From the NCBI RefSeq assembly GCF_029167365.1, contig NZ_JARFNM010000001.1, positions 1,046,001-1,110,000 on the forward strand: DNA of 64,000 bases, written 5' to 3'. Positions 1 to 64,000 of this stretch are shown piece after piece. The DNA is from Amygdalobacter nucleatus (GTDB lineage Bacteria; Bacillota; Clostridia; Saccharofermentanales; Fastidiosipilaceae). The notes beneath the pieces were generated by a model. It ran no database searches, was not told the origin of the DNA, and was given only the letters and a program-made list of their open reading frames with translations. The translations under genes and the position numbers were made by a program. Each line of letters opens with the position of its first letter. Within the stretch, counting starts at the first letter, position 1.

Positions 1-2666
1 TTACCAAAACGGCGACCTAACAGACGTAACTGTGGCTTAAATGTATAGTCAAGTAAATCTGTTGCATCTGTTTGGAAGACAAGCAACTTCACATTCAACT
101 CATCCTTGATTTGCTCTTGGTTCTCAGCACTAATTTCCTCACCAGTCAAACCAACTACTCGCATCTCAGAGAGTGGTTGTCTGTTCTTAACTTGTGAAAC
201 GTTACGAGCTGAACGACCCAAATTAACTAATTGTCTGATTAAATCCATCTCTTTCTCTAAGTCAAGATCAATCAAACTCATATCAGCTTGTGGGTAAGTT
301 GCCAAATGAACTGATTCTGGATAAGTACCCTCAGCCTTTGGTGCATAAAGTACATGCCACATTTCATCAGCCAAGAAAGGCGTAAATGGAGCTAACAAGC
401 GGCTCAAAGTTTCCAAGATTGTGAATAAGGTCCGATAAGCTGCCAACTTAGAATCATCATTTGCACTAGCCCAGAAACGTTCACGATTACGTCTAACGTA
501 CCAGTTACTAAGCTCATCAACAAAGTCTTGAATCGAACGAGCTGCTGGTGTTAATTGATATTCAGACAAACAAGCATTAACTTTCTTAACTAAGCTATTC
601 AACTTACTCAAAGCCCATTTATCAATTGGTTGCAAGGTCACATCACTCTTAGCTGTGAATGGATCATACTTGTCAATCTCTGCATAAAGTGTGTAGAAAG
701 CCAAAGTATTCCACAAGGTACTCATAAACTTACCTTGCAATTCAGTCACTGTATCCAAACTAAAGCGGCTAGGTAGCCAAGGATTGGAGTTGGCATAGAA
801 ATACCAACGTACAGCATCAGCACCAGGTCCATCCAAAATTGCTTGTGGTTGCACAACATTGCCCTTATGCTTACTCATCTTAATGCCGTTTTTATCCAAA
901 ACTAAGCCTAAGCAAATGACATTCTTGTATGGGCTTTGCTGCCGCAACAAAGTAGATATTGCCAAAAGTGAATAGAACCAGCCACGCGTCTGATCTTGTG
1001 CTTCTGAAATAAAGTCAGCTGGGAAATGTTTAGCAAAGTATTCTTTATTTTCAAATGGATAATGGTACTGGGCAAAGAACATCGCACCAGAATCGAACCA
1101 TGTATCGATAACTTCAGGCACTCTTGTCATCAATTGTTGACATTCAGGGCAAGTTATATGCACAGAATCGATAAATGGCTTATGTAACTCAATATCATCA
1201 GGACAATCGGGTGACATTTTTTTGAGTTCAGCAATGCTACCAATACAATAGCGATGTAGATCAGGACACTGCCAAACTGGCAATGGTGTACCCCAATAAC
1301 GTTCTCGTGACAAAGCCCAGTCAACTACATTCTCCAAGAAATTGCCAAAACGACCATCTTTAATATTTTCAGGTAGCCAATTAACTGACTGATTATTCTT
1401 CAACAATTGATCTCTGACTTTGGTCATAGCGATAAACCAGCCACTACGAGCATAGTAAATCAACGGTGTATCGCAACGCCAGCAATGTGGATAACTGTGT
1501 GTAAATGGCAAAACAGCAAACAACAAACTGCGCTCTTGCAAATCATCAATCACCATTGGATCTGCTTTTTTACAGAAAACGCCTGCAAATTTACCACATT
1601 CTGGAGTTAATTGACCTCTCAAGTCGACAAATTGAATAGTCGGCAAGTCAAAATTGCGACCGATTTGGGCATCATCTTCACCAAAGGCAGGTGCAATATG
1701 AACAATACCTGTACCATCTGTAACTGTTACATAATCGCCAGATACGACATACCAAGCTTTTTGCTTGGACTTAGCTACCATATCTTTAGCAAATGGGAAC
1801 AAAGGCTCATATTCTAAGCCAACTAAGTCGCTACCTTTGTATTCTTCAACAATTGTATAGTCTTTTTCGCCTAATACCGACTCTAAACGTGCCTTAGCTA
1901 AATAAAGGAACTCATCCCCCATATTAACTTTGACATAATCAATATCAGGATTTACGCACAAAGCAGCATTAGATGGCAGGGTCCAAGGAGTTGTCGTCCA
2001 AGCCAAAATATAGGTATTCTCAGCATTTTTCAAACTAAAGCGCACAATGACTGAGTTTTCTTTGACATCTTTGTAACCTTGAGCTACCTCATGACTGGAC
2101 AGAGATGTGCCACAACGTGGACAATATGGCAAAATCTTATGGCCTTTATAAAGAAGCCCTTTCTGCCAAATCTGTTGTAATAAATACCACTCAGACTCAA
2201 TGTAATAATTTTCATAATTGACATAAGGATGCTGCATATCAGCTGAATAAGCTACACGCTCTGACATCTCTTGCCAAAGATCTTTGTAACGCCAGACACT
2301 CTCTTTACACTTCTGAATGAAATTAGCGACACCATAATCCTCAATTTCACCCTTACCATCCAAATTGAGTTCTTTCTCAACCTCTAATTCAACCGGCAGA
2401 CCATGTGTGTCCCAGCCAGCTTTGAAAGCTACATTGTAGCCTTGCATACGCTTCCAACGTGGAATGCAATCTTTGATTGAACGGGTCAGGATATGGCCTA
2501 TATGAGGCTTACCATTAGCTGTTGGAGGTCCATCGTAAATTGTAAAATCAGGACCATCTGAATTTAATTTTAATAACTTTTCAGCTAAATTTTGCTGTTT
2601 CCATATTTGCAATCTTTTCTCTTCGCGCTCGGAAAATTTCATATCAGCATTTAACTTTGGATACAT
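1..2666 (-). CDS. ileS: isoleucyl-tRNA synthetase (C-terminus cut by window edge)
   Basis: Class I aminoacyl-tRNA synthetase that charges tRNA-Ile in the cytoplasm. About 888 codons are visible; the family is usually about 1035 residues, so the C-terminal anticodon-binding tail lies outside the window. The HIGH signature (PHIGHIL) is at residues 54-60 and the KMSKS-type loop reads KMSKH at about 596-600. A zinc-like YCPRCG motif is present. The sequence around the HIGH motif follows the clostridial, eukaryote-like type 2 IleRS rather than the KMSKS type 1 form. The ATG is preceded by AGGAAGG at good spacing. The leader is only about 30 nt, so no T-box is possible from the nearest promoter. 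Confidence 0.97.
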   Translation of the reverse strand, partial: MYPKLNADMKFSEREEKRLQIWKQQNLAEKLLKLNSDGPDFTIYDGPPTANGKPHIGHILTRSIKDCIPRWKRMQGYNVAFKAGWDTHGLPVELEVEKELNLDGKGEIEDYGVANFIQKCKESVWRYKDLWQEMSERVAYSADMQHPYVNYENYYIESEWYLLQQIWQKGLLYKGHKILPYCPRCGTSLSSHEVAQGYKDVKENSVIVRFSLKNAENTYILAWTTTPWTLPSNAALCVNPDIDYVKVNMGDEFLYLAKARLESVLGEKDYTIVEEYKGSDLVGLEYEPLFPFAKDMVAKSKQKAWYVVSGDYVTVTDGTGIVHIAPAFGEDDAQIGRNFDLPTIQFVDLRGQLTPECGKFAGVFCKKADPMVIDDLQERSLLFAVLPFTHSYPHCWRCDTPLIYYARSGWFIAMTKVRDQLLKNNQSVNWLPENIKDGRFGNFLENVVDWALSRERYWGTPLPVWQCPDLHRYCIGSIAELKKMSPDCPDDIELHKPFIDSVHITCPECQQLMTRVPEVIDTWFDSGAMFFAQYHYPFENKEYFAKHFPADFISEAQDQTRGWFYSLLAISTLLRQQSPYKNVICLGLVLDKNGIKMSKHKGNVVQPQAILDGPGADAVRWYFYANSNPWLPSRFSLDTVTELQGKFMSTLWNTLAFYTLYAEIDKYDPFTAKSDVTLQPIDKWALSKLNSLVKKVNACLSEYQLTPAARSIQDFVDELSNWYVRRNRERFWASANDDSKLAAYRTLFTILETLSRLLAPFTPFLADEMWHVLYAPKAEGTYPESVHLATYPQADMSLIDLDLEKEMDLIRQLVNLGRSARNVSQVKNRQPLSEMRVVGLTGEEISAENQEQIKDELNVKLLVFQTDATDLLDYTFKPQLRLLGRRFG

Positions 2667-2705
2667 GGCTTTACCTTCCTAACTCTTACAACACTATAAA
2701 AATAG

Positions 2706-2734
2706 ATTATAAAAAAAAGCTAAGCAAATGTCTA
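2706..2734 (-). promoter_or_regulatory. promoter of ileS, overlapping the upstream terminator
   Basis: On the minus strand TAGACA (2734-2729) is followed after 17 nt by a perfect TATAAT (2711-2706). The -35 box falls in the hairpin of the terminator that ends the methylglyoxal-synthase-like gene, so terminator and promoter share DNA. Prediction from sequence only. Confidence 0.5.
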
Positions 2735-2748
2735 ATTTGCCTAGCTTA
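2710..2748 (-). terminator. rho-independent terminator of the mgsA-like gene
   Basis: Minus strand carries AAGCTAGGCAAAT, a short loop, ATTTGCTTAGCTT and then a run of eight T. It lies just past the stop codon of the mgsA-like gene. Confidence 0.85.
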
Positions 2749-2769
2749 TAAGTATCAACAACTACCAAA

Positions 2770-3171
2770 TTAGTGGACAAGTTCACGCCAATCTAAGTCA
2801 CCACGATCAATTGCTAAAATCAAGACTTCAGCTGTAGCGATATTACTTGCGTATGGAATACTGTTGATATCACAAATATCAAGCAAACTCTGACTATATT
2901 TCAAGTATTCAGCGCCACCTTGCTTACTATCACGCAAATGAATCACAGCATCTATCTCGTTGTAACTAACTCTTTGCGTCAATTGACCTAAGCCACCAAC
3001 AATATCACTTGGCACACCTGTTACACTCAAGCCAACATTCTCTTCTAGCAAACGTGCCAGATTCAAAGTAGACAATAGTTGATGTCGTTTCAACAACTGT
3101 TTATAAGCAATGCAAAAATTAATTAACAACTCATTTTTACGACTGTCTGCTAATAAAATAATCCTCATCAC
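2770..3171 (-). CDS. methylglyoxal synthase-like (MGS-fold) protein, catalytic residues missing
   Basis: 133 residues, the usual length of MgsA, which converts dihydroxyacetone phosphate to methylglyoxal. The family is recognisable from NFCIAYKQLL (18-27) and from the C-terminal stretch ending IATAEVLILAIDRGDLDWRE. The active-site motifs are altered. The phosphate-binding GTTG is STLN (34-37). GGDQQ, which holds the catalytic Asp, is GGLGQ (59-63). The PHEPD segment with the His and Asp is AEYLK (87-91). The early AHD is ADS. It is therefore probably not an active methylglyoxal synthase and may be a ligand-binding or regulatory relative. A GAGG ribosome site precedes two ATG codons. Confidence 0.75.
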   Translation of the reverse strand: MMRIILLADSRKNELLINFCIAYKQLLKRHQLLSTLNLARLLEENVGLSVTGVPSDIVGGLGQLTQRVSYNEIDAVIHLRDSKQGGAEYLKYSQSLLDICDINSIPYASNIATAEVLILAIDRGDLDWRELVH

Positions 3172-3265
3172 GTCTACCTCATATCCGCTAAGATACTATA
3201 AGAATAAACTTATTTGTTCTCTAAATCAACCAAGCTTTACTGAAAAAGCATTAATTATTTATACA

Positions 3266-3283
3266 TTTTGCACAAAGCACAAA
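3266..3283 (-). promoter_or_regulatory. possible operator, direct repeat of TTTGTGC
   Basis: On the minus strand TTTGTGC occurs twice back to back, about 95 nt upstream of the mgsA-like start. The second copy extends to TTTGTGCAAA, which resembles the half-sites near both PTS promoters at about 25.2 and 33.5 kb. I could not define a convincing promoter here. Speculative. Confidence 0.25.
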
Positions 3284-3336
3284 TAGTAGCAAATTATCCT
3301 TACATTATTTATCAATAAGCGGAATATCAAGCAAAC

Positions 3337-4035
3337 TCAAGCCTCAAAAAGCTCTCTTCTCTCTTCGTACAAACTGAGATAAGAATGCTCTGTCACAATC
3401 ACATGATCCTGCAAACTAACAGCGCAATTGGCTAAGAGTTTTGCCAGCCTCTCTGTCGTTAAACAATCAGCCTCACTTGCCAATACTTCGCCGCTTGGAT
3501 GATTGTGTACGAGTATAACACTTTTAGCATTGTAGCGCAAAGCTAAGCGTAACACTTCCCGGGCGTCAAAATTGGCCTCATCTAATCTGCCAATTGCAAT
3601 AGTGCTTATATGTAATAGTTGCAAATGACAATCTAGGTCAAGCGCGAAAATCATTTCCTTCCCATGCTGCAATCTCGGTAATATAAATTTGTAGATAGCT
3701 TCTGGTGTATCCAAAATCAATCTAGTATTAATCGGTTTACTTTGCCAGATACGTTTGGCTAACTCTACACACGCTAATATGCGAGCGGCTTTTGCTAGGC
3801 CTATGCCCTTAATTTCAAGTAAGTCATTCACCTCCAAGTTGGCTAATTGACGAAGGTTGTGGCCAACCATCTCATTGGCCAGTAAATTAGCAGCCAGATC
3901 AAGGCTAGATTGGCCCTTTTTCCCAGATTGCAAAATAATAGCTAATAATTCAGCATTAGTTAGATAAGTACTACCTGCTATTTGCAATTTCTCATAAGGG
4001 CGCTCGCTTACATTAAGTTCGGCTAATGTAAACAC
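3337..4035 (-). CDS. radC: RadC family JAB-domain protein
   Basis: 232 residues, normal for RadC. A helix-hairpin-helix segment (LLEIKGIGLAKAARIL, about 72-87) is followed by the MPN/JAB domain with the metal-binding signature HNHPSGE and a downstream Asp in SEAD. The biochemical role is unsettled; the family is often linked to competence and DNA repair. The start is a GTG at 4035 with AAGGAGGA eight nt upstream. The gene stands alone between mgsA-like and asnS. Its upstream region (about 4119-4137) has a weak resemblance to the element found before comEC and comEA. Confidence 0.93.
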   Translation of the reverse strand: MFTLAELNVSERPYEKLQIAGSTYLTNAELLAIILQSGKKGQSSLDLAANLLANEMVGHNLRQLANLEVNDLLEIKGIGLAKAARILACVELAKRIWQSKPINTRLILDTPEAIYKFILPRLQHGKEMIFALDLDCHLQLLHISTIAIGRLDEANFDAREVLRLALRYNAKSVILVHNHPSGEVLASEADCLTTERLAKLLANCAVSLQDHVIVTEHSYLSLYEERRELFEA

Positions 4036-4154
4036 TGTAATTTCCTCCTTAGCAATTTTGTATAACTGATCTTTAGCTATACATCAAGCATAAGGGATAA
4101 TAATTGGAATTTGCGTTTAATTTTGCGTCAAAAATTCAAATCTGGGCCCAAAAT

Positions 4155-4189
4155 TCAAAAAAGCAGCTCAGGTGAAACTGAACTGCTTG
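4155..4189 (-). terminator. rho-independent terminator of asnS
   Basis: Minus strand AAGCAGTTCAG, loop TTTCAC, CTGAGCTGCTT, then TTTTT, shortly after the asnS stop. Confidence 0.85.
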
Positions 4190-4215
4190 TTGAAATTGTG
4201 AAAAACACTCACTTA

Positions 4216-5616
4216 TTAATACATTGCGTTACCAGCTGTACGTGGGAAAAGCTCAACATCACGAATATTGGATACACCTGTTAAGTACATCAATATACGC
4301 TCAAAGCCAAGGCCATAACCAGCATGCGGAGTTGAACCGAAACGGCGCAAATCGTTATACCAAGCATAGTCAGCAACATTCAAGTCCTTATTCAGATAAG
4401 CTTGCTCTAAACGCTCCAAGCGTTCTTCACGCTGTGAACCGCCTACAATCTCACCTACGCCTGGCACTAGGCAATCGAACGCTGCCACAGTCTTACCATC
4501 CTCATTCTGGCGCATATAGAAAGCTTTAATATCAGCTGGATAGTCTGTCACGAATACAGGTGACTTAAATACTTCCTCAGATAAATAGCGCTCATGTTCT
4601 GTCTGAATATCGCAGCCCCAATCAACAGCATATTTGAACTTCTTATCTGCTTTTTTCAGAAGATCAATTGCTTCTGTATAAGTAATACGTGCGAAATTAC
4701 TGTTAGCAACATGCTCTAAGCGTTCAAGTAAGCCCTTATCAACAAATTGATTGAACATTTGCATCTCAGATGGGCAACGCTCTAAAACACGTTTAATGAT
4801 ATGTTTCAACATATCCTCAGCCAAATTCATCGCATCTTCAATATCAGCAAAACTAATTTCAGGCTCGATCATCCAAAATTCAGCTGCATGGCGTGTTGTA
4901 TTTGAATTTTCGGCTCTAAAAGTTGGACCAAATGTATATACATTTTTGAAGCATTGCGCAAAAGCCTCAGCGTGCAACTGACCTGTAACTGTCAAATAAG
5001 TTTTCTTATTGAAAAAGTCTTGTGTGTAATCCACTTTTCCAGCTTCATTCAGCGGCAAATTGTTCAAATCTAAGCTTGTGACTTGGAACATCTCACCAGC
5101 ACCCTCAGCATCATTAGTCGTAATTAATGGTGTATGAATATACAAGAAATCACGGCTATGGAAAAATTCATGAATCGCAAAGGCAGCCTCGCTACGCACT
5201 CTAAAGACAGCCTGTAACAAATTAGTACGCATACGTAAATGCGGTATTGTTCGCAAATACTCAACTGTATGACGCTTTGGTTGCAAAGGGAAATCACTTG
5301 GGCAATCACCAACGAGTACAATCTCTTTTACTTGCATCTCAAGTGGCTGCTTAGCGTTCGGTGTCAAAACAATTTTGCCACGAGCTGTATAAGCTGTACC
5401 TGTACCTTGATGAACTAACTCATCATAATTAGCTACATTTTCACGATTAACAACTAACTGCAAAGGTTGCTGATAGCTACCGTCTTGTAACGCGATAAAG
5501 GCAAAGGCTTTCTGATCACGAATTGTCCTAGCCCAACCGCTAACAACACATTCCTTGTCAGCATACTGTTTGGGATTTAACATCAATTGCTTTACTTCAA
5601 CATTGTACTTCAGCAT
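4216..5616 (-). CDS. asnS: asparaginyl-tRNA synthetase
   Basis: Class IIb synthetase that charges tRNA-Asn. An N-terminal OB-fold anticodon domain ([12 protein letters not shown]) is followed by the catalytic core. [11 protein letters not shown] and the motif 2 region [12 protein letters not shown] are characteristic of AsnRS rather than AspRS, and the motif 3 end [15 protein letters not shown] is intact. I place the start at the ATG at 5616, preceded by TTGGAGGAATAAT. The open frame extends eight codons further upstream, but that part would contain the ribosome site. The result is 466 residues, normal for the family. The SEC-C gene ends 30 nt upstream and the two are probably cotranscribed. 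Confidence 0.97.
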
Positions 5617-5646
5617 ATTATTCCTCCAACCAGCTATCAATCTAAC

Positions 5647-6174
5647 TTAAGCCTGTTCTTGTTCCTTGTGCATGCAGCAATTCTTGTATTTCTTGCCAGA
5701 GTTGCATGAGCAAGGGTCATTACGACCGACTTTTTCGCTAACAGCAATATGTTCACGGCGATAATTCTTACCAATCTCTGAAATCTCCTCAGCGCTCAAC
5801 ACGCTCTTCCAGGAATCTAACTTGAAAAGCCAAGTTGCTTTAGCACCGTGCATATTGTAAAGCAAGTTTCTGTAATCAATATCCAAAGCAATTTCTGTTT
5901 CAGCAGTTACATTCTTAACATCAATTGGCTGCTTCAAACTGGAATTAATACCTTCCAAAAAGCCCGTAAAAATATCAAACTTCTTACCGAAGCCAAGCTT
6001 TTCGCTCAACTCAGTTACTGTACCATGAGTTAAGTTTTCATTCTCAGGATAAGCACTCAAAATACTATCATAAGCCTTCTGCTCTAACTCATAGTATTCA
6101 CGCATATAGTTTTGATATTTAGTCATATCACTAATATCTTCGCTCTTCTTCATCCAATCATCGTAAAAAGACAT
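5647..6174 (-). CDS. SEC-C motif protein of unknown function
   Basis: 175 residues. The C-terminus carries a SEC-C zinc-binding motif, DPCSCNSGKKYKNCC (about 153-167), as found at the end of SecA. The N-terminal 145 residues resemble a widespread clostridial family of small cytoplasmic SEC-C proteins (FLEGIN, LDIDYRNLLYNM) of unknown role. The cysteines needed for metal binding are all present. A GGAGAACT site precedes the ATG. It sits between holA and asnS with gaps of 43 and 30 nt, so it probably belongs to the comEC-holA-asnS transcription unit. Confidence 0.85.
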   Translation of the reverse strand: MSFYDDWMKKSEDISDMTKYQNYMREYYELEQKAYDSILSAYPENENLTHGTVTELSEKLGFGKKFDIFTGFLEGINSSLKQPIDVKNVTAETEIALDIDYRNLLYNMHGAKATWLFKLDSWKSVLSAEEISEIGKNYRREHIAVSEKVGRNDPCSCNSGKKYKNCCMHKEQEQA

Positions 6175-6217
6175 AGTTCTCCTACCTCGATAAACAATAA
6201 GTTCCTAAATATTAAGC

Positions 6218-7297
6218 TCAAATTGCTAATTCTGCAAATTTTATATCTAAATCTGTTTTGACCAGCTTAGCTAAAAGAAGATCACTCAGTGCTAATTCAT
6301 CCGTATAAGAGCTCTTGTATACTGTATCACAGTCAGCACAAAACCGAATCATATCGCTTAATTCCTGAGCTGTAAATTGACGAGCTTGCGCTTTTAATTT
6401 GTTCACTTTCCAAGGACTAGCGGTCAATAAATCTGGTCTTGTTTTTGCTACTAAAAGTTCACGCATATGGCGCCCTAGAAGTAATAGTGTCACCAAAAAA
6501 ACTTGTTTGTTAGCTTGCAAAATGCTCATGATTGCTTTGGCTTTAGCTAAATTCTTTGCACTAACTGCATCTAGCAAATCGAAAATATCTGCTTTCATGT
6601 CACGTTGTAAAAGCTGGTCAACAACGTTCATGTCTATTGCCGTCAAATTATTAGCCTGGCAATACAGCTTAAGCTTACGCAATTCATTCTGCAAAACAAA
6701 CAGCTCACAATTGCTTCGCTCCAACAATGAAGTAAGTGCAGAATTAGTGATTTTCAAGCCTAACTTCTTAAGCTCGTTTGCTAACCAAACAGCTAATACT
6801 GGCTGCTCAACATAAGAAAAATTATAGATGGCACAATCTTGACTTTTGCTAAGAGCCTGACAGTGTTTAAGCCGTTGATCAATTTTATCTTCTAAAAACA
6901 CGCAAACACAAGCTTTGCTCTGACATAAAGCTTGCATAAAAGTTTGCCACGCTGCCTGTTTCTCAACACCTAAAGCTTGCTGAAACAACTTACTCTGCTT
7001 AATCAACAGCAATCTCTTTTTGGCCATAAATGGGGGCATCTGGCATTCACTTGTGATACTAGGCCAATCAAGATTGCTTGTTTTAGCATCAATGTCTATA
7101 ACATGGGCATCAATCTCTGACTTTAAATCAGAAGCTAAACCAAGCTGCACCTTTAATTTTTCTAAGGCAGCGGAAACTAAGAAACGCTCCTCACCGGCTA
7201 AGACGTAAAGCAGCTTAAACTGTTCAGCTTGTATCGCTTTAACAGCTGTCTGATACAAATTAAAACTGTTTGTAGTTTGTTTTTTCGTGTAAGCCAT
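6218..7297 (-). CDS. holA: DNA polymerase III subunit delta
   Basis: 359 residues, matching the YqeN/HolA family. Delta opens the sliding clamp within the clamp-loader complex. Family features include the N-terminal LLYVLAGEERFLV segment and the central region of domains II and III (LFVLQNELRKL and DIFDLLDAVSAKNLAKA). No strong ribosome site precedes the ATG. The gene starts 34 nt after the comEC stop, so translation may depend partly on the upstream gene. A comEC-holA order is common in Firmicutes and supports the assignment. Confidence 0.92.
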   Translation of the reverse strand: MAYTKKQTTNSFNLYQTAVKAIQAEQFKLLYVLAGEERFLVSAALEKLKVQLGLASDLKSEIDAHVIDIDAKTSNLDWPSITSECQMPPFMAKKRLLLIKQSKLFQQALGVEKQAAWQTFMQALCQSKACVCVFLEDKIDQRLKHCQALSKSQDCAIYNFSYVEQPVLAVWLANELKKLGLKITNSALTSLLERSNCELFVLQNELRKLKLYCQANNLTAIDMNVVDQLLQRDMKADIFDLLDAVSAKNLAKAKAIMSILQANKQVFLVTLLLLGRHMRELLVAKTRPDLLTASPWKVNKLKAQARQFTAQELSDMIRFCADCDTVYKSSYTDELALSDLLLAKLVKTDLDIKFAELAI

Positions 7298-7331
7298 ATC
7301 GCCAGTTTAACACAAAGCCATTTAATTGACA

Positions 7332-10148
7332 TCAGCTACTTCTAAATAAAGCATGTGCTTTCCAAGCGTCAAGATAGCCTGTCCAGTGCCAATAATTTAA
7401 ACTTGGTCTAACTAGTAAACGACCAAAAATGTTTTGCTTGATGGTTATTTTGCCCTGTAAATCAGTTCTTAAAGCAAAAACTTTGTGTCTATTTAAGCGA
7501 TCGATCACCTCTCTACGTGGATGCCTATAAGTATTGCTAAAAGCGCAGGAAATTACAGCTAATTTGGGCCTAACACAATCCAAAAATTCATCACATGTAC
7601 TGCCTTTCGAACCATGATGCGCTACTTTAAGTATCGGTGCAGCTTGAACTAGTTTATGAGCTAGCCAATCATTCTCAGCCTCCTTGCTTATATCCCCTGT
7701 AAACAAAGCTATATTTTGCTTATTAAATGATAAATAAAGGCCAAGGCTGTAATCATTTTCTTGCTCAGAGTATGATTTCACTTGAATAAAGTGAAGTTTT
7801 AGTCGCTTATTCAACACTATATCAGGTAATCTGTCTAACTTTAGCCGTGGCAAAGCCACTAATTCGATTTGTTTAGCTTGACAGATGGTGCTTAATTCTT
7901 GATATACAACAAACTTCTCACTGTTAGCTAAAGGTTTACTACAAATAATTGCCTTAACTTGACCTGCTTTCGCTAAGTTAAAAATACCGCCATAATGGTC
8001 ACTATCAAAATGTGAAATAATTGCAAGATCAAAGGTTCGCACAGCCTGAGCCTGCATAAAATCACGAATTGTTGAAAAATTTTTAGCCTCACCTCCATCA
8101 ATTAAACAATAATGTTTCTGCAAAGCTTGCCAATATTGAATAACACAAGCATCCCCCTGACCAACTGCTAAAAAGTGCAAACTATAAATTGTTAAGTTAA
8201 ACAGATAGCATATGCCCAGACAAAAAGCTAAGCTAAGCAGGCTAATAAAGCGCCACTTAAAGACTGAACGCTTAATTGGCAATTTGGCTATGTAATATTG
8301 CCTAAAAAGATAGGTTAGCATAAGCATAAGTCCGGCGCTAAAAAGCTGTTTATTACTGACTTTGTATGAAGAAAAGCAATTGACCCAAGCCAAAGCTTGC
8401 CTTAAAAAGTCTAAACTAAATTTAAGTAATTCACCTATCACTCTATAAATAGGAAGCGAACAGAGATAAGCCAAAGCATTAACTATATTGAGACTGTTAA
8501 ATAGCAAGGCTAAATACACAAGAATAGGTAAAATTAAACTGTTTGCTAAAATTTTGGCTAAACTTAGCTCATCATTAAGCAGATTAAATAAGCTATATAC
8601 CAACTGAATAACAAGCACAATCAAGCTAGCCTGACTTATGCGACTGTTCATTAAATTTTTCAAGAAAGCATACCAATAATTAGTCTGTTTTTGTTGTTTT
8701 GCCCGATAGAAGTCTGTCAGCGAGTGTGGATAATAGCGTCTCGCCTTATTTGCCGATTTAGAAGTTAAATTAGCTATGAGTTTAGATTGAGAGCCATTAG
8801 CTTTTTGCTTACGCTGCCTAAACATTATTACTTGTAAACAATATAAAGTTAAGCAGGCTAACAAACTTAAATGGAAACTGATATTACTAATCAAATACGG
8901 TTGCCAGGCTAAGAGAAAAAAATTAGCCAAACTAGCTAATTTGAACTTGTTCAAATTACGGCCTGATAGATGGCTTATTTGCAATAAAACATATTGCAAA
9001 ATTGCTCGCCAAAAAGCTATCTCTGTGAGATAAAAGCAAGCTAAGAACGCTAGCAAACAGAGAGCTAGAATTTGCCGTTTGTACCATGTAAAAGGGCTGG
9101 CCTCGACCAATAAAAAAATAAGCGCAAGCAAATAATTAACGTGCTGGCCAGATGCTACAAGCGCATGAATAATACCAGCTGTTTGAAATGCTGATTTATC
9201 TCTTTTCGCTAAATAATTGCCGTTGGCTAAGCTCACAGCTTGTGCTAAGCCCGCATCTTCTTCATTTAGGCTATGTCTTAAAAGTTGTTGCCAGTAATAA
9301 TGCATATTTTGTAAGCTTACTAACGACTTAAGCAAACGATTAGGCCAACTTAATTGACTAGGGTCAATTGTCTTCCAACTTTTAACTTGCAAAATTAAGT
9401 AAATACCTTTGCTTGCTAAATAGCGCCTAGCATCAAAGCCGTCAGCTGTCAGAGCATTTGGGGGCGCTTCTAAGCTTCCTTGTACCTCCAAATAATCACC
9501 AGCTTTCAAATAAGCTGTTGTCAACTTGCTAAAACTAGAATTAGGAAAGACCAATTGTAGCCTTAATCTGTTTGGAGTTTGCGCGATACATTGCTTAGTT
9601 CCGTATTGCCTAGTCTGTAACAAGCTGGTAGTTAAGACCTTGGTCTTAATTGTTAAATGCCATTTCTCAGTTTGTAAAAAGGGAAATTGTTTAGCTAAAT
9701 CTAGACTTTGATGATAGAAATGTCCCGTTAAGCGTTTGGCTGATTTTAGCTCACCTAAGATGGCTGATTGAAACTCACTTGAAACCGTACGATTATAGTT
9801 ACTAATATATGGTTCAATTAATTGGCGCTGCTCTGTCAGATCATTAAAATAACGCCAAGTTAAAAAGCTAAAGCACAAAATCTGTAAGCAGGCTAAATAA
9901 AGGCCAAATTGCCAATTAAAGCCTGCCTTACATCTAGTAACGTACATAGCAACAAATTGCAAACTCAAAGCTAGTAAGAGCATCAAGCTGCCTAAGCTAA
10001 GGCTTTGCTTGATTGAAAAACTTCCTGCAAAATTAATGATCGTCAATGCATAAGCTATTACGGCTAAAGCAAATGGCGCATAGCTGAATTTAAGATACAA
10101 AGCTAAAATATAAACTAAGCTCTGTTTCGCATACTTATATGGTTCCAT
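7332..10148 (-). CDS. comEC: ComEC/Rec2 DNA uptake channel
   Basis: 938 residues. ComEC is the inner-membrane channel that carries single-stranded DNA into the cell during transformation. Hydrophobic helices at the N-terminus are followed by a soluble OB-like region (about 90-250), then the multi-helix competence domain containing GIIHALVASGQHVNYLLAL. A C-terminal metallo-beta-lactamase-like domain has the signatures HFLAVGQGDACVI, SHFDSDHYGG and HHGSKGST. The metal-binding His and Asp residues in SHFDSDH are present. The start ATG has only a weak GAG upstream. A conserved element shared with comEA lies 48 nt before the start. Confidence 0.95.
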   Translation of the reverse strand: MEPYKYAKQSLVYILALYLKFSYAPFALAVIAYALTIINFAGSFSIKQSLSLGSLMLLLALSLQFVAMYVTRCKAGFNWQFGLYLACLQILCFSFLTWRYFNDLTEQRQLIEPYISNYNRTVSSEFQSAILGELKSAKRLTGHFYHQSLDLAKQFPFLQTEKWHLTIKTKVLTTSLLQTRQYGTKQCIAQTPNRLRLQLVFPNSSFSKLTTAYLKAGDYLEVQGSLEAPPNALTADGFDARRYLASKGIYLILQVKSWKTIDPSQLSWPNRLLKSLVSLQNMHYYWQQLLRHSLNEEDAGLAQAVSLANGNYLAKRDKSAFQTAGIIHALVASGQHVNYLLALIFLLVEASPFTWYKRQILALCLLAFLACFYLTEIAFWRAILQYVLLQISHLSGRNLNKFKLASLANFFLLAWQPYLISNISFHLSLLACLTLYCLQVIMFRQRKQKANGSQSKLIANLTSKSANKARRYYPHSLTDFYRAKQQKQTNYWYAFLKNLMNSRISQASLIVLVIQLVYSLFNLLNDELSLAKILANSLILPILVYLALLFNSLNIVNALAYLCSLPIYRVIGELLKFSLDFLRQALAWVNCFSSYKVSNKQLFSAGLMLMLTYLFRQYYIAKLPIKRSVFKWRFISLLSLAFCLGICYLFNLTIYSLHFLAVGQGDACVIQYWQALQKHYCLIDGGEAKNFSTIRDFMQAQAVRTFDLAIISHFDSDHYGGIFNLAKAGQVKAIICSKPLANSEKFVVYQELSTICQAKQIELVALPRLKLDRLPDIVLNKRLKLHFIQVKSYSEQENDYSLGLYLSFNKQNIALFTGDISKEAENDWLAHKLVQAAPILKVAHHGSKGSTCDEFLDCVRPKLAVISCAFSNTYRHPRREVIDRLNRHKVFALRTDLQGKITIKQNIFGRLLVRPSLNYWHWTGYLDAWKAHALFRSS

Positions 10149-10196
10149 AGCTCTAGCTTAATTGAATTTAGCCGAGCTGTTGGGAGAAAATAAATT

Positions 10197-10221
10197 CAAA
10201 AATTCGTAAATTCCAAACTTA
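10197..10221 (-). promoter_or_regulatory. candidate competence element upstream of comEC
   Basis: A 25 bp segment matches a 24 bp segment upstream of comEA at 61419-61442, with a single one-base insertion. On the minus strand the shared core reads AATTTACGAATTTTTG. Both copies face the same way relative to their gene, 48 and 71 nt before the ATG. TACGAAT resembles the core of the streptococcal competence box, but no functional equivalence is shown. Confidence 0.45.
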
Positions 10222-10233
10222 ATATCTAACTAC

Positions 10234-10836
10234 TTAAAACATTGCACGGATATATGCTAATAAGTCCTCTAATCCGCTTGATTTGCTAGCTGAAATAGCA
10301 AAACAAGGTGCCTGTATAAGTTTTTGGCAATTAAGTAAAGCTTGTTTCTGTTGCATTTTGCTCAATTTATCTGCTTTATTGAGAACAACGATGTAAGGCA
10401 GATTTTTATAATTTAACCACTCAATCATGGCTAAATCAGAAGCTTGTGGCGTATGGCGAATATCAAGTAGCAAGATGATCAAAGCAAATGAGCGGCCTGA
10501 TTCAAGGTAATTATCTGTTAATTCAGAAAATTCAGCCTGTTTATTTTGACCCGCTACGCTATAACCATAGCCTGGCAAGTCAGTTAGATAAAATTCCAAC
10601 TTTTTAGAGCTTGCTTTATCTGTGTCTTTGATTAAAAAATAATTGACAGCTTGGGTTTTACCAGGCTTCTGACTAACTTTGGCCAAGGCCCTTCTGCCCG
10701 TTAAAGCATTGATTAAAGTTGATTTGCCAGCATTAGAGCGACCTGCCAAGACAATCTCTGGTAAAGGTGCCAAATTAAGCTCTTTTAGGCTATAAACTGA
10801 TTTAATAAATTCACTTTGCTTAAATGTTTGCGACAT
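10234..10836 (-). CDS. engB: ribosome biogenesis GTPase EngB (YsxC/YihA)
   Basis: 200 residues, standard length. This essential small GTPase takes part in late assembly of the large ribosomal subunit. The G1 loop is GRSNAGKST, G3 is DLPGYG, G4 is NKAD and G5 is SASKSSG. The start ATG is preceded by GGAGAAAAGAGAG. It is divergent from the PRPP-synthetase pair, with a promoter region between them. The downstream comEC has its own candidate regulatory element, so the two may be separately controlled. Confidence 0.96.
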   Translation of the reverse strand: MSQTFKQSEFIKSVYSLKELNLAPLPEIVLAGRSNAGKSTLINALTGRRALAKVSQKPGKTQAVNYFLIKDTDKASSKKLEFYLTDLPGYGYSVAGQNKQAEFSELTDNYLESGRSFALIILLLDIRHTPQASDLAMIEWLNYKNLPYIVVLNKADKLSKMQQKQALLNCQKLIQAPCFAISASKSSGLEDLLAYIRAMF

Positions 10837-10865
10837 GCTGACTCTCTTTTCTCCATTTTGTCAAG

Positions 10866-10917
10866 ATTATAGGCCAAATCTTAACTTATCTGCAAGCTCA
10901 TAAATCTAGGTTATAAT
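10866..10917. promoter_or_regulatory. divergent promoters for engB and the PRPP synthetase pair
   Basis: Minus strand: TTGCAG (10895-10890), 18 nt, TATAAT (10871-10866), reading toward engB. Plus strand: CTGCAA (10890-10895), 16 nt, TATAAT (10912-10917), reading toward the PRPP-synthetase genes. The same six bases would serve as the -35 in both directions. Both -10 boxes are perfect; the -35 boxes are weak. Confidence 0.45.
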
Positions 10918-11013
10918 AAAGGTGTATTGTCTTTAATTAGCAAGAAGTGTATATGAACATAACTTGCATAAGTCGATTAACTACGACTATTAATAAAGAA
11001 TAAGGAGTTAGGC

Positions 11014-12231
11014 ATGCCTGAAGAGAGAATTAAAGCAAAACAGTATTTTACTTATGACCAATATGGCGAAAATCTGATGGAACCAGTTGGTCCGCTTGTA
11101 GTTATTCCAATCGGTGCAACAAAATTTTGTGAGCAAGTAAACGCTTGGTTGTACGATCGTAGAAAAGCATATTTCGCAAATGGTGCAAACCAGCAAGTCC
11201 TCGAACATCCAGGATTTTTGAGAGAGAACTATCTATTGCCGACACAGAATTTGCGTTTGGAAACAGGTGAAGGTCGTATTCATCTCACCAATACAGTCCG
11301 TGGACATGATGTCTTTTTGATCTGCGATGTCATGAATTATTCTGAAACATATAGTTTCTATGGTCAGCCTAAAGCTATGACACCAGATGAGCATTATCAA
11401 GACTTGAAACGAATTATTTTGGCTTGTTCAGGCAAAGCAAGGCGTATCAATGTGATCATGCCTTTTCTCTATGAAAGTCGTCAGCATCGTAAAAACGGCC
11501 GTGAGTCATTAGACGCTGCTTATACGTTAGAGGAATTGGAAAATTTGGGCGTACATAACGTCATTACTTTTGATGCCCACGATCCGCGTGTGGCAAACTC
11601 TGTCCCTTCCCTAAGCTTTGAAAGCATCCCTACCACCTATCAGACATTGAAATGGATGTGCAAAAAATACCCTGATTTGGAATTCAGTCGGGATAAATTA
11701 ATGATCATCAGCCCAGATGAAGGTGGTGTTGATCGTGCAATGTACTACGCATCCATGTTGGGCTTAGACTTTGCAGCTTTCTACAAACGTCGTGATTACA
11801 GTAAAGTTGTGAATGGCCGTAACCCTATCATTGCCCATGAATTTTTGGGTGATAATGTGGAAGGCATGGATATTCTCATCGTCGATGACATGATTTCAAG
11901 TGGCGACTCAATGCTTGATATTGGTCGTGAACTAAAGAAACGTAAAGCTCGCCGTATTTTCTGCGCTGCTACCTTTGGTTTGTTCACTTCTGGCCTCGAA
12001 CGTTTCGATCAAGCTCACGCAGAAGGCATTTGCGATGCAGTTTTAACAAGTAACCTCATTTATCTACCACCTGAATTATTAGCTAAGCCTTGGTTCTGCC
12101 AGGTCGATTGCAGTAAATTTGTTGCCCTTTTGATTGATGCACTTAATCATGATTCATCTTTGGGTGCTTTGGTTGATCAAACGCAAAAAATTGACAAGCT
12201 TTTAGCAAAATACAATAAAAGATCTAACTAA
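11014..12231 (+). CDS. ribose-phosphate pyrophosphokinase family protein (copy 1)
   Basis: 405 residues, longer than the usual 315-residue Prs. Prs makes PRPP from ribose 5-phosphate and ATP for nucleotide, His and Trp synthesis. Recognisable parts are RQHRK (156-160, in place of the ATP loop RQDRK), TFDAHDPR (185-192), SPDEGGVDRA (233-242) and the PRPP loop IVDDMISSGDSML (289-301). These suggest it keeps catalytic function. AAGGAG lies eight nt before the ATG. A paralogue follows after 14 nt in the same operon. It could be the cell's only Prs or one subunit of a hetero-oligomer. Confidence 0.85.
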   Translation: MPEERIKAKQYFTYDQYGENLMEPVGPLVVIPIGATKFCEQVNAWLYDRRKAYFANGANQQVLEHPGFLRENYLLPTQNLRLETGEGRIHLTNTVRGHDVFLICDVMNYSETYSFYGQPKAMTPDEHYQDLKRIILACSGKARRINVIMPFLYESRQHRKNGRESLDAAYTLEELENLGVHNVITFDAHDPRVANSVPSLSFESIPTTYQTLKWMCKKYPDLEFSRDKLMIISPDEGGVDRAMYYASMLGLDFAAFYKRRDYSKVVNGRNPIIAHEFLGDNVEGMDILIVDDMISSGDSMLDIGRELKKRKARRIFCAATFGLFTSGLERFDQAHAEGICDAVLTSNLIYLPPELLAKPWFCQVDCSKFVALLIDALNHDSSLGALVDQTQKIDKLLAKYNKRSN

Positions 12232-12245
12232 GCGTGGAGGCTAGA

Positions 12246-13457
12246 ATGTCACTTTTATTCAATGATGAAGATTATTACAACTATAATCAGAAAAAATCAG
12301 TCCGCATGGGCTTAGTTGGGCCGCTCGCATTAATTTCCACTCAAGGAAACGAGGAATTTGTGGGCAAAATCAATGCTGAACTTTTGAGAATTAGACGCCA
12401 ACAAGTTGAAGAGCATCCTGAAATTTTGTTATCTGCACCTGGCTTTTTGCGTAGCGATTACCAAGCTGCTGCCAAATTTGTGCGTTTTTCATCAGGTGAA
12501 GCCAAATGCACAATTGGTCAAACCTTACGTGGTCACGATGTATTTATCATCGCTGATGTCCTAAATCACGGTGCTACTTACAAAATGCGGAATTTTGAAG
12601 TGCCAATGTCGCCAGATGAGCATTTGCAGGATATTAAACGCGCTATCTTAGCTATCGGTAATAAGGCTGCTCGTATCAATATTGTGATGCCTTATTTGTA
12701 CCAATCTAAGCAAGTTCTGCGTCGTAGCCGTGCGGCTTTGGATTGTGCCCAAATGCTCAAAGAATTAATCAAGCTTAATGTACACTCAATTGTGACTTTT
12801 GAGCCACATGAGCCTCGAATTGAAAATGCAATTCCAGAAATTGGTTTGGAACGCATCCCAAGTTCTTACCTCTTACTACGCACTTTACTTGAAAAAGAAA
12901 GTGATTTGTCTGTAGCAAAGGAAGATTTGGCTATCATCAGTCCTGATGAATCAGCTATGAAACGTGGTATTTTCTACTCATCAATTTTGGGTATCCAAAT
13001 GTCCACTTTCTACCGTCAACGTGACTACACAAACGGCAAAAATGGTGTTTATCCTGTTGCTAAATATCGCTTCCTTGGTGAAAATTTAGAGGGCAAGAGC
13101 GTCTTAATTGTCGATGATATGATTCTAAGCGGCGATACAATGCTGAAAACAGCTTATCGTTTACGCAAAGAACAGAGGGTCAAAGATATTTACTGTCTTG
13201 CTACCTTCCCTATTTTCACAAACGGTCTCAAAACATATCAAGAAGCTTATGAACAAGGTGTAATTAAGGGTGTTTACAGCACAAACTTAATCTATCGCAC
13301 ACCAGAATTATTGAAGCAAGAGTGGTATCACGAAGCTGATACAACTAAGTTTATCGCTTCTTTGATTGATTGCATCAACCATAACGCTTCAATTTCTAAT
13401 TTGGTAGACCAGACAGCTTCTATCAACGAGCTCTTGCGCCTACGTCAAAATAAGTAA
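12246..13457 (+). CDS. ribose-phosphate pyrophosphokinase-like paralogue (copy 2, diverged)
   Basis: 403 residues, clearly homologous over its full length to the preceding gene. The PRPP loop is kept (IVDDMILSGDTML, 288-300). The ATP-site loop is KQVLRR (155-160) instead of RQHRK. The metal-binding FDAHD is FEPHE (185-189), and SPDEGGV has become SPDESAM (232-238). It may be catalytically impaired and act as a regulatory partner, as PRPP synthetase-associated proteins do in animals, but that is inference. The start at 12246 follows GTGGAGG six nt upstream. A terminator follows the gene. Confidence 0.8.
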   Translation: MSLLFNDEDYYNYNQKKSVRMGLVGPLALISTQGNEEFVGKINAELLRIRRQQVEEHPEILLSAPGFLRSDYQAAAKFVRFSSGEAKCTIGQTLRGHDVFIIADVLNHGATYKMRNFEVPMSPDEHLQDIKRAILAIGNKAARINIVMPYLYQSKQVLRRSRAALDCAQMLKELIKLNVHSIVTFEPHEPRIENAIPEIGLERIPSSYLLLRTLLEKESDLSVAKEDLAIISPDESAMKRGIFYSSILGIQMSTFYRQRDYTNGKNGVYPVAKYRFLGENLEGKSVLIVDDMILSGDTMLKTAYRLRKEQRVKDIYCLATFPIFTNGLKTYQEAYEQGVIKGVYSTNLIYRTPELLKQEWYHEADTTKFIASLIDCINHNASISNLVDQTASINELLRLRQNK

Positions 13458-13492
13458 GCCAAAAATACGTAAGCAACAGACAAGTTAAAACT

Positions 13493-13534
13493 AAAGCACT
13501 AACTCTGAGCTAAACTCACTGTTAGTGCTTTTTA
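13493..13534 (+). terminator. rho-independent terminator after the PRPP synthetase pair
   Basis: AAGCACTAAC, a 17 nt loop, GTTAGTGCTT, then TTTT. It lies between convergent genes and could also serve the PP2C gene in the other direction. Confidence 0.75.
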
Positions 13535-13564
13535 TTAGCTTAAACTGGGAATAAGTTTCCTTAG

Positions 13565-15295
13565 TCAACTAAGCCATTGACCAAACACTGTCACAATATC
13601 CTGCCACAAGCGCTTAAAATCGAAAGCATAGAACCAATACAGGCTAGCTACGAATAAAATCGTTGTAAATACTAATAGACTGATTAAAATGGAAGTTAAT
13701 AATTGTAAGGCAATTTGTTGCTTATCTTTAGTTTTTTCAGTCTGACTATTTGCTTCTACCTTAGGCTCACTAACTAAATTGTTTGCAACTTGCTTCCCTT
13801 TATCTTTGGCTTGTCGTTTCAACGCTTCTTGTCTGGCTAATTCAAAGCGCTCTAAGTCATCTGTCGTAATTGGTTCTGTTGGTGTCCTATTTTCAGCAAA
13901 GAAGCTTAGGCTGCTTGCGTTGGTATTTGAGCCTATAACACGCGAAATTAACACATTTTCAGATTTACTAGCTTCCTTAGCACTATCATTAGCTTTGTCC
14001 TTGCTATCAGTTGTTAAATCCACACGACGAGTTTTGCCTAAATCAGCTGGTAAATCAACCTGTGTATCAGATTTACTGATAGATAAGCTACGTTTAGTCT
14101 CAGTATTTTTTAGGCGATTAACTTTTTTCTCATGGACCTCAGCTTCGGCTAAAGCTTGCTTCTCCTCTAATTTTTGATAGTTCAAATAAGGATACTGCAA
14201 CATATCGATATTGCTGATGCCTTTGGCTAGGTGCTTAATCTCAGCATCAACGGTGAAAATTGGCTTCTCATCGCCCTCTGTCTGTTCTAATGCCTCACCT
14301 ATCTGCCTGGTTTTTGCAACATTGCTAGCTAAATTACTAGTTTGCATATTTTCTAAAAGTGCTTCATTTAGCTTCATTCTAAGCTGTGGATCTTGTCTGG
14401 TGTCCTGACTTGTTTTGCTATTAGAAGTTTGGGCTAAGAAATCTGCACTACTTAAAATTCGATGCTGTCCAGTTTTCATCAGCCGTTCATCACTTAAAGC
14501 ATCAATTGCAACCAAAATAACCGTGATATTATCTTTACCACCGGCAATAATTGCTTTCTGCACCAAATCTTCTGCTGCCAACTTTATATCAGTCGTACTT
14601 GCTAAAATCTTTCTAATGCTTTCATCAAGCAGCATATCGGTTAGGCCATCACTACAAAGCAAAAAGTAGTCGCCTTCTTGCAAAGTAATTTCTGGTGAAA
14701 GAGCTGGTTCCAATTTGTACTCGTTAGGAAAAATACCTAAATGCTGGACTAGGCGGTTATGCTCAGGATGAGTTTTGACTTCGCTCTGCGGAATTAAGCC
14801 TAAATCAGCTAATTTCTGGGCCTGTGTCTGGTCAACTGTCAGCTGTTTCAACTTACCTTGGCGAAATAAATAAATCCGGCTATCACCTAAATTGATACAG
14901 CGTGCAACTTTTTGGCGAATTAAAAGTGAGGAAAAAGTTGTACCCATGCGTAAACCATTATGCGAGCGCACACGGTCACATATCTCCTGATTCACCATGA
15001 GTAAATAACTTTCCATTAAATCAGCAAAATCTTGCTTGGTGGAATGTCTCAAACGATCTTCAATAGCAGATAAGCCTGAAACGGCAATTAAAGATGCCTC
15101 CTCACCATAGCTCTCACCACCCATACCATCGCAAACAACAAACAAAGAAGCATCCGTCGTCTTATCCAAATAATGCCAATAAGGCACGTTCACTTCACTA
15201 CCGTGCCGCCATTCACCATTCAAATATAAATTATCTTCATTGTTATCTCTAACTGCTCCCGTTTCCGAAATGGCAATGACACGATACTTGATCAC
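13565..15295 (-). CDS. membrane-anchored PP2C-type protein phosphatase
   Basis: 576 residues. The N-terminal 270 residues are a PPM/PP2C Ser/Thr phosphatase with all usual motifs: DNNED (17-21), DGMGG (56-60), GDSR, SDGLTD and GGKDNIT. A long polar, charged linker of about 250 residues with no recognised domain follows. A single transmembrane helix sits near the C-terminus (about 527-555), leaving a short external tail. The phosphatase should face the cytoplasm. Bacterial PP2C genes usually sit beside a PASTA kinase; none is here. The start is GTG at 15295 with GAGGAT upstream. Confidence 0.9.
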   Translation of the reverse strand: MIKYRVIAISETGAVRDNNEDNLYLNGEWRHGSEVNVPYWHYLDKTTDASLFVVCDGMGGESYGEEASLIAVSGLSAIEDRLRHSTKQDFADLMESYLLMVNQEICDRVRSHNGLRMGTTFSSLLIRQKVARCINLGDSRIYLFRQGKLKQLTVDQTQAQKLADLGLIPQSEVKTHPEHNRLVQHLGIFPNEYKLEPALSPEITLQEGDYFLLCSDGLTDMLLDESIRKILASTTDIKLAAEDLVQKAIIAGGKDNITVILVAIDALSDERLMKTGQHRILSSADFLAQTSNSKTSQDTRQDPQLRMKLNEALLENMQTSNLASNVAKTRQIGEALEQTEGDEKPIFTVDAEIKHLAKGISNIDMLQYPYLNYQKLEEKQALAEAEVHEKKVNRLKNTETKRSLSISKSDTQVDLPADLGKTRRVDLTTDSKDKANDSAKEASKSENVLISRVIGSNTNASSLSFFAENRTPTEPITTDDLERFELARQEALKRQAKDKGKQVANNLVSEPKVEANSQTEKTKDKQQIALQLLTSILISLLVFTTILFVASLYWFYAFDFKRLWQDIVTVFGQWLS

Positions 15296-15406
15296 TAGAT
15301 AATCCTCATTTCTGCTATCTAATCAGATTATATTATATCTTGCTCGGGCAAAAATAGCTGCTTATGTGCTATCATAATACGGAATTATGGAAAAGAGGCG
15401 GTACTT

Positions 15407-16915
15407 ATGGCAACAATCCATCCTCAAGCACTGAGCGACTTAGCACTTAATGCTCGCATTTTCTTCGTCGGTATCGGTGGCGTAAGCATGAGCGGTCTAG
15501 CTTTGATGGCCAAGAATCTCGGTTATACAGTGGCAGGCTCTGATCCACATGCAAACAGCCGAACAGAACATTTACAATCTGAACAAATCAAAGTTCACTA
15601 TTCACATCATAAAATGTGGATCGATGACTTTCAGCCTGATATAGCCGTCTACACGGCAGCGATTAAACGACCTAATCCAGAACTTGATCGCTGTCAGGAA
15701 TTAAATATCCCGACAATTGATCGAGCTGAATTTTTAGGTTGGATAACAAGATATTATAGTCGTGTTATTAACGTTGCAGGTACACATGGTAAAACAACAA
15801 GCACCTCCATGTTGGCCTCAATGCTAATTGCCGATAATTTCGATCCTTCTGTCCATTTAGGTGCAGAATTTAGCGGCTTTGGTGGTTCAACAGTCAGAAA
15901 CGGCCGTCCTGGTGATATATTAGTTTCAGAAGCTTGTGAATATAATTCTAGCTTACTGAATTTCCGTTCGACAACAGCTATTTTGCTGAACATTGATAAC
16001 GATCATCTTGATTACTTTAAGACAATGGATCGTCTCATTAACTGCTTTGCCCAATTTATAGCTAATATTCCAGCTGATGGCCAGTTAATCGTAATTGATA
16101 AAGGACCACATATTGCAAAATGCCTAGCTGAAGCTAAGCAAATGAGAGCTCAAAAAAATAACGGCCAAATTAAGTTATATAGCTTTAATATAGTTGATAC
16201 TGAAAATTATGCTGCTTGTTGTGAGCAACCTGAAGACAAGCGCGTGCAACTTTGGGCTGAGCATCTAATTCCAGATTACGCTGCTTTCAACTTAACATAT
16301 GAAGGTGGTTATCCTTGCTTTGATTTCTACAAACAAGGCAGATTTTTAGCCCATATCAACTTACAAATCCCAGGTCGACACAACGTCTTGAATGCCTTGG
16401 CTTCCCTTGCCTGCGCTGATTTGTACGGAGCTAATATCGAAACAATCTGTAATGCGCTACAAAATTTCCATGGTGCTGATGGCCGTTTCGAAGTAAAAGG
16501 CACATTTCAAGGTGCAACAATTGTTGGTGACTATGCCCACCATCCAACTGCAACTAAGGCCACTATCCTAGCTGCTTCCAAAATGCCCTTTAAGCATCGT
16601 TATGTAGTTTATCAGCCACTTACCTATGGCCGTGTTAAAAACCTCTTTAACGACTACGTCGAGGCTTTGAAGCAGGCAGAACATGTTCTCTTTATGAATA
16701 TCTTTAGTGACCGTGAAAAGAGCGATTTTGGCGTCAGCTCCGAGCAACTAGTCGAAGCTATCAACAAAGCAGGCGGCCATGCTGAGATGCAGCCTACCTA
16801 TGAAGATATAAAGCAGCGTTTAAGCGAACTTTGTAAGCCTGGCGACTTAGTCCTCTTCTTAGGCCCTGAAGAAGTAAGAATTTGTGGTCAAAGATTGGCT
16901 GATGAAAAGCTCTAA
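15407..16915 (+). CDS. murC: UDP-N-acetylmuramate--L-alanine ligase
   Basis: 502 residues. MurC adds L-alanine to UDP-MurNAc, the first amino acid of the peptidoglycan stem. The N-terminal Rossmann segment FFVGIGGVSMSGLA binds the UDP substrate. The ATP P-loop GTHGKTTS is at 125-132, and EACEY, DNDHLDYF and GDYAHHPT are typical Mur ligase motifs. A run of purines (GAGGCGG) precedes the ATG. It is a single-gene unit, divergent from the PP2C gene and ended by a strong hairpin shared with ftsH. The extra length over the typical 450-460 residues lies in the ADP-binding half. Confidence 0.95.
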   Translation: MATIHPQALSDLALNARIFFVGIGGVSMSGLALMAKNLGYTVAGSDPHANSRTEHLQSEQIKVHYSHHKMWIDDFQPDIAVYTAAIKRPNPELDRCQELNIPTIDRAEFLGWITRYYSRVINVAGTHGKTTSTSMLASMLIADNFDPSVHLGAEFSGFGGSTVRNGRPGDILVSEACEYNSSLLNFRSTTAILLNIDNDHLDYFKTMDRLINCFAQFIANIPADGQLIVIDKGPHIAKCLAEAKQMRAQKNNGQIKLYSFNIVDTENYAACCEQPEDKRVQLWAEHLIPDYAAFNLTYEGGYPCFDFYKQGRFLAHINLQIPGRHNVLNALASLACADLYGANIETICNALQNFHGADGRFEVKGTFQGATIVGDYAHHPTATKATILAASKMPFKHRYVVYQPLTYGRVKNLFNDYVEALKQAEHVLFMNIFSDREKSDFGVSSEQLVEAINKAGGHAEMQPTYEDIKQRLSELCKPGDLVLFLGPEEVRICGQRLADEKL

Positions 16916-16983
16916 GTTCTAAATTAAATAATTCTTAGTGCAAACTAATTCAAGTTATTAGAGTTATTAGAGTTATTACAAAA

Positions 16984-17020
16984 CAAAATCCGCAAGTCAA
17001 AAACTTGCGGATTTCTTTTA
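16984..17020. terminator. bidirectional terminator between murC and ftsH
   Basis: AAATCCGCAAGT, a short loop, ACTTGCGGATTT, with T-rich sequence on the 3' side in both directions. Serves convergent murC and ftsH. Confidence 0.85.
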
Positions 17021-17042
17021 TCTAAGCTAATTAAGCTGTTAA

Positions 17043-19193
17043 TTACAACTTGCTCAAGTCTGGTACATCTTTGGACTCAACTTCAGATAATTCACGTTTA
17101 TGCTTAGCTTCCTCTTGCTTAACTAAATAGTTTTGCTTAAATTCGGCCAAATTCTCCAAACTTGGTAATTTGCCAGCAGCAATCATCTTCTCACGGCCCT
17201 TATTGTGAGCATCCTTAGCTAAAACATCCTCAGGTGTATTTTCCAAATAGAGTATCTCAAACTCTACCTCGTCAATACGCTCAACTTCTAATAAGCGCTC
17301 TGCAATCTTACGTAAAGCAGCTTCATGCTCCCTTAAGCAAGTCAAGACATCAACATAAGCTTGGTCGATAATCTTTTTGACAGCCAAATCAATCTGTTCA
17401 GCTGTCTTATCGCTAAAGCTACGGCTATGGCCAATACCATGGCCCATGAACATATCATCAGTCTCAACGTAGACCAAATTCTCCATGTTCTCAGCCATAC
17501 CATAAGCTGTAACCATCTTACGTGCCAACTTATTGCAACCTTCCAAGTCGTTAGAAGCACCAGTTGTGATCTGGTTGAAAATCACTTGCTCTCCGCCTCT
17601 ACCACCTAAGGCAATCATAATATTCTGCAACAATTGTTCCTTCGTTGCATAATACAAATCCTCATATGGCTTATGGGCTGTATAACCACCAGCTTGACCG
17701 GCTGAAATGATAGATACACGTTCGACGCGCTCTGTTTCACTAACTGAACGAACCATAATTGCATGGCCAGCTTCATGATGAGCTGTTATGCTCCGCTCTT
17801 CCTCGCTCATAATACGATTCTTCTTTTCAGGTCCAAGCATGACTTTAAAGATAGCATCTTGAATGTCAAAATATGTAATCTCTTTGGCATTACGTCTAGC
17901 TGCTAACAAAGCTGCCTCATTAAGTAAGTTAGCTAAATCAGCACCTGTAAAGCCTGGTGTAATACGCGCAATTTCTCTTAAATTGATACCAGCTTGCAAC
18001 TTTTTGTTGCGAGCATGTACCTTCAAAATCTCTTCACGGCCTTGAATGTCAGGCGGTGAAACGGTGATTCTACGGTCAAAACGACCTGGTCTAGTCAAAG
18101 CTGGATCCAAAATATCAGCTCTATTCGTAGCAGCCATTACAATGATGCCCTGTGTAGAACTAAAGCCGTCCATTTCGACCAGAATCTGATTCAATGTTTG
18201 CTCACGCTCATCATGGCTACCGCCTAAGCCGGAACCACGCTGACGACCAATTGCGTCAATTTCATCGATAAAAATAATTGCCGGTGTATGCTTCTTAACT
18301 TCGTTGAACATATCACGGACACGGGAAGCACCAACACCAACATACATCTCCATGAAATCGGAACCAGAAATTGTATAGAATGGCACACCAGCTTCAGTAG
18401 CTACAGCCTTAGCTAACAAAGTTTTACCAGTACCTGGAGGGCCGACTAAAAGCACGCCACGTGGAATCTTCGCACCCAAAGCATAATAACGATTAGGATT
18501 GCGCAAGAAATCAACAATCTCTTGCATCTCTTGCTTCTCTTCATCTGCACCAGCTACATCATCGAAGCGAACAGGATTCTCCTTAAGGTCCACTCGTCTA
18601 GCCTTGCTACTACCAAAGTTAAGCGGATTTTTGCCATCCCCCATTTGGCGGAACATGAAATTCCAGACAGCAAAGGCTAAAACGCCCATCATGGCTAAAG
18701 TCAAAACTACATTTGTCACTGCGCCGTAATTGATCGGCTCTGTGTAGTTGTATGTCATGCCATATTTTTGCTTAGCTTGCTCTAATTTATCTAGAATTTT
18801 AGGTAACCAGAAACTAGAAACTCGTTTGCTGATGATTCGACCATCTAAAACAAGCGAATTTTTAGGATCGTTAGCCTTATCTAAAATTTCTAACAAATTA
18901 GGCGCTGTGGCTTGGCTATTTGCCTCAGTCAAATTACTTGTTGTATGCTCAGGCAATTCACCTAGCTTAACTTGACTCTTATCAATCAAGTGCACCCTAA
19001 TTTCGTTGCTTGTCACATCAACGTGACTTACTTTACCCTCATCGATTAAGCGAACAATGGACGATAAATCAGCTTGTTTATCGCCACTGCCCATGAAATA
19101 GTAAATGCTCGCAAAAGCCGCTAATATCATTAACAAAAATAGTCCGATATTTGGGCGAAAGCCACGGGCATATTGCTTTTCTTTCTCAAACAT
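17043..19193 (-). CDS. ftsH: ATP-dependent zinc metalloprotease FtsH
   Basis: 716 residues. FtsH is a hexameric membrane protease that degrades misfolded membrane proteins and some regulators. Two transmembrane helices (about 15-36 and 162-182) flank an external domain. The AAA module follows, with Walker A GPPGTGKT, Walker B FIDEIDA and the second region of homology ending RPGRFDR. The zinc site HEAGH is present. The ATG is preceded by GGAGTTAAT. It is the last gene of rplI-dnaB-tilS-hpt-ftsH; the tilS-hpt-ftsH order is classic in Firmicutes. The C-terminal tail is charged and somewhat longer than usual. Confidence 0.97.
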
Positions 19194-19207
19194 ATTAACT
19201 CCAATTT

Positions 19208-19786
19208 TTAATTATTAGCTTGAACTGGCCTTGCGGCATAAACGCCAGACAAGTTACGATAGTAATCTTGATAATCAGTTCCATAGCCAACAATAAACTC
19301 ATCTGGAACTTCTATACCAACATACTTAGGTTCTAATACAACCTTGCGGCGTGATGGCTTATCAAAAGCCGTGCAAATTTCCAAACTTGCTGGTTCACGC
19401 TCCTTAAGTAATTGATAAATTTTCTTCAAGGTAAAGCCAGTATCAACAATGTCCTCTACTAAAAGCACATGGCGGCCTTTAATATCACAATTAACATCTT
19501 GAACAATTTTGACATCACCGGAACTTACAGTGCCATTACCATACGAACTACAACGTATAAATTCGACGATCACTGGCAAATCAATTGTACGTACCAAGTC
19601 ACTCAAAAATACAAAAGAACCTTTTAGAATTGAAATCAATAATAACTTTTCCCCTGCATAATCTTGTGACACTCTCTGGCCTAGGCGAACCACCATAGCC
19701 TTTATGTCTTCTTCACTGTACATCAGTTTAGCTGGGTACATACCACCAATTGGCGTAAATTTCCCGTTTAACTGCTTCTGATCCAT
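19208..19786 (-). CDS. hpt: hypoxanthine phosphoribosyltransferase
   Basis: 192 residues. It salvages hypoxanthine (and often guanine) with PRPP to make IMP or GMP. The PRPP-binding loop is LLVEDIVDTGFTL, and GSFVFLSDLVR is the family's N-terminal loop. I choose the ATG at 19786, seven nt after AAGGAG. A GTG two codons earlier would sit on the ribosome site. It lies between tilS and ftsH, the usual arrangement. Confidence 0.95.
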   Translation of the reverse strand: MDQKQLNGKFTPIGGMYPAKLMYSEEDIKAMVVRLGQRVSQDYAGEKLLLISILKGSFVFLSDLVRTIDLPVIVEFIRCSSYGNGTVSSGDVKIVQDVNCDIKGRHVLLVEDIVDTGFTLKKIYQLLKEREPASLEICTAFDKPSRRKVVLEPKYVGIEVPDEFIVGYGTDYQDYYRNLSGVYAARPVQANN

Positions 19787-19859
19787 CTTCACGCTCCTTT
19801 TTGAGAAGTACTCTTAATTTTAACATAAAAGCCTATCTATTTAGTAAAGCAAACATTAA

Positions 19860-21395
19860 TTATTTCGCTTTAAATTCGACTTTTTTCCGTAAATTGCGGA
19901 AAAAGAGATGTTGAACATGCTGAGTATTTTTCTTTACAAGTACTAATAGCTCTGAATACAAAAAAGAAGGTAAAGGCAAGCGCTTAAAATAAGCCTCCAA
20001 TGCAAGCTGTTTTTGCTCAACTAACAAATAATCCCCCTTTTGGGCTGCTCTTAATTCCAAACTAGCTGATAAATCACCAATTAGCTCAAAATATTGTGGC
20101 CAATTAGAAGCTAAAGGCAATAGTTTACCATAATAAGCTAAGAAAAAAGGTTTGCACTTTGCAATAACTAAATCAGTAGCTAACTTTTTATCAGCCAAAT
20201 GTAAATCAGGGCTAACATATACGACTAGGCAGCGATCCAAAAGAACGACAATTGTCTGTTTATTCAAACTAAAGAACTGAATTTGTTTACTAGGCTTAGT
20301 CCAAGCCTTCAAAATAAAGCTCTCTACTACTTTTAATTGTCTCTGCGTAATTAATAGGTCTGGTAACAGCTCAGCTAACAAGCGTTGCCAATAAAATTGC
20401 ACCAGCTTAATGGGTAAAATTGAAGTTGAATCTGGCTGAAAAGTTATAGCCAAGGCTTGGTCTTTTCCTGGCAAATTTATAGACTTACTTAAATTAACAA
20501 CTTGCTTATTTAACTCTAAATTAGTCTGTAACAGATAATCTGTAACTTCTAGCTCAGTCTGAGCTAAGCTTGCTAAATTAGCCAACTTACTAGCTGCTTT
20601 TGGAAATTTAGTCAAGACAGCAGGCAAAATTGTCTGTCTCAAGAAATTACGCTCATAATGTGTGTCTTTATTGCTTTGATCATCAGCGTAATTCAAGCCT
20701 CTTGCCTTAACATAAGCTAACAAATCCGCCTTTGTAAACTTCAACAACGGCCGCCAAGCTGTATATGTTAAATCATCAGTCTGCGTATCTAAAAAATGCT
20801 CAAGTTCAGCCTTAGCTATGTCAGCTTCGGGAATTATCTGAATATAGTCTGCCTGAGCAGCCAATTTAATAGTTTCTAAATCAACACAATGCTCCTTAAG
20901 CGGCCAAATGCCAGCTAAGCCACGCATACCTGTGCCTTTCAAGCAATGGTTAAAGACAGTTTCAGCCTGATCATCTAAATGTTGAGCTAAACACAGATAA
21001 CAACTATTATGTTCAACTTTGGTGTAATACGTACTTGCCCACGAAAATGCCATGCGTCTAAGCTCACGCGCGGCTACTTCCTCACTAAAGTGCATAACCT
21101 TAGCATAAGCATTGACATCAACGCTGAAAGCTAGAAGTTGGCCCTGCAAAGCGTCTACCTGCGTTTTTAGATTGTAATACTCAAATTCAGCTTCTTTGCG
21201 TAAATTATGCCAAATATGAACAAGCGTCACATGCTTTGCCAAAGCTAAGTTACTAGCTAAAAGTTGCCATAAAGCTAGAGAGTCAGCTCCCCCAGAACAA
21301 GCCACAAGATAGTGTTTAGTGCCTAATTTTGCTTGCTCATGCTCAAATTCAGCTAGAATTTCCCGAAACTCACTCTCTAATTTTTGTACTTGCAT
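19860..21395 (-). CDS. tilS: tRNA(Ile)-lysidine synthase
   Basis: 511 residues. TilS converts C34 of the tRNA-Ile CAU anticodon to lysidine so that it reads AUA. The N-type ATP pyrophosphatase loop SGGADS lies near residues 35-40. GTGMRGLAGIWP and NFLRQTILP are typical of the catalytic domain, and a long C-terminal half follows. The ATG at 21395 is the best start; a TTG lies one codon earlier. An AGGGTG site is seven nt upstream. It begins 18 nt after the dnaB stop. Confidence 0.92.
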   Translation of the reverse strand: MQVQKLESEFREILAEFEHEQAKLGTKHYLVACSGGADSLALWQLLASNLALAKHVTLVHIWHNLRKEAEFEYYNLKTQVDALQGQLLAFSVDVNAYAKVMHFSEEVAARELRRMAFSWASTYYTKVEHNSCYLCLAQHLDDQAETVFNHCLKGTGMRGLAGIWPLKEHCVDLETIKLAAQADYIQIIPEADIAKAELEHFLDTQTDDLTYTAWRPLLKFTKADLLAYVKARGLNYADDQSNKDTHYERNFLRQTILPAVLTKFPKAASKLANLASLAQTELEVTDYLLQTNLELNKQVVNLSKSINLPGKDQALAITFQPDSTSILPIKLVQFYWQRLLAELLPDLLITQRQLKVVESFILKAWTKPSKQIQFFSLNKQTIVVLLDRCLVVYVSPDLHLADKKLATDLVIAKCKPFFLAYYGKLLPLASNWPQYFELIGDLSASLELRAAQKGDYLLVEQKQLALEAYFKRLPLPSFLYSELLVLVKKNTQHVQHLFFRNLRKKVEFKAK

Positions 21396-21413
21396 CAATC
21401 TACACCCTAAAAA

Positions 21414-22961
21414 TTAAAAAGGTAAATCCAAATCATGTGGAACATCTGAACTGGTTGGATCTTTAGCTATCGGCTCTTTGGCTAATTTAGCATCAGCATC
21501 ATTCAAATGTGCGTCTAACCAAGCTTTATCTATTTTGTCTGGTTGAAATTCATCAAAATCTTGCGTATGTTGCTCTGCTGGCGGCTCTGCTTGTTCAAAG
21601 CTCTCAGCAAATAAAGTATAGTCAGGCATCCAATTCATTTTAACTGTCGTTGTTTTGCCATGCCTATTCTTCGCAATGATAATTTCAGCCTCACTTACAG
21701 CTGAACTACTTTCAATCCCCTGTTCTTTCTCTTTATAGTAAGAATCACGATAGATAAAAGTAACAGTATCAGCATCCTGCTCAATAGAACCTGACTCACG
21801 CAAATCAGACAAAATTGGACGCCGATTCTGCCTAGCTTCACAAGCACGCGACAACTGCGACAAAGCGATAACTGGCACATTAAGTTCCTTAGCTAACAGC
21901 TTCAAGTTACGGGACATTTCCGAAACATCCTGCTGTCTCGAATCAGACTTGCTGTCAGAGCGCATCAACTGCAAATAATCTACAACAATCAAACCTAAAT
22001 CATGCTCTAGTTTTAGCTGTCTAGCCTTACTTAAAATCTCCAAAGGCGAAATGCCAGGCCGATCATCAATATAAATTGGCACATCGTAAAACTTAAAGGC
22101 TGCCTCAGACACCTTGGTCCAAAATTCAGGTGGAAAAGGTGGCTTGTTAAAATCAGCTGAATTTATGAAACGAAAGGCAGACAACAAACGAATCGCAATC
22201 TCCTGTTTGCTCATCTCTAAGCTGAAAATTGCAACTGTTTTTTTGGAATAGTAGGCCACATTATGCGCAATATTAATGGCCAAAGCTGATTTACCCATGG
22301 CTGGACGTGCTGCCAAAATATTGAGTGAGCCAGCCTTTAGACCGCCTAAAGCATTATCCAAACTTGGATAGGAAGTTTTTAGGCCACGGAACTGGTTACC
22401 TGATTTATCAAGCTCTTGTAAATAAGCCAATGTTTCGTCCATAATTGGCCAAATTGCTTCCAAGCCCCCACTGTTACTCTGCTTGCGAATCTGCAATAAT
22501 TTGCTAACCAACGTATCCATCACAGAGTCAGCATCTTCACTCTTATGACTTAAAAGCGTGATCTGCTGCAATATAGCCTGCAATTCCCGCAGCTTAGCCT
22601 TGGAGCGCACTAACTTAGCGTAATCCTCAGCATTCTCCAAGATTCTCGGAGCGTAAGATAGCTCATCGATATAAGCCATCGTGCCAACTTCGTCTAATTG
22701 CCCTAAAGCATCTAACTTATCAGCCAAAGTTAAAGCATCTACCGCTTTATGTTCGGCTAACAATTCACGAATTGCCCGATAAATGACCTGATGCTTCGGC
22801 AAATAAAAATCTTTCTCGCTTAATAAAGGTAAAAGCGCAGCTAAATAGCTCTTACCTGCCAGCATACAGCCCAAAGTGGCTTTTTCAGCTTCGACATTGT
22901 ACGGAACAACTTCTGTTTCTGGATTTAAATTCAAATCAGCCAGCATCTCATCTTTCGCCAT
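21414..22961 (-). CDS. dnaB: replicative DNA helicase DnaB
   Basis: 515 residues. Hexameric helicase that unwinds DNA at the fork. The N-terminal primase-interacting domain begins VPYNVEAEKATLGCML. The RecA-like core has Walker A RPAMGKSAL, the H2 segment IVVDYLQLM and the arginine region near FIYRDSYY. The C-terminal 60 residues are an acidic, Pro-rich tail. AAGGAG lies 11 nt before the ATG. It follows rplI by 15 nt, a common gene pair in Firmicutes. Confidence 0.97.
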   Translation of the reverse strand: MAKDEMLADLNLNPETEVVPYNVEAEKATLGCMLAGKSYLAALLPLLSEKDFYLPKHQVIYRAIRELLAEHKAVDALTLADKLDALGQLDEVGTMAYIDELSYAPRILENAEDYAKLVRSKAKLRELQAILQQITLLSHKSEDADSVMDTLVSKLLQIRKQSNSGGLEAIWPIMDETLAYLQELDKSGNQFRGLKTSYPSLDNALGGLKAGSLNILAARPAMGKSALAINIAHNVAYYSKKTVAIFSLEMSKQEIAIRLLSAFRFINSADFNKPPFPPEFWTKVSEAAFKFYDVPIYIDDRPGISPLEILSKARQLKLEHDLGLIVVDYLQLMRSDSKSDSRQQDVSEMSRNLKLLAKELNVPVIALSQLSRACEARQNRRPILSDLRESGSIEQDADTVTFIYRDSYYKEKEQGIESSSAVSEAEIIIAKNRHGKTTTVKMNWMPDYTLFAESFEQAEPPAEQHTQDFDEFQPDKIDKAWLDAHLNDADAKLAKEPIAKDPTSSDVPHDLDLPF

Positions 22962-22976
22962 GCTCAGCGAATCTCC

Positions 22977-23420
22977 TTATAAAGCTTCGATATTAATTGT
23001 AATATCGGCGCTAACTTCATGATAAAGTTTCAATTTACAAGTCATTTGGCCAACACTCTTAATATTACCTGATAAAACGATATTGCGTTTATCAACTTTG
23101 TAATCAGCCTTATCTAGGCAAGCCGCCACATCAGCAGCTGTCAACGCACCATAAAGTTTACCGCCCTCACCAGCTTTCATCTTGAGTGTGAAAGTCTTTC
23201 CTTTGATCTCTTTGGCTAAATCTTGAGCAGCTTGCTTGTCACGTGCTTCCTTAGCAGCTTCTGCGCCCTTCTTTTGCTTGAGTAAGTTAAGATTTTTGTC
23301 ATTAGCCAGCAAAGCGAGCCCCTTCTTCAACAAGAAATTATTAGCATAACCCTCGCTAACATCAAGTAATTGATCCTTTTTACCAACATTCTTTATATCT
23401 GCTAACAAAATAACCTTCAT
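22977..23420 (-). CDS. rplI: 50S ribosomal protein L9
   Basis: 147 residues, standard bL9. The N-terminal domain MKVILLADIKNVGKKDQLL is followed by the long connecting helix rich in Lys and Ala, then the C-terminal domain. GGGAG precedes the ATG. First gene of the rplI-dnaB-tilS-hpt-ftsH operon, with an extended -10 promoter close upstream. Confidence 0.97.
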   Translation of the reverse strand: MKVILLADIKNVGKKDQLLDVSEGYANNFLLKKGLALLANDKNLNLLKQKKGAEAAKEARDKQAAQDLAKEIKGKTFTLKMKAGEGGKLYGALTAADVAACLDKADYKVDKRNIVLSGNIKSVGQMTCKLKLYHEVSADITINIEAL

Positions 23421-23452
23421 ATGTTGTAAATCTCCCTTACGCTTTTCGCTTA

Positions 23453-23461
23453 ATTATAGCA
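23453..23461 (-). promoter_or_regulatory. extended -10 promoter of the rplI operon
   Basis: Minus strand TGCTATAAT, a perfect extended -10, 33 nt before the rplI ATG. It directly abuts the terminator of the PTS genes upstream. No clear -35. Confidence 0.5.
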
Positions 23462-23498
23462 AAAGATGCAGAGTCTGTGAAAATGACGCTGCATCTTA
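23462..23498 (-). terminator. terminator of the PTS IIC-IIB pair
   Basis: Minus strand AAGATGCAG and CTGCATCTT arms with partial inner pairing, followed by a short TTTT run that runs into the rplI promoter. Confidence 0.6.
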
Positions 23499-23529
23499 TT
23501 AAGCTTAAAGTAGCTTATAATGCTGATAA

Positions 23530-23847
23530 TTAGCTTTCCATCAATTTAATGGCGGCCTTCAGAACTTTTTCACCGTTCATCATGCCATAGTCCATCATGT
23601 TTATTACAGCTAACTTGATTGGCCGATTGCCGATAACCTCAGCGAACTTCGGTTCAACGTAACGAATCTGCGGACCTACTAGAACAACTGAAATATCATT
23701 ATCTTTCTTCAGGCGATCCACGCCTTCCGGCTCAGAAACGGCAAATATCTCAAACTCCTTGCCCATCTCCTTAGCGGCCTTATCCATCTTAGTTACTAAC
23801 AAGCTTGAACTCATGCCACCTGAGCAAACTAACATGATTTTCTTCAT
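23530..23847 (-). CDS. PTS IIB component, lactose/cellobiose family
   Basis: 105 residues, typical of the Lac-family IIB. The phosphorylated cysteine is Cys8 in VCSGGMSSS. IIB passes phosphate from IIA to the sugar bound by IIC. Its ATG overlaps the stop of the IIC gene by four bases (ATGA), so the two are translationally coupled. No IIA gene is next to this pair; the IIA at 32.1 kb, in the neighbouring operon, may serve both. The substrate cannot be read from the sequence. Confidence 0.92.
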   Translation of the reverse strand: MKKIMLVCSGGMSSSLLVTKMDKAAKEMGKEFEIFAVSEPEGVDRLKKDNDISVVLVGPQIRYVEPKFAEVIGNRPIKLAVINMMDYGMMNGEKVLKAAIKLMES

Positions 23848-25127
23848 TCTTTCTCACCAGCTTCTTCTAATTTCTTGTAATCTTTCTCAAGTTCCATAAC
23901 AAATGGCGCATAAATCAAGATGTCAATTACAATCAACACAATCTGCAAGATTGAACCCATGATGCTGCCTGTAGCAAAGAAGCCACTTAAAATCGGCGGC
24001 ATTGTCCAAGTTGGCATTGCGCAAGTTCTAGGCACAATCCCAATTGCCATCGTTGTATAAGTGATTATAGCATTAACAATTGGTGTGAAAACGAATGGGA
24101 TGAGTAACTTGAAATTGAGCACAACTGGAACGCCAAAGATTGTCGGTTCATTGATATTGAATATACCAGGTGTAAAAGTAATTGGTGCTAATGCCTTAGC
24201 TTGCTTACTTGCATTCTTGCGTCTTGCTAAAATAGCCAAAACAATAACCAAACCTAATGTAGCACCGCCACCACCGATGTAAACAAAGTTCATCATGAAT
24301 GGGTTTGTAACAATGTGTGGTAATGGCAAACCAGCTTTAACAGCTTCCATATTAGCATTGATATTCTCTAACCAAGTTGGGCCAAAGAATGTATGAACAG
24401 TATCAGCACCATGTACACCTACGAACCAGAACAAACCGTTCAAACCAGCAACTACGCAAGTGCCTAACAAGTTATTCGTGAACAGACGTACAGGTTTTGA
24501 GAGAATTTGTTGAATCAAAATATGCATATTTGGCAAGCCGAAAGCGTCCAAAGTAGCAAAAATTGCGAGCCAACCACTGATAATCACAATACCAGGAATG
24601 ATACCTGAGAAGCTACGTGCAACTGCCGGTGGTACAGTTTCTGGTAAAGTAATCTGAATATTACGTTTGATAAACCAAATGTAAACTCTAGAGCTGACCA
24701 AAGCTACGACCAATGCAACGAACAAACCACTTGCGCCTAAGAATTGAGTAGGTACACCAGCACCAGCCTCACCTTTGACAAACGGTGTTAATGTGATAAA
24801 GGAACCAACTGAAATAATACCAGCTGACAAACCATCAATATCATGCATTTTAGCATATTCCATAGCCACGCCAAAGGCAGCAATCAAGCTGACTAGGCCA
24901 AAGCTACTGTCAACACCTTTCCACAAGTAGCCTACGATACCTGCGTCCTTCAACAAGTCTTTCCATGCTTGAATTGGGAAACTTGCAATAATCATTAGAA
25001 GAGAACCTGCCATGATAAGCGGCATACTCATAGCTAAACCGTTACGTACAGCTAACAAAATCTTATTCGTAGCCAACTTATAAGCAACCGGCGCCAGCTT
25101 TTCTTCCATGAAATTTTTGAGATTCAT
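23844..25127 (-). CDS. PTS IIC permease, lactose/cellobiose family
   Basis: 427 residues with about ten hydrophobic helices. IIC is the membrane channel that binds and translocates the sugar. Family signatures include GVHGADTVHTFFGP, IGGGGATLGLV and GIFNINEPTIFGVPVVLN; the last carries the conserved NEP-Glu motif of the substrate site. The start at 25127 has GGGGGA eight nt upstream; 20 upstream codons in frame are probably untranslated. It resembles the IIC at 29.9 kb but is clearly diverged. A promoter with a dyad precedes it. Confidence 0.92.
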   Translation of the reverse strand: MNLKNFMEEKLAPVAYKLATNKILLAVRNGLAMSMPLIMAGSLLMIIASFPIQAWKDLLKDAGIVGYLWKGVDSSFGLVSLIAAFGVAMEYAKMHDIDGLSAGIISVGSFITLTPFVKGEAGAGVPTQFLGASGLFVALVVALVSSRVYIWFIKRNIQITLPETVPPAVARSFSGIIPGIVIISGWLAIFATLDAFGLPNMHILIQQILSKPVRLFTNNLLGTCVVAGLNGLFWFVGVHGADTVHTFFGPTWLENINANMEAVKAGLPLPHIVTNPFMMNFVYIGGGGATLGLVIVLAILARRKNASKQAKALAPITFTPGIFNINEPTIFGVPVVLNFKLLIPFVFTPIVNAIITYTTMAIGIVPRTCAMPTWTMPPILSGFFATGSIMGSILQIVLIVIDILIYAPFVMELEKDYKKLEEAGEKE

Positions 25128-25192
25128 ACGTAAAAATCCCCCGTCTACACAATAGATACCCTGCTCTAACCCGAAAGCAGCGTTCAAGTAAT

Positions 25193-25232
25193 ATATTAAT
25201 ACAATATCACAATTTGTGCAATAATTTGTGAT
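25193..25232 (-). promoter_or_regulatory. promoter and candidate operator of the second PTS pair
   Basis: Minus strand TTGCAC (25221-25216), 17 nt, TAATAT (25198-25193). The -35 lies within an imperfect dyad with ATCACAA and TTGTGAT arms (25206-25232) that also holds AATTTGTG twice, 12 nt apart. TTTGTGCAA is shared with the palindrome at the glycosylasparaginase promoter, suggesting a common regulator. Confidence 0.45.
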
Positions 25233-25308
25233 TTTTTCCGCCTGTATTTGTACTCATTTTACAAGTGAAAGCTCATGAATCTAAGCAAAATAGCAATTTT
25301 GCAAGCAT

Positions 25309-25337
25309 TAAAAAAGGACAGTATATTGTACTGTCCT
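25309..25337 (-). terminator. terminator of the peptidase-cutC unit
   Basis: Minus strand AGGACAGTA, short loop, TACTGTCCT, then TTTTTT, 25 nt past the cutC stop. Confidence 0.85.
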
Positions 25338-25361
25338 AAATAAGAACTTGTCCTACACATA

Positions 25362-26105
25362 TCAATCAAAACTAGCAATAACTACTTTTAGTTCCTTAGC
25401 TAACTGATAGTCAGTGCAAATATAACTCGTCGGTGCATTTGGATAAACGGCATAAGACACATGCAAGTTACTTGTTGGGTCTGATTTGGTCGACTTACAA
25501 GAAGCGTGTAAATACTGTACATGCGTTTTCTCTAACAAGCTCTTCGCGTTGCTTGCCTTAACTCCAGCTCCTGCCACAATTTCAATTTGCTTGCCATACT
25601 TAGCTTGCAAACTTGCTAATAAGTCAGCTCCTTGTAGAGCTGTTTCAGATTGCCCACTTGTAAGTAAGCGGTCGACCTTGAGTGCAATCAATGTTTTAAT
25701 CGCAGCTGCAGCATCTTTGGTATTATCAAAAGCACGATGAAAAATAGCTTTCTTGCCAGCTTGATGAATTAACTCTACAAATTCTTTAGTCCGTTTTTCA
25801 TCGACCTCGAAATCTTCAGTCAAAAATCCAAAGACTATACCGTCTATATTCTCCTTGCAAAAGATATGTAAGTCCGCTAGCATGCTAGCATATTCAGATT
25901 CAGAATAGAAAAAGCCACCAGCTCTAGGTCTAAGCATGCAATTTTTTTCAATCTGCAAATTGTCAGCAATCAATCTAACCAAACCAAAAGATGGCGTCAA
26001 TCCGCCTAGATCTAAGGCGGCATTAATCTCTACACTTGTGTAAGCAAGCTCGCTAGCTATCTTAGCACCTGCATACGACTCAACACAGATTTCACTCTTA
26101 ATCAT
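25362..26105 (-). CDS. cutC: CutC family TIM-barrel protein
   Basis: 247 residues, standard CutC length. Motifs of the family are seen: MLRPRAGGFFYS, GFLTEDFEVD, FHRAFDNT and RLLTSGQ. CutC was named for copper homeostasis, but its biochemical activity is not established. No copper transporter or chaperone gene is nearby. Here it is the last gene of a run of peptidases that follows a PTS and a glycosylasparaginase, which fits a metabolic role better than copper handling; this is inference. The ATG at 26105 has GGAGC seven nt upstream; a GTG lies one codon earlier. Confidence 0.9.
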   Translation of the reverse strand: MIKSEICVESYAGAKIASELAYTSVEINAALDLGGLTPSFGLVRLIADNLQIEKNCMLRPRAGGFFYSESEYASMLADLHIFCKENIDGIVFGFLTEDFEVDEKRTKEFVELIHQAGKKAIFHRAFDNTKDAAAAIKTLIALKVDRLLTSGQSETALQGADLLASLQAKYGKQIEIVAGAGVKASNAKSLLEKTHVQYLHASCKSTKSDPTSNLHVSYAVYPNAPTSYICTDYQLAKELKVVIASFD

Positions 26106-26122
26106 CACTAAAGCTCCAAATT

Positions 26123-27235
26123 CTAAGGTACAATCGTCTCTACTTCATTCAGCTTATACAAAGCATAAGCATAAATTTCGATGCACTTTTTAAGATCAGC
26201 TAGATCAAACCATTCGTTTGGCAAATGCGCAATTCCGTTTTGACCTGGGAAGGATGGACCAAATGGAATGACAGTTTCGCACTTATGTGCATAAGTCATA
26301 CCAGTTGTTGTCGTCATCTTTGTCTTTGTCTGCATCACTTCATCATAAGCTGCTTGTAAAACAATGGCATTTGTTGAAAGTGGATTCTTTAAGGCCCATT
26401 TATCGAAGTGGACAAGTTTGACATTAAGTTTTTTAGCCGTCTGCTTTAACTGCTCAATTAAAGCGTCAATATCACAAACTGGAGTTGATAGACTGAATCT
26501 TGCGCCAATGCCCTCAGCTGTATTAACTAAGCGTACCCCACGCACGACCATCTGACCAAAGTGTTCATCTTTGCAACTTACGCCCAAGCTCTTACCTGTA
26601 CCATCAAGATTTAAGAGATACTTGTTGTAAAATTCTGTAAACACATCAGCTGGACCTGTAATTTCAACAATTGCACGCCCACGTTCACCATAGATAGCTG
26701 GGAACTTATTGTCTGGCACAAAGCCCATAACAGGTGCTTTGACATGCTCTAGGTAATACTCAATATCCGACATACCACTTTCTTCATCTGCACCAAAGAT
26801 GATTCTAATTGGTCGCTTAGGCACAACGCCTAAATTCTTAAGAATCAGCAAAGCATAAAAAGCTGCCATAGATGGACCTTTGCTGTCCAACGCACCACGG
26901 CCGTACATACGATTATCAACAATCTGAGCCGCGTATGGTGGATACTGCCAGCCTACGCCCTCTTCAACTACATCAAGATGGCAGAACATTCCCACATAAT
27001 CTTCGCCAACGCCATACTGACCATACACCATATGATAATCAGCATTACCGGTACTTAATCCCTCGCGTTCACATAATTCAAGGGCCTTATCCAAAACCTG
27101 CTTACAAGCTGGACCATAAGGTGCATTAGGCTCAGCTTTCGCTTTTTTACTTGGAATTTGAATCAAGCTCTTATAGTCAGCAATTAATTGGGGATATAAG
27201 CGCTCTAATTCAGCTCTAATCTCATCAATCATCAT
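26123..27235 (-). CDS. M20 family dipeptidase-like metallopeptidase
   Basis: 370 residues, shorter than the usual 440-470 of PepV/Sapep dipeptidases. Metal ligands are in place: His and Asp in CHLDVV, Asp in GRGALDSKGP, Glu pair in GADEESG, Asp in FVPDNKFP and a C-terminal His in GIAHLPNEW. Such enzymes split dipeptides in the cytoplasm. The lid domain looks reduced. The ATG overlaps the stop of the preceding M42 gene by four bases, so translation is coupled. Together with the M42 enzyme it would complete breakdown of small peptides. Confidence 0.88.
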   Translation of the reverse strand: MMIDEIRAELERLYPQLIADYKSLIQIPSKKAKAEPNAPYGPACKQVLDKALELCEREGLSTGNADYHMVYGQYGVGEDYVGMFCHLDVVEEGVGWQYPPYAAQIVDNRMYGRGALDSKGPSMAAFYALLILKNLGVVPKRPIRIIFGADEESGMSDIEYYLEHVKAPVMGFVPDNKFPAIYGERGRAIVEITGPADVFTEFYNKYLLNLDGTGKSLGVSCKDEHFGQMVVRGVRLVNTAEGIGARFSLSTPVCDIDALIEQLKQTAKKLNVKLVHFDKWALKNPLSTNAIVLQAAYDEVMQTKTKMTTTTGMTYAHKCETVIPFGPSFPGQNGIAHLPNEWFDLADLKKCIEIYAYALYKLNEVETIVP

Positions 27236-28275
27236 AACTTCAAAATCTCCTCTAATGTATTTGCTTTAAATTCTTTAATAATCCACGAGCATAACTCAAT
27301 ACAAGCTGCTAAATCATCGGTATTGACAACACTATGATTGCAATGCATATAGCGAGCTGGAATACCTAAAGACATATTGACGATACCACCCAAACTCTTA
27401 TGAATATTACCTGAATCTGTACCGCCTCGATTGAAAACTGAATATTGATATTTGATATTATGCTTTTTACATAAGCCCTCTACCCATTTCAATAAGCTAC
27501 GATTGGGCAAAGTATTAGAATCAATGCAACAGAGAATAACACCGCCACCCAAAGTGACGCCATTATCATCAAACAGCGTATCACCAGCTAAAGTTGCGTC
27601 TAAAGCAAAGGCTAGGTCTGGTCTAACCATATCAGTAACTGTTCTCGCGCCTCTTAGACCTGGCTCTTCTTGCGAAGAAAAAGCCCAATACAAATTGTTT
27701 TCATGTGGCAATTTTTGCCCTAAAACTTCTAAGCCAACATAGCAACCGCTTCGATCATCAAAGGCCTTATTCAAAACATATTTCGGATTAGCAAGCGGCA
27801 TATAATCAGCCTTTGGGCAGCACATATCACCTATTTTGATACCTAATTTCGTGACATCATCAGCATCTATACCTAAATCAAGATAAATACAGTCAGGTTT
27901 AACTGTGTACTTTTTGTCAGCTTCGGGCATAGCATGTGATGATGGACTTGAAATTACACCTGTTAAAACACGCCCATCACTTGTCTCCAAGGTACATAAA
28001 TCACCAACAACTAGATGTGGCCAAATACTCCCAAATGGATGCAAGCGTAAGAAACGGCCACAAATTTCTTCCACAATGAAGCCTACTTCGTCTTGATGCG
28101 TGCAAAACATCAACTTAGGTAAGTTAGCATCTTCTTGTTCTGGCCATGCAATCACGCAATGTAAACCATCTATTTTATAATTCGTTAATTTTTGTTTAAG
28201 GTACTCAACCATATGCCTTTCCCTGCTAGAAATGGCACGCACACTTGATACTTCCTCTAACATTTTGAGATTCAT
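27232..28275 (-). CDS. M42 family aminopeptidase (metal site intact)
   Basis: 347 residues, typical of M42 glutamyl-aminopeptidase/TET enzymes. These form large hollow dodecamers and trim peptides from the N-terminus. The bimetal site is complete: His60 in CTHQDEVG, Asp in KAFDDRSG (about 173), the Glu pair in SQEEPG (203-204), Asp in FALDA (226) and a late His in CNHSVVNTDD. Its ATG overlaps the stop of a diverged paralogue by four bases. A GGAGG lies upstream. Pairing with a paralogue lacking these ligands suggests a mixed complex. Confidence 0.92.
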   Translation of the reverse strand: MNLKMLEEVSSVRAISSRERHMVEYLKQKLTNYKIDGLHCVIAWPEQEDANLPKLMFCTHQDEVGFIVEEICGRFLRLHPFGSIWPHLVVGDLCTLETSDGRVLTGVISSPSSHAMPEADKKYTVKPDCIYLDLGIDADDVTKLGIKIGDMCCPKADYMPLANPKYVLNKAFDDRSGCYVGLEVLGQKLPHENNLYWAFSSQEEPGLRGARTVTDMVRPDLAFALDATLAGDTLFDDNGVTLGGGVILCCIDSNTLPNRSLLKWVEGLCKKHNIKYQYSVFNRGGTDSGNIHKSLGGIVNMSLGIPARYMHCNHSVVNTDDLAACIELCSWIIKEFKANTLEEILKL

Positions 28276-29282
28276 ACGTTAAATGGCCTCCCTACTTTGT
28301 GAAGCTCAAGCTCCAATAAGAAATGCTTGAGGAAATTCACCAAGGCTTTAATATCGCGTTTATCTGCCACGACATTCGCTGTGCCCAAATTGCGCATAAC
28401 GATACCCAAAGCTAAAGTTGGTGTACCACTCAAAGTCTTGTGAATAAATGAACCATCGTTAGCTAGCAAGCCTAAATAAGGTTGGACAGCATATTTAGAG
28501 GTAACATAATCCAACAACTGATGATCTGGCAACATCTGGCGATCATAACAAGACACAACTACACCTGAACCTAAGTCAAGACCTGATTTGGAGCCATGGG
28601 CCTCAAAGGCTGTTAAAGCAATAGCTAAGTTAGGTCTTGTCACATAAGTAGCTGTCTGAGTACCTCTGAAGCCAACTGTCGATTGAGCTACAGCACCGAT
28701 AGATAACTGATAGTCCAAAGTTGTAGCTTGTAATTCCCTTAGTAATTCAAGTTCGACAGCTTGTAAGACTTTTTGATTTAACGAACGACCAACAAATGTA
28801 TGATCTGTTTCAACTAATTCACTTGCGAAGCTAACTAAATCACCTGGCAAAATCTTTTTCGAATCACTTGGATCGCATAACTCGATAAACAGATCGCTCT
28901 CTTTAACTGAAGCTGGCACATGCTCTAAAAGCTTACAATCAGTTGAAATAACAGCTGGATACAAGCTACCATCTCTAGCTAAAATTTGAACTCGCTGGCC
29001 TAATAAAACAGCCGGCGACTGCGCTTCTAAACAGACAAAGCTGAGTCTGCCGTTTGGAAAGACACGCTCAACCATCAACCCAATTTCATCCATTGGGCAA
29101 GCAACAAGTACTTTCTCCAGTTCTTTGTCAGCCTTGTTAGTTTCTGCAAAAACAGAATACAAGCCGTCCTTGTTAATTTGATAGCCAAGCTCTGAATATT
29201 TTTCAGAAAGATATTGCTGCAATTGTTTTTCTGCACTTGAGACAGAATTAATCGCATAAATCGTTGCTAATTCATCAAGCAT
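28272..29282 (-). CDS. M42 peptidase-like protein lacking metal ligands (putative pseudoenzyme)
   Basis: 336 residues aligning end to end with the next gene. The fold signatures remain, but the catalytic residues do not. THQDEVG is CPMDEIG (62-68), so the first His is lost. AFDDRSG is replaced by RSLNQKV. SQEEPGLRG is AQSTVGFRG, removing both Glu. ALDA is ALTA. The final His motif CNHSVV is GTANVV. It cannot bind the usual two metals. The frame is intact and of full length, so it is probably a maintained structural or regulatory partner rather than decay. An AGAGG site precedes the ATG. Function is inferred. Confidence 0.85.
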   Translation of the reverse strand: MLDELATIYAINSVSSAEKQLQQYLSEKYSELGYQINKDGLYSVFAETNKADKELEKVLVACPMDEIGLMVERVFPNGRLSFVCLEAQSPAVLLGQRVQILARDGSLYPAVISTDCKLLEHVPASVKESDLFIELCDPSDSKKILPGDLVSFASELVETDHTFVGRSLNQKVLQAVELELLRELQATTLDYQLSIGAVAQSTVGFRGTQTATYVTRPNLAIALTAFEAHGSKSGLDLGSGVVVSCYDRQMLPDHQLLDYVTSKYAVQPYLGLLANDGSFIHKTLSGTPTLALGIVMRNLGTANVVADKRDIKALVNFLKHFLLELELHKVGRPFNV

Positions 29283-29304
29283 TTCACTTACCTCTTATTC
29301 TCTT

Positions 29305-29337
29305 TATAAAACAAAAACTGCCTATAAGCAGTTTTCG
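29305..29337 (-). terminator. internal terminator between the GrdB-like gene and the M42 pair
   Basis: Minus strand AAAACTGC, loop, GCAGTTTT, then TGTTTT. The next gene starts only about 25 nt downstream with no room for a full promoter, so this is probably a partial terminator that lowers expression of the peptidase genes. Confidence 0.7.
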
Positions 29338-29342
29338 TTTTG

Positions 29343-29867
29343 CTAATAGCAGATGTCTTGTTCAAGCTGAGCTAGCTTGTCGGGGTGATTAAGTTTGTAA
29401 TCAAGCCAGGTAGTTAGATTATCAAAGCTATCACTCAAACCAACGCCGCCCTTCTTTGGCATCTTAATAATCGCTATCTTGTCTTTGAACTCAGTGATCA
29501 AATCATCATTCTCAGCTGCCATCATCGTCACAACTGGAATTTCACTATTAGTCTGCACAGATTCAGTAACTAAAGCTGACATCTTAGCATAATCGGCAAA
29601 ATTGAAGCAGGGACCACAGACAACCACATCAGGGTTGATTTTCTTAACCATAGCTGTCAACTTTTGCACAACTTCTGTTTCGTGCTCGACAAAATATTGG
29701 TTACCACAATACAAAGTAGCTAGAACTTGAGCACCAACTTTTTGAAGATGAGGTTCTAGCATCAGGGCGGAGCCAACTCCGCCCTTAGCTAAGGTCAAGC
29801 CGACATTAGGGTTACCTTTACCCCCTGCACCAGCCAAACCTTGATCAAAAATTAATACAACACGCAT
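29343..29867 (-). CDS. GrdB-like protein (N-terminal part of glycine/betaine reductase component B family)
   Basis: 174 residues. It resembles the first part of GrdB, the selenoprotein of glycine, sarcosine and betaine reductases. Visible family features are ATLYCGNQYFVEHE, VVCGPCFNFADYA (GrdB: GPAFNAGRYG) and IPVVTMMAAEN (GrdB: IPxVTGMxxEN). Full GrdB is about 436 residues with a selenocysteine later on. Here the frame ends at TAG, not TGA, and a hairpin follows, so there is no selenocysteine. Short stand-alone relatives exist; their role is unknown. The ATG at 29867 has GAAAGG six nt before it. It sits directly after the PTS IIC gene. Confidence 0.7.
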   Translation of the reverse strand: MRVVLIFDQGLAGAGGKGNPNVGLTLAKGGVGSALMLEPHLQKVGAQVLATLYCGNQYFVEHETEVVQKLTAMVKKINPDVVVCGPCFNFADYAKMSALVTESVQTNSEIPVVTMMAAENDDLITEFKDKIAIIKMPKKGGVGLSDSFDNLTTWLDYKLNHPDKLAQLEQDICY

Positions 29868-29896
29868 AATCAACCTTTCACTTAATCCAACTTAAG

Positions 29897-31240
29897 TCAT
29901 ACAGCTAGATCATCGAATGATAGATCATCTAACTCATCAGTCTTATTTGCATTAAGTTGTTCTTCCTCCAAATACTTCTTGTCAAGTAATTTCAAGAATG
30001 GGAAGTAAATAGCCATATCAACTACAAGGAGCACAGCTTGCAAAATAACAGCTGTAAATGTACCTGTTACGAGATAGCCTGAGAAGAAAATTGGTGTAGT
30101 CCATGGTAATTGCACACCAGAAGTGATTGGAATGAAGCCAACCAAAGTAGCAACCATTGAAATAACAGTATTAATAACTGGTGTAAAAATGAATGGTACT
30201 AACATCAATGGGTTCAACACAATTGGCAAGCCGAAGATGATTGGTTCGTTGATACCAAAAATAGCTGATGGTAAGGACAAACGACCGAGCATCTTAATGC
30301 GGTTAGATTTACCAATAAAGGCCATCATGATGACTAGACCTAAGGTTGAACCGCCACCACCAAAGTTACAGAAGAAGTCTGAGAAACCAGCGGTGAAGAT
30401 ATTCTTCATAGCTAAGCCAGCTTGAGCAGCTTCATAGTTTTCCAAAGTTAAAGCCTTATGAATAGGTCCAAAGATAGTATTTGTAACAGCTGGGCCGTTA
30501 ATACCGAAGAACCAGAACAAGGTTGACAAGAACTGATAGATAACTTCAAACAAATTATTCTTGCCTAAACCAACCAATGGAGCTTGCAATACTTGATAAA
30601 TAAAGGTATGAGCATAGGCATAAGATGTGAAATTGAAAATGATGCTGATAGCTAAGAAAATCACCATAACAATTGCAGCTGGAATCAAAGCGGCGAATGA
30701 ATCCATAACTGCCGGTGGCACACCATCAGGTAACTTAATGACTAACTTACGCTTGTAAGCCCAGGCAAAAATTCTAACAGACAGAATTGCGACCAACATT
30801 GACAAGAAAATGCCAGCTGTACCGAAATTGCTGAATGAGAAGCCACGGAAAGCCTTGCTAGTCTCATTCACAAAATTAGGATGAGCCTGTGGTGTAATGA
30901 TCAAGAATGAAACCAAAGCAACCAAGGCAGCTGCAATCTTATTTGTCAGTTTTAATTCGCTAGCATAGCAATAAGCGATAGACAAAACAGCCATCAAAGA
31001 AACACAGTCAAAGGCAACTGTTGTTACACGGCCAAGGAAGGATGACCAATCAGCACCAAAGATGCCAGCCATGAATTCTTCATAGCCATTGATTGGGAAA
31101 TTGGAAATCAACAAGAAAATTGAGCCGACGATCACAACTGGCACAGAAACCATGAAACCATCACGAATGGCGCTCAAGACCTTGTTTTTGGACAATGAGT
31201 TAGCTATAGGACCTAATATACGGTCAAGTTCTTTTAACAT
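29897..31240 (-). CDS. PTS IIC permease, lactose/cellobiose family
   Basis: 447 residues with about ten hydrophobic segments. Signatures of the Lac-family IIC are FGINGPAVTNTIFGP, FGGGGSTLGLV and AIFGINEPIIFGLPIVLN, including the NEP substrate-site motif. The C-terminal tail is acidic. Its ATG overlaps the end of the IIB gene by seven bases. With IIA and IIB upstream in the same operon it forms a complete PTS importer that phosphorylates its sugar during uptake. The substrate may be a glucosamine- or glucose-based disaccharide or conjugate, but sequence cannot tell. Confidence 0.92.
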   Translation of the reverse strand: MLKELDRILGPIANSLSKNKVLSAIRDGFMVSVPVVIVGSIFLLISNFPINGYEEFMAGIFGADWSSFLGRVTTVAFDCVSLMAVLSIAYCYASELKLTNKIAAALVALVSFLIITPQAHPNFVNETSKAFRGFSFSNFGTAGIFLSMLVAILSVRIFAWAYKRKLVIKLPDGVPPAVMDSFAALIPAAIVMVIFLAISIIFNFTSYAYAHTFIYQVLQAPLVGLGKNNLFEVIYQFLSTLFWFFGINGPAVTNTIFGPIHKALTLENYEAAQAGLAMKNIFTAGFSDFFCNFGGGGSTLGLVIMMAFIGKSNRIKMLGRLSLPSAIFGINEPIIFGLPIVLNPLMLVPFIFTPVINTVISMVATLVGFIPITSGVQLPWTTPIFFSGYLVTGTFTAVILQAVLLVVDMAIYFPFLKLLDKKYLEEEQLNANKTDELDDLSFDDLAV

Positions 31241-31563
31241 TTTGCTGTTCCTTTCTTAATTGCCAATAAAGCACGCTTCAAGACGCGCTCACCGTTCATC
31301 TGACCATAATCGTCAGGATCGATAACGAAAATTGGCATACCATAACAACCATATTTCTCTTGCACTTTTTCATAAATGTGCTTAACTTGAGGTCCTAATA
31401 ACACAGCATCTGGTTTGTACTGTGTGATAATCTCCTCAAGCTGAGTTTGTGAAAATGCTTTGACCTCCAAAGGCAATTTGTTAGCATCAGCTACCTTCTG
31501 CATTCTAGAAGCTAACAAGCTTGTCGACATGGCATTGTCACAAAACAAATAAATCCTTTTCAT
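31234..31563 (-). CDS. PTS IIB component, lactose/cellobiose family
   Basis: 109 residues. The phosphocysteine is Cys8 in LFCDNAMSTS. Other family parts are AVLLGPQVKHIYEK and the end DPDDYGQMNGERVLKRAL. Divergence from the other IIB in the window (VCSGGMSSS) suggests a different partner IIC rather than a recent duplication. Overlaps the IIC gene downstream. Confidence 0.92.
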   Translation of the reverse strand: MKRIYLFCDNAMSTSLLASRMQKVADANKLPLEVKAFSQTQLEEIITQYKPDAVLLGPQVKHIYEKVQEKYGCYGMPIFVIDPDDYGQMNGERVLKRALLAIKKGTAKC

Positions 31564-31582
31564 TTTTCTCCCCCTTCCTTGT

Positions 31583-32128
31583 TCAAAGCTGACAAACTTT
31601 AGTTTTGGCTAAATAGTCTTGCAATGAGCCACTGAATTCTTTACTTTTTAGAGCTAAATAAGCTGAAACGATCAAAGAAACGCCGCTTACTACAACTAAA
31701 AAATTAGCAACATATTGTGTATCATAATTGGCTAATAGCATCCGCCAATCAAAGATGAATAACGAAAATTGGCTACTTAAATAACCCAATAAAAAAAAAG
31801 TCACGAGATAGCGCTGAGCCAACGTAACTAAACTTGGCTTACATTCGTTATTTAATGTAACTATCTCTAACCTAAGCAACATCATCATCGGTGTTTGCGC
31901 TCTTTTGGATAGATGTGGAACTAAAACGAAATAAGCAAAGGCAACAAGCAGGCATAATAACATCTCTAAAAGTAGATATGTAGTTGTATATCTAACAACT
32001 TGGCCATTACTATCCCCCACACCTAAGCTAAAAGCTAAACCGCGCGAACCTAAGTTCAAAAAAATCGCCGATAAATACCAATCTAATCCGAAAGCTAAAA
32101 GACGCTTAAGCAATATTCCACCTTGCAT
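31583..32128 (-). CDS. RDD-like integral membrane protein
   Basis: 181 residues with four hydrophobic segments. The opening LLKRLLAFGLDWYLSAIF and the later FVLVPHLSKRAQTPMMMLLRLEI match the RDD family pattern, in which an Arg and Asp pair lies in the first helices. RDD proteins have no settled function; some affect ion or solute transport. It lies between IIA and IIB, inside the PTS operon, which is an unusual place. An AGGATC site precedes the ATG. It may assist the transporter or be an unrelated passenger. Confidence 0.6.
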   Translation of the reverse strand: MQGGILLKRLLAFGLDWYLSAIFLNLGSRGLAFSLGVGDSNGQVVRYTTTYLLLEMLLCLLVAFAYFVLVPHLSKRAQTPMMMLLRLEIVTLNNECKPSLVTLAQRYLVTFFLLGYLSSQFSLFIFDWRMLLANYDTQYVANFLVVVSGVSLIVSAYLALKSKEFSGSLQDYLAKTKVCQL

Positions 32129-32144
32129 AAGTTGATCCTACTAA

Positions 32145-32462
32145 CTACTTCTTAGCTAGCAATGTGCACATCGTAGCTAATGTTTCTTCACTGATTGTTT
32201 TGAAAATTTCAGCTGAATTCAACTGATCTTCTGCGTGCATCAACAGCAAAGAAAAAGGAATCTTCTCGCCATCAGCTTCCTTTACAAGAAGCTCACGATG
32301 TGCTTCATGCGCTTTCATAAAAGCAGGATTTGCTTCATTAATCAAGCTCTCAGCTTTGGCAAAATCAGCTTCACGCGCACAACGCATCGCCTCAATATAA
32401 TTAGATTTAGCTGTTCCAGCTTGAGCTATAATCTGGCAAAAAATCAATTCTAAATCGTCCAT
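32145..32462 (-). CDS. PTS IIA component, lactose/cellobiose family
   Basis: 105 residues, all-helical Lac-family IIA. The phosphorylated His is His76 in LLLMHAEDQL. It receives phosphate from HPr and passes it to IIB Cys8. It is the only IIA in the window, so it may serve both IIC-IIB pairs. GGGAGAG precedes the ATG. Second gene of the operon after the glycosylasparaginase. Confidence 0.94.
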   Translation of the reverse strand: MDDLELIFCQIIAQAGTAKSNYIEAMRCAREADFAKAESLINEANPAFMKAHEAHRELLVKEADGEKIPFSLLLMHAEDQLNSAEIFKTISEETLATMCTLLAKK

Positions 32463-32505
32463 AAATTAACTCTCCCAAAAATATTTTATTATTTTTTATT
32501 ATATT

Positions 32506-33477
32506 TTATAACATCTCCAAAGGTGCCGTACGCGTCCGAATATAATCTTCCAGCCACTCTTCACTGGCAACTTTATAAGTTGTATGACCCTCTTCCACCT
32601 TGCAGACATAAACAGTCGCTGCCTGTTTAGATGAAGCATAAACAAAGGAGAAATTGTTGATATTGGTTGCTACGCCATATTCTCCATGCTTATTCAATGC
32701 TACAACTGAAATATCGCCAGCTGTGCCATGATTAATTTCACGTAGACGCTTATCTAAGCGATTAACTACTAGCTCACAAGCTGCCTGTGGTGTTAAACCA
32801 GCTTCCATCTGTCGAACAATTTCATAAGACACAAGACCTTTCATAATGTCTTCGCCTAGACCTGTCGCCGTAGCAGCGCCAACTCTTGAATCAGCATAGA
32901 AGCCAGATCCAACTAAAGGGCTATCGCCAACACGCCCTGCTCGTTTCATGAACAAACCAGAGGTAGAAGTACCGACACAAATTTTGGCTTGTTTGTCCAA
33001 GCAAGCCATACCGACAGTATCATGCCCAATATATGGTTTTAAGACTGATGCCTGTTGCGCCAAATTCTCTTTCTTCAAACGGTTATAATAGTGAATCTTT
33101 GCACGCTGTGTCAGCATATTTTTGCGCTCAAACCCAAATTTATGAGCATAGGCTTCAGCTCCTGCGCCTACTAACACATTATTATATTTTTCAAAAGATA
33201 AACGTCGAGCAATGGCAATTGGATTTGCATAATCACGTAATGCTCCAACAGCTCCAACGGTTAAATCATTACCGTCCATGAAGCCTGAATCAAGCTCAAC
33301 TTCCATATTCTCATTAGGTAAACCGCCATACCCGACAGACTTAAAATAAGGATAATCCTCAGTCTCTTTGATTGCAGTTTCGATAGCTTCGCCAGCATCT
33401 TCACCTTCAGCAAGTTCGGCACATGCTTTAGTAATACCTTCTAAAGCCATTCTCCAAGTTCCAATTATCGCCCACAT
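32506..33477 (-). CDS. N4-(beta-N-acetylglucosaminyl)-L-asparaginase (glycosylasparaginase)
   Basis: 323 residues. This N-terminal nucleophile hydrolase cleaves the GlcNAc-Asn bond of N-glycan remnants. The self-cleavage site is HDTVGM with Thr154 as nucleophile. GTSTSG (169-174), GRVGDSP (181-187, Arg182 and Asp185 for substrate carboxylates) and an early Trp in GTW (6-8) match human AGA. VGAVGALRDYANPI is also typical. No signal peptide is seen, so it is cytoplasmic, unlike the lysosomal and periplasmic enzymes. It is the first gene of the PTS operon, with AAAAGGAG upstream. A role on an imported, perhaps phosphorylated, glycosyl-asparagine is inferred. Confidence 0.9.
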   Translation of the reverse strand: MWAIIGTWRMALEGITKACAELAEGEDAGEAIETAIKETEDYPYFKSVGYGGLPNENMEVELDSGFMDGNDLTVGAVGALRDYANPIAIARRLSFEKYNNVLVGAGAEAYAHKFGFERKNMLTQRAKIHYYNRLKKENLAQQASVLKPYIGHDTVGMACLDKQAKICVGTSTSGLFMKRAGRVGDSPLVGSGFYADSRVGAATATGLGEDIMKGLVSYEIVRQMEAGLTPQAACELVVNRLDKRLREINHGTAGDISVVALNKHGEYGVATNINNFSFVYASSKQAATVYVCKVEEGHTTYKVASEEWLEDYIRTRTAPLEML

Positions 33478-33503
33478 CTAACTTTCTCCTTTTCTCGCTC
33501 TAA

Positions 33504-33532
33504 ATTATACCGATTGGCTAATTATTTTGCAA
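33504..33532 (-). promoter_or_regulatory. promoter of the glycosylasparaginase-PTS operon
   Basis: Minus strand TTGCAA (33532-33527), 17 nt, TATAAT (33509-33504), about 27 nt before the ATG. Confidence 0.75.
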
Positions 33533-33535
33533 GTA

Positions 33536-33556
33536 TTTGCACATATTTTGTGCAAA
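33536..33556. promoter_or_regulatory. perfect palindromic operator candidate
   Basis: TTTGCACA, five-base spacer, TGTGCAAA. The eight-base arms are perfectly complementary. It lies four bases upstream of the -35, a position suited to an activator or a repressor. The half-site TTTGTGCAA recurs at the second PTS promoter. Confidence 0.6.
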
Positions 33557-33677
33557 TTTGAACGGGGATTTTGAGTATTTTTGGTTTTCTCAAATTAAAT
33601 CAAAATTCTTAGAATTTAGAAAGCTGACATGCGTGCTTAATGTCTAATGTACCTTATTATAAAGCATAATAAGGGTA

Positions 33678-33709
33678 TAAAAAAGAGCAGCTAATAAATT
33701 GCTGCTCCT
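33678..33709 (-). terminator. terminator of rpsF-ssb-rpsR
   Basis: Minus strand GAGCAGC, loop, GCTGCTC, then TTTTTT, 25 nt past the rpsR stop. Confidence 0.88.
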
Positions 33710-33733
33710 TATCATCTACTAAAGTAAATAACC

Positions 33734-33976
33734 TTACTCGCCAACGAATGGTAACAAGGCCATAAAACGTGCACGCTTAATAGCGACTGCCAATGGGCGC
33801 TGATGTTTAGCGCAATTACCACTGTTACGACGTGGCAAAATCTTGCCAGATTCAGTAATGAACTTCTTCAATGTAGTGACATCTTTGTAATCAATGACTT
33901 CTACATGATCAGCACAGAACTGACAAACTTTCCTACGTACACGATGTGGACGACGAAAACTACGATTTTCTGCCAT
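33734..33976 (-). CDS. rpsR: 30S ribosomal protein S18
   Basis: 80 residues, standard bS18. The N-terminal KVCQFC with a later CAKH suggests the zinc-binding (C+) form. [20 protein letters not shown] is the family core. AAGGAG precedes the ATG. Third gene of rpsF-ssb-rpsR; S18 binds S6 in the ribosome and the pair can feed back on the operon leader. Confidence 0.97.
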
Positions 33977-33994
33977 ATTAAACTCCTTAACTAA

Positions 33995-34474
33995 TTATAA
34001 TGAGAAGGGCAGTGTATTATCGCTACCCGAGACGTTAAAGAACTCATCACTATCATCCAAATCAAAAGCATCGTTAGCCTGTGGCTTGTTGCTAGCTTGA
34101 CTAACAGCTGGCTGAGGCTTGTTGGCTGTATCGCCACCATAGTTATTATTAGAAGAAGCAACTTTACTCTCTGCAAAGTAAACTTCATCTACAACTATCT
34201 CTGTGATATAACGGCGTTCACCATTCTTATCATAGCTACGGACCTGAATCGAACCGACAGCTACCATCTTCGAGCCTTGCTTAAAATACTTAGCGATAAA
34301 TTCTGCCTGTTGGCGCCAAGCAATCATCGGAATGAAATCCGTCTCTCTTTCGCCATTCTGTGACTTAAAACGACGATCAACCGCCAATGTAAAAGAAACT
34401 ACAGACACACCATTCGGAGTTTGTCTCAGTTCTGGATTTTTAGTTAACCTACCCATCAAAATAGCTTTATTCAT
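33995..34474 (-). CDS. ssb: single-stranded DNA-binding protein
   Basis: 159 residues. The OB-fold domain (MNKAILMGRLTKNPELR through VDEVYFAE) covers the first 110 residues, followed by an Asn/Gln/Ala-rich linker. The C-terminal tip reads SDNTLPFSL. In most SSBs the tail ends in acidic residues plus Ile-Pro-Phe at the very end; here two residues follow the Pro-Phe, and the acidic patch lies earlier (DDSDEFF). GGAGG precedes the ATG at about ten nt. It lies between rpsF and rpsR as is standard. Confidence 0.96.
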   Translation of the reverse strand: MNKAILMGRLTKNPELRQTPNGVSVVSFTLAVDRRFKSQNGERETDFIPMIAWRQQAEFIAKYFKQGSKMVAVGSIQVRSYDKNGERRYITEIVVDEVYFAESKVASSNNNYGGDTANKPQPAVSQASNKPQANDAFDLDDSDEFFNVSGSDNTLPFSL

Positions 34475-34500
34475 GCCGGCTACGCCTCCATTTGTCTTGC

Positions 34501-34791
34501 TTACTTATCTTCACGTACGATGATGAAACGCAAGACTGCTTCATTAATCTTCAACAAACGATCAATCTCTTTCGGATGCTCAAGATTAGCTGTTTGGAAT
34601 TTAACAACATAGTAGAAAGCTTCCTTGTGATCATTGATTTCGTATGCTAAGCGTTGCTTACCGATTGCATCTTTAGAAGTGATTGTTGCATTAGAACTAA
34701 CCAAAGTTTCAATATCTTCAACAGTCTTCTGCAATGTCTCTTCATCCAAAGTTGGAATCAAAGCAAACATCAACTCATAATTACGATCCAT
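34501..34791 (-). CDS. rpsF: 30S ribosomal protein S6
   Basis: 96 residues, standard bS6 (MDRNYELMFALIPTLDEE, then LAYEINDHKEAFYYVVKF). GAGGAGG lies seven nt before the ATG. First gene of rpsF-ssb-rpsR, preceded by a structured leader. Confidence 0.97.
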   Translation of the reverse strand: MDRNYELMFALIPTLDEETLQKTVEDIETLVSSNATITSKDAIGKQRLAYEINDHKEAFYYVVKFQTANLEHPKEIDRLLKINEAVLRFIIVREDK

Positions 34792-34798
34792 GACTTCA

Positions 34799-34852
34799 CC
34801 TCCTCTCGGACTTTGACCTAATAAAAATTAGGTGAGGGCGCCTATGTGGCGC
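34799..34852 (-). ncRNA. probable S6:S18-binding leader of rpsF
   Basis: Minus strand shows a hairpin with ACCTAAT and ATTAGGT arms enclosed by CCTC and GAGG, with CCG in the 3' internal loop, just before the ribosome site. A second stem, GCGCC and GGCGC, lies upstream. A CCG in a bulged hairpin ahead of rpsF is the hallmark of the known S6:S18 autoregulatory leader. Assignment rests on this layout, not on a covariance match. Confidence 0.5.
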
Positions 34853-34865
34853 ATATAACTTGTTT

Positions 34866-34893
34866 AGTATATCAGTTTTAAATAAAATTACAA
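34866..34893 (-). promoter_or_regulatory. promoter of rpsF-ssb-rpsR
   Basis: Minus strand TTGTAA (34893-34888), 16 nt, TATACT (34871-34866), giving a leader of roughly 70 nt that contains the hairpins. Confidence 0.6.
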
Positions 34894-34978
34894 GCAAAAT
34901 CGGGCTCTGCTAATAATTAGTTCAAACTAATTTCAATCTCTCGCCTGTAATTACCTACTAAATATAGGCTATTATAAA

Positions 34979-37114
34979 TTAGCCATTTACATGCACAATA
35001 CTGATCATGAGTTCTGGCTCACGACCTGTCTTTTGTCTGAGATACGATAGTAACTTTTGTCTGAAGCTAACTGAAGCTAAGAAAGTTGGTAGTGGCTTGC
35101 CTGCCTTCTTAGTCTGCTGAATTTGACGAGCAATCATTTTTCTAAAGTTACTTTCAATCTCTTTATCAGTTTCAAAAATAAAGCCAAGTGTTTTCAGTTG
35201 TACATCGCTAGCTAACTCACCATTTTTCATATTAACAGCGAAAGTTAAAGTAATTAAGCCCTTATCAGCTAGGCTATGCCGCTCTTGAATGACTTTGGTA
35301 TTAGCTAAAGTACGCGTACTACCATCAATCAAGACATCATTGCCAAGTACATAACCGGTAATAGCGGCAAAGTCATCTTTGAGTGCTAATACGTCACCGT
35401 TATGCATGATAAAAATATTAGCCCAGTTCTGCCCTAATTCATGTGCCAACTTTGCATGCTCATATAACATATGATATTCACCATGTCCTGGTACAAAGTA
35501 CTTAGGTTGAATGATGGTATGCATCAGTTTAAGTTCTTCTCTGGAAGCATGACCTGAAACGTGTACATCATTTAATTGATTATATATAACATTAGCGCCA
35601 TGCTTATATAATTCATCAATCACCCGTACAACTGAACGTTCGTTACCAGGAATTGGTGATGAACTCAAAATTACCGTATCTCCCTCTTTGAGGCTGATGG
35701 CTGGATGTTCAGAATAAGCAACACGGCTTAAAGCAGCTAACGGCTCACCTTGACTGCCTGTCATGATGAAACAAAGCTCTTCCGGCTTGTATTTATTAAT
35801 TGCTCTTAAATCAATTACTGTATCCTGCTTGACCTTGATATAGCCTAAATCGTAAGCTGCTTGAAAGACACTCTGCATCGATCTGCCTAACAAACAGACT
35901 TTGCGCTTGTAATTTTCAGCAGCCGCCACAACCTGTGCCACACGATCAACGTTACTAGAGAAAGTAGCTACAAAGATGCGGCCCTTTGCCTCTCTAAAAT
36001 AATCATCAAAACAGGCCCCAATTGTCTTCTCTGACATGGTATATCCGCTCTTTGTGGCATTGGTACTTTCACACATATACAATAAAACACCCGCCTTACC
36101 AAGCTCGGCAAAGCGTTGTAAGTCAATAGCTTGTCCATTTATAGGTGTGAAGTCGACTTTAAAGTCACCTGAATGAATAACAGTACCAGCTGGCGTAAAG
36201 ATAGCTAACGAAAAAGCATCCGCAATTGAATGATTAACATGAATATACTCAACTGAAAACTTACCAGCTTTAACTACATCACCACTTTGGCAAGCATGCA
36301 AATCTTGACAAGCTGTCACTAAATTGCGTTCGCGTAATTTCTTCTCAATCAACTTGATAGCAAGTGCTCCAGCATAAATTGGGGCTTGAATTTTCTCCAT
36401 CAACCAGGCAATTGAACCAATATGATCTTCATGGCCATGGGTGATGAATATCGCCTTGACCTTATCTTTGTGTTCATATAGATATTGCATATTAGGCAAG
36501 ACAGAATCGATGCCTGGATGATCTTCAGTTGGGAACTTCACGCCCACATCAACGACAATGATCTCATCACCATACTCATAGCAAGTCAAATTCTTACCAA
36601 TTTCACAAAGTCCGCCCAAAGGAATTACTTTAAGCGCATCTTTCGGTGCCTTAGGTAATTTTTTGCTAATTGATCTTGGTGTCTGTACAGACATCATGCG
36701 CTGAAAACGATTTTCGTAGGTATTGAAATTAGGTTCGCTATCAGCAATTTTCAGGAATTCTAGCTGGGGTGACAAGTTAGGTCGGCGTAATTTTAATTTA
36801 GCACGCTTACTAGCTCTAAGCTTTTCTTTGGAAGGCAGATATTGCTTAGTAATTCTGACGCTATTCATGCGTCCCTGCCTATTTCTACTAATACCGCGTT
36901 TAGGCATGATAACGCTCTGCAATTTAGTTTTAGCAGCCCGCAAAGCCTTACCCAAACTTGATGTTTTATCACTCGAATCAGACTTAGCCTGCTTTTTACT
37001 CATTTGTTTGTTTAACGTTTTTGGACTTTCTTTTTTCGCTTGGGAACTATGTTTTTTGTTGCTTTTTTGCTTCGGAATAGCTCTCTCTTTATTTTTTTCT
37101 GTTGTTTGTGTCAT
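34979..37114 (-). CDS. rnj: ribonuclease J with long basic N-terminal extension
   Basis: 711 residues. RNase J is a metallo-beta-lactamase exo- and endoribonuclease in mRNA decay and rRNA maturation. The core begins near LKVIPLGGLCEIGKNL (about 161) and carries the zinc motif HGHEDHIG, then the beta-CASP region and C-terminal domain, about 550 residues as usual. The first 160 residues are extra: Lys/Arg/Ser-rich, low in complexity and probably disordered, perhaps RNA-binding. The ATG at 37114 follows GGAG by six nt; an ATG four codons earlier overlaps that site. Confidence 0.94.
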   Translation of the reverse strand: MTQTTEKNKERAIPKQKSNKKHSSQAKKESPKTLNKQMSKKQAKSDSSDKTSSLGKALRAAKTKLQSVIMPKRGISRNRQGRMNSVRITKQYLPSKEKLRASKRAKLKLRRPNLSPQLEFLKIADSEPNFNTYENRFQRMMSVQTPRSISKKLPKAPKDALKVIPLGGLCEIGKNLTCYEYGDEIIVVDVGVKFPTEDHPGIDSVLPNMQYLYEHKDKVKAIFITHGHEDHIGSIAWLMEKIQAPIYAGALAIKLIEKKLRERNLVTACQDLHACQSGDVVKAGKFSVEYIHVNHSIADAFSLAIFTPAGTVIHSGDFKVDFTPINGQAIDLQRFAELGKAGVLLYMCESTNATKSGYTMSEKTIGACFDDYFREAKGRIFVATFSSNVDRVAQVVAAAENYKRKVCLLGRSMQSVFQAAYDLGYIKVKQDTVIDLRAINKYKPEELCFIMTGSQGEPLAALSRVAYSEHPAISLKEGDTVILSSSPIPGNERSVVRVIDELYKHGANVIYNQLNDVHVSGHASREELKLMHTIIQPKYFVPGHGEYHMLYEHAKLAHELGQNWANIFIMHNGDVLALKDDFAAITGYVLGNDVLIDGSTRTLANTKVIQERHSLADKGLITLTFAVNMKNGELASDVQLKTLGFIFETDKEIESNFRKMIARQIQQTKKAGKPLPTFLASVSFRQKLLSYLRQKTGREPELMISIVHVNG

Positions 37115-37137
37115 TAAATTCTCCATTTTCTAGCAGT

Positions 37138-37165
37138 TTGACAAGGTTACAAAATTAAATATAAT
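37138..37165 (+). promoter_or_regulatory. consensus promoter of tRNA-Thr
   Basis: TTGACA (37138-37143), 16 nt, TATAAT (37160-37165). Both hexamers are perfect, 19 nt before the tRNA. Confidence 0.85.
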
Positions 37166-37183
37166 GTTTACTAGTGTTATTTT

Positions 37184-37256
<73 letters not shown>

Positions 37257-37290
37257 CTTTTTATACCCAAAAATTTCAATATAAAGTAAT

Positions 37291-37330
37291 GACTAAGTCT
37301 ACACTGATATTTCATCTAGCTGACTTAGCC
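37291..37330. terminator. weak dyad between tRNA-Thr and glgB
   Basis: GACTAAGTC and GACTTAGCC arms (nine pairs with one G-U) around a 22 nt loop, between convergent tRNA-Thr and glgB. No T-run follows in either direction, so terminator function is doubtful. Confidence 0.3.
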
Positions 37331-37367
37331 ATCACACTTCTTCTACTCTTTTCAAAAGCTACTGAAT

Positions 37368-39503
37368 CTAATCAGTTTTAGCTTCGCCTTTGTATTTCAA
37401 AATTAAGACTGACAACGGTGGCAAAGTCAACTCAGTACTAGCATATGGGGCTGTCAATTCTTGTAGTTCAGACATTGCTAAGTCAGGTAAATTGTAATAC
37501 TTTAGCTCTGGATAATGCAAATTCTTCACTTCATCCAAGCTCATAGGTAGCAACCTGCCGTAGTTAGCTTGCTCGTGCAAAAGCTCAAGATATTCTTCCT
37601 TTAACGTAGCTAACGACTTTTGCATCTTAGCATGCTCTTTGGAGAATTTAGCCAATTTCTTGTCAAATTCTTTCTTAGTCTGGGCATAATCCTTAGCAGC
37701 AATATCTTCAGTCAAAGTTGATGTTTGTAAACTCTTAAAATCATCTAAGTTCTGAGAACCGAACCATTCAGAATCGTCTGAATTTAGGATAACGTCATAT
37801 TGACCATAATATGGCAATTCAAGCTTGTAATGCTCCAATACAGCAGGTGTGTTATTGAAAATAAACACAAGCGTATCTTCTTTCTTATTAGCAAAACGAG
37901 CATATGCATAGACAGAATTCTTCGCATCGTTGACCTGTAACCACTTGAAGCCTGACCAGTCATGCTCCTTGGTCCATAAAGCAGGTTCATTGAGATAAAT
38001 ATGGTTCAAGCAACGAATGTAATTATGTAATTTAGCATGATGCTCATATTGCAACAAATGCCAATCCAATTGCTCATTAAAGTTCCATTCGGCAAATTGA
38101 CCTAGCTCATACCCCATGAAGTTCAATTTAGCGCCTGGATGACCAATCTGCCATGCATACAAGGAACGTACACTTGCCATCTGTCGCCACAAGTCACCTT
38201 GCTGACGACCCAAAATAGATTTCTTGCCATGGACAACTTCATCATGTGAAAATGGCAAGACAAAATTCTCACTAAATGCGTAGGTAAGCGAGAATGTCAA
38301 CATATGGTAGTGATAGACACGATAGAGATAATCAAGACTGTAATAGTCTAAAGTATCGTGCATCCAACCCATATTCCACTTATGTGTAAAGCCTAATCCG
38401 CCTTCTTGAGCACTCTTAGTAATACCAGGATAAGCTGTTGATTCCTCAGCGATCAACAAACAATATGGATAACGATCACGCAAAATGGAATTAACGCGCC
38501 TTAAGAATTCAATAGCTTCAAGGTTCTCGTTGCCGCCATAAATATTACGGACACTACCATTTGGCTTATCAAAGTCTAGGTATAACATAGCTGAAACAGC
38601 ATCAACTCTGATACCATCGCCATGGAACTCTTTGATCCAGAAATTAGCTGAAGAAATCAGGAAGCTATGGACTTCACGTTTAGCGAAATCAAAGATGTAT
38701 GTACCCCAACTTGGCTGTTCACCTTTAAGCGCATCAGCATATTCAAATTGCGGTGTACCATCAAAGCGCGCTAAGCCTACTTCATTCTTAGGGAAATGTG
38801 CTGGCACCCAGTCAAAGATAACTTTAATGCCCTTTTGGTGCAGGCAATCAACCAAATACTTCAAGTCATTCGGTGTACCGTAACGAGATGTAGCAGCAAA
38901 ATAGCCAGTTACTTGATAGCCCCAAGAAGCATCCAATGGATATTCCGTAACAGGCATGAACTCAACTGCATTGTAGCCCATCTCTTGCACATACTCAGGT
39001 AAACGCTGTGCTAAATCACGATAGCTATAAAAATTGCCATCCCAGTGCTTCATCCAACTACCGATATTAAGTTCATAAATGTTCAAAGGTTGAGCGGCCA
39101 AAGCGTCCTTACGATTCTTACAAAAATCAGCGTCATTCCACTGATAATCATCTTCACCAGATAAAATCGTAGCCGTGCCAGGTCTCTCTTCAAAATGGAA
39201 TCCAAATGGGTCACTCTTGTCAACCCAATTGCCATTCTGTTGTTGCACACAATATTTATATCGTGTCCAAGGAGCTAGATTAGGAATAAACAAAGAGAAA
39301 ATCCCAGTTGCCCAATCTTTGTGCATGAAATATTCAAATTTGTTCCAACCATTAAACGAGCCAAAAACTGTAACTTGTTGTGCATTAGGTGCCCACACGC
39401 GAAAATTATAACCATCCTGGTCATTCTCACGGCTCTTATGTGCACCTAGGAAATTGTAACTTTCAAAGTTTTCCCCAATATTAAACAAATAAGCTTGATC
39501 CAT
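37368..39503 (-). CDS. glgB: 1,4-alpha-glucan branching enzyme (GH13) with C-terminal insertion
   Basis: 711 residues. It introduces alpha-1,6 branches into glycogen. A CBM48-like N-terminal domain (YNFRVWAPNAQQVTVFGSFN) precedes the GH13 barrel. Catalytic residues are the Asp in GIRVDAVSAMLY, the Glu in AEESTAYP and the Asp in PFSHDEVVHGK. The C-terminal beta domain has an extra charged, coiled-coil-like segment of about 75-80 residues (near 595-670) between WFGSQN and the closing LPPLSVLIL. I choose the ATG at 39503 with GGTGAG upstream. No other glycogen gene is in the window. Confidence 0.94.
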   Translation of the reverse strand: MDQAYLFNIGENFESYNFLGAHKSRENDQDGYNFRVWAPNAQQVTVFGSFNGWNKFEYFMHKDWATGIFSLFIPNLAPWTRYKYCVQQQNGNWVDKSDPFGFHFEERPGTATILSGEDDYQWNDADFCKNRKDALAAQPLNIYELNIGSWMKHWDGNFYSYRDLAQRLPEYVQEMGYNAVEFMPVTEYPLDASWGYQVTGYFAATSRYGTPNDLKYLVDCLHQKGIKVIFDWVPAHFPKNEVGLARFDGTPQFEYADALKGEQPSWGTYIFDFAKREVHSFLISSANFWIKEFHGDGIRVDAVSAMLYLDFDKPNGSVRNIYGGNENLEAIEFLRRVNSILRDRYPYCLLIAEESTAYPGITKSAQEGGLGFTHKWNMGWMHDTLDYYSLDYLYRVYHYHMLTFSLTYAFSENFVLPFSHDEVVHGKKSILGRQQGDLWRQMASVRSLYAWQIGHPGAKLNFMGYELGQFAEWNFNEQLDWHLLQYEHHAKLHNYIRCLNHIYLNEPALWTKEHDWSGFKWLQVNDAKNSVYAYARFANKKEDTLVFIFNNTPAVLEHYKLELPYYGQYDVILNSDDSEWFGSQNLDDFKSLQTSTLTEDIAAKDYAQTKKEFDKKLAKFSKEHAKMQKSLATLKEEYLELLHEQANYGRLLPMSLDEVKNLHYPELKYYNLPDLAMSELQELTAPYASTELTLPPLSVLILKYKGEAKTD

Positions 39504-39537
39504 AAGCTTCTCACCACCCAAGCAGGAATTTAATACA

Positions 39538-39546
39538 ATTATAGCA
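39538..39546 (-). promoter_or_regulatory. extended -10 promoter of glgB
   Basis: Minus strand TGCTATAAT, a perfect extended -10, about 35 nt before the start and right after the terminator of the YitT-like gene. Confidence 0.5.
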
Positions 39547-39555
39547 GATTGACTA

Positions 39556-39590
39556 TAAAAACAAACAGCCTACGCAAGCGCAGGCTGTTA
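39556..39590 (-). terminator. terminator of the YitT-like gene
   Basis: Minus strand AACAGCCTGCG, tight loop, GCGTAGGCTGTT, then TGTTTTT. Confidence 0.88.
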
Positions 39591-39616
39591 AATTGAGTAA
39601 TAAAAAATTAATATTT

Positions 39617-40693
39617 TTAATGGATATTTTCCTTAAAGCCTTTACCCAAAATCTCATTGGTTGATGTCAACAAAATGAATGCATGCTCATCGAGTTTACG
39701 AATCTGCCGCATCATCGACCCAGCTTGATAAGGACTTACAGCACAAATAAATACTGACTGCTCCTGGCCAGTAAAGTAGCCTTCAGCTTTCATACGCGTA
39801 GCACCACGATGCATAACTAACGTAATATAGTCGCCGATAATACCTGGTTTAGTAGTCACGATGATGAAGTATTTGGACAAGGTCAACTGATTCATAACTG
39901 TATCGATAACTGAGCCCCGTGCCAACATACCCAAAATTGACAAGAGAACTGTCTGAATATCAAAGACTAAGAATGAGCTAAAAGTGATGAAGAAGTCAGA
40001 ATAAACTAAGGCACTACCAATATTAATGCTGCTGTAGCGTTTCAAAAGCATAGCTAAAACGTCAGTGCCACCAGACGAGCCATTAGCATAAAACAACAGT
40101 GAGCCACCAATTGAAGGTAAAAGCACTGCAAAGCTTAATTCCAATAACGGTTGGTTAGTCAGTGGATGTTGCAAATAAAAATACTTCTTGTAGATAACAA
40201 TAAGTATATTCATAAGCAAAGTTGAATAAGTTGTGCGGAAGCCAAAGCTGCGGCCAAGGAAAATATAACCGATAGCTAAGAAGAGCAAATTCAACACAAT
40301 TGTCGTCGCCTCAGCTGAAATACTAGGCACTAATTTGGCAAACACAACTGAAAAACCAGTCACACCGCCCATAGCAAAATTGTTCGGGAACTTAAAGAAA
40401 CAAACGCCAATGGTCATAATCAAAGTGCCGAGATTGATTAAGGCATAATCTTTGATTAACTCTTTACGCTTTTTAGCTTTATCAGGTTCGTTAATTTTCA
40501 CGCCCTGACCACGTAAGTAATTTAAGAAACTATTGAACGATAATTTATGCCCAGCTTTTTCGCCATCTTTAGCGTACTTCGAGCGTAAACTGCTGTAAGC
40601 TGGTTTTTTCTCGTTTAGGTTCTCTTTGATCTTAGCAACGACTTGATCAGCATCGCTCGCACATAAGCGACAATCACGATTGAAATTATCCAC
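39617..40693 (-). CDS. YitT/DUF161 family membrane protein
   Basis: 358 residues. Five or six transmembrane helices (about 85-285) carry the family motifs FPNNFAMGGVTGFSVVF and NGSSGGTDVLAMLLKR. A C-terminal cytoplasmic DUF2179 domain follows (TTKPGIIGDYI and HRGATRMKAEGYFTG). Transport function is suspected but unproven. The first 80 residues form a soluble, charged extension with two Cys (CRLC) not usual in the family. I choose GTG at 40693, eight nt after AAGGAG. It follows the opp operon past a terminator. Confidence 0.88.
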   Translation of the reverse strand: MDNFNRDCRLCASDADQVVAKIKENLNEKKPAYSSLRSKYAKDGEKAGHKLSFNSFLNYLRGQGVKINEPDKAKKRKELIKDYALINLGTLIMTIGVCFFKFPNNFAMGGVTGFSVVFAKLVPSISAEATTIVLNLLFLAIGYIFLGRSFGFRTTYSTLLMNILIVIYKKYFYLQHPLTNQPLLELSFAVLLPSIGGSLLFYANGSSGGTDVLAMLLKRYSSINIGSALVYSDFFITFSSFLVFDIQTVLLSILGMLARGSVIDTVMNQLTLSKYFIIVTTKPGIIGDYITLVMHRGATRMKAEGYFTGQEQSVFICAVSPYQAGSMMRQIRKLDEHAFILLTSTNEILGKGFKENIH

Positions 40694-40711
40694 TTTGTTC
40701 TCCTTCGACAA

Positions 40712-40748
40712 GTAAAAAATCTGTTGCCAAAATTGTCAACAGATTTTA
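40712..40748 (-). terminator. terminator of the opp operon
   Basis: Minus strand AAAATCTGTTG, loop, CAACAGATTTT, then TT. It ends about 20 nt before the YitT-like start, so some read-through is likely. Confidence 0.75.
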
Positions 40749-40770
40749 AACACAGCAAAACAAATATTAG

Positions 40771-41739
40771 TTATTTTTGCCGTTCCTTCTCCATGGCTTG
40801 TAATTTCACTTCATACTCAGCCATCTCACGATCATTAGCAAACACTAAATGATTCTCTCTAATATGCCGTAACTTAGGTTTCTCACCAGAAAAGTCACGT
40901 CCCTCTTCATCATACACAACAAGCTCTTTGGACTTCTCAATTCTTGGATCAGGCATTGGCACAGATTGCAAAAGTGAACGTGTGTATGGATGTAAAGGAT
41001 ATGCAAACAATTCTTCAGTTGGTGCAATCTCAACAATTCTGCCCTTGAAAATAACCGCAATCCGATCACTGAAGTAACGCACAACTGATAAGTCATGGGC
41101 GATAAAGAGATAGGTCAAGCCTTTCTCGCGCTTGAACTTGTTCATAAAGTTCAAAATCTGAGCACGAATTGAAACGTCCAAGGCTGAAATTGGCTCATCG
41201 GCAATGATGAAATCAGGTTCCATAACCATCGCACGGGCAATACCAACACGCTGTCTTTGACCACCTGAAAATTCATGTGGATAACGTGACTTATGTTCAG
41301 GTAACAAGCCAACAGTTTTAAGTGCTTCATCAACCTTACGGCTACGCTCCTCCTTGTCTTTGTAAAGCTTGAAGTTATCCAAGCCCTCAGCAACACAGTA
41401 GTCGATTGTCGCACGCTCATTCAATGAAGCTGCTGGATCTTGATAAATCATCTGAATTTCACGCACAAGTCTATGTCTATCTTGCTTTGACAACTTACCA
41501 TTGATTTTTTGACCCTTGTAGATAATATCGCCATCTGAAGTTTCATTTAGACCAATGATTGCTCGGCCAATTGTCGTCTTACCAGAGCCTGACTCACCAA
41601 CCAAGGAAAACGTCTCGCCACGGTAAATTTGGAAATTACAGTCTTTAACAGCTCTAAATCTTTTTTTATTGTTAGTGAAAGTAACTTCAAGATGTTTAAC
41701 ATCTAATAATACTTCTCTCTCGCCATTAGTCTCGCTCAC
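40771..41739 (-). CDS. oppF: oligopeptide ABC transporter ATP-binding protein OppF
   Basis: 322 residues. Cytoplasmic ATPase that pairs with OppD to drive peptide import. Walker [11 protein letters not shown]-loop and signature [14 protein letters not shown], Walker [14 protein letters not shown] and switch His AHDLSVV are present. The oligopeptide-type C-terminal region ([15 protein letters not shown]) follows. The start is GTG with AAGGAGG eight nt upstream; it overlaps oppD by 14 bases. The gene order oppA-B-C-D-F is complete. Confidence 0.95.
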
Positions 41740-42799
41740 TGTAAACGCCTCCTTTTGATGTCAGATTCACCATTTTCTCATGTAAATTACGAATTAATTC
41801 TGGCTTTTCCACCTTTGGTGCTCGCTCATCTAGGAGCCAAGTCTTAGCAAAGTGCGTTTCTGAGACTTGGAACATAGGTGGTTCCTCTTCAAAGTCAATC
41901 TCCATCGCATAATTACTACGTGGGGCAAATGCATCACCTTTAATCTTGTTGAACAATGAAGGAGGTGTACCTTTGATAGCAAAGAGTTCATCTTCCTTTT
42001 CGCCTAACTGTGGCAATGAAGATAAGAGGCCCCATGTATATGGATGACGTGAATCATAGAAGACTTCCTCAACCGTACCATATTCAACCAACTGACCAGC
42101 ATACATAACAGCAACTGTATCAGCAACGTTAGCAACAACACCCAAGTCATGTGTAATGTAAATAGTTGTGAACTTGTATTCCTCTGCCAAATCCTTAATC
42201 AAAGCGATAATCTGAGCTTGAATTGTAACATCCAAAGCAGTTGTTGGTTCATCACAAATCAAAATACGTGGACGGCAAGCTAGTGCAATTGCAATAACAA
42301 TTCTCTGACGCATACCACCAGAATACATGAACGGATATTCATCATAACGCTTCTCAGCATTCTTGATACCAACACGCTGCATCAACTCAATTGCCAACTT
42401 TTTAGCTTCAGCTGGAGTCTTGTTCTGATGCTTAATGATAACTTCTGAAATTTGGTAGCCAATAGTTCTAACTGGGTTCAATGATGTCATTGGATCTTGG
42501 AAAATCGTGGCAATTTTCTTACCTCTAATTTTCTCCCATTCAGCATCCTTCTTTAGCTTAGCAATGTCCTCACCCTCAAAGATGATTGAACCTTTGGAAA
42601 TCATACCGTTGATGTCAAGCATACCGGTGAATGTTTTGGTGAAAACGGACTTACCGGAACCAGATTCACCAACGATAGCTACGACTTTACCTTCTTCAAA
42701 ATCAAAGGAGATATTACGGATAGCTGTCAATACGCGGTCACGAACTCTGAATTTAACTTCCAAATCTTTAACTGACAAAATAATATTTTTTTCGCTCAT
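41726..42799 (-). CDS. oppD: oligopeptide ABC transporter ATP-binding protein OppD
   Basis: 357 residues. Partner ATPase of OppF. Walker [10 protein letters not shown], signature [15 protein letters not shown], Walker [14 protein letters not shown] and switch His THDLGVV. The C-terminal oligopeptide/dipeptide extension contains [13 protein letters not shown], but I do not see the Cys cluster that often binds iron-sulfur in this region. GTAAGGAG precedes the ATG. Confidence 0.95.
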
Positions 42800-42809
42800 A
42801 GCCTACTCC

Positions 42810-43745
42810 TTACACCATGTGGTTACGTGGATCACTGGCGTCAGCCAATGTCTGACCAACTATGTACAGAGAAACTGAAATCAAAGCTGTCAAACAAACT
42901 GGGATCAAGAACAAATATGGTGCAGATTGCATGTACAGTGAATGTTCTTGCACAATACGGCCTAATGAAGCCTCAGCTTGGGTAAGACCAACACCGATAA
43001 AGCTCAAGAAAACTTCATATGAGATGAAGGAAGGTATATCACGGGAAAGAGATGTTACCAATACAGAGACCAGATAAGGCAAGATGTTATGCATAACAAT
43101 CTTTGTCGTGGAAGAACCTAATGTTCTTGATGCTAAGTTGTACTCACGGTCACGAATTATCATAACCTGCACACGAATGAAGTAAGCAACACCAATCCAA
43201 GATGTAACAGACAAGGCAAATATTAACTGTGGAATACCAGCACCAGCTACGAATGCGATAACCATGACGATCAAGGTAAATGGCACGTTTGAAATAACGT
43301 TGTAAACCTGAATCATCACTTTATCAACTCGCTTGGAGAAGCCCCAGAACATACCAACGATAACACCGATAACGTTCGTAATAATCGTTGCACTAAAAGC
43401 GATGAACAAGCTCGTTCTAGCACCGGCCCAAAGCATAGCGAAACAATCACGGCCGACATCATCTGTACCAAACAAATATTTGGAATTAGGTGTAATGAAG
43501 TGCATGCTACGGTCATTAATGTAACGTTGATCCAAATGATCATAGTGTGAAATCATTGGATGAATGATTGACGTCAAGATAATCGCAATAACAATAAGCG
43601 ACATGAAAATAGCTAACTTGGAAGAAAAGAACTTACGGAAAACACTCTTCCAATAAGAATATTCCGGAGCAGCAATCTTTTCAGAAATCGAATCATCGAC
43701 TTTGACAAATTTAAATTTATTCTCTAAATTCTTTTGCTCAGTCAT
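42810..43745 (-). CDS. oppC: oligopeptide ABC transporter permease OppC
   Basis: 311 residues. Inner-membrane permease with about six helices. An N-terminal cytoplasmic leader with the OppC-type PEYSYWKSVFRKFFSSKLA precedes the first helix. GTDDVGRDCFAMLWAGARTSL is the family signature and EVFLSFIGVGL is part of the coupling region. GGAG precedes the ATG; it starts three nt after oppB. Confidence 0.94.
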   Translation of the reverse strand: MTEQKNLENKFKFVKVDDSISEKIAAPEYSYWKSVFRKFFSSKLAIFMSLIVIAIILTSIIHPMISHYDHLDQRYINDRSMHFITPNSKYLFGTDDVGRDCFAMLWAGARTSLFIAFSATIITNVIGVIVGMFWGFSKRVDKVMIQVYNVISNVPFTLIVMVIAFVAGAGIPQLIFALSVTSWIGVAYFIRVQVMIIRDREYNLASRTLGSSTTKIVMHNILPYLVSVLVTSLSRDIPSFISYEVFLSFIGVGLTQAEASLGRIVQEHSLYMQSAPYLFLIPVCLTALISVSLYIVGQTLADASDPRNHMV

Positions 43746-43748
43746 GGC

Positions 43749-45230
43749 TTATTCTCCTTTCTTCGTATCAAGCGAAATTCTTGGGTCAACAATGGTCATC
43801 AAAACATCACCAAGCATAACAGAGAAAATTGACAACGAAGTAAATATAAATGTCAAGGTAATGATCATATTGTTATTAGCGGCTGTAATAGCATCTGGTA
43901 ACATCTTACCCATGCCAGGAATTGAGAAAACGCTCTCAGTGATAACAGCACCAGAAATAGCTAAGATAACTGAACTTGGCAAGCCATTGACGAATGGAAT
44001 AATCGCATTCTTCAAAATATGGTTACGGAAAATCTCCTTCTTTGACAAGCCCTTAGATTTAGCAAATTTGACATAATCAGAATTAGACTGATCGATCATA
44101 TAACGTCTCAACCACATCATGATACCTGGCGTCATCATCAAAGCCAAAATGACAATAGGCATGATATAAGATTTTATGTTACCAAAACCAAGTTGTGGGA
44201 ACAAATCAGGTAATCCTAACTTGTGGCCAAAAAATTTCATCAAGAAAATAAAGGCCAAGGACGGAATTGCAATCAGTAGGTTGATATAAACAATACCAAT
44301 CTTATCCTGTAACTTGCCTTTGTTGCGCGCCATGGAAATACCAGCAGGAATAGCAATCAAGTAAGCCAAAATCAGTGCCAAAACACCAAAAATGTATGAT
44401 GTTTCAATCATAGATGGTGAATCGTAGGCCAATCTGCAATCTGCATAGTTATCACTAAACTTAGCCTTGTCAAGCTCATCTAGAGTGTATTTGTAACGGC
44501 ATGTATCTTGCAAAATTGGGCTGCTCATCTCCTTGCCTGAAGGCAAAACTTGCTTGAATGGCTTGTTCTTGCCTTGACGTGTACTGATAACTTCTAATGT
44601 ATCAATACCAGAGAAGCTTGGATATGACTTACCAAAATTTAAACGAATAATATTTTGATGAATAAATGGGAATTGCTTGTTGAAGTATAACTGATACTTG
44701 TATTCACAACCAGAACAAATTAAACCCCAGTTGCCAGCATTACCACCCAAACTATAAGAACGTTTCAAGTCCTTGTTATTTGGATCATTAACTTTATATA
44801 TGTTGTCAACTACGATTAATTTACTTAAGTAACGCAAAATAAGTTCATAGGCGCGATATTCGCGGTATGCTACGACTTGTCCTTGCATAGAATCAGCATA
44901 GTCAAGTTCATGAATTGTATAACCTTCCTTTGCAAATTCTGCAATTACACGTTTAGACTCTTCACTACCAGCTTTTTTACATTCTTCGAAGTTCTTCGAT
45001 TTAATCGAACACATCTCAGCTTGTGTATACATAGTCTGATAACCTAGTTCTTTTAAGACATTCATCTTATAAAGATACAATTGGTTACCTGTCAACTTAG
45101 TAATAACCGTATCTTTAGCAAAGATGTTAGATCTAGGTATCAAGGTATAAACCATGGTAACAACAATTGCTACAACCACAAAAACTGCAACAATGGATTT
45201 GAGCAATCTTGTTAAAATATACTTCTTCAT
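43749..45230 (-). CDS. oppB: oligopeptide ABC transporter permease OppB with large external loop
   Basis: 493 residues; ordinary OppB is about 310. The first helix (MKKYILTRLLKSIVAVFVVV) is followed by an extra 200-residue extracytoplasmic region before the helices resume near ETSYIFGVLALILAYLIAI. This region has several Cys (CSGCEYK, CRYKY, CRLAY) that may form disulfides. The permease end contains GLPSSVILAISGAVITESVFSIPGMG. The loop may contact the binding protein. I choose ATG at 45230 after GGGAG; 15 codons upstream are probably not translated. Confidence 0.92.
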   Translation of the reverse strand: MKKYILTRLLKSIVAVFVVVAIVVTMVYTLIPRSNIFAKDTVITKLTGNQLYLYKMNVLKELGYQTMYTQAEMCSIKSKNFEECKKAGSEESKRVIAEFAKEGYTIHELDYADSMQGQVVAYREYRAYELILRYLSKLIVVDNIYKVNDPNNKDLKRSYSLGGNAGNWGLICSGCEYKYQLYFNKQFPFIHQNIIRLNFGKSYPSFSGIDTLEVISTRQGKNKPFKQVLPSGKEMSSPILQDTCRYKYTLDELDKAKFSDNYADCRLAYDSPSMIETSYIFGVLALILAYLIAIPAGISMARNKGKLQDKIGIVYINLLIAIPSLAFIFLMKFFGHKLGLPDLFPQLGFGNIKSYIMPIVILALMMTPGIMMWLRRYMIDQSNSDYVKFAKSKGLSKKEIFRNHILKNAIIPFVNGLPSSVILAISGAVITESVFSIPGMGKMLPDAITAANNNMIITLTFIFTSLSIFSVMLGDVLMTIVDPRISLDTKKGE

Positions 45231-45245
45231 AAATGCTCCCTTTGA

Positions 45246-45287
45246 TATAAAAGCAAGGGGCGAGTCATATGACACAACCCCTAGCTT
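45246..45287 (-). terminator. hairpin between oppA and oppB, probable attenuator or mRNA stabiliser
   Basis: Minus strand AAGCTAGGGG and CCCCTTGCTT arms (nine of ten pairs) with an inner TCATATGA, then TTTTAT. Such hairpins after the binding-protein gene usually make oppA more abundant than the permease genes. Confidence 0.6.
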
Positions 45288-45311
45288 CGTGCTGAATACT
45301 AATGATACTAC

Positions 45312-47276
45312 TTATTTGGCAGCTTCGCTACGCTCTTTAGACCATTCTTCAAATGCTTTCATATGTTCTTCAGCTGTAACTGGAGATTGTTGGAGCTTAG
45401 CACCCTTCCAGCTAACGTTAGAAATACCATATGGAGAGAATACTCGTTGATAAGGTACATATTTAGATACAACCAAACCACGAGTCTGTTGTGAGTTAGG
45501 TAAGTAGAATACCTTATCGATCAAGAATGCATCAGCCTTAGCATACGCCTCATAACGAGCATCTTTATCAGCTACGATCTTATCAGCCTCTTCAATCAAC
45601 TTAGTATACTCAAGCATACCAACTTGCTTCTTGATTTCCATGTCCTTATCTCCCTCACCAAGGCCCATGTTCTTCAAGTAATTGCCTGTCTTAGCACTGT
45701 ATGTATCGCAGAATGACTTAGGATCAGCATAGTCAGGACCCCAACCGGAGAATGTAGAAATATCATAATCTGCTTCCTCTGGTGTACCCAATTGGAATGC
45801 AACGTTGGACAAGGTATCTCTATCCATTAACACAGGTTCAACAATGATCTGACCATCAGTGTTTTCCTTAACAGATTGAGCAATTGAGTTAGCCTTATTG
45901 ACTAAGTCCTTACGTGTATCAGCTACTGGAATATCCAAGTGGATTGGGAAGACAATACCGTCTTTCTTAGCAGCTTCAATATACTTCAAAGCCTCTTCCT
46001 TGCTCAACCATGGATACTGACCATCAGCCAAATTAACGTGCTTACCAGTTAATTTTTCGTATGCTTGTTCAACCAACTCGAAGTATGTACCGTTCTTACT
46101 TGTACCTGCTTCTGGGAAGTTGTTGATGTTACGGATCTGAGCCTTAGCAACAACCTCAGGTGCGTTACTACCTAACCATGCGACTGCATCAAATGCTGCA
46201 CGGTAAGCTTTACGGAAGTTCTCATTCAAAACAGCCTTACGTGTGTTCTCACGCAATGTCTTGTCTTGAGCATAGTTAGTATGTTCGAACTTCTTACGGT
46301 TCATGTTAAAGATTGTACCAAAGCAACTAGCGTTAGGATCTGACAAGTAAGCGTACTTCTTATACTTCTCTAGATAAACATCATAGTCTTTCCAAGAAGC
46401 TATCAAATTAGCTTGCGGATAGATACCAGACTCAAAACCTCTGACACCTTCATATTGGTCAGAACCATCAGTATAAACATATTTAATAGTCTTTAATGAA
46501 ACGTTGTCCTTATCCCAATAGTTTTCATTCTTTACAAGTTCAATTTCTGACTTAGCCTGATGTTTAGATAAAAGATATGGTCCACAGTACAAAATTGAAT
46601 CAACAGCGGATGTACCGAAGTCGCACTTCTTAGGATCTGGGCTACCCAACTTACAACCTTCACCCTTTGACTCCAAGAATTCTTTTTGAATAGGAGCAAA
46701 AATTAAATATGATGTCATTGTGTCGAAGTATGGAGTTGGCTTCTCTAATTCATAAACAACTGTATGCTCATCTGCTGTCTTAATACCAACCTTTGCCCAA
46801 TCTTCGTCTGTTAATTTGCTGTTGCAATACTCTTCATAGCCCTTAATTAAGCCTTTGAGTAACCAGCTCATGTTAGACTTGAAATCAGCACTGTGACGTA
46901 AGCTTGTGACAAAGTCAGCTGATGTTAATTCCTTAGGATACTCTTCACCTGTATTTGTGTACCACTTAACACCTTCACGAAGTTTAAATGTCCAAACGGT
47001 CTTATCATCATTGGATGACCATTCCTTAGCTAAAGATGGAACCAATTTACCAATTCGATCGTTCTCCAATAAGGTATTGATACAGTTACCTGCAAATGTT
47101 GCATCTGAGTTCTTGTCACTTACCACATAGTCAAGCTTCTGCAATTCAAAGTCTTGAGAAACGACCAATGAATCTGTCTTGAAGTTGCTGTTTGTAGCTC
47201 CCTTATCGCCACTGCCTGTTGAGCAAGCTGTCAAAGTCAATGTGACGACCATGAGTGATGCTAATAGTTTCTTCAT
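45312..47276 (-). CDS. oppA: oligopeptide-binding lipoprotein OppA
   Basis: 654 residues. Extracytoplasmic solute-binding protein of family 5. The lipoprotein signal MKKLLASLMVVTLTLTAC ends in the lipobox LTAC, so the mature protein is lipid-anchored at Cys18. Typical SBP_bac_5 segments are VWTFKLREGVKWYTNTGE and FSGWGPDYADPKSFCDTY. I choose the ATG at 47276, seven nt after AAGGAGG; the open frame runs 22 codons further upstream. First gene of oppABCDF. Confidence 0.95.
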   Translation of the reverse strand: MKKLLASLMVVTLTLTACSTGSGDKGATNSNFKTDSLVVSQDFELQKLDYVVSDKNSDATFAGNCINTLLENDRIGKLVPSLAKEWSSNDDKTVWTFKLREGVKWYTNTGEEYPKELTSADFVTSLRHSADFKSNMSWLLKGLIKGYEEYCNSKLTDEDWAKVGIKTADEHTVVYELEKPTPYFDTMTSYLIFAPIQKEFLESKGEGCKLGSPDPKKCDFGTSAVDSILYCGPYLLSKHQAKSEIELVKNENYWDKDNVSLKTIKYVYTDGSDQYEGVRGFESGIYPQANLIASWKDYDVYLEKYKKYAYLSDPNASCFGTIFNMNRKKFEHTNYAQDKTLRENTRKAVLNENFRKAYRAAFDAVAWLGSNAPEVVAKAQIRNINNFPEAGTSKNGTYFELVEQAYEKLTGKHVNLADGQYPWLSKEEALKYIEAAKKDGIVFPIHLDIPVADTRKDLVNKANSIAQSVKENTDGQIIVEPVLMDRDTLSNVAFQLGTPEEADYDISTFSGWGPDYADPKSFCDTYSAKTGNYLKNMGLGEGDKDMEIKKQVGMLEYTKLIEEADKIVADKDARYEAYAKADAFLIDKVFYLPNSQQTRGLVVSKYVPYQRVFSPYGISNVSWKGAKLQQSPVTAEEHMKAFEEWSKERSEAAK

Positions 47277-47478
47277 AGTTACCTCCTTATTTCGTTTCAA
47301 AATAATTGTAGAAATTTTAATAAATTCAAAACTTTCTTGCAAGCATTAAACGAATTTTCAAAGATAAATTAGACAAAAGTTACTAAACGGTGTAACAAAA
47401 TAGCTAATAGCTTAGGCAAATTGTTGAGATCAGCATATATTGATGTGCGCTTGCCTTAACAAATAAAGCCTGTTGGCA

Positions 47479-48033
47479 CTACTTTGTTTCGGCTGTTTTT
47501 GAGCTAGCTGGCTCATTTTTAGTAGCTTCCGTCTTGGTGGATTCAGTTTTAGCAGTTTTAGTTTCAGAAGTTTTTTCGACTAAAGTAATTGTTTTTAATT
47601 GCTCCGTCAATTCTTCTGTATTGTAACTACCATGCTTTTTGACATAGTCATAGTCCAAAGGAATGTTGTTGACCTCACCTTTACCACAATAAAGCAAACT
47701 TGGAACATACTCTAACTTGTTATCGTCAAAGAATTTATCCATCTCATCATTTGTCTTAATAACATTTAAATAGTAAAATTTTAGATTTAGTTTATCTTTC
47801 ATGTTCAAAAGTTCGGGCACCAATTTGACACAATAAGGGCAATTTTCACGGCCAACATAGACTAAAATCTGCTCTTCACCCTTAATTTTTGTTTTTAGGC
47901 TGTTTAAATCAAGTGCTTCAAATTGCTTCACTTGTTCCCGATAATTCGCCACCTCTGGCTCCACTTTTTGACATGCGACCAATAAGCTAGCTGTTAAAAT
48001 AACTGAACTAATCAAACTTAATACTCTGCGCAT
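47479..48033 (-). CDS. thioredoxin-like lipoprotein
   Basis: 184 residues. The signal peptide ends in the lipobox LVAC, so the protein is anchored outside the membrane. A thioredoxin-fold domain has the redox motif CPYC in VYVGRENCPYCVKLVPEL, resembling the PedC/BrcD-type thiol proteins. The last 35 residues are a Thr/Lys/Glu/Ser-rich tail, probably disordered. GGAGGAAAAAG precedes the ATG. It lies last in a run with ccdA and a TlpA-like gene, pointing to a shared extracytoplasmic thiol-redox role. Confidence 0.82.
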   Translation of the reverse strand: MRRVLSLISSVILTASLLVACQKVEPEVANYREQVKQFEALDLNSLKTKIKGEEQILVYVGRENCPYCVKLVPELLNMKDKLNLKFYYLNVIKTNDEMDKFFDDNKLEYVPSLLYCGKGEVNNIPLDYDYVKKHGSYNTEELTEQLKTITLVEKTSETKTAKTESTKTEATKNEPASSKTAETK

Positions 48034-48113
48034 ACTTTTTCCTCCAAAAAAACATTTAAGTTTATATTTTAGCCACACAAAGCATTTTTGACTAGTAGTT
48101 ATAAATTATGTAG

Positions 48114-49766
48114 TTATAAATTAATTTCAGCATCTGAACAAATCATCTCACAAGCAGCTGGCTTTTTTGGTAAGCCTGGCATAGTTAGAACCTTGCCACA
48201 ATGTGCCACGATGAAATTAGCGCCCCGATAGGCAGAAAAGCTCGTCACATGTAAAGTAAAATCAGTCGGTGCATTTAGCAAATTCGCCTGATCAGTAAAT
48301 GAACTTGGCGTCTTGGCAATACATAGAGACATGGACTCCCAGCCTTGTTGCCTGATAAGTGCCAAATCAGCTTCAGCTTCTTCACTCAAGCTAACATCTT
48401 TTGCACCATAAATCTGTTTAGCAATGCAAGTTAGTTTGGTCATAAGATCAGCATTTTCAGAAAATAATTGTTTCGCATTAGCTACGTTAGCTTCGCTTAC
48501 AATTTTCTGAATAACCTTATGCGCTAGGTCATCTGCTCCTTCACTATCTTGACTAAAAACATCAGCGACTGCCAATGTCAGTCCCTGCTCATTTAACTTA
48601 GCTTTTAAAAAGTTAATCTCTGTCTCTGTATCATTCGCAAACTTATTTAAGCAAACAACAAATGGAACTTGAAAATTCTGAATAATTTGCATATGTCTTT
48701 TTAAATTAGCTAAACCAGTTTCAAGCGCGTATAAATTTTCTTTAGTTGTATCTTTTAATGCTAAGCCTGCTTGATATTTCAAAGCACGTAAACTAGTTAC
48801 TAAAACAACACAATCAACTTTCAGCTGTCTAGGACCAGCTAACAAGTCAAAATACTTCTCCAAGCCCAAATCGGCGCCAAAACCAGCTTCTGTTACGACA
48901 TAATCAGCCAAAGAACAGGCTAATTTAGTAGAAACAAAAGAATTGGTGCCATTAGCAATATTGGCAAAGGCCCCACCATGGACAATGGCAGGATTATGCT
49001 TTGCTGTCTGCACAAGATTAGGATTAAAAGCATCTTTCAAAATCAAAAGCAAGGCATCTGTAATCTTTAGGCTACGTAAATATACAGGTTCAGAATTAAA
49101 ATTAAAGGCCAATAAAATGTTATCCAAGCGCTGCCGTAAATCCTTAAAATCACTAGCTAAGCCAAAAATCGCCATCAATTCACTAGCTGCAGTGATATTA
49201 AACTGGCCACTGACATTATATGTCTGCTGATTTTCAACTGATTTAGGTTGCTTAATTAGATAATTGAAATTTCTTAAAGAGCGTTCGTTCAGATCAAGGG
49301 CGCGTTTAAACACGATCTTAGCTGGATCAATCTGTAATTCATTACCCCAATAAATGTGATTGTCCAAACAAGCTGCAATCAAATTGTTCGCCTGAGTAAT
49401 TGCGGCAAAATCGCCAGTGAAATGCAAATTAATTTCATCCTCTGGCACAATTTTGGCTTGACCGCCACCGCAAGCTCCACCTTTCAGACCAAAAGTTGGC
49501 CCCATTGATGGTTCCCGTAAAGCGGCACAAACAGACTTACCTAACTTAGCCATGGCATCGGCTAAGCCAATAGCCATTGTAGTTTTGCCCTCACCTAACG
49601 GGGTTGGGGAAGTAGCTGTGACTAAAATCAACTTGCCTTTAGGATTTTTACGCATAAGAGAAAGTGGCAATTTAGCTTTGTATGGTCCATAAGCATATAC
49701 GTTTTCACTCGTTAAACCCAATTTAGCTGCAACCTTTGTAATTGGTTCTAATTTGCAATCTGACAT
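48114..49766 (-). CDS. fhs: formate--tetrahydrofolate ligase
   Basis: 550 residues, normal length. It joins formate to tetrahydrofolate using ATP, feeding one-carbon metabolism. TATSPTPLGEGKTT holds the P-loop, and GLKGGACGGGQAKIVPEDEINLHFTGD and FNITAASELMAI (about 65-200) are family signatures. AGGAGG precedes the ATG. It is unusual only in its neighbours, being in a run with dtd and redox genes. Confidence 0.97.
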   Translation of the reverse strand: MSDCKLEPITKVAAKLGLTSENVYAYGPYKAKLPLSLMRKNPKGKLILVTATSPTPLGEGKTTMAIGLADAMAKLGKSVCAALREPSMGPTFGLKGGACGGGQAKIVPEDEINLHFTGDFAAITQANNLIAACLDNHIYWGNELQIDPAKIVFKRALDLNERSLRNFNYLIKQPKSVENQQTYNVSGQFNITAASELMAIFGLASDFKDLRQRLDNILLAFNFNSEPVYLRSLKITDALLLILKDAFNPNLVQTAKHNPAIVHGGAFANIANGTNSFVSTKLACSLADYVVTEAGFGADLGLEKYFDLLAGPRQLKVDCVVLVTSLRALKYQAGLALKDTTKENLYALETGLANLKRHMQIIQNFQVPFVVCLNKFANDTETEINFLKAKLNEQGLTLAVADVFSQDSEGADDLAHKVIQKIVSEANVANAKQLFSENADLMTKLTCIAKQIYGAKDVSLSEEAEADLALIRQQGWESMSLCIAKTPSSFTDQANLLNAPTDFTLHVTSFSAYRGANFIVAHCGKVLTMPGLPKKPAACEMICSDAEINL

Positions 49767-49796
49767 CTGACACCTCCTATAAGTTCAAGTGATTAA

Positions 49797-50252
49797 TTAT
49801 TGTAAATGTAAATTTTCGCTATCAAGATAAATGGTAAAAGGTCCGTCATTCTGTAAGCTAACCAACATATCTGCGCCGAACTCACCATGGCCGACATTCT
49901 TAACATCAGCTTGGGCTAACTCAAGCATTTTAAGATAAATCTGTTTTGCATGATCTGGTTTACCTGCTTCAACAAAGCTGGGGCGATTGCCTTTTTGGCA
50001 ATTAGCATACATGGTAAATTGTGAAACGATTAAAACGCTGCCACCAATATCACTCAAGCTTAAATTCGTCTTATGATTTTCATCCTCGAAAATACGCAAA
50101 TTTTTAATCTTTTGCCAAAATTTAGCCGTCAGCTCTTCAGTATCCTGATCACAGACGCCGAGAAAAATAAGTAAACCTTGCTGAATTTCAGAAATTTTTT
50201 CGCCGCCAATTTCTACTTTGGCTTGTTTAACTCTTTGAATTAATGCACGCAT
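49797..50252 (-). CDS. dtd: D-aminoacyl-tRNA deacylase
   Basis: 151 residues. Dtd removes D-amino acids wrongly attached to tRNAs. The two signature motifs are present: SQFTMY in the middle and NDGPFTIYL near the end, which form the cross-subunit active site of the dimer. AGAGG precedes the ATG. Confidence 0.96.
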   Translation of the reverse strand: MRALIQRVKQAKVEIGGEKISEIQQGLLIFLGVCDQDTEELTAKFWQKIKNLRIFEDENHKTNLSLSDIGGSVLIVSQFTMYANCQKGNRPSFVEAGKPDHAKQIYLKMLELAQADVKNVGHGEFGADMLVSLQNDGPFTIYLDSENLHLQ

Positions 50253-50273
50253 CTAAATTAACCTCTTATATTT

Positions 50274-51023
50274 CTAAGCAATAAGATTTTTTAACCAACT
50301 TGTATAATGGCCAATACCACCACTTAACATCAAAATTCCAACTATAATCATCAAACAAGCAGCAATTTTCTGGAAAGTCCGCCCATGGACTTTGAAAAAG
50401 TTGATACTACCTTGAAGATAATTGGCAGCTAAGCCAACTATTACAAACGGAATTGCTAAGCCTAAACTATACATAAGTAATAGTGCAGCACCCTGCCAAA
50501 CTGTCTCGCTATTTGCTGCCAAAAGCAATGCATAGCTCAGATTAGGCGATATACAAGGTGAGCTTGTCAAGCTAAAAGCAATACCGATCAAACAAGCAGA
50601 CCAAAAATGGACTTTTTCAGGCTCTTTTACGGCCTTTTCATATAACTTGTCGGCTAAGGCAGCATCTTTTTTCCAGCCAATAGCTACTAGCAAATGATCA
50701 AAACGTAATTTTAATTTACTTTGGGCAATTTTTTCGTAAGCAAAGTAATAAATGCCAAGCATAATCACCAAAATACCTGTAATCTGCGTAAACAAGCGCC
50801 GATTCAACATAATGATTCTAGCCAAGCTGCTAGCTGTCATACCTAAAGCAACAAAGACTAAGCTAAGGCCACAGACAAAGCCGAGCAAGTTAAATACTCT
50901 TGTCTTAAATTTTTGCTTTTCATTCGCCGCTAAATAAATCAAGTACACAGGCACCATCGGCAATACGCACGGTGAAACAAAGCTGATCAAGCCTTGGACA
51001 AAGAGCAAAAAATAAATACTCAC
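50274..51023 (-). CDS. ccdA: CcdA-type thiol-disulfide transporter
   Basis: 249 residues with six or seven hydrophobic helices. CcdA moves reducing equivalents across the membrane to extracytoplasmic thioredoxin-like proteins. The two redox cysteines lie in FVSPCVLPMVP (helix 1) and TSSPCISPNLS (helix 4). The start is GTG immediately after the TlpA-like stop codon (TAAGTG), so the two are coupled. A cytoplasmic loop of about 40 residues is longer than in most CcdA. Confidence 0.9.
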   Translation of the reverse strand: MSIYFLLFVQGLISFVSPCVLPMVPVYLIYLAANEKQKFKTRVFNLLGFVCGLSLVFVALGMTASSLARIIMLNRRLFTQITGILVIMLGIYYFAYEKIAQSKLKLRFDHLLVAIGWKKDAALADKLYEKAVKEPEKVHFWSACLIGIAFSLTSSPCISPNLSYALLLAANSETVWQGAALLLMYSLGLAIPFVIVGLAANYLQGSINFFKVHGRTFQKIAACLMIIVGILMLSGGIGHYTSWLKNLIA

Positions 51024-51650
51024 TTAAGCCTCCGCTACTTGCTTTATGAAATTACGTAGTTGCTCTTCAGTTGCACCAAAGAAATATTGTGTACTTTTAT
51101 CACCAACTACTAATTTGGTCAGATTGCCTTCTTGGTTCAAGACTAAATTGAATGGGAAACCAGGAATACCTAATTCACTAGCATCATCTTGGCTTATAAA
51201 AGCGATAGGCAAATCAATTGCATTTTCTTTGAGGTAATTTGTCGCCATCTCAACTGTTGAATTTGAGTTTGTAACATTAACCAGCAAAATTTGGAATTTA
51301 TCATTTTGCTTGTAGTCAGCAGCAATCTTATTTAGGCTAGCTAACTCATCTTTACAATATTGACACCAAGTTGTCCAGAACGTAACAAGTACAGATTTGC
51401 CGCTCAATGTACCTTTGTCAAATTCAGCTCCCTTAGCATCTTTAAGCTTTAAGGCATCGATTAATTTAATTCTAGCCTTACTTGCCTCAGTTCCTGTTTC
51501 ACTAGCTACGGACTCATTGGTTTCTGTTTGCGCCTTGTCTGTGCTAGAGGCCAAAGTTTGAATATCTTTAGATTTTGCACTGCAAGCGCTTGTCAATAGC
51601 AACGCTGCCGTAAGAATATATGTTAAACTTCTTTTGCTAAATTTATGCAT
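51024..51650 (-). CDS. TlpA/ResA-like thioredoxin lipoprotein
   Basis: 208 residues. Signal peptide with lipobox TSAC, then a Ser/Thr/Glu-rich linker and a thioredoxin domain with the motif WCQYC in TFWTTWCQYCKDEL. A cis-Pro is present in GIPGFPFNLVL. It is probably kept reduced by the adjacent CcdA and reduces extracytoplasmic disulfides. Substrate proteins are not apparent; no cytochrome c genes are present. AGGAAG precedes the ATG. Confidence 0.88.
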   Translation of the reverse strand: MHKFSKRSLTYILTAALLLTSACSAKSKDIQTLASSTDKAQTETNESVASETGTEASKARIKLIDALKLKDAKGAEFDKGTLSGKSVLVTFWTTWCQYCKDELASLNKIAADYKQNDKFQILLVNVTNSNSTVEMATNYLKENAIDLPIAFISQDDASELGIPGFPFNLVLNQEGNLTKLVVGDKSTQYFFGATEEQLRNFIKQVAEA

Positions 51651-51691
51651 ATTAAACTTCCTTTTCTGAGTTCTATATAATTTCCTCTACA

Positions 51692-53719
51692 TTATGCTTC
51701 AGCTTTTGCTAGTCTTTTTAATAAAGTTCTGGCAAATAAGCGAGCATAGGCTTTTTGGCCTTTTTCGTTAGGATGGATACCATCCCATAATAAGGCCTGA
51801 TTATTCTTAGCATAAGTGTGCCAATCAACAATTTCCAAATTAGTAAAATCTTTCGCTAAATCATACCAGATAGCATTATTAGCCGTTTCCCACTCTTTAC
51901 CAACAAAAATTGTGTAAGCAAAGACAGGACGGTCACCTGCTATTTTCAGTAAGCTCTCAGCTTGTTGCTTATTGAAATAGCCATTTTGGCCAACTGCTAA
52001 CAAGATGACATCTCCTAGACGCTGCTGATTTTTTAGTTGCTCTAAATCATTGATTGCTTTATCAATCTGCGCTGATTCCTTGGCTCGATAGTGGAAATTA
52101 GGCAATAGATAACTTAAGGCTCTAGAACAACCTAACAAAACTGAATCGCCGACAGCTGTCACTTTAATTTTGCCAAGCTTATCTAATTCAGCTTTGCTTA
52201 AATCGTCTTTGGTCATCTCAAGCATTGTCTGTAAATCATAAGGACCTTTGACCTGCTCCAATGCTAACTCCGTTTGCTCAGGCTGCGTAGAACTTACTTT
52301 TTCGCTAGCATTAACTGACTCTTTAGTTTCGGCATTAGCTTGCTTATCATTAGCAGCCTGCTCAGTTTCAGCTTGTAAAGCCGCTTGCTGAATCTGGGCT
52401 TTGTATTTGGCATTAGCTTGTTTAGAAACAGGTTTCGAATTAACTAAAGCTGGCACAATTGAAAGCGTAAAAACTAAAACAACAAATAAGTTAGCCAAGC
52501 TAGCTAAACTAATTTGCCCTAATTTAACTTCTTGCAATAAGTGCTTGAAATTCAGCTGTTTGACGAAGCGATAAGCTAATTCAGCCAAAATCAAGGTCAA
52601 AACAATATTGAGTAATAAGCTAGTTGTGCGATCCAAGCCCAAACTTGTGCTCTTCTCTCTAAGCATGATCATAACGGCATATTGCCAAAGATAATAAGCA
52701 TAGGCACGTTTAGCAATGACTGAAAAAACTTTCAAGTCAAATAATTGATTGCAGAAAGTCTTAGGTACAACCACACAATGCACCAATAATGTACAGAGGA
52801 CTGCGTGCAAAAGTAGGCCACCTCTATAGGTGAAATTGCTGTTAGCAGGTAAAAGCATCCAAATTGCTATAATCAAACAAAGTAAAGGCAAAGCAACTAA
52901 ATCATAGAAATAGATGCGTTTAGAGTCTAACTCCTGATTAGAATTATGCATCGACTTGTCTAAAGATTTAGCCCGTGCGCTTGGTACAATAACTGCCAAA
53001 AGCGCACCCAAGCAATAAGCGTAAGCACGCGTCAAAGTTCCATAATAAACATTGGTCGGGTCAGTATTGGCCTTATATAAAAGCGCCATACTTAAGCTAG
53101 ATACAATAATTAAAATGAGTAAAAGTAAGCTAAGCTCTTGTCTAAGCTTAGAACGTAACTTATTTTGCTTAGCTAAGAACTTAAATAAAGCTGGCCAAAT
53201 AAGTGTAAATTGCCCCAAAATAGCGATATACCACAAGTGTTTGAAGGCAGAAGGACTAACAGCTTCTGCAAAATAAGAATCGCCTAAATATATTTGCCAA
53301 AAATTATTGCCAAATGCTAAGCTGCTCAGATAATTGGGCAACATATTCTGCATCAATTTGGGAATAAACAAAAAAGCTAGCAACAAAACAAACGTGCAGA
53401 GTGCAAACAATGGCGACCAAAGTTTCAAAAAGCGCCGCTTATACAAGTTAGCTAAATCGATCTGCTGCCAATTTGAAAGTAATTTGTTAGTAGTTAAGTA
53501 AGCAGAAATAATGAAAAACAGATCAACTGCTAGATAGCCGCCGACAAACACATCAGGCCGCAAATGGTAAGCGCACACAGCTAACAAGGCTAAAACTCGT
53601 AAAGCAGCTAAGCCCCCTATATACTGTTGGCTTAAATTCAGCTGCGTAACTGGTTTTTGGGGTGCAAGTTGCTGATCAGATAGCAACTTATGGTTCTGAA
53701 CACGCTGTATATCTACCAT
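51692..53719 (-). CDS. OatA-like acyltransferase with C-terminal SGNH domain
   Basis: 675 residues. An N-terminal acyltransferase-3 domain of about ten helices begins LAALRVLALLAVCAYHL and includes GGYLAVDLFFIISAYL. A polar Ala/Glu/Gln linker (about 440-510) leads to an extracellular SGNH hydrolase-like domain with TAVGDSVLLG, AVGQNGYF and the catalytic pair in DGIHPNEKG. This arrangement matches OatA, which O-acetylates peptidoglycan MurNAc and confers lysozyme resistance. Other AT3-SGNH proteins modify other glycans, so the substrate is inferred. GTAAGGA precedes the ATG. Confidence 0.87.
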   Translation of the reverse strand: MVDIQRVQNHKLLSDQQLAPQKPVTQLNLSQQYIGGLAALRVLALLAVCAYHLRPDVFVGGYLAVDLFFIISAYLTTNKLLSNWQQIDLANLYKRRFLKLWSPLFALCTFVLLLAFLFIPKLMQNMLPNYLSSLAFGNNFWQIYLGDSYFAEAVSPSAFKHLWYIAILGQFTLIWPALFKFLAKQNKLRSKLRQELSLLLLILIIVSSLSMALLYKANTDPTNVYYGTLTRAYAYCLGALLAVIVPSARAKSLDKSMHNSNQELDSKRIYFYDLVALPLLCLIIAIWMLLPANSNFTYRGGLLLHAVLCTLLVHCVVVPKTFCNQLFDLKVFSVIAKRAYAYYLWQYAVMIMLREKSTSLGLDRTTSLLLNIVLTLILAELAYRFVKQLNFKHLLQEVKLGQISLASLANLFVVLVFTLSIVPALVNSKPVSKQANAKYKAQIQQAALQAETEQAANDKQANAETKESVNASEKVSSTQPEQTELALEQVKGPYDLQTMLEMTKDDLSKAELDKLGKIKVTAVGDSVLLGCSRALSYLLPNFHYRAKESAQIDKAINDLEQLKNQQRLGDVILLAVGQNGYFNKQQAESLLKIAGDRPVFAYTIFVGKEWETANNAIWYDLAKDFTNLEIVDWHTYAKNNQALLWDGIHPNEKGQKAYARLFARTLLKRLAKAEA

Positions 53720-53749
53720 GCTTTATCCTTACACAAATAAGACTATGTA

Positions 53750-53798
53750 TAAAAGCAGCCTGAGCGAATAAGGCAATCACCTATAGCTCAAGCTGCCG
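53750..53798 (-). terminator. terminator of fumC
   Basis: Minus strand GGCAGCTTGAGC, 20 nt loop, GCTCAGGCTGCT, then TTTTAT. One G-U in an otherwise paired stem. Confidence 0.75.
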
Positions 53799-53876
53799 TT
53801 AATCCTTACTATTATAGTCAACAAAAATTACTAATTTATTACCAACCCAAATAGCAAGCTTCTCCCCACACTGAAG

Positions 53877-55409
53877 TTAAATCTTTTCACCATGCGGATA
53901 ACTTAACTTCTTAGGATCCAATAAGGCATCGAATTCAGCCCTACTTAATAGTTTATGCTTATCGACAACTTCCCATAACGTCAAGCCTTCGTCGTTCGCT
54001 TCATTAGCCAACTTAGCAGCTTGTTTGTACCCTAACTTAGGACTTAAAGCTGTCACATTCATCAAAGAATTCTGGAAATTAGCTAACATCTTAGCTTTAT
54101 TTGCCTTGATGCCTTCCAAAAGATGTTCTTTAAAGCTATCAACAGCTTCTAACAACAAGCTTGCTGACTTTTCAAAATTATGAACGATAAGTGGCATAAA
54201 GACATTCAACTGGAACTGGCCCTGACTATTAGCAAAAGTGATTGCTTGGTTATTAGCCATAACTTGAATTGCCACCATAGTCAAAGCTTCAGCCTGTGTA
54301 GGATTGACTTTGCCAGGCATAATTGAACTACCTGGTTCATTAGCTGGAATTGTAATCTCACCATAACCCAAGCGTGGACCTGAGGCAAGGTAACGAATAT
54401 CATTCGCCATTTTGAACAAGTTACCAGCTAAAACAGCTAACGCGCCATGGCAAGCAGCTACGGCTGATTTACCGCTTAAAGCTGCAAACAAATTGACGTT
54501 TTTACGGAAAGCAAAGCTAGCAATTTTGGTCAAATCAGCATGCGCTACACTCAATGTCTGATTAACTTCATCTAAAACAGCCTCACTGAAATTATCTGGT
54601 GTATTTAAGCCTGTACCACAAGCTGTACCACCCAAAGCCACATTGAGTAATTGTTCGGCATTTTGAGCTAAAATTGTCCTACCCTCGATAACTAAATGCT
54701 GCCAGCCACTTAATTCTTGCGCAAATGACATTGGAACAGCGTCTTGTAAGTGCGTACGAGCTGACTTGAATGTCTCCATATTTTCTAAAATAAGTGGATC
54801 GAACGCCTTAATTAAACGATCTAAGCCCTGCTCTAGCTCAAGCACTTTAATGTAAGCAAGAATATGCATTGCCGTTGGGAATGTATCGTTAGATGACTGT
54901 GAGCAATTCACATGGTCATTTGGATGGACACGCAAGCTAGCTCTATTAAGAGTTTCTGTCACTTGATCAGTGCCAACTATAGATAAGACAGCAGCTTCAA
55001 GCTGTTCAGTATTAAGATTTTCGCCCTTAGCTTTAGCGTCATTTTGGGCAGTCAAAATAACTGTAGCCAAATTAGCTAAAACTTCATTGGCATTCATATT
55101 GCTCTGTGTACCACTACCTGTCTGCCAAACATGCAAAGGAAACTCAGCTTTAAATTCAGCAAAATTATGGAGGATCAATTTGCCAGCAATTTGAATAGCC
55201 TTACCAATTTCAGCTGGGATAAAATGCCGTTCTTCATTCACCTTGGCAGCTGATAATTTCAACAAAACTAAAGCTTTCATCACACCTAAAGGCATGATTT
55301 CCGTGCCAATTTGGAAATTGTGTAAACTTCTTGCTGTCTGTGCAGCATACAAGCGATTGGCTGGTACTTTCACCTCGCCCAAACTATCTTGTTCAATGCG
55401 ATACTGCAT
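53877..55409 (-). CDS. fumC: class II fumarate hydratase
   Basis: 510 residues; FumC is usually about 460. It interconverts fumarate and malate. The family signature GSSIMPGKVNPTQAEAL identifies fumarase rather than aspartase. HVWQTGSGTQSNMNANEVLAN and SQSSNDTFPTAMH are also typical. The extra length comes mainly from an insertion of about 38 residues between NEVLAN and VHPNDHVN. GGGAG precedes the ATG. It lies 60 nt after malic enzyme, separated by a terminator, and the two enzymes act on malate. Confidence 0.94.
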   Translation of the reverse strand: MQYRIEQDSLGEVKVPANRLYAAQTARSLHNFQIGTEIMPLGVMKALVLLKLSAAKVNEERHFIPAEIGKAIQIAGKLILHNFAEFKAEFPLHVWQTGSGTQSNMNANEVLANLATVILTAQNDAKAKGENLNTEQLEAAVLSIVGTDQVTETLNRASLRVHPNDHVNCSQSSNDTFPTAMHILAYIKVLELEQGLDRLIKAFDPLILENMETFKSARTHLQDAVPMSFAQELSGWQHLVIEGRTILAQNAEQLLNVALGGTACGTGLNTPDNFSEAVLDEVNQTLSVAHADLTKIASFAFRKNVNLFAALSGKSAVAACHGALAVLAGNLFKMANDIRYLASGPRLGYGEITIPANEPGSSIMPGKVNPTQAEALTMVAIQVMANNQAITFANSQGQFQLNVFMPLIVHNFEKSASLLLEAVDSFKEHLLEGIKANKAKMLANFQNSLMNVTALSPKLGYKQAAKLANEANDEGLTLWEVVDKHKLLSRAEFDALLDPKKLSYPHGEKI

Positions 55410-55427
55410 ATATCTCCCTCATTTCAA

Positions 55428-55457
55428 GCAAAAAAGCGCCGCATAAAGCGACGCTTA
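55428..55457 (-). terminator. terminator between malic enzyme and fumC
   Basis: Minus strand AAGCGTCGC, loop TTTAT, GCGGCGCTT, then TTTT. fumC starts about 20 nt downstream, leaving no room for a promoter, so partial read-through is likely. Confidence 0.8.
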
Positions 55458-55469
55458 AAATGTTAAATT

Positions 55470-56645
55470 TTACTTAATGCGATTAACGCCAGTCTTAATA
55501 GCAGCAGCCTTACAAGCATTAGCAACTGCATCTTTCACACGCTTATCAAAAGCTTCTGGCAAGATGTACTCTGGTCTTAATTCTTCGTCGCTAACTAAGT
55601 TAGCCAAAGCTAAAGCAGCTGCAATTTTCATCTCGACGTTAATCTCTATAGCTCGAACATCCAATGTACCACGGAAGATGCCTGGGAAAGCCAAAACGTT
55701 GTTGATTTGGTTTGGGAAATCGCTACGTCCAGTAGCAACTACCTTAGCACCAGCATGTAAAGCCTTGTCTGGCATAATCTCAGGAATTGGGTTAGCGCAA
55801 GCAAAGACGATAGCATCTTTGTTCATGCTCTTGACCATTTCTTCTGTTAAGCAATTAGGAGCTGAGACACCAACAAAGACATCAGCACCCTTGATAACAT
55901 CCTCTAGCTTGCCTTCTTCATGCTGTAAGTTAGTAATCTTAGCCATTTCAGTCTTGATTGGATTGAGTTTCTCACGGCCCTCATAGATAGCACCTGTCCT
56001 ATCGACCAAGATAACATTCTTGCAGCCATAGGAAAGCATAAGTTTCGTGATAGCAATGGCAGCTGCACCAGCGCCGTTCATAACAATCTTCAAGTCTCCT
56101 AAATTCTTGTGTACTAATTTGGCAGCATTGATCAAAGCAGCCAATGTAACAACAGCTGTACCGTGTTGGTCATCATGGAAAATAGGAATATCACAAACTT
56201 CTTTTAATTTCTGCTCGATATAGAAGCATTCTGGTGCCTTAATATCTTCTAGGTTGACACCACCGAAGCTACCTTGCAAGGATGCAATGATCTTGACAAT
56301 CTCATCAATGTCTTTGCTATTTACGCAAAGTGGAATTGCATCAACATCACCAAATGCCTTAAATAAAGCGGCCTTACCTTCCATAACTGGCATACCTGCA
56401 ACTGGGCCAATATCGCCCAAACCTAAAATAGCTGTACCGTTCGTAATAACAGCTACTGTGTTCCAACGGCGAGTATAGACGAAAGACAAATCAGGATCCT
56501 TCTCAATTTCAAGGCAAGGTGCAGCAACACCTGGAGTGTAAGCTAGAGCTAACGCTTCTGCAGAATCAAGTGGAGCACGTGTGGTAACCTCAATTTTACC
56601 AGCCCATTTTCTGTGCATCTCAAGTGCTTTTTGTTGATTATCCAT
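55470..56645 (-). CDS. malic enzyme, NAD(P)-dependent
   Basis: 391 residues, the short bacterial form. It decarboxylates malate to pyruvate with reduction of NAD(P). YTPGVAAPCLEI, GTAILGLGDIGPVAGMPVMEGK and FHDDQHGTAVVTLAAL are family signatures, and the Rossmann segment IVMNGAGAAAIAITKL binds the cofactor. I choose the ATG at 56645 with AAGGAGAAGAG upstream; the open frame reaches 39 codons further but crosses the putative promoter. Upstream of fumC, suggesting a fumarate-malate-pyruvate branch. Confidence 0.93.
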   Translation of the reverse strand: MDNQQKALEMHRKWAGKIEVTTRAPLDSAEALALAYTPGVAAPCLEIEKDPDLSFVYTRRWNTVAVITNGTAILGLGDIGPVAGMPVMEGKAALFKAFGDVDAIPLCVNSKDIDEIVKIIASLQGSFGGVNLEDIKAPECFYIEQKLKEVCDIPIFHDDQHGTAVVTLAALINAAKLVHKNLGDLKIVMNGAGAAAIAITKLMLSYGCKNVILVDRTGAIYEGREKLNPIKTEMAKITNLQHEEGKLEDVIKGADVFVGVSAPNCLTEEMVKSMNKDAIVFACANPIPEIMPDKALHAGAKVVATGRSDFPNQINNVLAFPGIFRGTLDVRAIEINVEMKIAAALALANLVSDEELRPEYILPEAFDKRVKDAVANACKAAAIKTGVNRIK

Positions 56646-56688
56646 AAAAAACTCTTCTCCTTTACAGGTTCTTTTCATCAATACGCTG

Positions 56689-56746
56689 ATTATAACACTA
56701 ACTAAGCGAAAACGAGATGCGTAAATGACCCATCTCGTTAGTGTTT
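56689..56746 (-). promoter_or_regulatory. -10 box and bulged dyad upstream of malic enzyme
   Basis: The 332 nt between malic enzyme and tRNA-Gly has no gene. It holds a perfect TATAAT on the minus strand (56694-56689) directly joined to a long dyad (56694-56745) with AACACTAACGAGATG on one side and the same bases split by a nine-base bulge on the other. No clear -35 and no T-run follow, so it may be an operator. The stretch 56747-56937 shows nothing I can name. Confidence 0.4.
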
Positions 56747-56937
56747 GTAATTTCTTAACCAATGTTTAATGGCTTGCTTAAGAAGCTAATAAAAGACTGA
56801 TTAAGTTATGATATTTAAAACCCAATCAAATTAGCTTGTTAGTTTATGCTATTAAGTTGTATTAAATCAGGGCTTTTAAGTTGCTTTGAATGAGCAAATT
56901 GCAAAAGCGTAAGCGCTCAGCTTTAACTTCTCTCATT

Positions 56938-56966
56938 TTGCCAAATACGGACATTTACTTTATAAT
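56938..56966 (+). promoter_or_regulatory. promoter of tRNA-Gly
   Basis: TTGCCA (56938-56943), 17 nt, TATAAT (56961-56966), 11 nt before the tRNA. Confidence 0.75.
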
Positions 56967-56977
56967 TAGTGTTAGTT

Positions 56978-57048
56978 GCAGGTGTAGTTCAATGGTAGAA
57001 CTTCAGCTTCCCAAGCTGACCACGGGGGTTCGATTCCCCTCACTTGCT
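56978..57048 (+). tRNA. tRNA-Gly (CCC)
   Basis: 71 nt cloverleaf: acceptor GCAGGTG with CACTTGC, anticodon stem TCAGC/GCTGA around loop TTCCCAA. The anticodon CCC reads GGG. No CCA encoded. Confidence 0.95.
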
Positions 57049-57052
57049 TATA

Positions 57053-57077
57053 AGCTCCGTTAAGCGGAGCTCTTTTT
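57053..57077 (+). terminator. terminator after tRNA-Gly
   Basis: AGCTCCG, loop, CGGAGCT, then CTTTTT, five nt past the tRNA. Confidence 0.88.
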
Positions 57078-57102
57078 AGTTAAAGAAAAGAAGAAAGACA
57101 CC

Positions 57103-58230
57103 ATGATTTATTTAGATAATGCCGCTTCGACCAAAATGTGCCAACCAGCTTTGGAAGCACTTGTGTATTGGGGCGAAAATTGCCTCAATCCTTCTGCTGC
57201 CTATAATGCCGCTAATCCTAGCCGTGATATTGTATTTCAGACACGGGAACTCATTGCCAAAGAGCTAAATTGTACCGATTCTGAAATTTACTTCACCTCA
57301 GGCGGTAGCGAAAGTGATAACTGGGCTTTTCATACAGCTACAGATGCTTTGAGCCAGTTTGGCAAACATATCATTGTCAGTGCTATCGAACATCCAGCTG
57401 TCATGGAATGTGCTAAATACTACGGCCGTAAGGGATTTGACATTGATTTTTTGCCTGTCGATAAAGATGGCATTGTCAAACTAGATGAGCTAAAGAAATT
57501 GCTGCGTGATGACACAATCTTAGTTTCAGTTATGACGGCTAATAACGAAGTGGGCAGTCTGCAACCAATTCAAGCCATTGGTGAATTATTGAAAGATAGG
57601 CTAACACTGTTCCATACAGATGCCGTCCAAGCTTTCATGCACGAAAAAATCAATGTCAAAGCTTGTCATGTCGACCTTCTCAGCCTCTCTGGCCACAAAT
57701 TTAACGGTCCTAAGGGCATCGGCGCCATGTATATAAATGAAGATAAACGCGATAAATACAACTTACCTGCCTTAATTTTGGGAGGTAGCCAAGAACGTGA
57801 AAGACGCGCTGGCACAGTTGCTGTACCTCTAATTGCTGCTATGGGCGAAGCAATTAAATTCCATCAAGCTCATTACACTGAATTTAGGACTAAAATCACA
57901 GACTTGCAACAGTATTTCATGCAAGAATTAAAACGTAATTTCCCAAATTGCCAAATTAATGGTAGCTTGACACATCGCTTATGCAACAATGTCAATGTTT
58001 GCTTGCCTCATTTGGCTGGAGAGGAAGCTTTGATCATGTTAGACTTTGCCGAAATTTTGGCCTCACATGGTTCAGCCTGCGCCTCTGGCTCCTTAGACCC
58101 AAGCCCTGTTTTACTAGCTATGGGCAAAAGCGTAGAAGAAGCAAGTAGTTCTCTTCGCTTCACCCTCGGCTATGAAAACACCAAGACAGAAATTGCTGAA
58201 ACAATCAAAGTATTACTGAATTTAGCCTGA
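57103..58230 (+). CDS. cysteine desulfurase (IscS/NifS family)
   Basis: 375 residues. This PLP enzyme takes sulfur from cysteine. The opening MIYLDNAASTKM, the TSGGSESDN segment, the PLP lysine in SLSGHKFNGPKGIGAMY and the catalytic Cys in HGSACASGSLDP are all present. The short catalytic-loop form fits a dedicated sulfur donor. It lies 20 nt before mnmA, so it probably supplies sulfur for tRNA thiolation. No iscU or sufBCD is nearby. The ribosome site is a weak purine run. Confidence 0.94.
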   Translation: MIYLDNAASTKMCQPALEALVYWGENCLNPSAAYNAANPSRDIVFQTRELIAKELNCTDSEIYFTSGGSESDNWAFHTATDALSQFGKHIIVSAIEHPAVMECAKYYGRKGFDIDFLPVDKDGIVKLDELKKLLRDDTILVSVMTANNEVGSLQPIQAIGELLKDRLTLFHTDAVQAFMHEKINVKACHVDLLSLSGHKFNGPKGIGAMYINEDKRDKYNLPALILGGSQERERRAGTVAVPLIAAMGEAIKFHQAHYTEFRTKITDLQQYFMQELKRNFPNCQINGSLTHRLCNNVNVCLPHLAGEEALIMLDFAEILASHGSACASGSLDPSPVLLAMGKSVEEASSSLRFTLGYENTKTEIAETIKVLLNLA

Positions 58231-58250
58231 ATAAACTAATAAGGAATTAA

Positions 58251-59417
58251 ATGAACGAACTTAACATGCTTAACTCACAATCTGAAGCAGCAGCTAACTT
58301 GCTCTGGCAAGCAGCTGAGTTTAACCCTTCCATCCAGAAAGTAGTTGTCGGCATGTCAGGTGGTATTGACTCTACAGCCGTTGCTTATATCTTGAAGCAA
58401 AATCATTATGATGTAATTGGCATCAGCATGAAGCTCTGGCAAGAAAAAGGCAAAGATGAACTCTCTAGTCATGGCGGTTGTTGCGATTTGGACGCACTTT
58501 CAGATGCTAGACGTGCTTGTATCCAAATGCAAGTGCCTTTTTACGTCATGAACTTCAAGCAAACTTTTGAAAAAGAAGTTGTCGATTATTTCGTAAGAGA
58601 ATATCAAGCTGGTCGCACCCCTAACCCTTGCATCATCTGCAACCAAAAACTGAAATGGGAAGGGCTTTTACAGCGTAGCAAGATGATAGGCGCCCAAGCT
58701 ATTGCAACTGGCCACTATGCCAGAATCAAGCAGCTGCCTAATGGTCGCTTAACTATTCAAAAAGCCCTCTATTTAGAGAAAGATCAGTCCTATGTCTTGT
58801 ATAGCTTAAGCCAAGAGAATTTAGCTCGGACTTTGTTTCCTTTAGGCAATTACAAGAAAAAAGACGTCCGTGCCATGATGGCTGATGCTGGTTTCACTCG
58901 TATTTCACGCAAAAAAGATAGTGAAGATATTTGTTTCGTCACAGAAGGCACCCATGCCGACTTCATCGCCGGACGTAGTCACAAAAAGCCTAAAACTGGT
59001 AATTTTGTCGATAAGCAAGGCCATATCCTAGGCACGCACAAAGGCATCACCAACTATACAGTCGGCCAGCGCCGTGGCCTCAGCATCGCTTTGGGCTACC
59101 GTGCCTATGTCCTTGAATTACGGCCTTTCACTAATGAGGTTGTTTTGGGCACCTATGAAGAAAGTCTGAAATCTGTTTTTCGCACAGATTTGTGCAAATT
59201 CATGGCGGTTGAAAAATTGACCGATCCTATCACCTGTAATGTCAAAATTCGCTATAATCAAAAGCCTGTCGAAGCAAAAGTCATCCCTATGAACGATATT
59301 CAATGCGAAATTCGTTTAAGTCAAGCTGTATCAGGTATAGCCCCAGGCCAGTCAGCTGTCTTTTACATAGATGACTATATTTTAGGTGGCGGCATTATCA
59401 CAGAAATTTTAGAATAA
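58251..59417 (+). CDS. mnmA: tRNA-specific 2-thiouridylase MnmA
   Basis: 388 residues. MnmA makes 2-thiouridine at position 34 of tRNA-Glu, -Gln and -Lys. The PP-loop is GMSGGIDSTA (about 34-43). The catalytic Cys pair lies in TPNPCIICN and in DSEDICFV. GHYARI and YTVGQRRGL are conserved. About 25 extra residues precede the PP-loop domain compared with the usual start, but AAGGAATTAA at the first ATG supports this start. It forms an operon with the cysteine desulfurase. Confidence 0.96.
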   Translation: MNELNMLNSQSEAAANLLWQAAEFNPSIQKVVVGMSGGIDSTAVAYILKQNHYDVIGISMKLWQEKGKDELSSHGGCCDLDALSDARRACIQMQVPFYVMNFKQTFEKEVVDYFVREYQAGRTPNPCIICNQKLKWEGLLQRSKMIGAQAIATGHYARIKQLPNGRLTIQKALYLEKDQSYVLYSLSQENLARTLFPLGNYKKKDVRAMMADAGFTRISRKKDSEDICFVTEGTHADFIAGRSHKKPKTGNFVDKQGHILGTHKGITNYTVGQRRGLSIALGYRAYVLELRPFTNEVVLGTYEESLKSVFRTDLCKFMAVEKLTDPITCNVKIRYNQKPVEAKVIPMNDIQCEIRLSQAVSGIAPGQSAVFYIDDYILGGGIITEILE

Positions 59418-59446
59418 ATCAATAGACTTTAAGATAAGTTAAAGCA

Positions 59447-59941
59447 CTAAAAGCAGCTCAGTAAGGAGCTTACACCATAAGTTAGCATATAGATGAACAG
59501 TGTACCCAACGCATTACCTAAAACTATCAAAAGTAAAGATGGTAAATATTTGAGATGTAAAAGGCTTGCTACCAAAGATCCACTCCAAACGCCAGTGCCG
59601 GGAATTGGCAATGCGACAAAGGCAAACAAACCCAGATAACCGTAGCGGTCAATTAAATCACGTTTAGCATAAATCTTCTCTTCAAGTTTGTTAGCAAAAT
59701 CAACTGTCTTAGGCCAAGTGCGTAATAATTTAAGGAAATAAGTAAAGCCGATTAAAATAAACGGCACTGGCAGCATCGAACCCCAATAAGCCCAAAAGGT
59801 ACTCTCCCACACTCTAAGTCCAGCAATTGCACCCAAAGGAATAGAGCCTTTCACCTCGATAAATGGGCAACAGGCAATCACAAACACTGCTATATTTAAC
59901 GGTACATAAGTCTTAATAAAGCTAAAAAATTGATTAAACAT
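59447..59941 (-). CDS. COG2426-type small membrane protein
   Basis: 164 residues with four hydrophobic segments. CPFIEVKGSIPLGAIAG and LPIPGTGVWSGSLVASLLHL match the COG2426 family, annotated as putative small multidrug export proteins without firm evidence. A perfect TATAAT ends seven nt before the ATG and there is no ribosome site, so the mRNA may be leaderless. Convergent with mnmA. Confidence 0.82.
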   Translation of the reverse strand: MFNQFFSFIKTYVPLNIAVFVIACCPFIEVKGSIPLGAIAGLRVWESTFWAYWGSMLPVPFILIGFTYFLKLLRTWPKTVDFANKLEEKIYAKRDLIDRYGYLGLFAFVALPIPGTGVWSGSLVASLLHLKYLPSLLLIVLGNALGTLFIYMLTYGVSSLLSCF

Positions 59942-59948
59942 GTGTTCT

Positions 59949-59954
59949 ATTATA
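59949..59954 (-). promoter_or_regulatory. -10 box giving a possibly leaderless mRNA
   Basis: Minus strand TATAAT with seven nt to the ATG of the COG2426-type gene, which would put transcription start at or next to the start codon. The -35 is not clear. Confidence 0.4.
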
Positions 59955-60040
59955 GCCTATGCCAAACTATAACGGTATGTAATAAATTAATATTTACTAA
60001 ATTTTCGTACACAACTTCGAATGAAACTTTGCATAAAAGC

Positions 60041-60075
60041 TAAAAAGCACTGTGAGCTAAATCCCACAGTGCTTC
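60041..60075 (-). terminator. terminator of the tRNA operon
   Basis: Minus strand AAGCACTGTG, loop, CACAGTGCTT, then TTT, eight nt past tRNA-fMet. Confidence 0.85.
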
Positions 60076-60082
60076 AAAATAA

Positions 60083-60155
60083 TTGCGGAGGCAGGACTCG
60101 AACCTACGACCTCCGGGTTATGAGCCCGACAAGCTACCAACTGCTCTACTCCGCG
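60083..60155 (-). tRNA. initiator tRNA-fMet (CAT)
   Basis: 73 nt. Starts CGCGGAG and ends CTCCGCAA, giving the unpaired first C against A that marks initiators. The anticodon stem has GGG opposite CCC around loop CTCATAA. No CCA encoded. Confidence 0.93.
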
Positions 60156-60160
60156 ATGTA

Positions 60161-60243
60161 TGCTCATGACCGGACTCGAACCGGTATGGCTGTTAACCCA
60201 CGGATTTTAAGTCCGTTACGTCTACCTATTTCGTCACATGAGC
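60161..60243 (-). tRNA. tRNA-Leu (TAA)
   Basis: 83 nt class II tRNA. Acceptor GCTCATG with CATGAGC, anticodon loop CTTAAAA, and a long variable arm GGGTTAACAGCC. Reads TTA. No CCA encoded. Confidence 0.94.
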
Positions 60244-60275
60244 AAGTCATATACTATTGTCAATTGCAACCTGTA

Positions 60276-60348
<73 letters not shown>

Positions 60349-60362
60349 GAATTGCATCACAA

Positions 60363-60391
60363 ATTATAGCAAGTAGCTCAGGAATTGTCAA
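60363..60391 (-). promoter_or_regulatory. consensus promoter of the tRNA operon
   Basis: Minus strand TTGACA (60391-60386), 17 nt, TATAAT (60368-60363). Both hexamers and spacing are consensus. The remaining bases to 60579 contain nothing I can name. Confidence 0.88.
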
Positions 60392-60579
60392 ATTGCACCA
60401 AGCCATGTGACTTGTAAACTTAATTGATAAGTAAATTCTAACACGTTTACAGGGAAATTCAACTTTTAATTACAATATTGCTTAAAACATATACTTCGCT
60501 CAAACTTCTGAACTCATTAAAAATCTGCTTAAAATGAGCTAGCTAAATAAATATAAGCAACTTCCTAGCTTCCAGACAT

Positions 60580-61347
60580 TCAATTACAAGTAAGACGCGC
60601 TCTTATCTGTTTTAATTTTTTGTCTTTAATCCCTTTGACACGCAAAAGATCCTCTAACTTTAAGAAATTACCCTGTTCCATTCGATAGTTTATGATGGTT
60701 TTGGCTAATTTAGGCCCAATTTTGGGCACTTTGGCAAGTTCTTCCTCACTACAACTATTAATATTCACTAAATATTCTGCCTGCTCATCATTCGCCAAAG
60801 AGGTTGTATTAAGATCTAACCTGGCTTTAGCGGTCAATGACTTAGTGTAGTTTGCTGGCAAAACATTAATTATGCCTGGTTTCACCAAACTAAAATCGTG
60901 GCTCTGTTCCAAACTTGCTAATTCTTTGAAACTTGGTATGCGATAAAGTTCCTTGTCCTTAAGTGGCATGGCCAAATTAAGATATTCAACGGCTGCTTCT
61001 TCCGTACACCCGCCAGCTTTGGCAATAAGTTCAGCCAAATTAGCATTAGCTGTTAGTTTATAAATTCCAGCTTGCTTAACTTCGCCTTTCAAATCCACCT
61101 GAATCATGGCTTGTTCATGTCTAGCTCTCATCGTCTGCTTATCTCTAAGATTAAGCGAACTATCTGGAACTAGTTTACTTTCACTTGGTGCAATTGCAAG
61201 TTCATTAATTTCACTTGGCAAAACAAGTTTAGGAACAATTTCCGCTTGCCTAGTACTTAAACGATATATCGCTAGTAGCAAAATGAGCAAAATAACTGTA
61301 ATACCAATAAAAAAGTAACTTCGATGCTGTAAATAAAAGCGTTTCAT
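60580..61347 (-). CDS. comEA: ComEA-type DNA receptor
   Basis: 255 residues. ComEA is the membrane-anchored receptor that binds incoming double-stranded DNA during transformation. A single N-terminal transmembrane helix (SYFFIGITVILLILLLAIY) is followed by an SLBB domain (VDLKGEVKQAGIYKL) and a C-terminal helix-hairpin-helix pair (VNINSCSEEELAKVPKIG, then LLRVKGIKDKKLKQIR). I choose the ATG at 61347, six nt after GGAGG; four upstream codons would overlap that site. comEC lies 51 kb away rather than next door. An element shared with comEC lies 71 nt upstream. Confidence 0.93.
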   Translation of the reverse strand: MKRFYLQHRSYFFIGITVILLILLLAIYRLSTRQAEIVPKLVLPSEINELAIAPSESKLVPDSSLNLRDKQTMRARHEQAMIQVDLKGEVKQAGIYKLTANANLAELIAKAGGCTEEAAVEYLNLAMPLKDKELYRIPSFKELASLEQSHDFSLVKPGIINVLPANYTKSLTAKARLDLNTTSLANDEQAEYLVNINSCSEEELAKVPKIGPKLAKTIINYRMEQGNFLKLEDLLRVKGIKDKKLKQIRARLTCN

Positions 61348-61394
61348 ATTTGCCTCCAACTTCCTATCTGCTATTTAGTCTAAAGCTAGATCAC

Positions 61395-61442
61395 ACGAAT
61401 TTTTTCAGAATTTTCCAGCAAAAATTCGTAAATTCAAACTTA
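61395..61442 (-). promoter_or_regulatory. candidate competence element upstream of comEA
   Basis: 61419-61442 matches the comEC upstream element over 24 of 25 positions. In addition, ACGAATTTTT (61395-61404) and AAAAATTCGT (61420-61429) form a perfect ten-base inverted repeat, so the core occurs twice, in opposite orientations, before comEA. Confidence 0.45.
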
Positions 61443-61456
61443 GAGCCAGATACCCA

Positions 61457-61518
61457 AAAGCCAATCCAATGAGGCATAAAAAGAGCCAATTAAGCGAGGC
61501 ATAAAAAACAGCCAATTC
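61457..61518. repeat. short degenerate tandem repeat
   Basis: GAGGCATAAAAAGAGCCAATT (in two parts: GAGGCATAAAAA and AGCCAATT) occurs at 61471-61491 and again, with small changes, at 61496-61517, a 25 nt period. A partial unit, AAAAGCCAAT, precedes it. The last copy runs into the rsfS terminator. Confidence 0.6.
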
Positions 61519-61532
61519 TAAGAACTGACTGT
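61502..61532 (-). terminator. terminator of the prfB-nadD-rsfS unit
   Basis: Minus strand ACAGTCAGTTC, loop TTA, GAATTGGCTGT, then TTTTT. Confidence 0.82.
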
Positions 61533-61560
61533 CTCATCTAATACAAACAATGCAAATTAA

Positions 61561-61905
61561 TTACTCAGCATGAACTTGACTAGGTCTTGTCTGCCAAAGC
61601 TTATCCAAATTGTAGAAGCTACGTTCTTCTTTATGGAAAATATGGACAATAACTGTATCGAAATCAAGTAAAATCCATCTTCTACTATCTAAGCCCTCTT
61701 TGGTTCTAGCAAAGATGCCTTGCTTAGCTAATTCTTCTTCAAGTAAGTTAGATAAGCCCTGAGCTTGTTGTTCTGAATTTGCCGAAGCTATTACAAAGTA
61801 ATCGCAAAGACTGCTCTTATTCTGTAAGTCTAACAGATCAACATCCATTGCCTTGTAATCGCTCAAAGTTTGCTGAATCAATTTTGCTAAATCAGCTGCT
61901 GTCAT
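61561..61905 (-). CDS. rsfS: ribosomal silencing factor RsfS
   Basis: 114 residues, standard length. RsfS binds L14 and blocks subunit joining in starved cells. Family features are MDVDLLDLQNKSSLCDYFVI, then RRWILLDFDTVIVHIF. GGAGAGG precedes the ATG. It follows the NadD-YqeK fusion by two nt; nadD-yqeK-rsfS is a standard Firmicutes order. Confidence 0.96.
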   Translation of the reverse strand: MTAADLAKLIQQTLSDYKAMDVDLLDLQNKSSLCDYFVIASANSEQQAQGLSNLLEEELAKQGIFARTKEGLDSRRWILLDFDTVIVHIFHKEERSFYNLDKLWQTRPSQVHAE

Positions 61906-61907
61906 TA

Positions 61908-63350
61908 TTAATTCCTCTCCTCTTCTAAATCAGCCAAAGCCTCTAGTGATAATGAATGAGCATGTTGCTGCTTTGACTCTAAAAGTTTGGTTGTCGCACG
62001 CAAAACTCGCTTGACCGTCTCATCATAACCCAAAGCTAAACTAGCACGCAAGCTCACAACGTCATTGTAAGTACGACCAAATTCTAACTTATCGGCCAAA
62101 TAAACAAGTTTATCGACTAAAGTAGCCTGGGCACGCAAAGTTGTATGATAATACACCGCCTCGATAATTGTTCGATTCGTACAACCAAACTCTTTAGCTA
62201 AAACATGAGCTGCAATTGGACCATGCTCAATTTTGCTATTAATATCTTCTTCAGTCAGTTTCGCTTCCACCTCTTTATAATTAGATAATTGGCTATACTT
62301 ACAAGCATCATGAAAAAGACCAGAAATGACTACTTCTTCACAAGTCTGTTTTTGCTCATCTGTCAAATTTATATTTGCAAAATTCAGCCAGGGAGCTTCT
62401 AAAATGCGCTTAATCTCGCTTAAATTAATAGCCTTTTTCGCTTCTATCTGATATTTAGCAATCAACAAGGTAAAAGCAAAATACATGACATTCAAGCAAT
62501 GTGATTGACGTTTCCAAGGCAAATTTTGTAAATTGTAGTTAATCAAGCGATTAACGAACCTAATTGTTTCTTCAGACAAAATGCTACTTAGATTAGGCTG
62601 CTGATACAGGCGATTTTGGGCAATGAAAGCTAGCTCATTTTTGCTCAAAAAATTAGCTTGCAAATTGGGCATAATTTCTTTTAAATCAGGCAAATTGTAA
62701 TAATTATTAATCTCACTTGCAATCAGACTATAAGCTTGTGCATACGGTACAGATTTTAATTCTGTTCTTAGTTCAGCTGAACTTATGTCTGGCATATCTA
62801 CGTTCATAAGCTCGATCCTGGCCTTGTACTTAGAAACTAACTTATCGCGTAAACTAGAAGCTGCTTGCATATAATGTGGGCGACTTACAACAAATAATGT
62901 TGCTACTTTTAGAATTTTTTCCACCTGATACCAGCGTTCGAAATCTTTCAACAGATCAGAACCACCTAGCAAAACAAGCTCACACTCAGAATACAAAGTT
63001 TGCAACTTTTCTAATGTATGCCAAGTATAAGATGGCTCATTTGCCTTAATCTCCCAGTCTAAGATTTCCAAGCGCTTAGCCTGATAAAATTCCTTAATCT
63101 GCTCCTGTTCAGTCTTAGAGATATAGCTAAAATCTTGCTCCAAATCTAATAAATCTTCGAAAGCCAAGTCAATCAGCTGCCATCTATAGCAAGCTGCTAC
63201 CTGCTCAGATTGTTGCTTAAAAGGCGAGCAATAAGCTGGCATCAAAATGACTTTGGAAACGTCTTTCAGTTGACAAGCTAAACTGATTAATTTCAAATGA
63301 CCCAAGTGAATTGGATTAAAGCTACCACCAATCAAAACTATTTTTTGCAT
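61908..63350 (-). CDS. nadD: NadD-YqeK fusion: nicotinate-nucleotide adenylyltransferase and HD hydrolase
   Basis: 480 residues joining two enzymes usually encoded by adjacent genes. Residues 1 to about 205 are NadD, which makes deamido-NAD; [12 protein letters not shown] holds the nucleotide-binding motif and ISSAELR the phosphate-binding motif. Residues about 265-470 are an HD-domain YqeK, with [18 protein letters not shown] and YHTTLRA. YqeK proteins hydrolyse diadenosine tetraphosphate symmetrically. The linker is about 55 residues. The ATG overlaps the prfB stop by 13 bases; no strong ribosome site is seen, so coupling is likely. Confidence 0.93.
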
Positions 63351-64000
63351 GTCGTTAAGCCTGCTTTTTGCTGCAGATAAGCATAAACAAAGGGTTTCAA
63401 ATTGCCATCCATCACACCTTCAACATCAATATCTTCATATTCTGTGCGATGGTCCTTGACCAAAGTATATGGGCAGAAAACGTAAGAACGAATCTGTGAA
63501 CCCCAGGCAATGTCTAACTGTTCGCCTTTCAAATCATCGATGGAAGCTTTTTGCTGTTCCAAAGCCAATTTGTATAACTTAGCTTGCAACATCTTCATAG
63601 CCGTTTCTCTGTTCTGGATCTGGCTACGCTCAGCTTGGCAGGCAGCCACAATACCAGTTGGTAAGTGTGTTAAGCGGACAGCTGAATCGGTTTTGTTGAC
63701 GTGCTGACCACCTTTACCAGTTGAACGATAAGTATCAACTCTCAAATCTTCGGGGCGAATTGTAATTTCAATTGTTTTATCAAGTTCTGGTAAAACTTCG
63801 CAAGAGGCAAAGCTTGTATGACGTCTACCAGAAGCGTCGAATGGTGAAATACGGACCAAGCGATGCACGCCATGTTCAGATTTAAGCCAGCCATAGGCAT
63901 GTGGACCTGAAACGCTAAAACTGACAGACTTAATTCCAGCTTCTTCACCTTCAACCAAGTTAAGTTCTTTGCATGTAAAGTTCATTTTTTCAGCAAAACG
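63338..64000 (-). CDS. prfB: peptide chain release factor 2 (N-terminus cut by window edge)
   Basis: 221 C-terminal residues are visible; the frame is open to the edge (the first visible codons read RFAEK). RF2 ends translation at TGA and [18 protein letters not shown] holds the peptidyl-tRNA hydrolysis motif [20 protein letters not shown] is the RF2-type sequence (RF1 has RVPxTE). The usual programmed frameshift site near the start of prfB lies outside the window, so its presence is unknown. Overlaps the NadD-YqeK gene. Confidence 0.96.

Follow-up and report, generated by a model that had tools for sequence, protein, structure and literature searches.

A probable ega-type operon for the use of GlcNAc-Asn or a close glycosyl-asparagine in Amygdalobacter nucleatus

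Introduction

A glycosylasparaginase gene that leads a run of phosphotransferase (PTS) and peptidase genes raises the question of which compound such a group of genes would take up and degrade. The locus lies in a 64,000-nucleotide stretch of the Amygdalobacter nucleatus contig NZ_JARFNM010000001.1, referred to here as the window. The original prediction proposed that the PTS imports a glycosyl-asparagine, that the amidase splits it in the cytoplasm and that the peptidases finish the attached peptides. The genes, their neighbourhoods in other genomes and the known systems of this kind were compared. The operon is very probably of the ega type, devoted to the utilization of glycoamino acids, with GlcNAc-Asn or a close glycosyl-asparagine as its substrate.

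Results and Discussion

Organization of the locus

Ten genes occupy positions 25362-33477 of the (-) strand in the order glycosylasparaginase, PTS IIA, RDD, IIB, IIC, GrdB-like, M42, M42, M20 and CutC (Table 1). Every gene named in the original prediction corresponds to an intact open reading frame on that strand, and the Pfam matches along the operon (Asparaginase_2, lac-type PTS_IIA, RDD, PTS_IIB, PTS_EIIC, GRDB, M42 twice, M20 and CutC) bear out the gene list and its order. Neither a glycosidase nor, more particularly, a beta-glucosidase gene appears among the Pfam assignments of the operon. DNA similar to the locus was not found in E. coli genomes.

Table 1. Features of the glycosylasparaginase locus, listed in the direction of transcription (positions in the window)
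Feature	Positions	Strand	Basis
Inverted repeat of 23 bases with 9-base arms	33557-33535	-	directly upstream of the promoter-like site
Promoter-like site, TTGCAA-17-TATAAT	33532-33504	-	promoter scan; upstream of the glycosylasparaginase gene
Cytoplasmic glycosylasparaginase (Asparaginase_2), leading the operon	32506..33477	-	Pfam and structure-sequence comparison
PTS IIA, lactose/cellobiose family	32145..32462	-	Pfam, NCBIfam
RDD-family membrane protein	31583..32128	-	Pfam, 34.4 bits (cut-off 24.1)
PTS IIB, lactose/cellobiose family	31234..31563	-	Pfam, NCBIfam
PTS IIC, lactose/cellobiose family	29897..31240	-	Pfam; TIGR00410 above cut-off
Stand-alone GrdB-like protein, NF041545	29343..29873	-	NCBIfam, 227.6 bits (cut-off 175)
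M42 homologue without metal-binding residues (pseudo-peptidase)	28272..29282	-	Pfam, residue check
M42 aminopeptidase, metal-site residues present	27232..28275	-	Pfam, residue check
M20 dipeptidase, Sapep family	26123..27235	-	Pfam; TIGR01887 above cut-off
TIM-barrel protein of the CutC family, closing the operon	25362..26108	-	Pfam CutC, 173.2 bits
Terminator-like hairpin 3' of CutC	25337-25315	-	terminator scan
Second PTS IIC, separate unit	23844..25187	-	ORF, PF02378
Second PTS IIB, separate unit	23530..23847	-	ORF

The second IIC-IIB pair that had been predicted is present (25187-23530), with 35.6% (IIC) and 38.8% (IIB) identity to the first pair. It looks like a unit separate from the main operon, since the terminator-like hairpin stands between them, after CutC. 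The operon boundaries are weak evidence, because the scans barely exceed shuffled sequences (39 promoter sites against 30.5, and 14 terminators against 9.2). The full inverted repeat upstream of the promoter-like site, considered as a possible operator, has no second copy in the window with up to 3 mismatches allowed. A looser form of its pattern matches 4 times where 0.78 would be expected, a number reached by 3 of 100 shuffles; the matches are the repeat itself, on both strands, one at 25208-25221 before the second IIC and one at 59183-59197.

The amidase

The product of the first gene scores 209.9 bits with the Asparaginase_2 profile and is the single PF01112 match in the genome. Glycosylasparaginases use as nucleophile the threonine that opens the beta chain, and the beta chains of solved structures align starting at Thr154 of the amidase, a residue invariant in 81/81 aligned loci. 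Trp8 is the counterpart of residue 11 in chain 1p4k; Thr154 and Trp8 are presumably important for catalysis and binding. The N-terminus, MWAIIGTW, leaves no room for a signal peptide. The predicted glycosylasparaginase without a signal peptide is therefore well founded.

Could the enzyme instead be an isoaspartyl peptidase or asparaginase of the same superfamily, next to a PTS for a plain beta-glucoside (cellobiose, for instance), the neighbourhood being one of general scavenging? The only NCBIfam match of the amidase is indeed to beta-aspartyl-peptidase, at 110.6 bits, far below the cut-off of 567, and the IIC exceeds the cut-off of the lactose/cellobiose IIC subfamily. Compared with solved structures, however, the amidase is nearer in sequence to glycosylasparaginases than to isoaspartyl peptidases: a bacterial glycosylasparaginase comes first with 171.8 bits, 50 bits above the isoaspartyl peptidases (at most 121.0). 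With PTS genes beside this type of amidase at most homologous loci (see below) and no beta-glucosidase in the operon, a scavenging peptidase is very improbable.

Arg9, which follows Trp8, was considered as a reader of the 6-phosphate and dropped as unproved. The position holds Arg in most aligned amidases, including some from PTS-free loci (for instance L024), and Ser in two Lactobacillaceae without a nearby PTS gene (L089, L092); the other exceptions are Ala in L084, where IIC is present, Cys in L070, where the PTS is present, and Thr in L048, on a short contig.

Conservation of the neighbourhood

As a check, the original prediction had suggested a search for conserved neighbourhoods of a cytoplasmic glycosylasparaginase with a Lac-family PTS. 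Co-occurrence was found when 80 named homologous loci were scored, the PTS and RDD genes being counted on the same strand: PTS genes stand beside the amidase in 59/80, the M20 dipeptidase in 64/80, CutC in 56/80 and the GrdB-like gene in 44/80. IIC, IIB, IIA, M20, CutC and GrdB-like are each found in 44-64 of the 80 loci, and IIC accompanies the GrdB-like gene in all 44 of the 44 loci that have it. As a control, 39 other genes of the window were scored on the same loci; 22 of the 39 matched at none, and the commonest matched at 23/80. The RDD-like gene (20/80, same strand) and M42 (12/80) do not exceed that maximum. A same-strand PTS gene is missing from 21 of the 80 loci, 13 of which span at least 8 kb on both sides.

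In Anaerococcus degeneri (locus L054, NZ_JAGGLO010000007.1), the first nine genes of the operon, from the glycosylasparaginase to M20, follow one another in the same order with 36-74% identity per gene, the IIC being 74% identical; no CutC was recognized within the 21 kb examined. A chance neighbourhood is rejected, because the gene order is conserved and the companions exceed the 39-gene control.

Comparison with known systems

The ega locus of Enterococcus faecalis has reportedly been assigned to the use of GlcNAc-Asn by Combret et al. 2024 (Res Microbiol 175:104169). As described, the locus (OG1RF_10933-10939) comprises GntR, a dipeptidase, EgaG, EIIB and EIIC, together with a pseudogene for an oxidoreductase (PMC11160706); loci of Enterococcus gilvus and Latilactobacillus curvatus served as stand-ins for it. 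By that description, the ega locus and the operon share a glycosylasparaginase, Lac-family EIIB and EIIC, a dipeptidase and an oxidoreductase or GrdB-like gene. We infer that the ega oxidoreductase belongs to the GrdB-like family; the ega passage cites a selenoprotein B paper (PMC11160706). A GntR regulator is described for the ega locus, where the oxidoreductase is a pseudogene in OG1RF (PMC11160706). The operon adds RDD, two M42 homologues and CutC, and its IIA gene lies inside it, whereas the EIIA of the ega system is encoded elsewhere; no local regulator of the GntR/EgaR kind was noticed by eye among the reading frames at 20000-38000.

Similarly annotated loci are carried by plasmids of E. 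gilvus and L. curvatus. The L. curvatus plasmid has the amidase, GntR, GrdB-like, PTS IIC and M20 dipeptidase genes adjacent, as in an asnA2-type locus, with no CutC in that stretch. The gene numbers and annotations of the L. sakei asnA2 locus (LSA1689-LSA1693), as given in PMC3146418, fit this arrangement; cutC is LSA1440 there, outside the locus, whereas it lies inside the operon here.

Another relative is the alf-2 cluster of Lacticaseibacillus casei, in which AsnA2 cleaves GlcNAc-Asn in the cytoplasm (Becerra et al. 2020, PMC6960285). It shares with the operon the cytoplasmic glycosylasparaginase and an M20 peptidase (PepV) and differs in its MFS permease, fucosidase and ROK kinase SugK, the substrate entering unphosphorylated.

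Import by a PTS followed by cytoplasmic cleavage of GlcNAc-Asn is thus already known as a kind of system, since its core genes are also those of the E. faecalis locus, to which Combret et al. 2024 reportedly assign that use; the operon adds another member. The predicted import and splitting of a glycosyl-asparagine is probably right, given the conserved neighbourhood, the enzyme type and the ega core genes, while a PTS dedicated to glycosyl-amino acids, called notable in the original prediction, has the E. faecalis locus as a precedent.

The proposed pathway and the peptidases

The Lac-family PTS (IIA, IIB and IIC) would take up GlcNAc-Asn, which is left over from glycoproteins of the host, or a close glycosyl-asparagine, with phosphorylation of the sugar at C6, and the cytoplasmic glycosylasparaginase would cut the amide to give aspartate and 1-amino-GlcNAc-6-phosphate. 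The latter would lose ammonia, spontaneously or aided by an enzyme, and the resulting GlcNAc-6-phosphate could enter glycolysis via NagA and NagB. For this organism we infer the GlcNAc-Asn substrate, its phosphorylation and the fate of the product.

In the 1.6-Mb genome, the sole PF02255 IIA gene and both PF02378 IIC genes sit at this locus. Profile searches also recovered NagA and an intact NagB above their cut-offs, together with an Enzyme I candidate, PF02896 not being specific for Enzyme I (it was matched in 14/14 control genomes). An apparent interruption of NagB by internal stops was rejected, the stops falling past the natural end of an intact frame of 233 residues. The genome has no PF00704 (GH18) match, so the organism may depend on others to release GlcNAc-Asn.

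Alternatively, the compound imported by the PTS might be bigger than free GlcNAc-Asn or carry further decoration (as do chitobiosyl-Asn, fucosyl-GlcNAc-Asn and short glycopeptides), with intracellular trimming ahead of the amidase step. Peptidases are regular companions of the amidase, M20 and M42 with the frequencies given above, and L. casei imports a fucosylated conjugate, but it does so by the MFS permease rather than a PTS (PMC6960285). The operon has no glycosidase gene, and the title of Combret et al. 2024 names plain GlcNAc-Asn for the E. faecalis locus. A larger cargo is accordingly unlikely.

Under import of GlcNAc-Asn itself or a close relative, the M20 dipeptidase and the M42 enzyme with a metal site would probably trim short peptides arriving with, or attached to, the glycosyl-asparagine. 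Two M42 homologues had been predicted and both match the Pfam family, but the first lacks 6 of the 6 metal-site residues. The predicted completion of attached peptides by the peptidases is a weak point, given these missing metal ligands and the dispensability of PepV in L. casei, where a pepV mutant matched the wild type in growth on the fucosylated glycoamino acid (PMC6960285).

The GrdB-like protein and CutC

The predicted structure of the GrdB-like protein is confident (pLDDT 97.4). A Foldseek comparison with the PDB gave one match with E < 0.001, the F420-dependent Mtd with a TM of 0.40, and therefore no function can be derived from it. Sequence matches to GAPDH were weak (E >= 0.0015) and were judged to be due to chance.

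CutC is found in bacteria and in humans under the name of copper homeostasis protein. The copper phenotypes of E. coli cutC are said to have been later reassigned to the MicL RNA. When 38 CutC sequences taken from amidase loci are compared, no invariant or near-invariant column holds a cysteine, which, at the level of sequence, speaks against copper binding by conserved cysteines; His or Met ligands are conceivable. The operon CutC matches solved CutC structures with Z of 27.7-36.4, and its fold resembles phosphosugar TIM barrels, among them phosphoribosylanthranilate isomerase. That enzyme rearranges a phospho-glycosylamine. In a sample of 398 genomes, CutC occurs with every PTS-type glycosylasparaginase (8/8, the present genome included), against an overall frequency of 39/398. 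In some genomes without the amidase, CutC adjoins NagA, ROK-family proteins or sugar kinases and, once, fructoselysine 6-kinase. At locus L140, a CutC neighbour taken by eye for a GH18 enzyme turned out to be a protein with leucine-rich repeats.

The frequent position of CutC beside the amidase locus hints that it may be a sugar enzyme. Tentatively, CutC might be an enzyme of 6-phospho-glycosylamine and glycated amino-acid metabolism, converting here 1-amino-GlcNAc-6-phosphate into GlcNAc-6-phosphate and ammonia or performing an Amadori-type rearrangement. Action on phospho-glycosylamines would explain both its company in genomes without the amidase and its likeness to phosphoribosylanthranilate isomerase. 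A literature search of limited depth, with subscription literature largely outside it, found no proposal linking CutC to the amidase or to GlcNAc.

The locus extends to a further lineage a widespread route through which bacteria can feed on scraps of N-glycoproteins. The company of its genes also yields a concrete hypothesis of enzyme function, open to testing, for two families that are uncharacterised: the stand-alone GrdB-like proteins and CutC, whose conservation reaches humans.

Organization of the locus

The locus comprises 12 intact ORFs between rpsR and rplI, two genes named by eye and from their conserved order in relatives. Family searches bore out the labels originally predicted for all ten genes of the main unit, and the predicted second IIC-IIB pair is present downstream of a terminator-like hairpin; IIC2 was detected with PF02378, and identity to the corresponding protein of the first pair is 35.6% for IIC2 and 38.8% for IIB2. 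The ten genes read as one operon, whose limits are putative because promoter- and terminator-like sites such as those flanking it occur at a frequency barely above that in shuffled sequence. An inverted repeat lies just upstream of the promoter-like site and a related sequence precedes IIC2; a shared regulator encoded elsewhere may bind both putative sites.

Coordinates of the locus features in the window
Feature	Position	Strand	Description
Locus between rpsR and rplI	23421-33733	-	holds the 12 intact ORFs
Putative operon	33477-25362	-	ten genes, amidase to CutC
Inverted repeat	33557-33535		23 bases, 9-base arms
Promoter-like site	33532-33504		TTGCAA-17-TATAAT, ahead of amidase
First M42	28272-29282	-	M42 homologue
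CutC	25362-26108	-	annotated as copper protein
Terminator-like hairpin	25337-25315		after CutC
Related sequence	25208-25221		TTGCACA-TTGTG, before IIC2
IIC2/IIB2	25187-23530	-	second PTS pair
Upstream region	40771-47342	-	by eye peptide ABC transporter-like: two ATPases, two permease-like proteins, lipoprotein

The amidase and the peptidases

Compared with solved structures, the amidase scores up to 171.8 bits with glycosylasparaginases and up to 121.0 bits with isoaspartyl peptidases. Its beta chain begins at Thr154, Trp8 falls opposite residue 11 of 1p4k, and the substrate contacts Arg182, Asp185, Thr205 and Gly206 are conserved throughout an alignment of 81 PTS-type enzymes, the one of the window and those of the 80 loci described below. 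The protein opens with MWAIIGTW, in agreement with the predicted lack of a signal peptide, and a cytoplasmic location is therefore expected. The second M42 retains His60, Asp173, Glu203, Glu204, Asp226 and His314, presumably the metal-site residues of this family; in the first M42 the six columns read P, N, S, T, T and N, all six residues being lost. Because the full-length first copies at six other loci (L053, L054, L063, L065, L070 and L071) are similarly degenerate, with 0-2 of the six residues retained (copies shorter than 250 residues, among them the split copy of L060, were excluded), the dead M42 copy is a recurring one, perhaps as a structural partner. In L. casei, a cytoplasmic location is likewise inferred for AsnA2, and growth on the fucosylated substrate does not require the M20 counterpart (PMC6960285).

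Conservation of the neighbourhood

A profile search of genome contigs gave at least 572 confirmed relatives, the best 80 loci of which were analyzed, with companions counted on the amidase strand up to 10 kb on each side, many contigs being shorter. The expected conserved neighbourhood of amidase and PTS was found: a PTS gene occurs in 59 of these 80 non-independent loci (L073-L075 are three contigs of one strain, and several genera are repeated), with IIC in 54, IIB in 48 and IIA in 46. M20 is the most frequent companion (64); CutC occurs in 56, the GrdB-like gene in 44, RDD in 20 and M42 in 12. In 52 loci the flanking sequence reaches 8 kb or more in each direction, and of these 39 have PTS genes, 46 M20, 39 CutC and 35 the GrdB-like gene. 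For comparison, 39 control genes taken from the rest of the window were searched for at these 80 loci on either strand; 22 had no match and the commonest matched 23 loci, a maximum that RDD and M42 do not exceed. Since the GrdB-like genes co-occur with IIC in 44 of 44 loci, they belong to the PTS-dependent form of the pathway. Within a sample of 398 genomes of the phylum, own included, NF041545 scored over cut-off in two, the own genome and G335, and both times the distance from the gene to the amidase is less than 3 kb; weaker matches occur in 113 further genomes and, among those listed, are mostly frames of about 350 residues.

The Anaerococcus degeneri locus (L054) carries the first nine operon genes in identical order (36-74% identity), CutC not being found in the 21 kb analyzed there. 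The window clusters with two Anaerococcus loci in the IIC tree (support 0.98), and with the same two plus two Erysipelotrichaceae loci in the AGA tree (support 0.91). An amidase adjoining PTS IIC was also seen in Gammaproteobacteria, at loci of Enterovibrio (L096), an Oceanospirillales MAG (L098) and Serratia (L103).

In the host assembly (1.61 Mb, three contigs, completeness 95.5%), both PF02378 IIC genes and the sole PF02255 IIA gene fall within this locus. Two proteins carry PF02896, the one of 545 residues being an Enzyme I candidate; NagA and an intact NagB score over cut-off, and no GH18 protein was found in the genome. Among 38 close genomes, own included, two others hold an amidase match (44-45% identity), around which inspection by eye over 1.5 kb showed no PTS gene; the best matches (53-63%) come from other families of the same phylum. 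This distribution is compatible with horizontal transfer, short of proof. The genes rpsR and rplI were seen side by side in 16 of 23 relatives, but among the 11 relatives from the same family in just 4, so that no clean empty site was established.

Association of CutC with the amidase

CutC was observed to track the glycosylasparaginase, the loci cited also including L135 and L136. The PTS-type amidase (E < 1e-90) occurs in eight of the 398 genomes, and CutC in 8/8 of these versus 39/398 overall; with the own genome removed the figures are 7/7 versus 38/397, the seven being a small sample from three families. In four of them CutC and the amidase are no more than 2 kb apart, in one CutC is at 4.5 kb on the other strand and in two it is elsewhere, and it occurs in 0/6 genomes with only distant Asparaginase_2 proteins. 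Matches occurred in 130 plasmid records, six of which were inspected. On two Hymenobacter plasmids, one picked for CutC showing in the search results, CutC shares a 4-base overlap with an amidase that, judged by eye, carries an export signal; GH92 is close by on both plasmids and ROK on one of them; no CutC was found at the inspected Sphingomonas, Persicobacter, E. gilvus and L. curvatus plasmid loci.

That CutC acts on 6-phospho-glycosylamines or glycated amino acids is a tentative idea, and rather unlikely. Its neighbourhoods were viewed in 26 of 31 amidase-free genomes, with 20 neighbours chosen by eye for checking, and eight of the 26 hold NagA, ROK, NamZ or fructoselysine 6-kinase. NagA, over cut-off, adjoins CutC in L142, L152 and L155; a ROK protein stands beside it in L142, L162 and L164, and also in L168, there on the opposite strand; NamZ is about one gene away in L142, L151 and L152; and fructoselysine 6-kinase, over cut-off, lies nearby on the opposite strand in L153. 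At other loci the neighbours are peptidases of family M81 or C69 or a selenophosphate-synthase-like AIRS protein, or are uninformative. The predicted model (pLDDT 96.7) matched six CutC structures (Z 27.7-36.4), then MfnB (Z 21.3, 2.8 A over 216), a hexulose-6-phosphate synthase fusion (Z 20.0, 2.4 A over 191) and phosphoribosylanthranilate isomerase (Z 19.3, 2.5 A over 186), each of them a TIM barrel with a phosphorylated substrate. No conserved cysteine was found among 38 aligned CutC sequences from amidase loci. Against a sugar enzyme stand the 24 of 80 amidase loci without CutC, partly owing to contig ends, and the 31 of 38 other CutC genomes without the amidase; similarity of fold, moreover, does not demonstrate function. 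Published work also counts against it: in L. sakei, cutC is not part of the asnA2 locus (PMC3146418), and 1-amino-GlcNAc, an unstable compound, might break down unaided (PMC6960285).

Relation to known systems

A PTS for glycosyl-amino acids had been put forward as notable; the locus is real, but such a system is already known. Combret et al. (2024; Res Microbiol 175:104169) reportedly assigned the use of GlcNAc-Asn to an E. faecalis locus; they are reported to describe uptake and phosphorylation by a PTS, mutants with growth defects, and cleavage by EgaG yielding aspartate and 6-phospho-glucosaminylamine. The ega locus contains a GntR regulator, a dipeptidase, EgaG, EIIB, EIIC and a putative-oxidoreductase pseudogene (PMC11160706). 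Earlier, Becerra et al. (2020) demonstrated that GlcNAc-Asn is split in the cytoplasm of L. casei, in a system with an MFS permease, and the legend of their Fig. 7 explains PTS among its abbreviations (PMC6960285). Because of these reports the window locus is placed in a known type of system, the E. faecalis proteins being compared by description only. Its function is well accounted for by that system, and the locus is therefore moderately interesting. New here are its occurrence in this lineage, the recurring dead M42 copy and the link with CutC, which is the part worth following.
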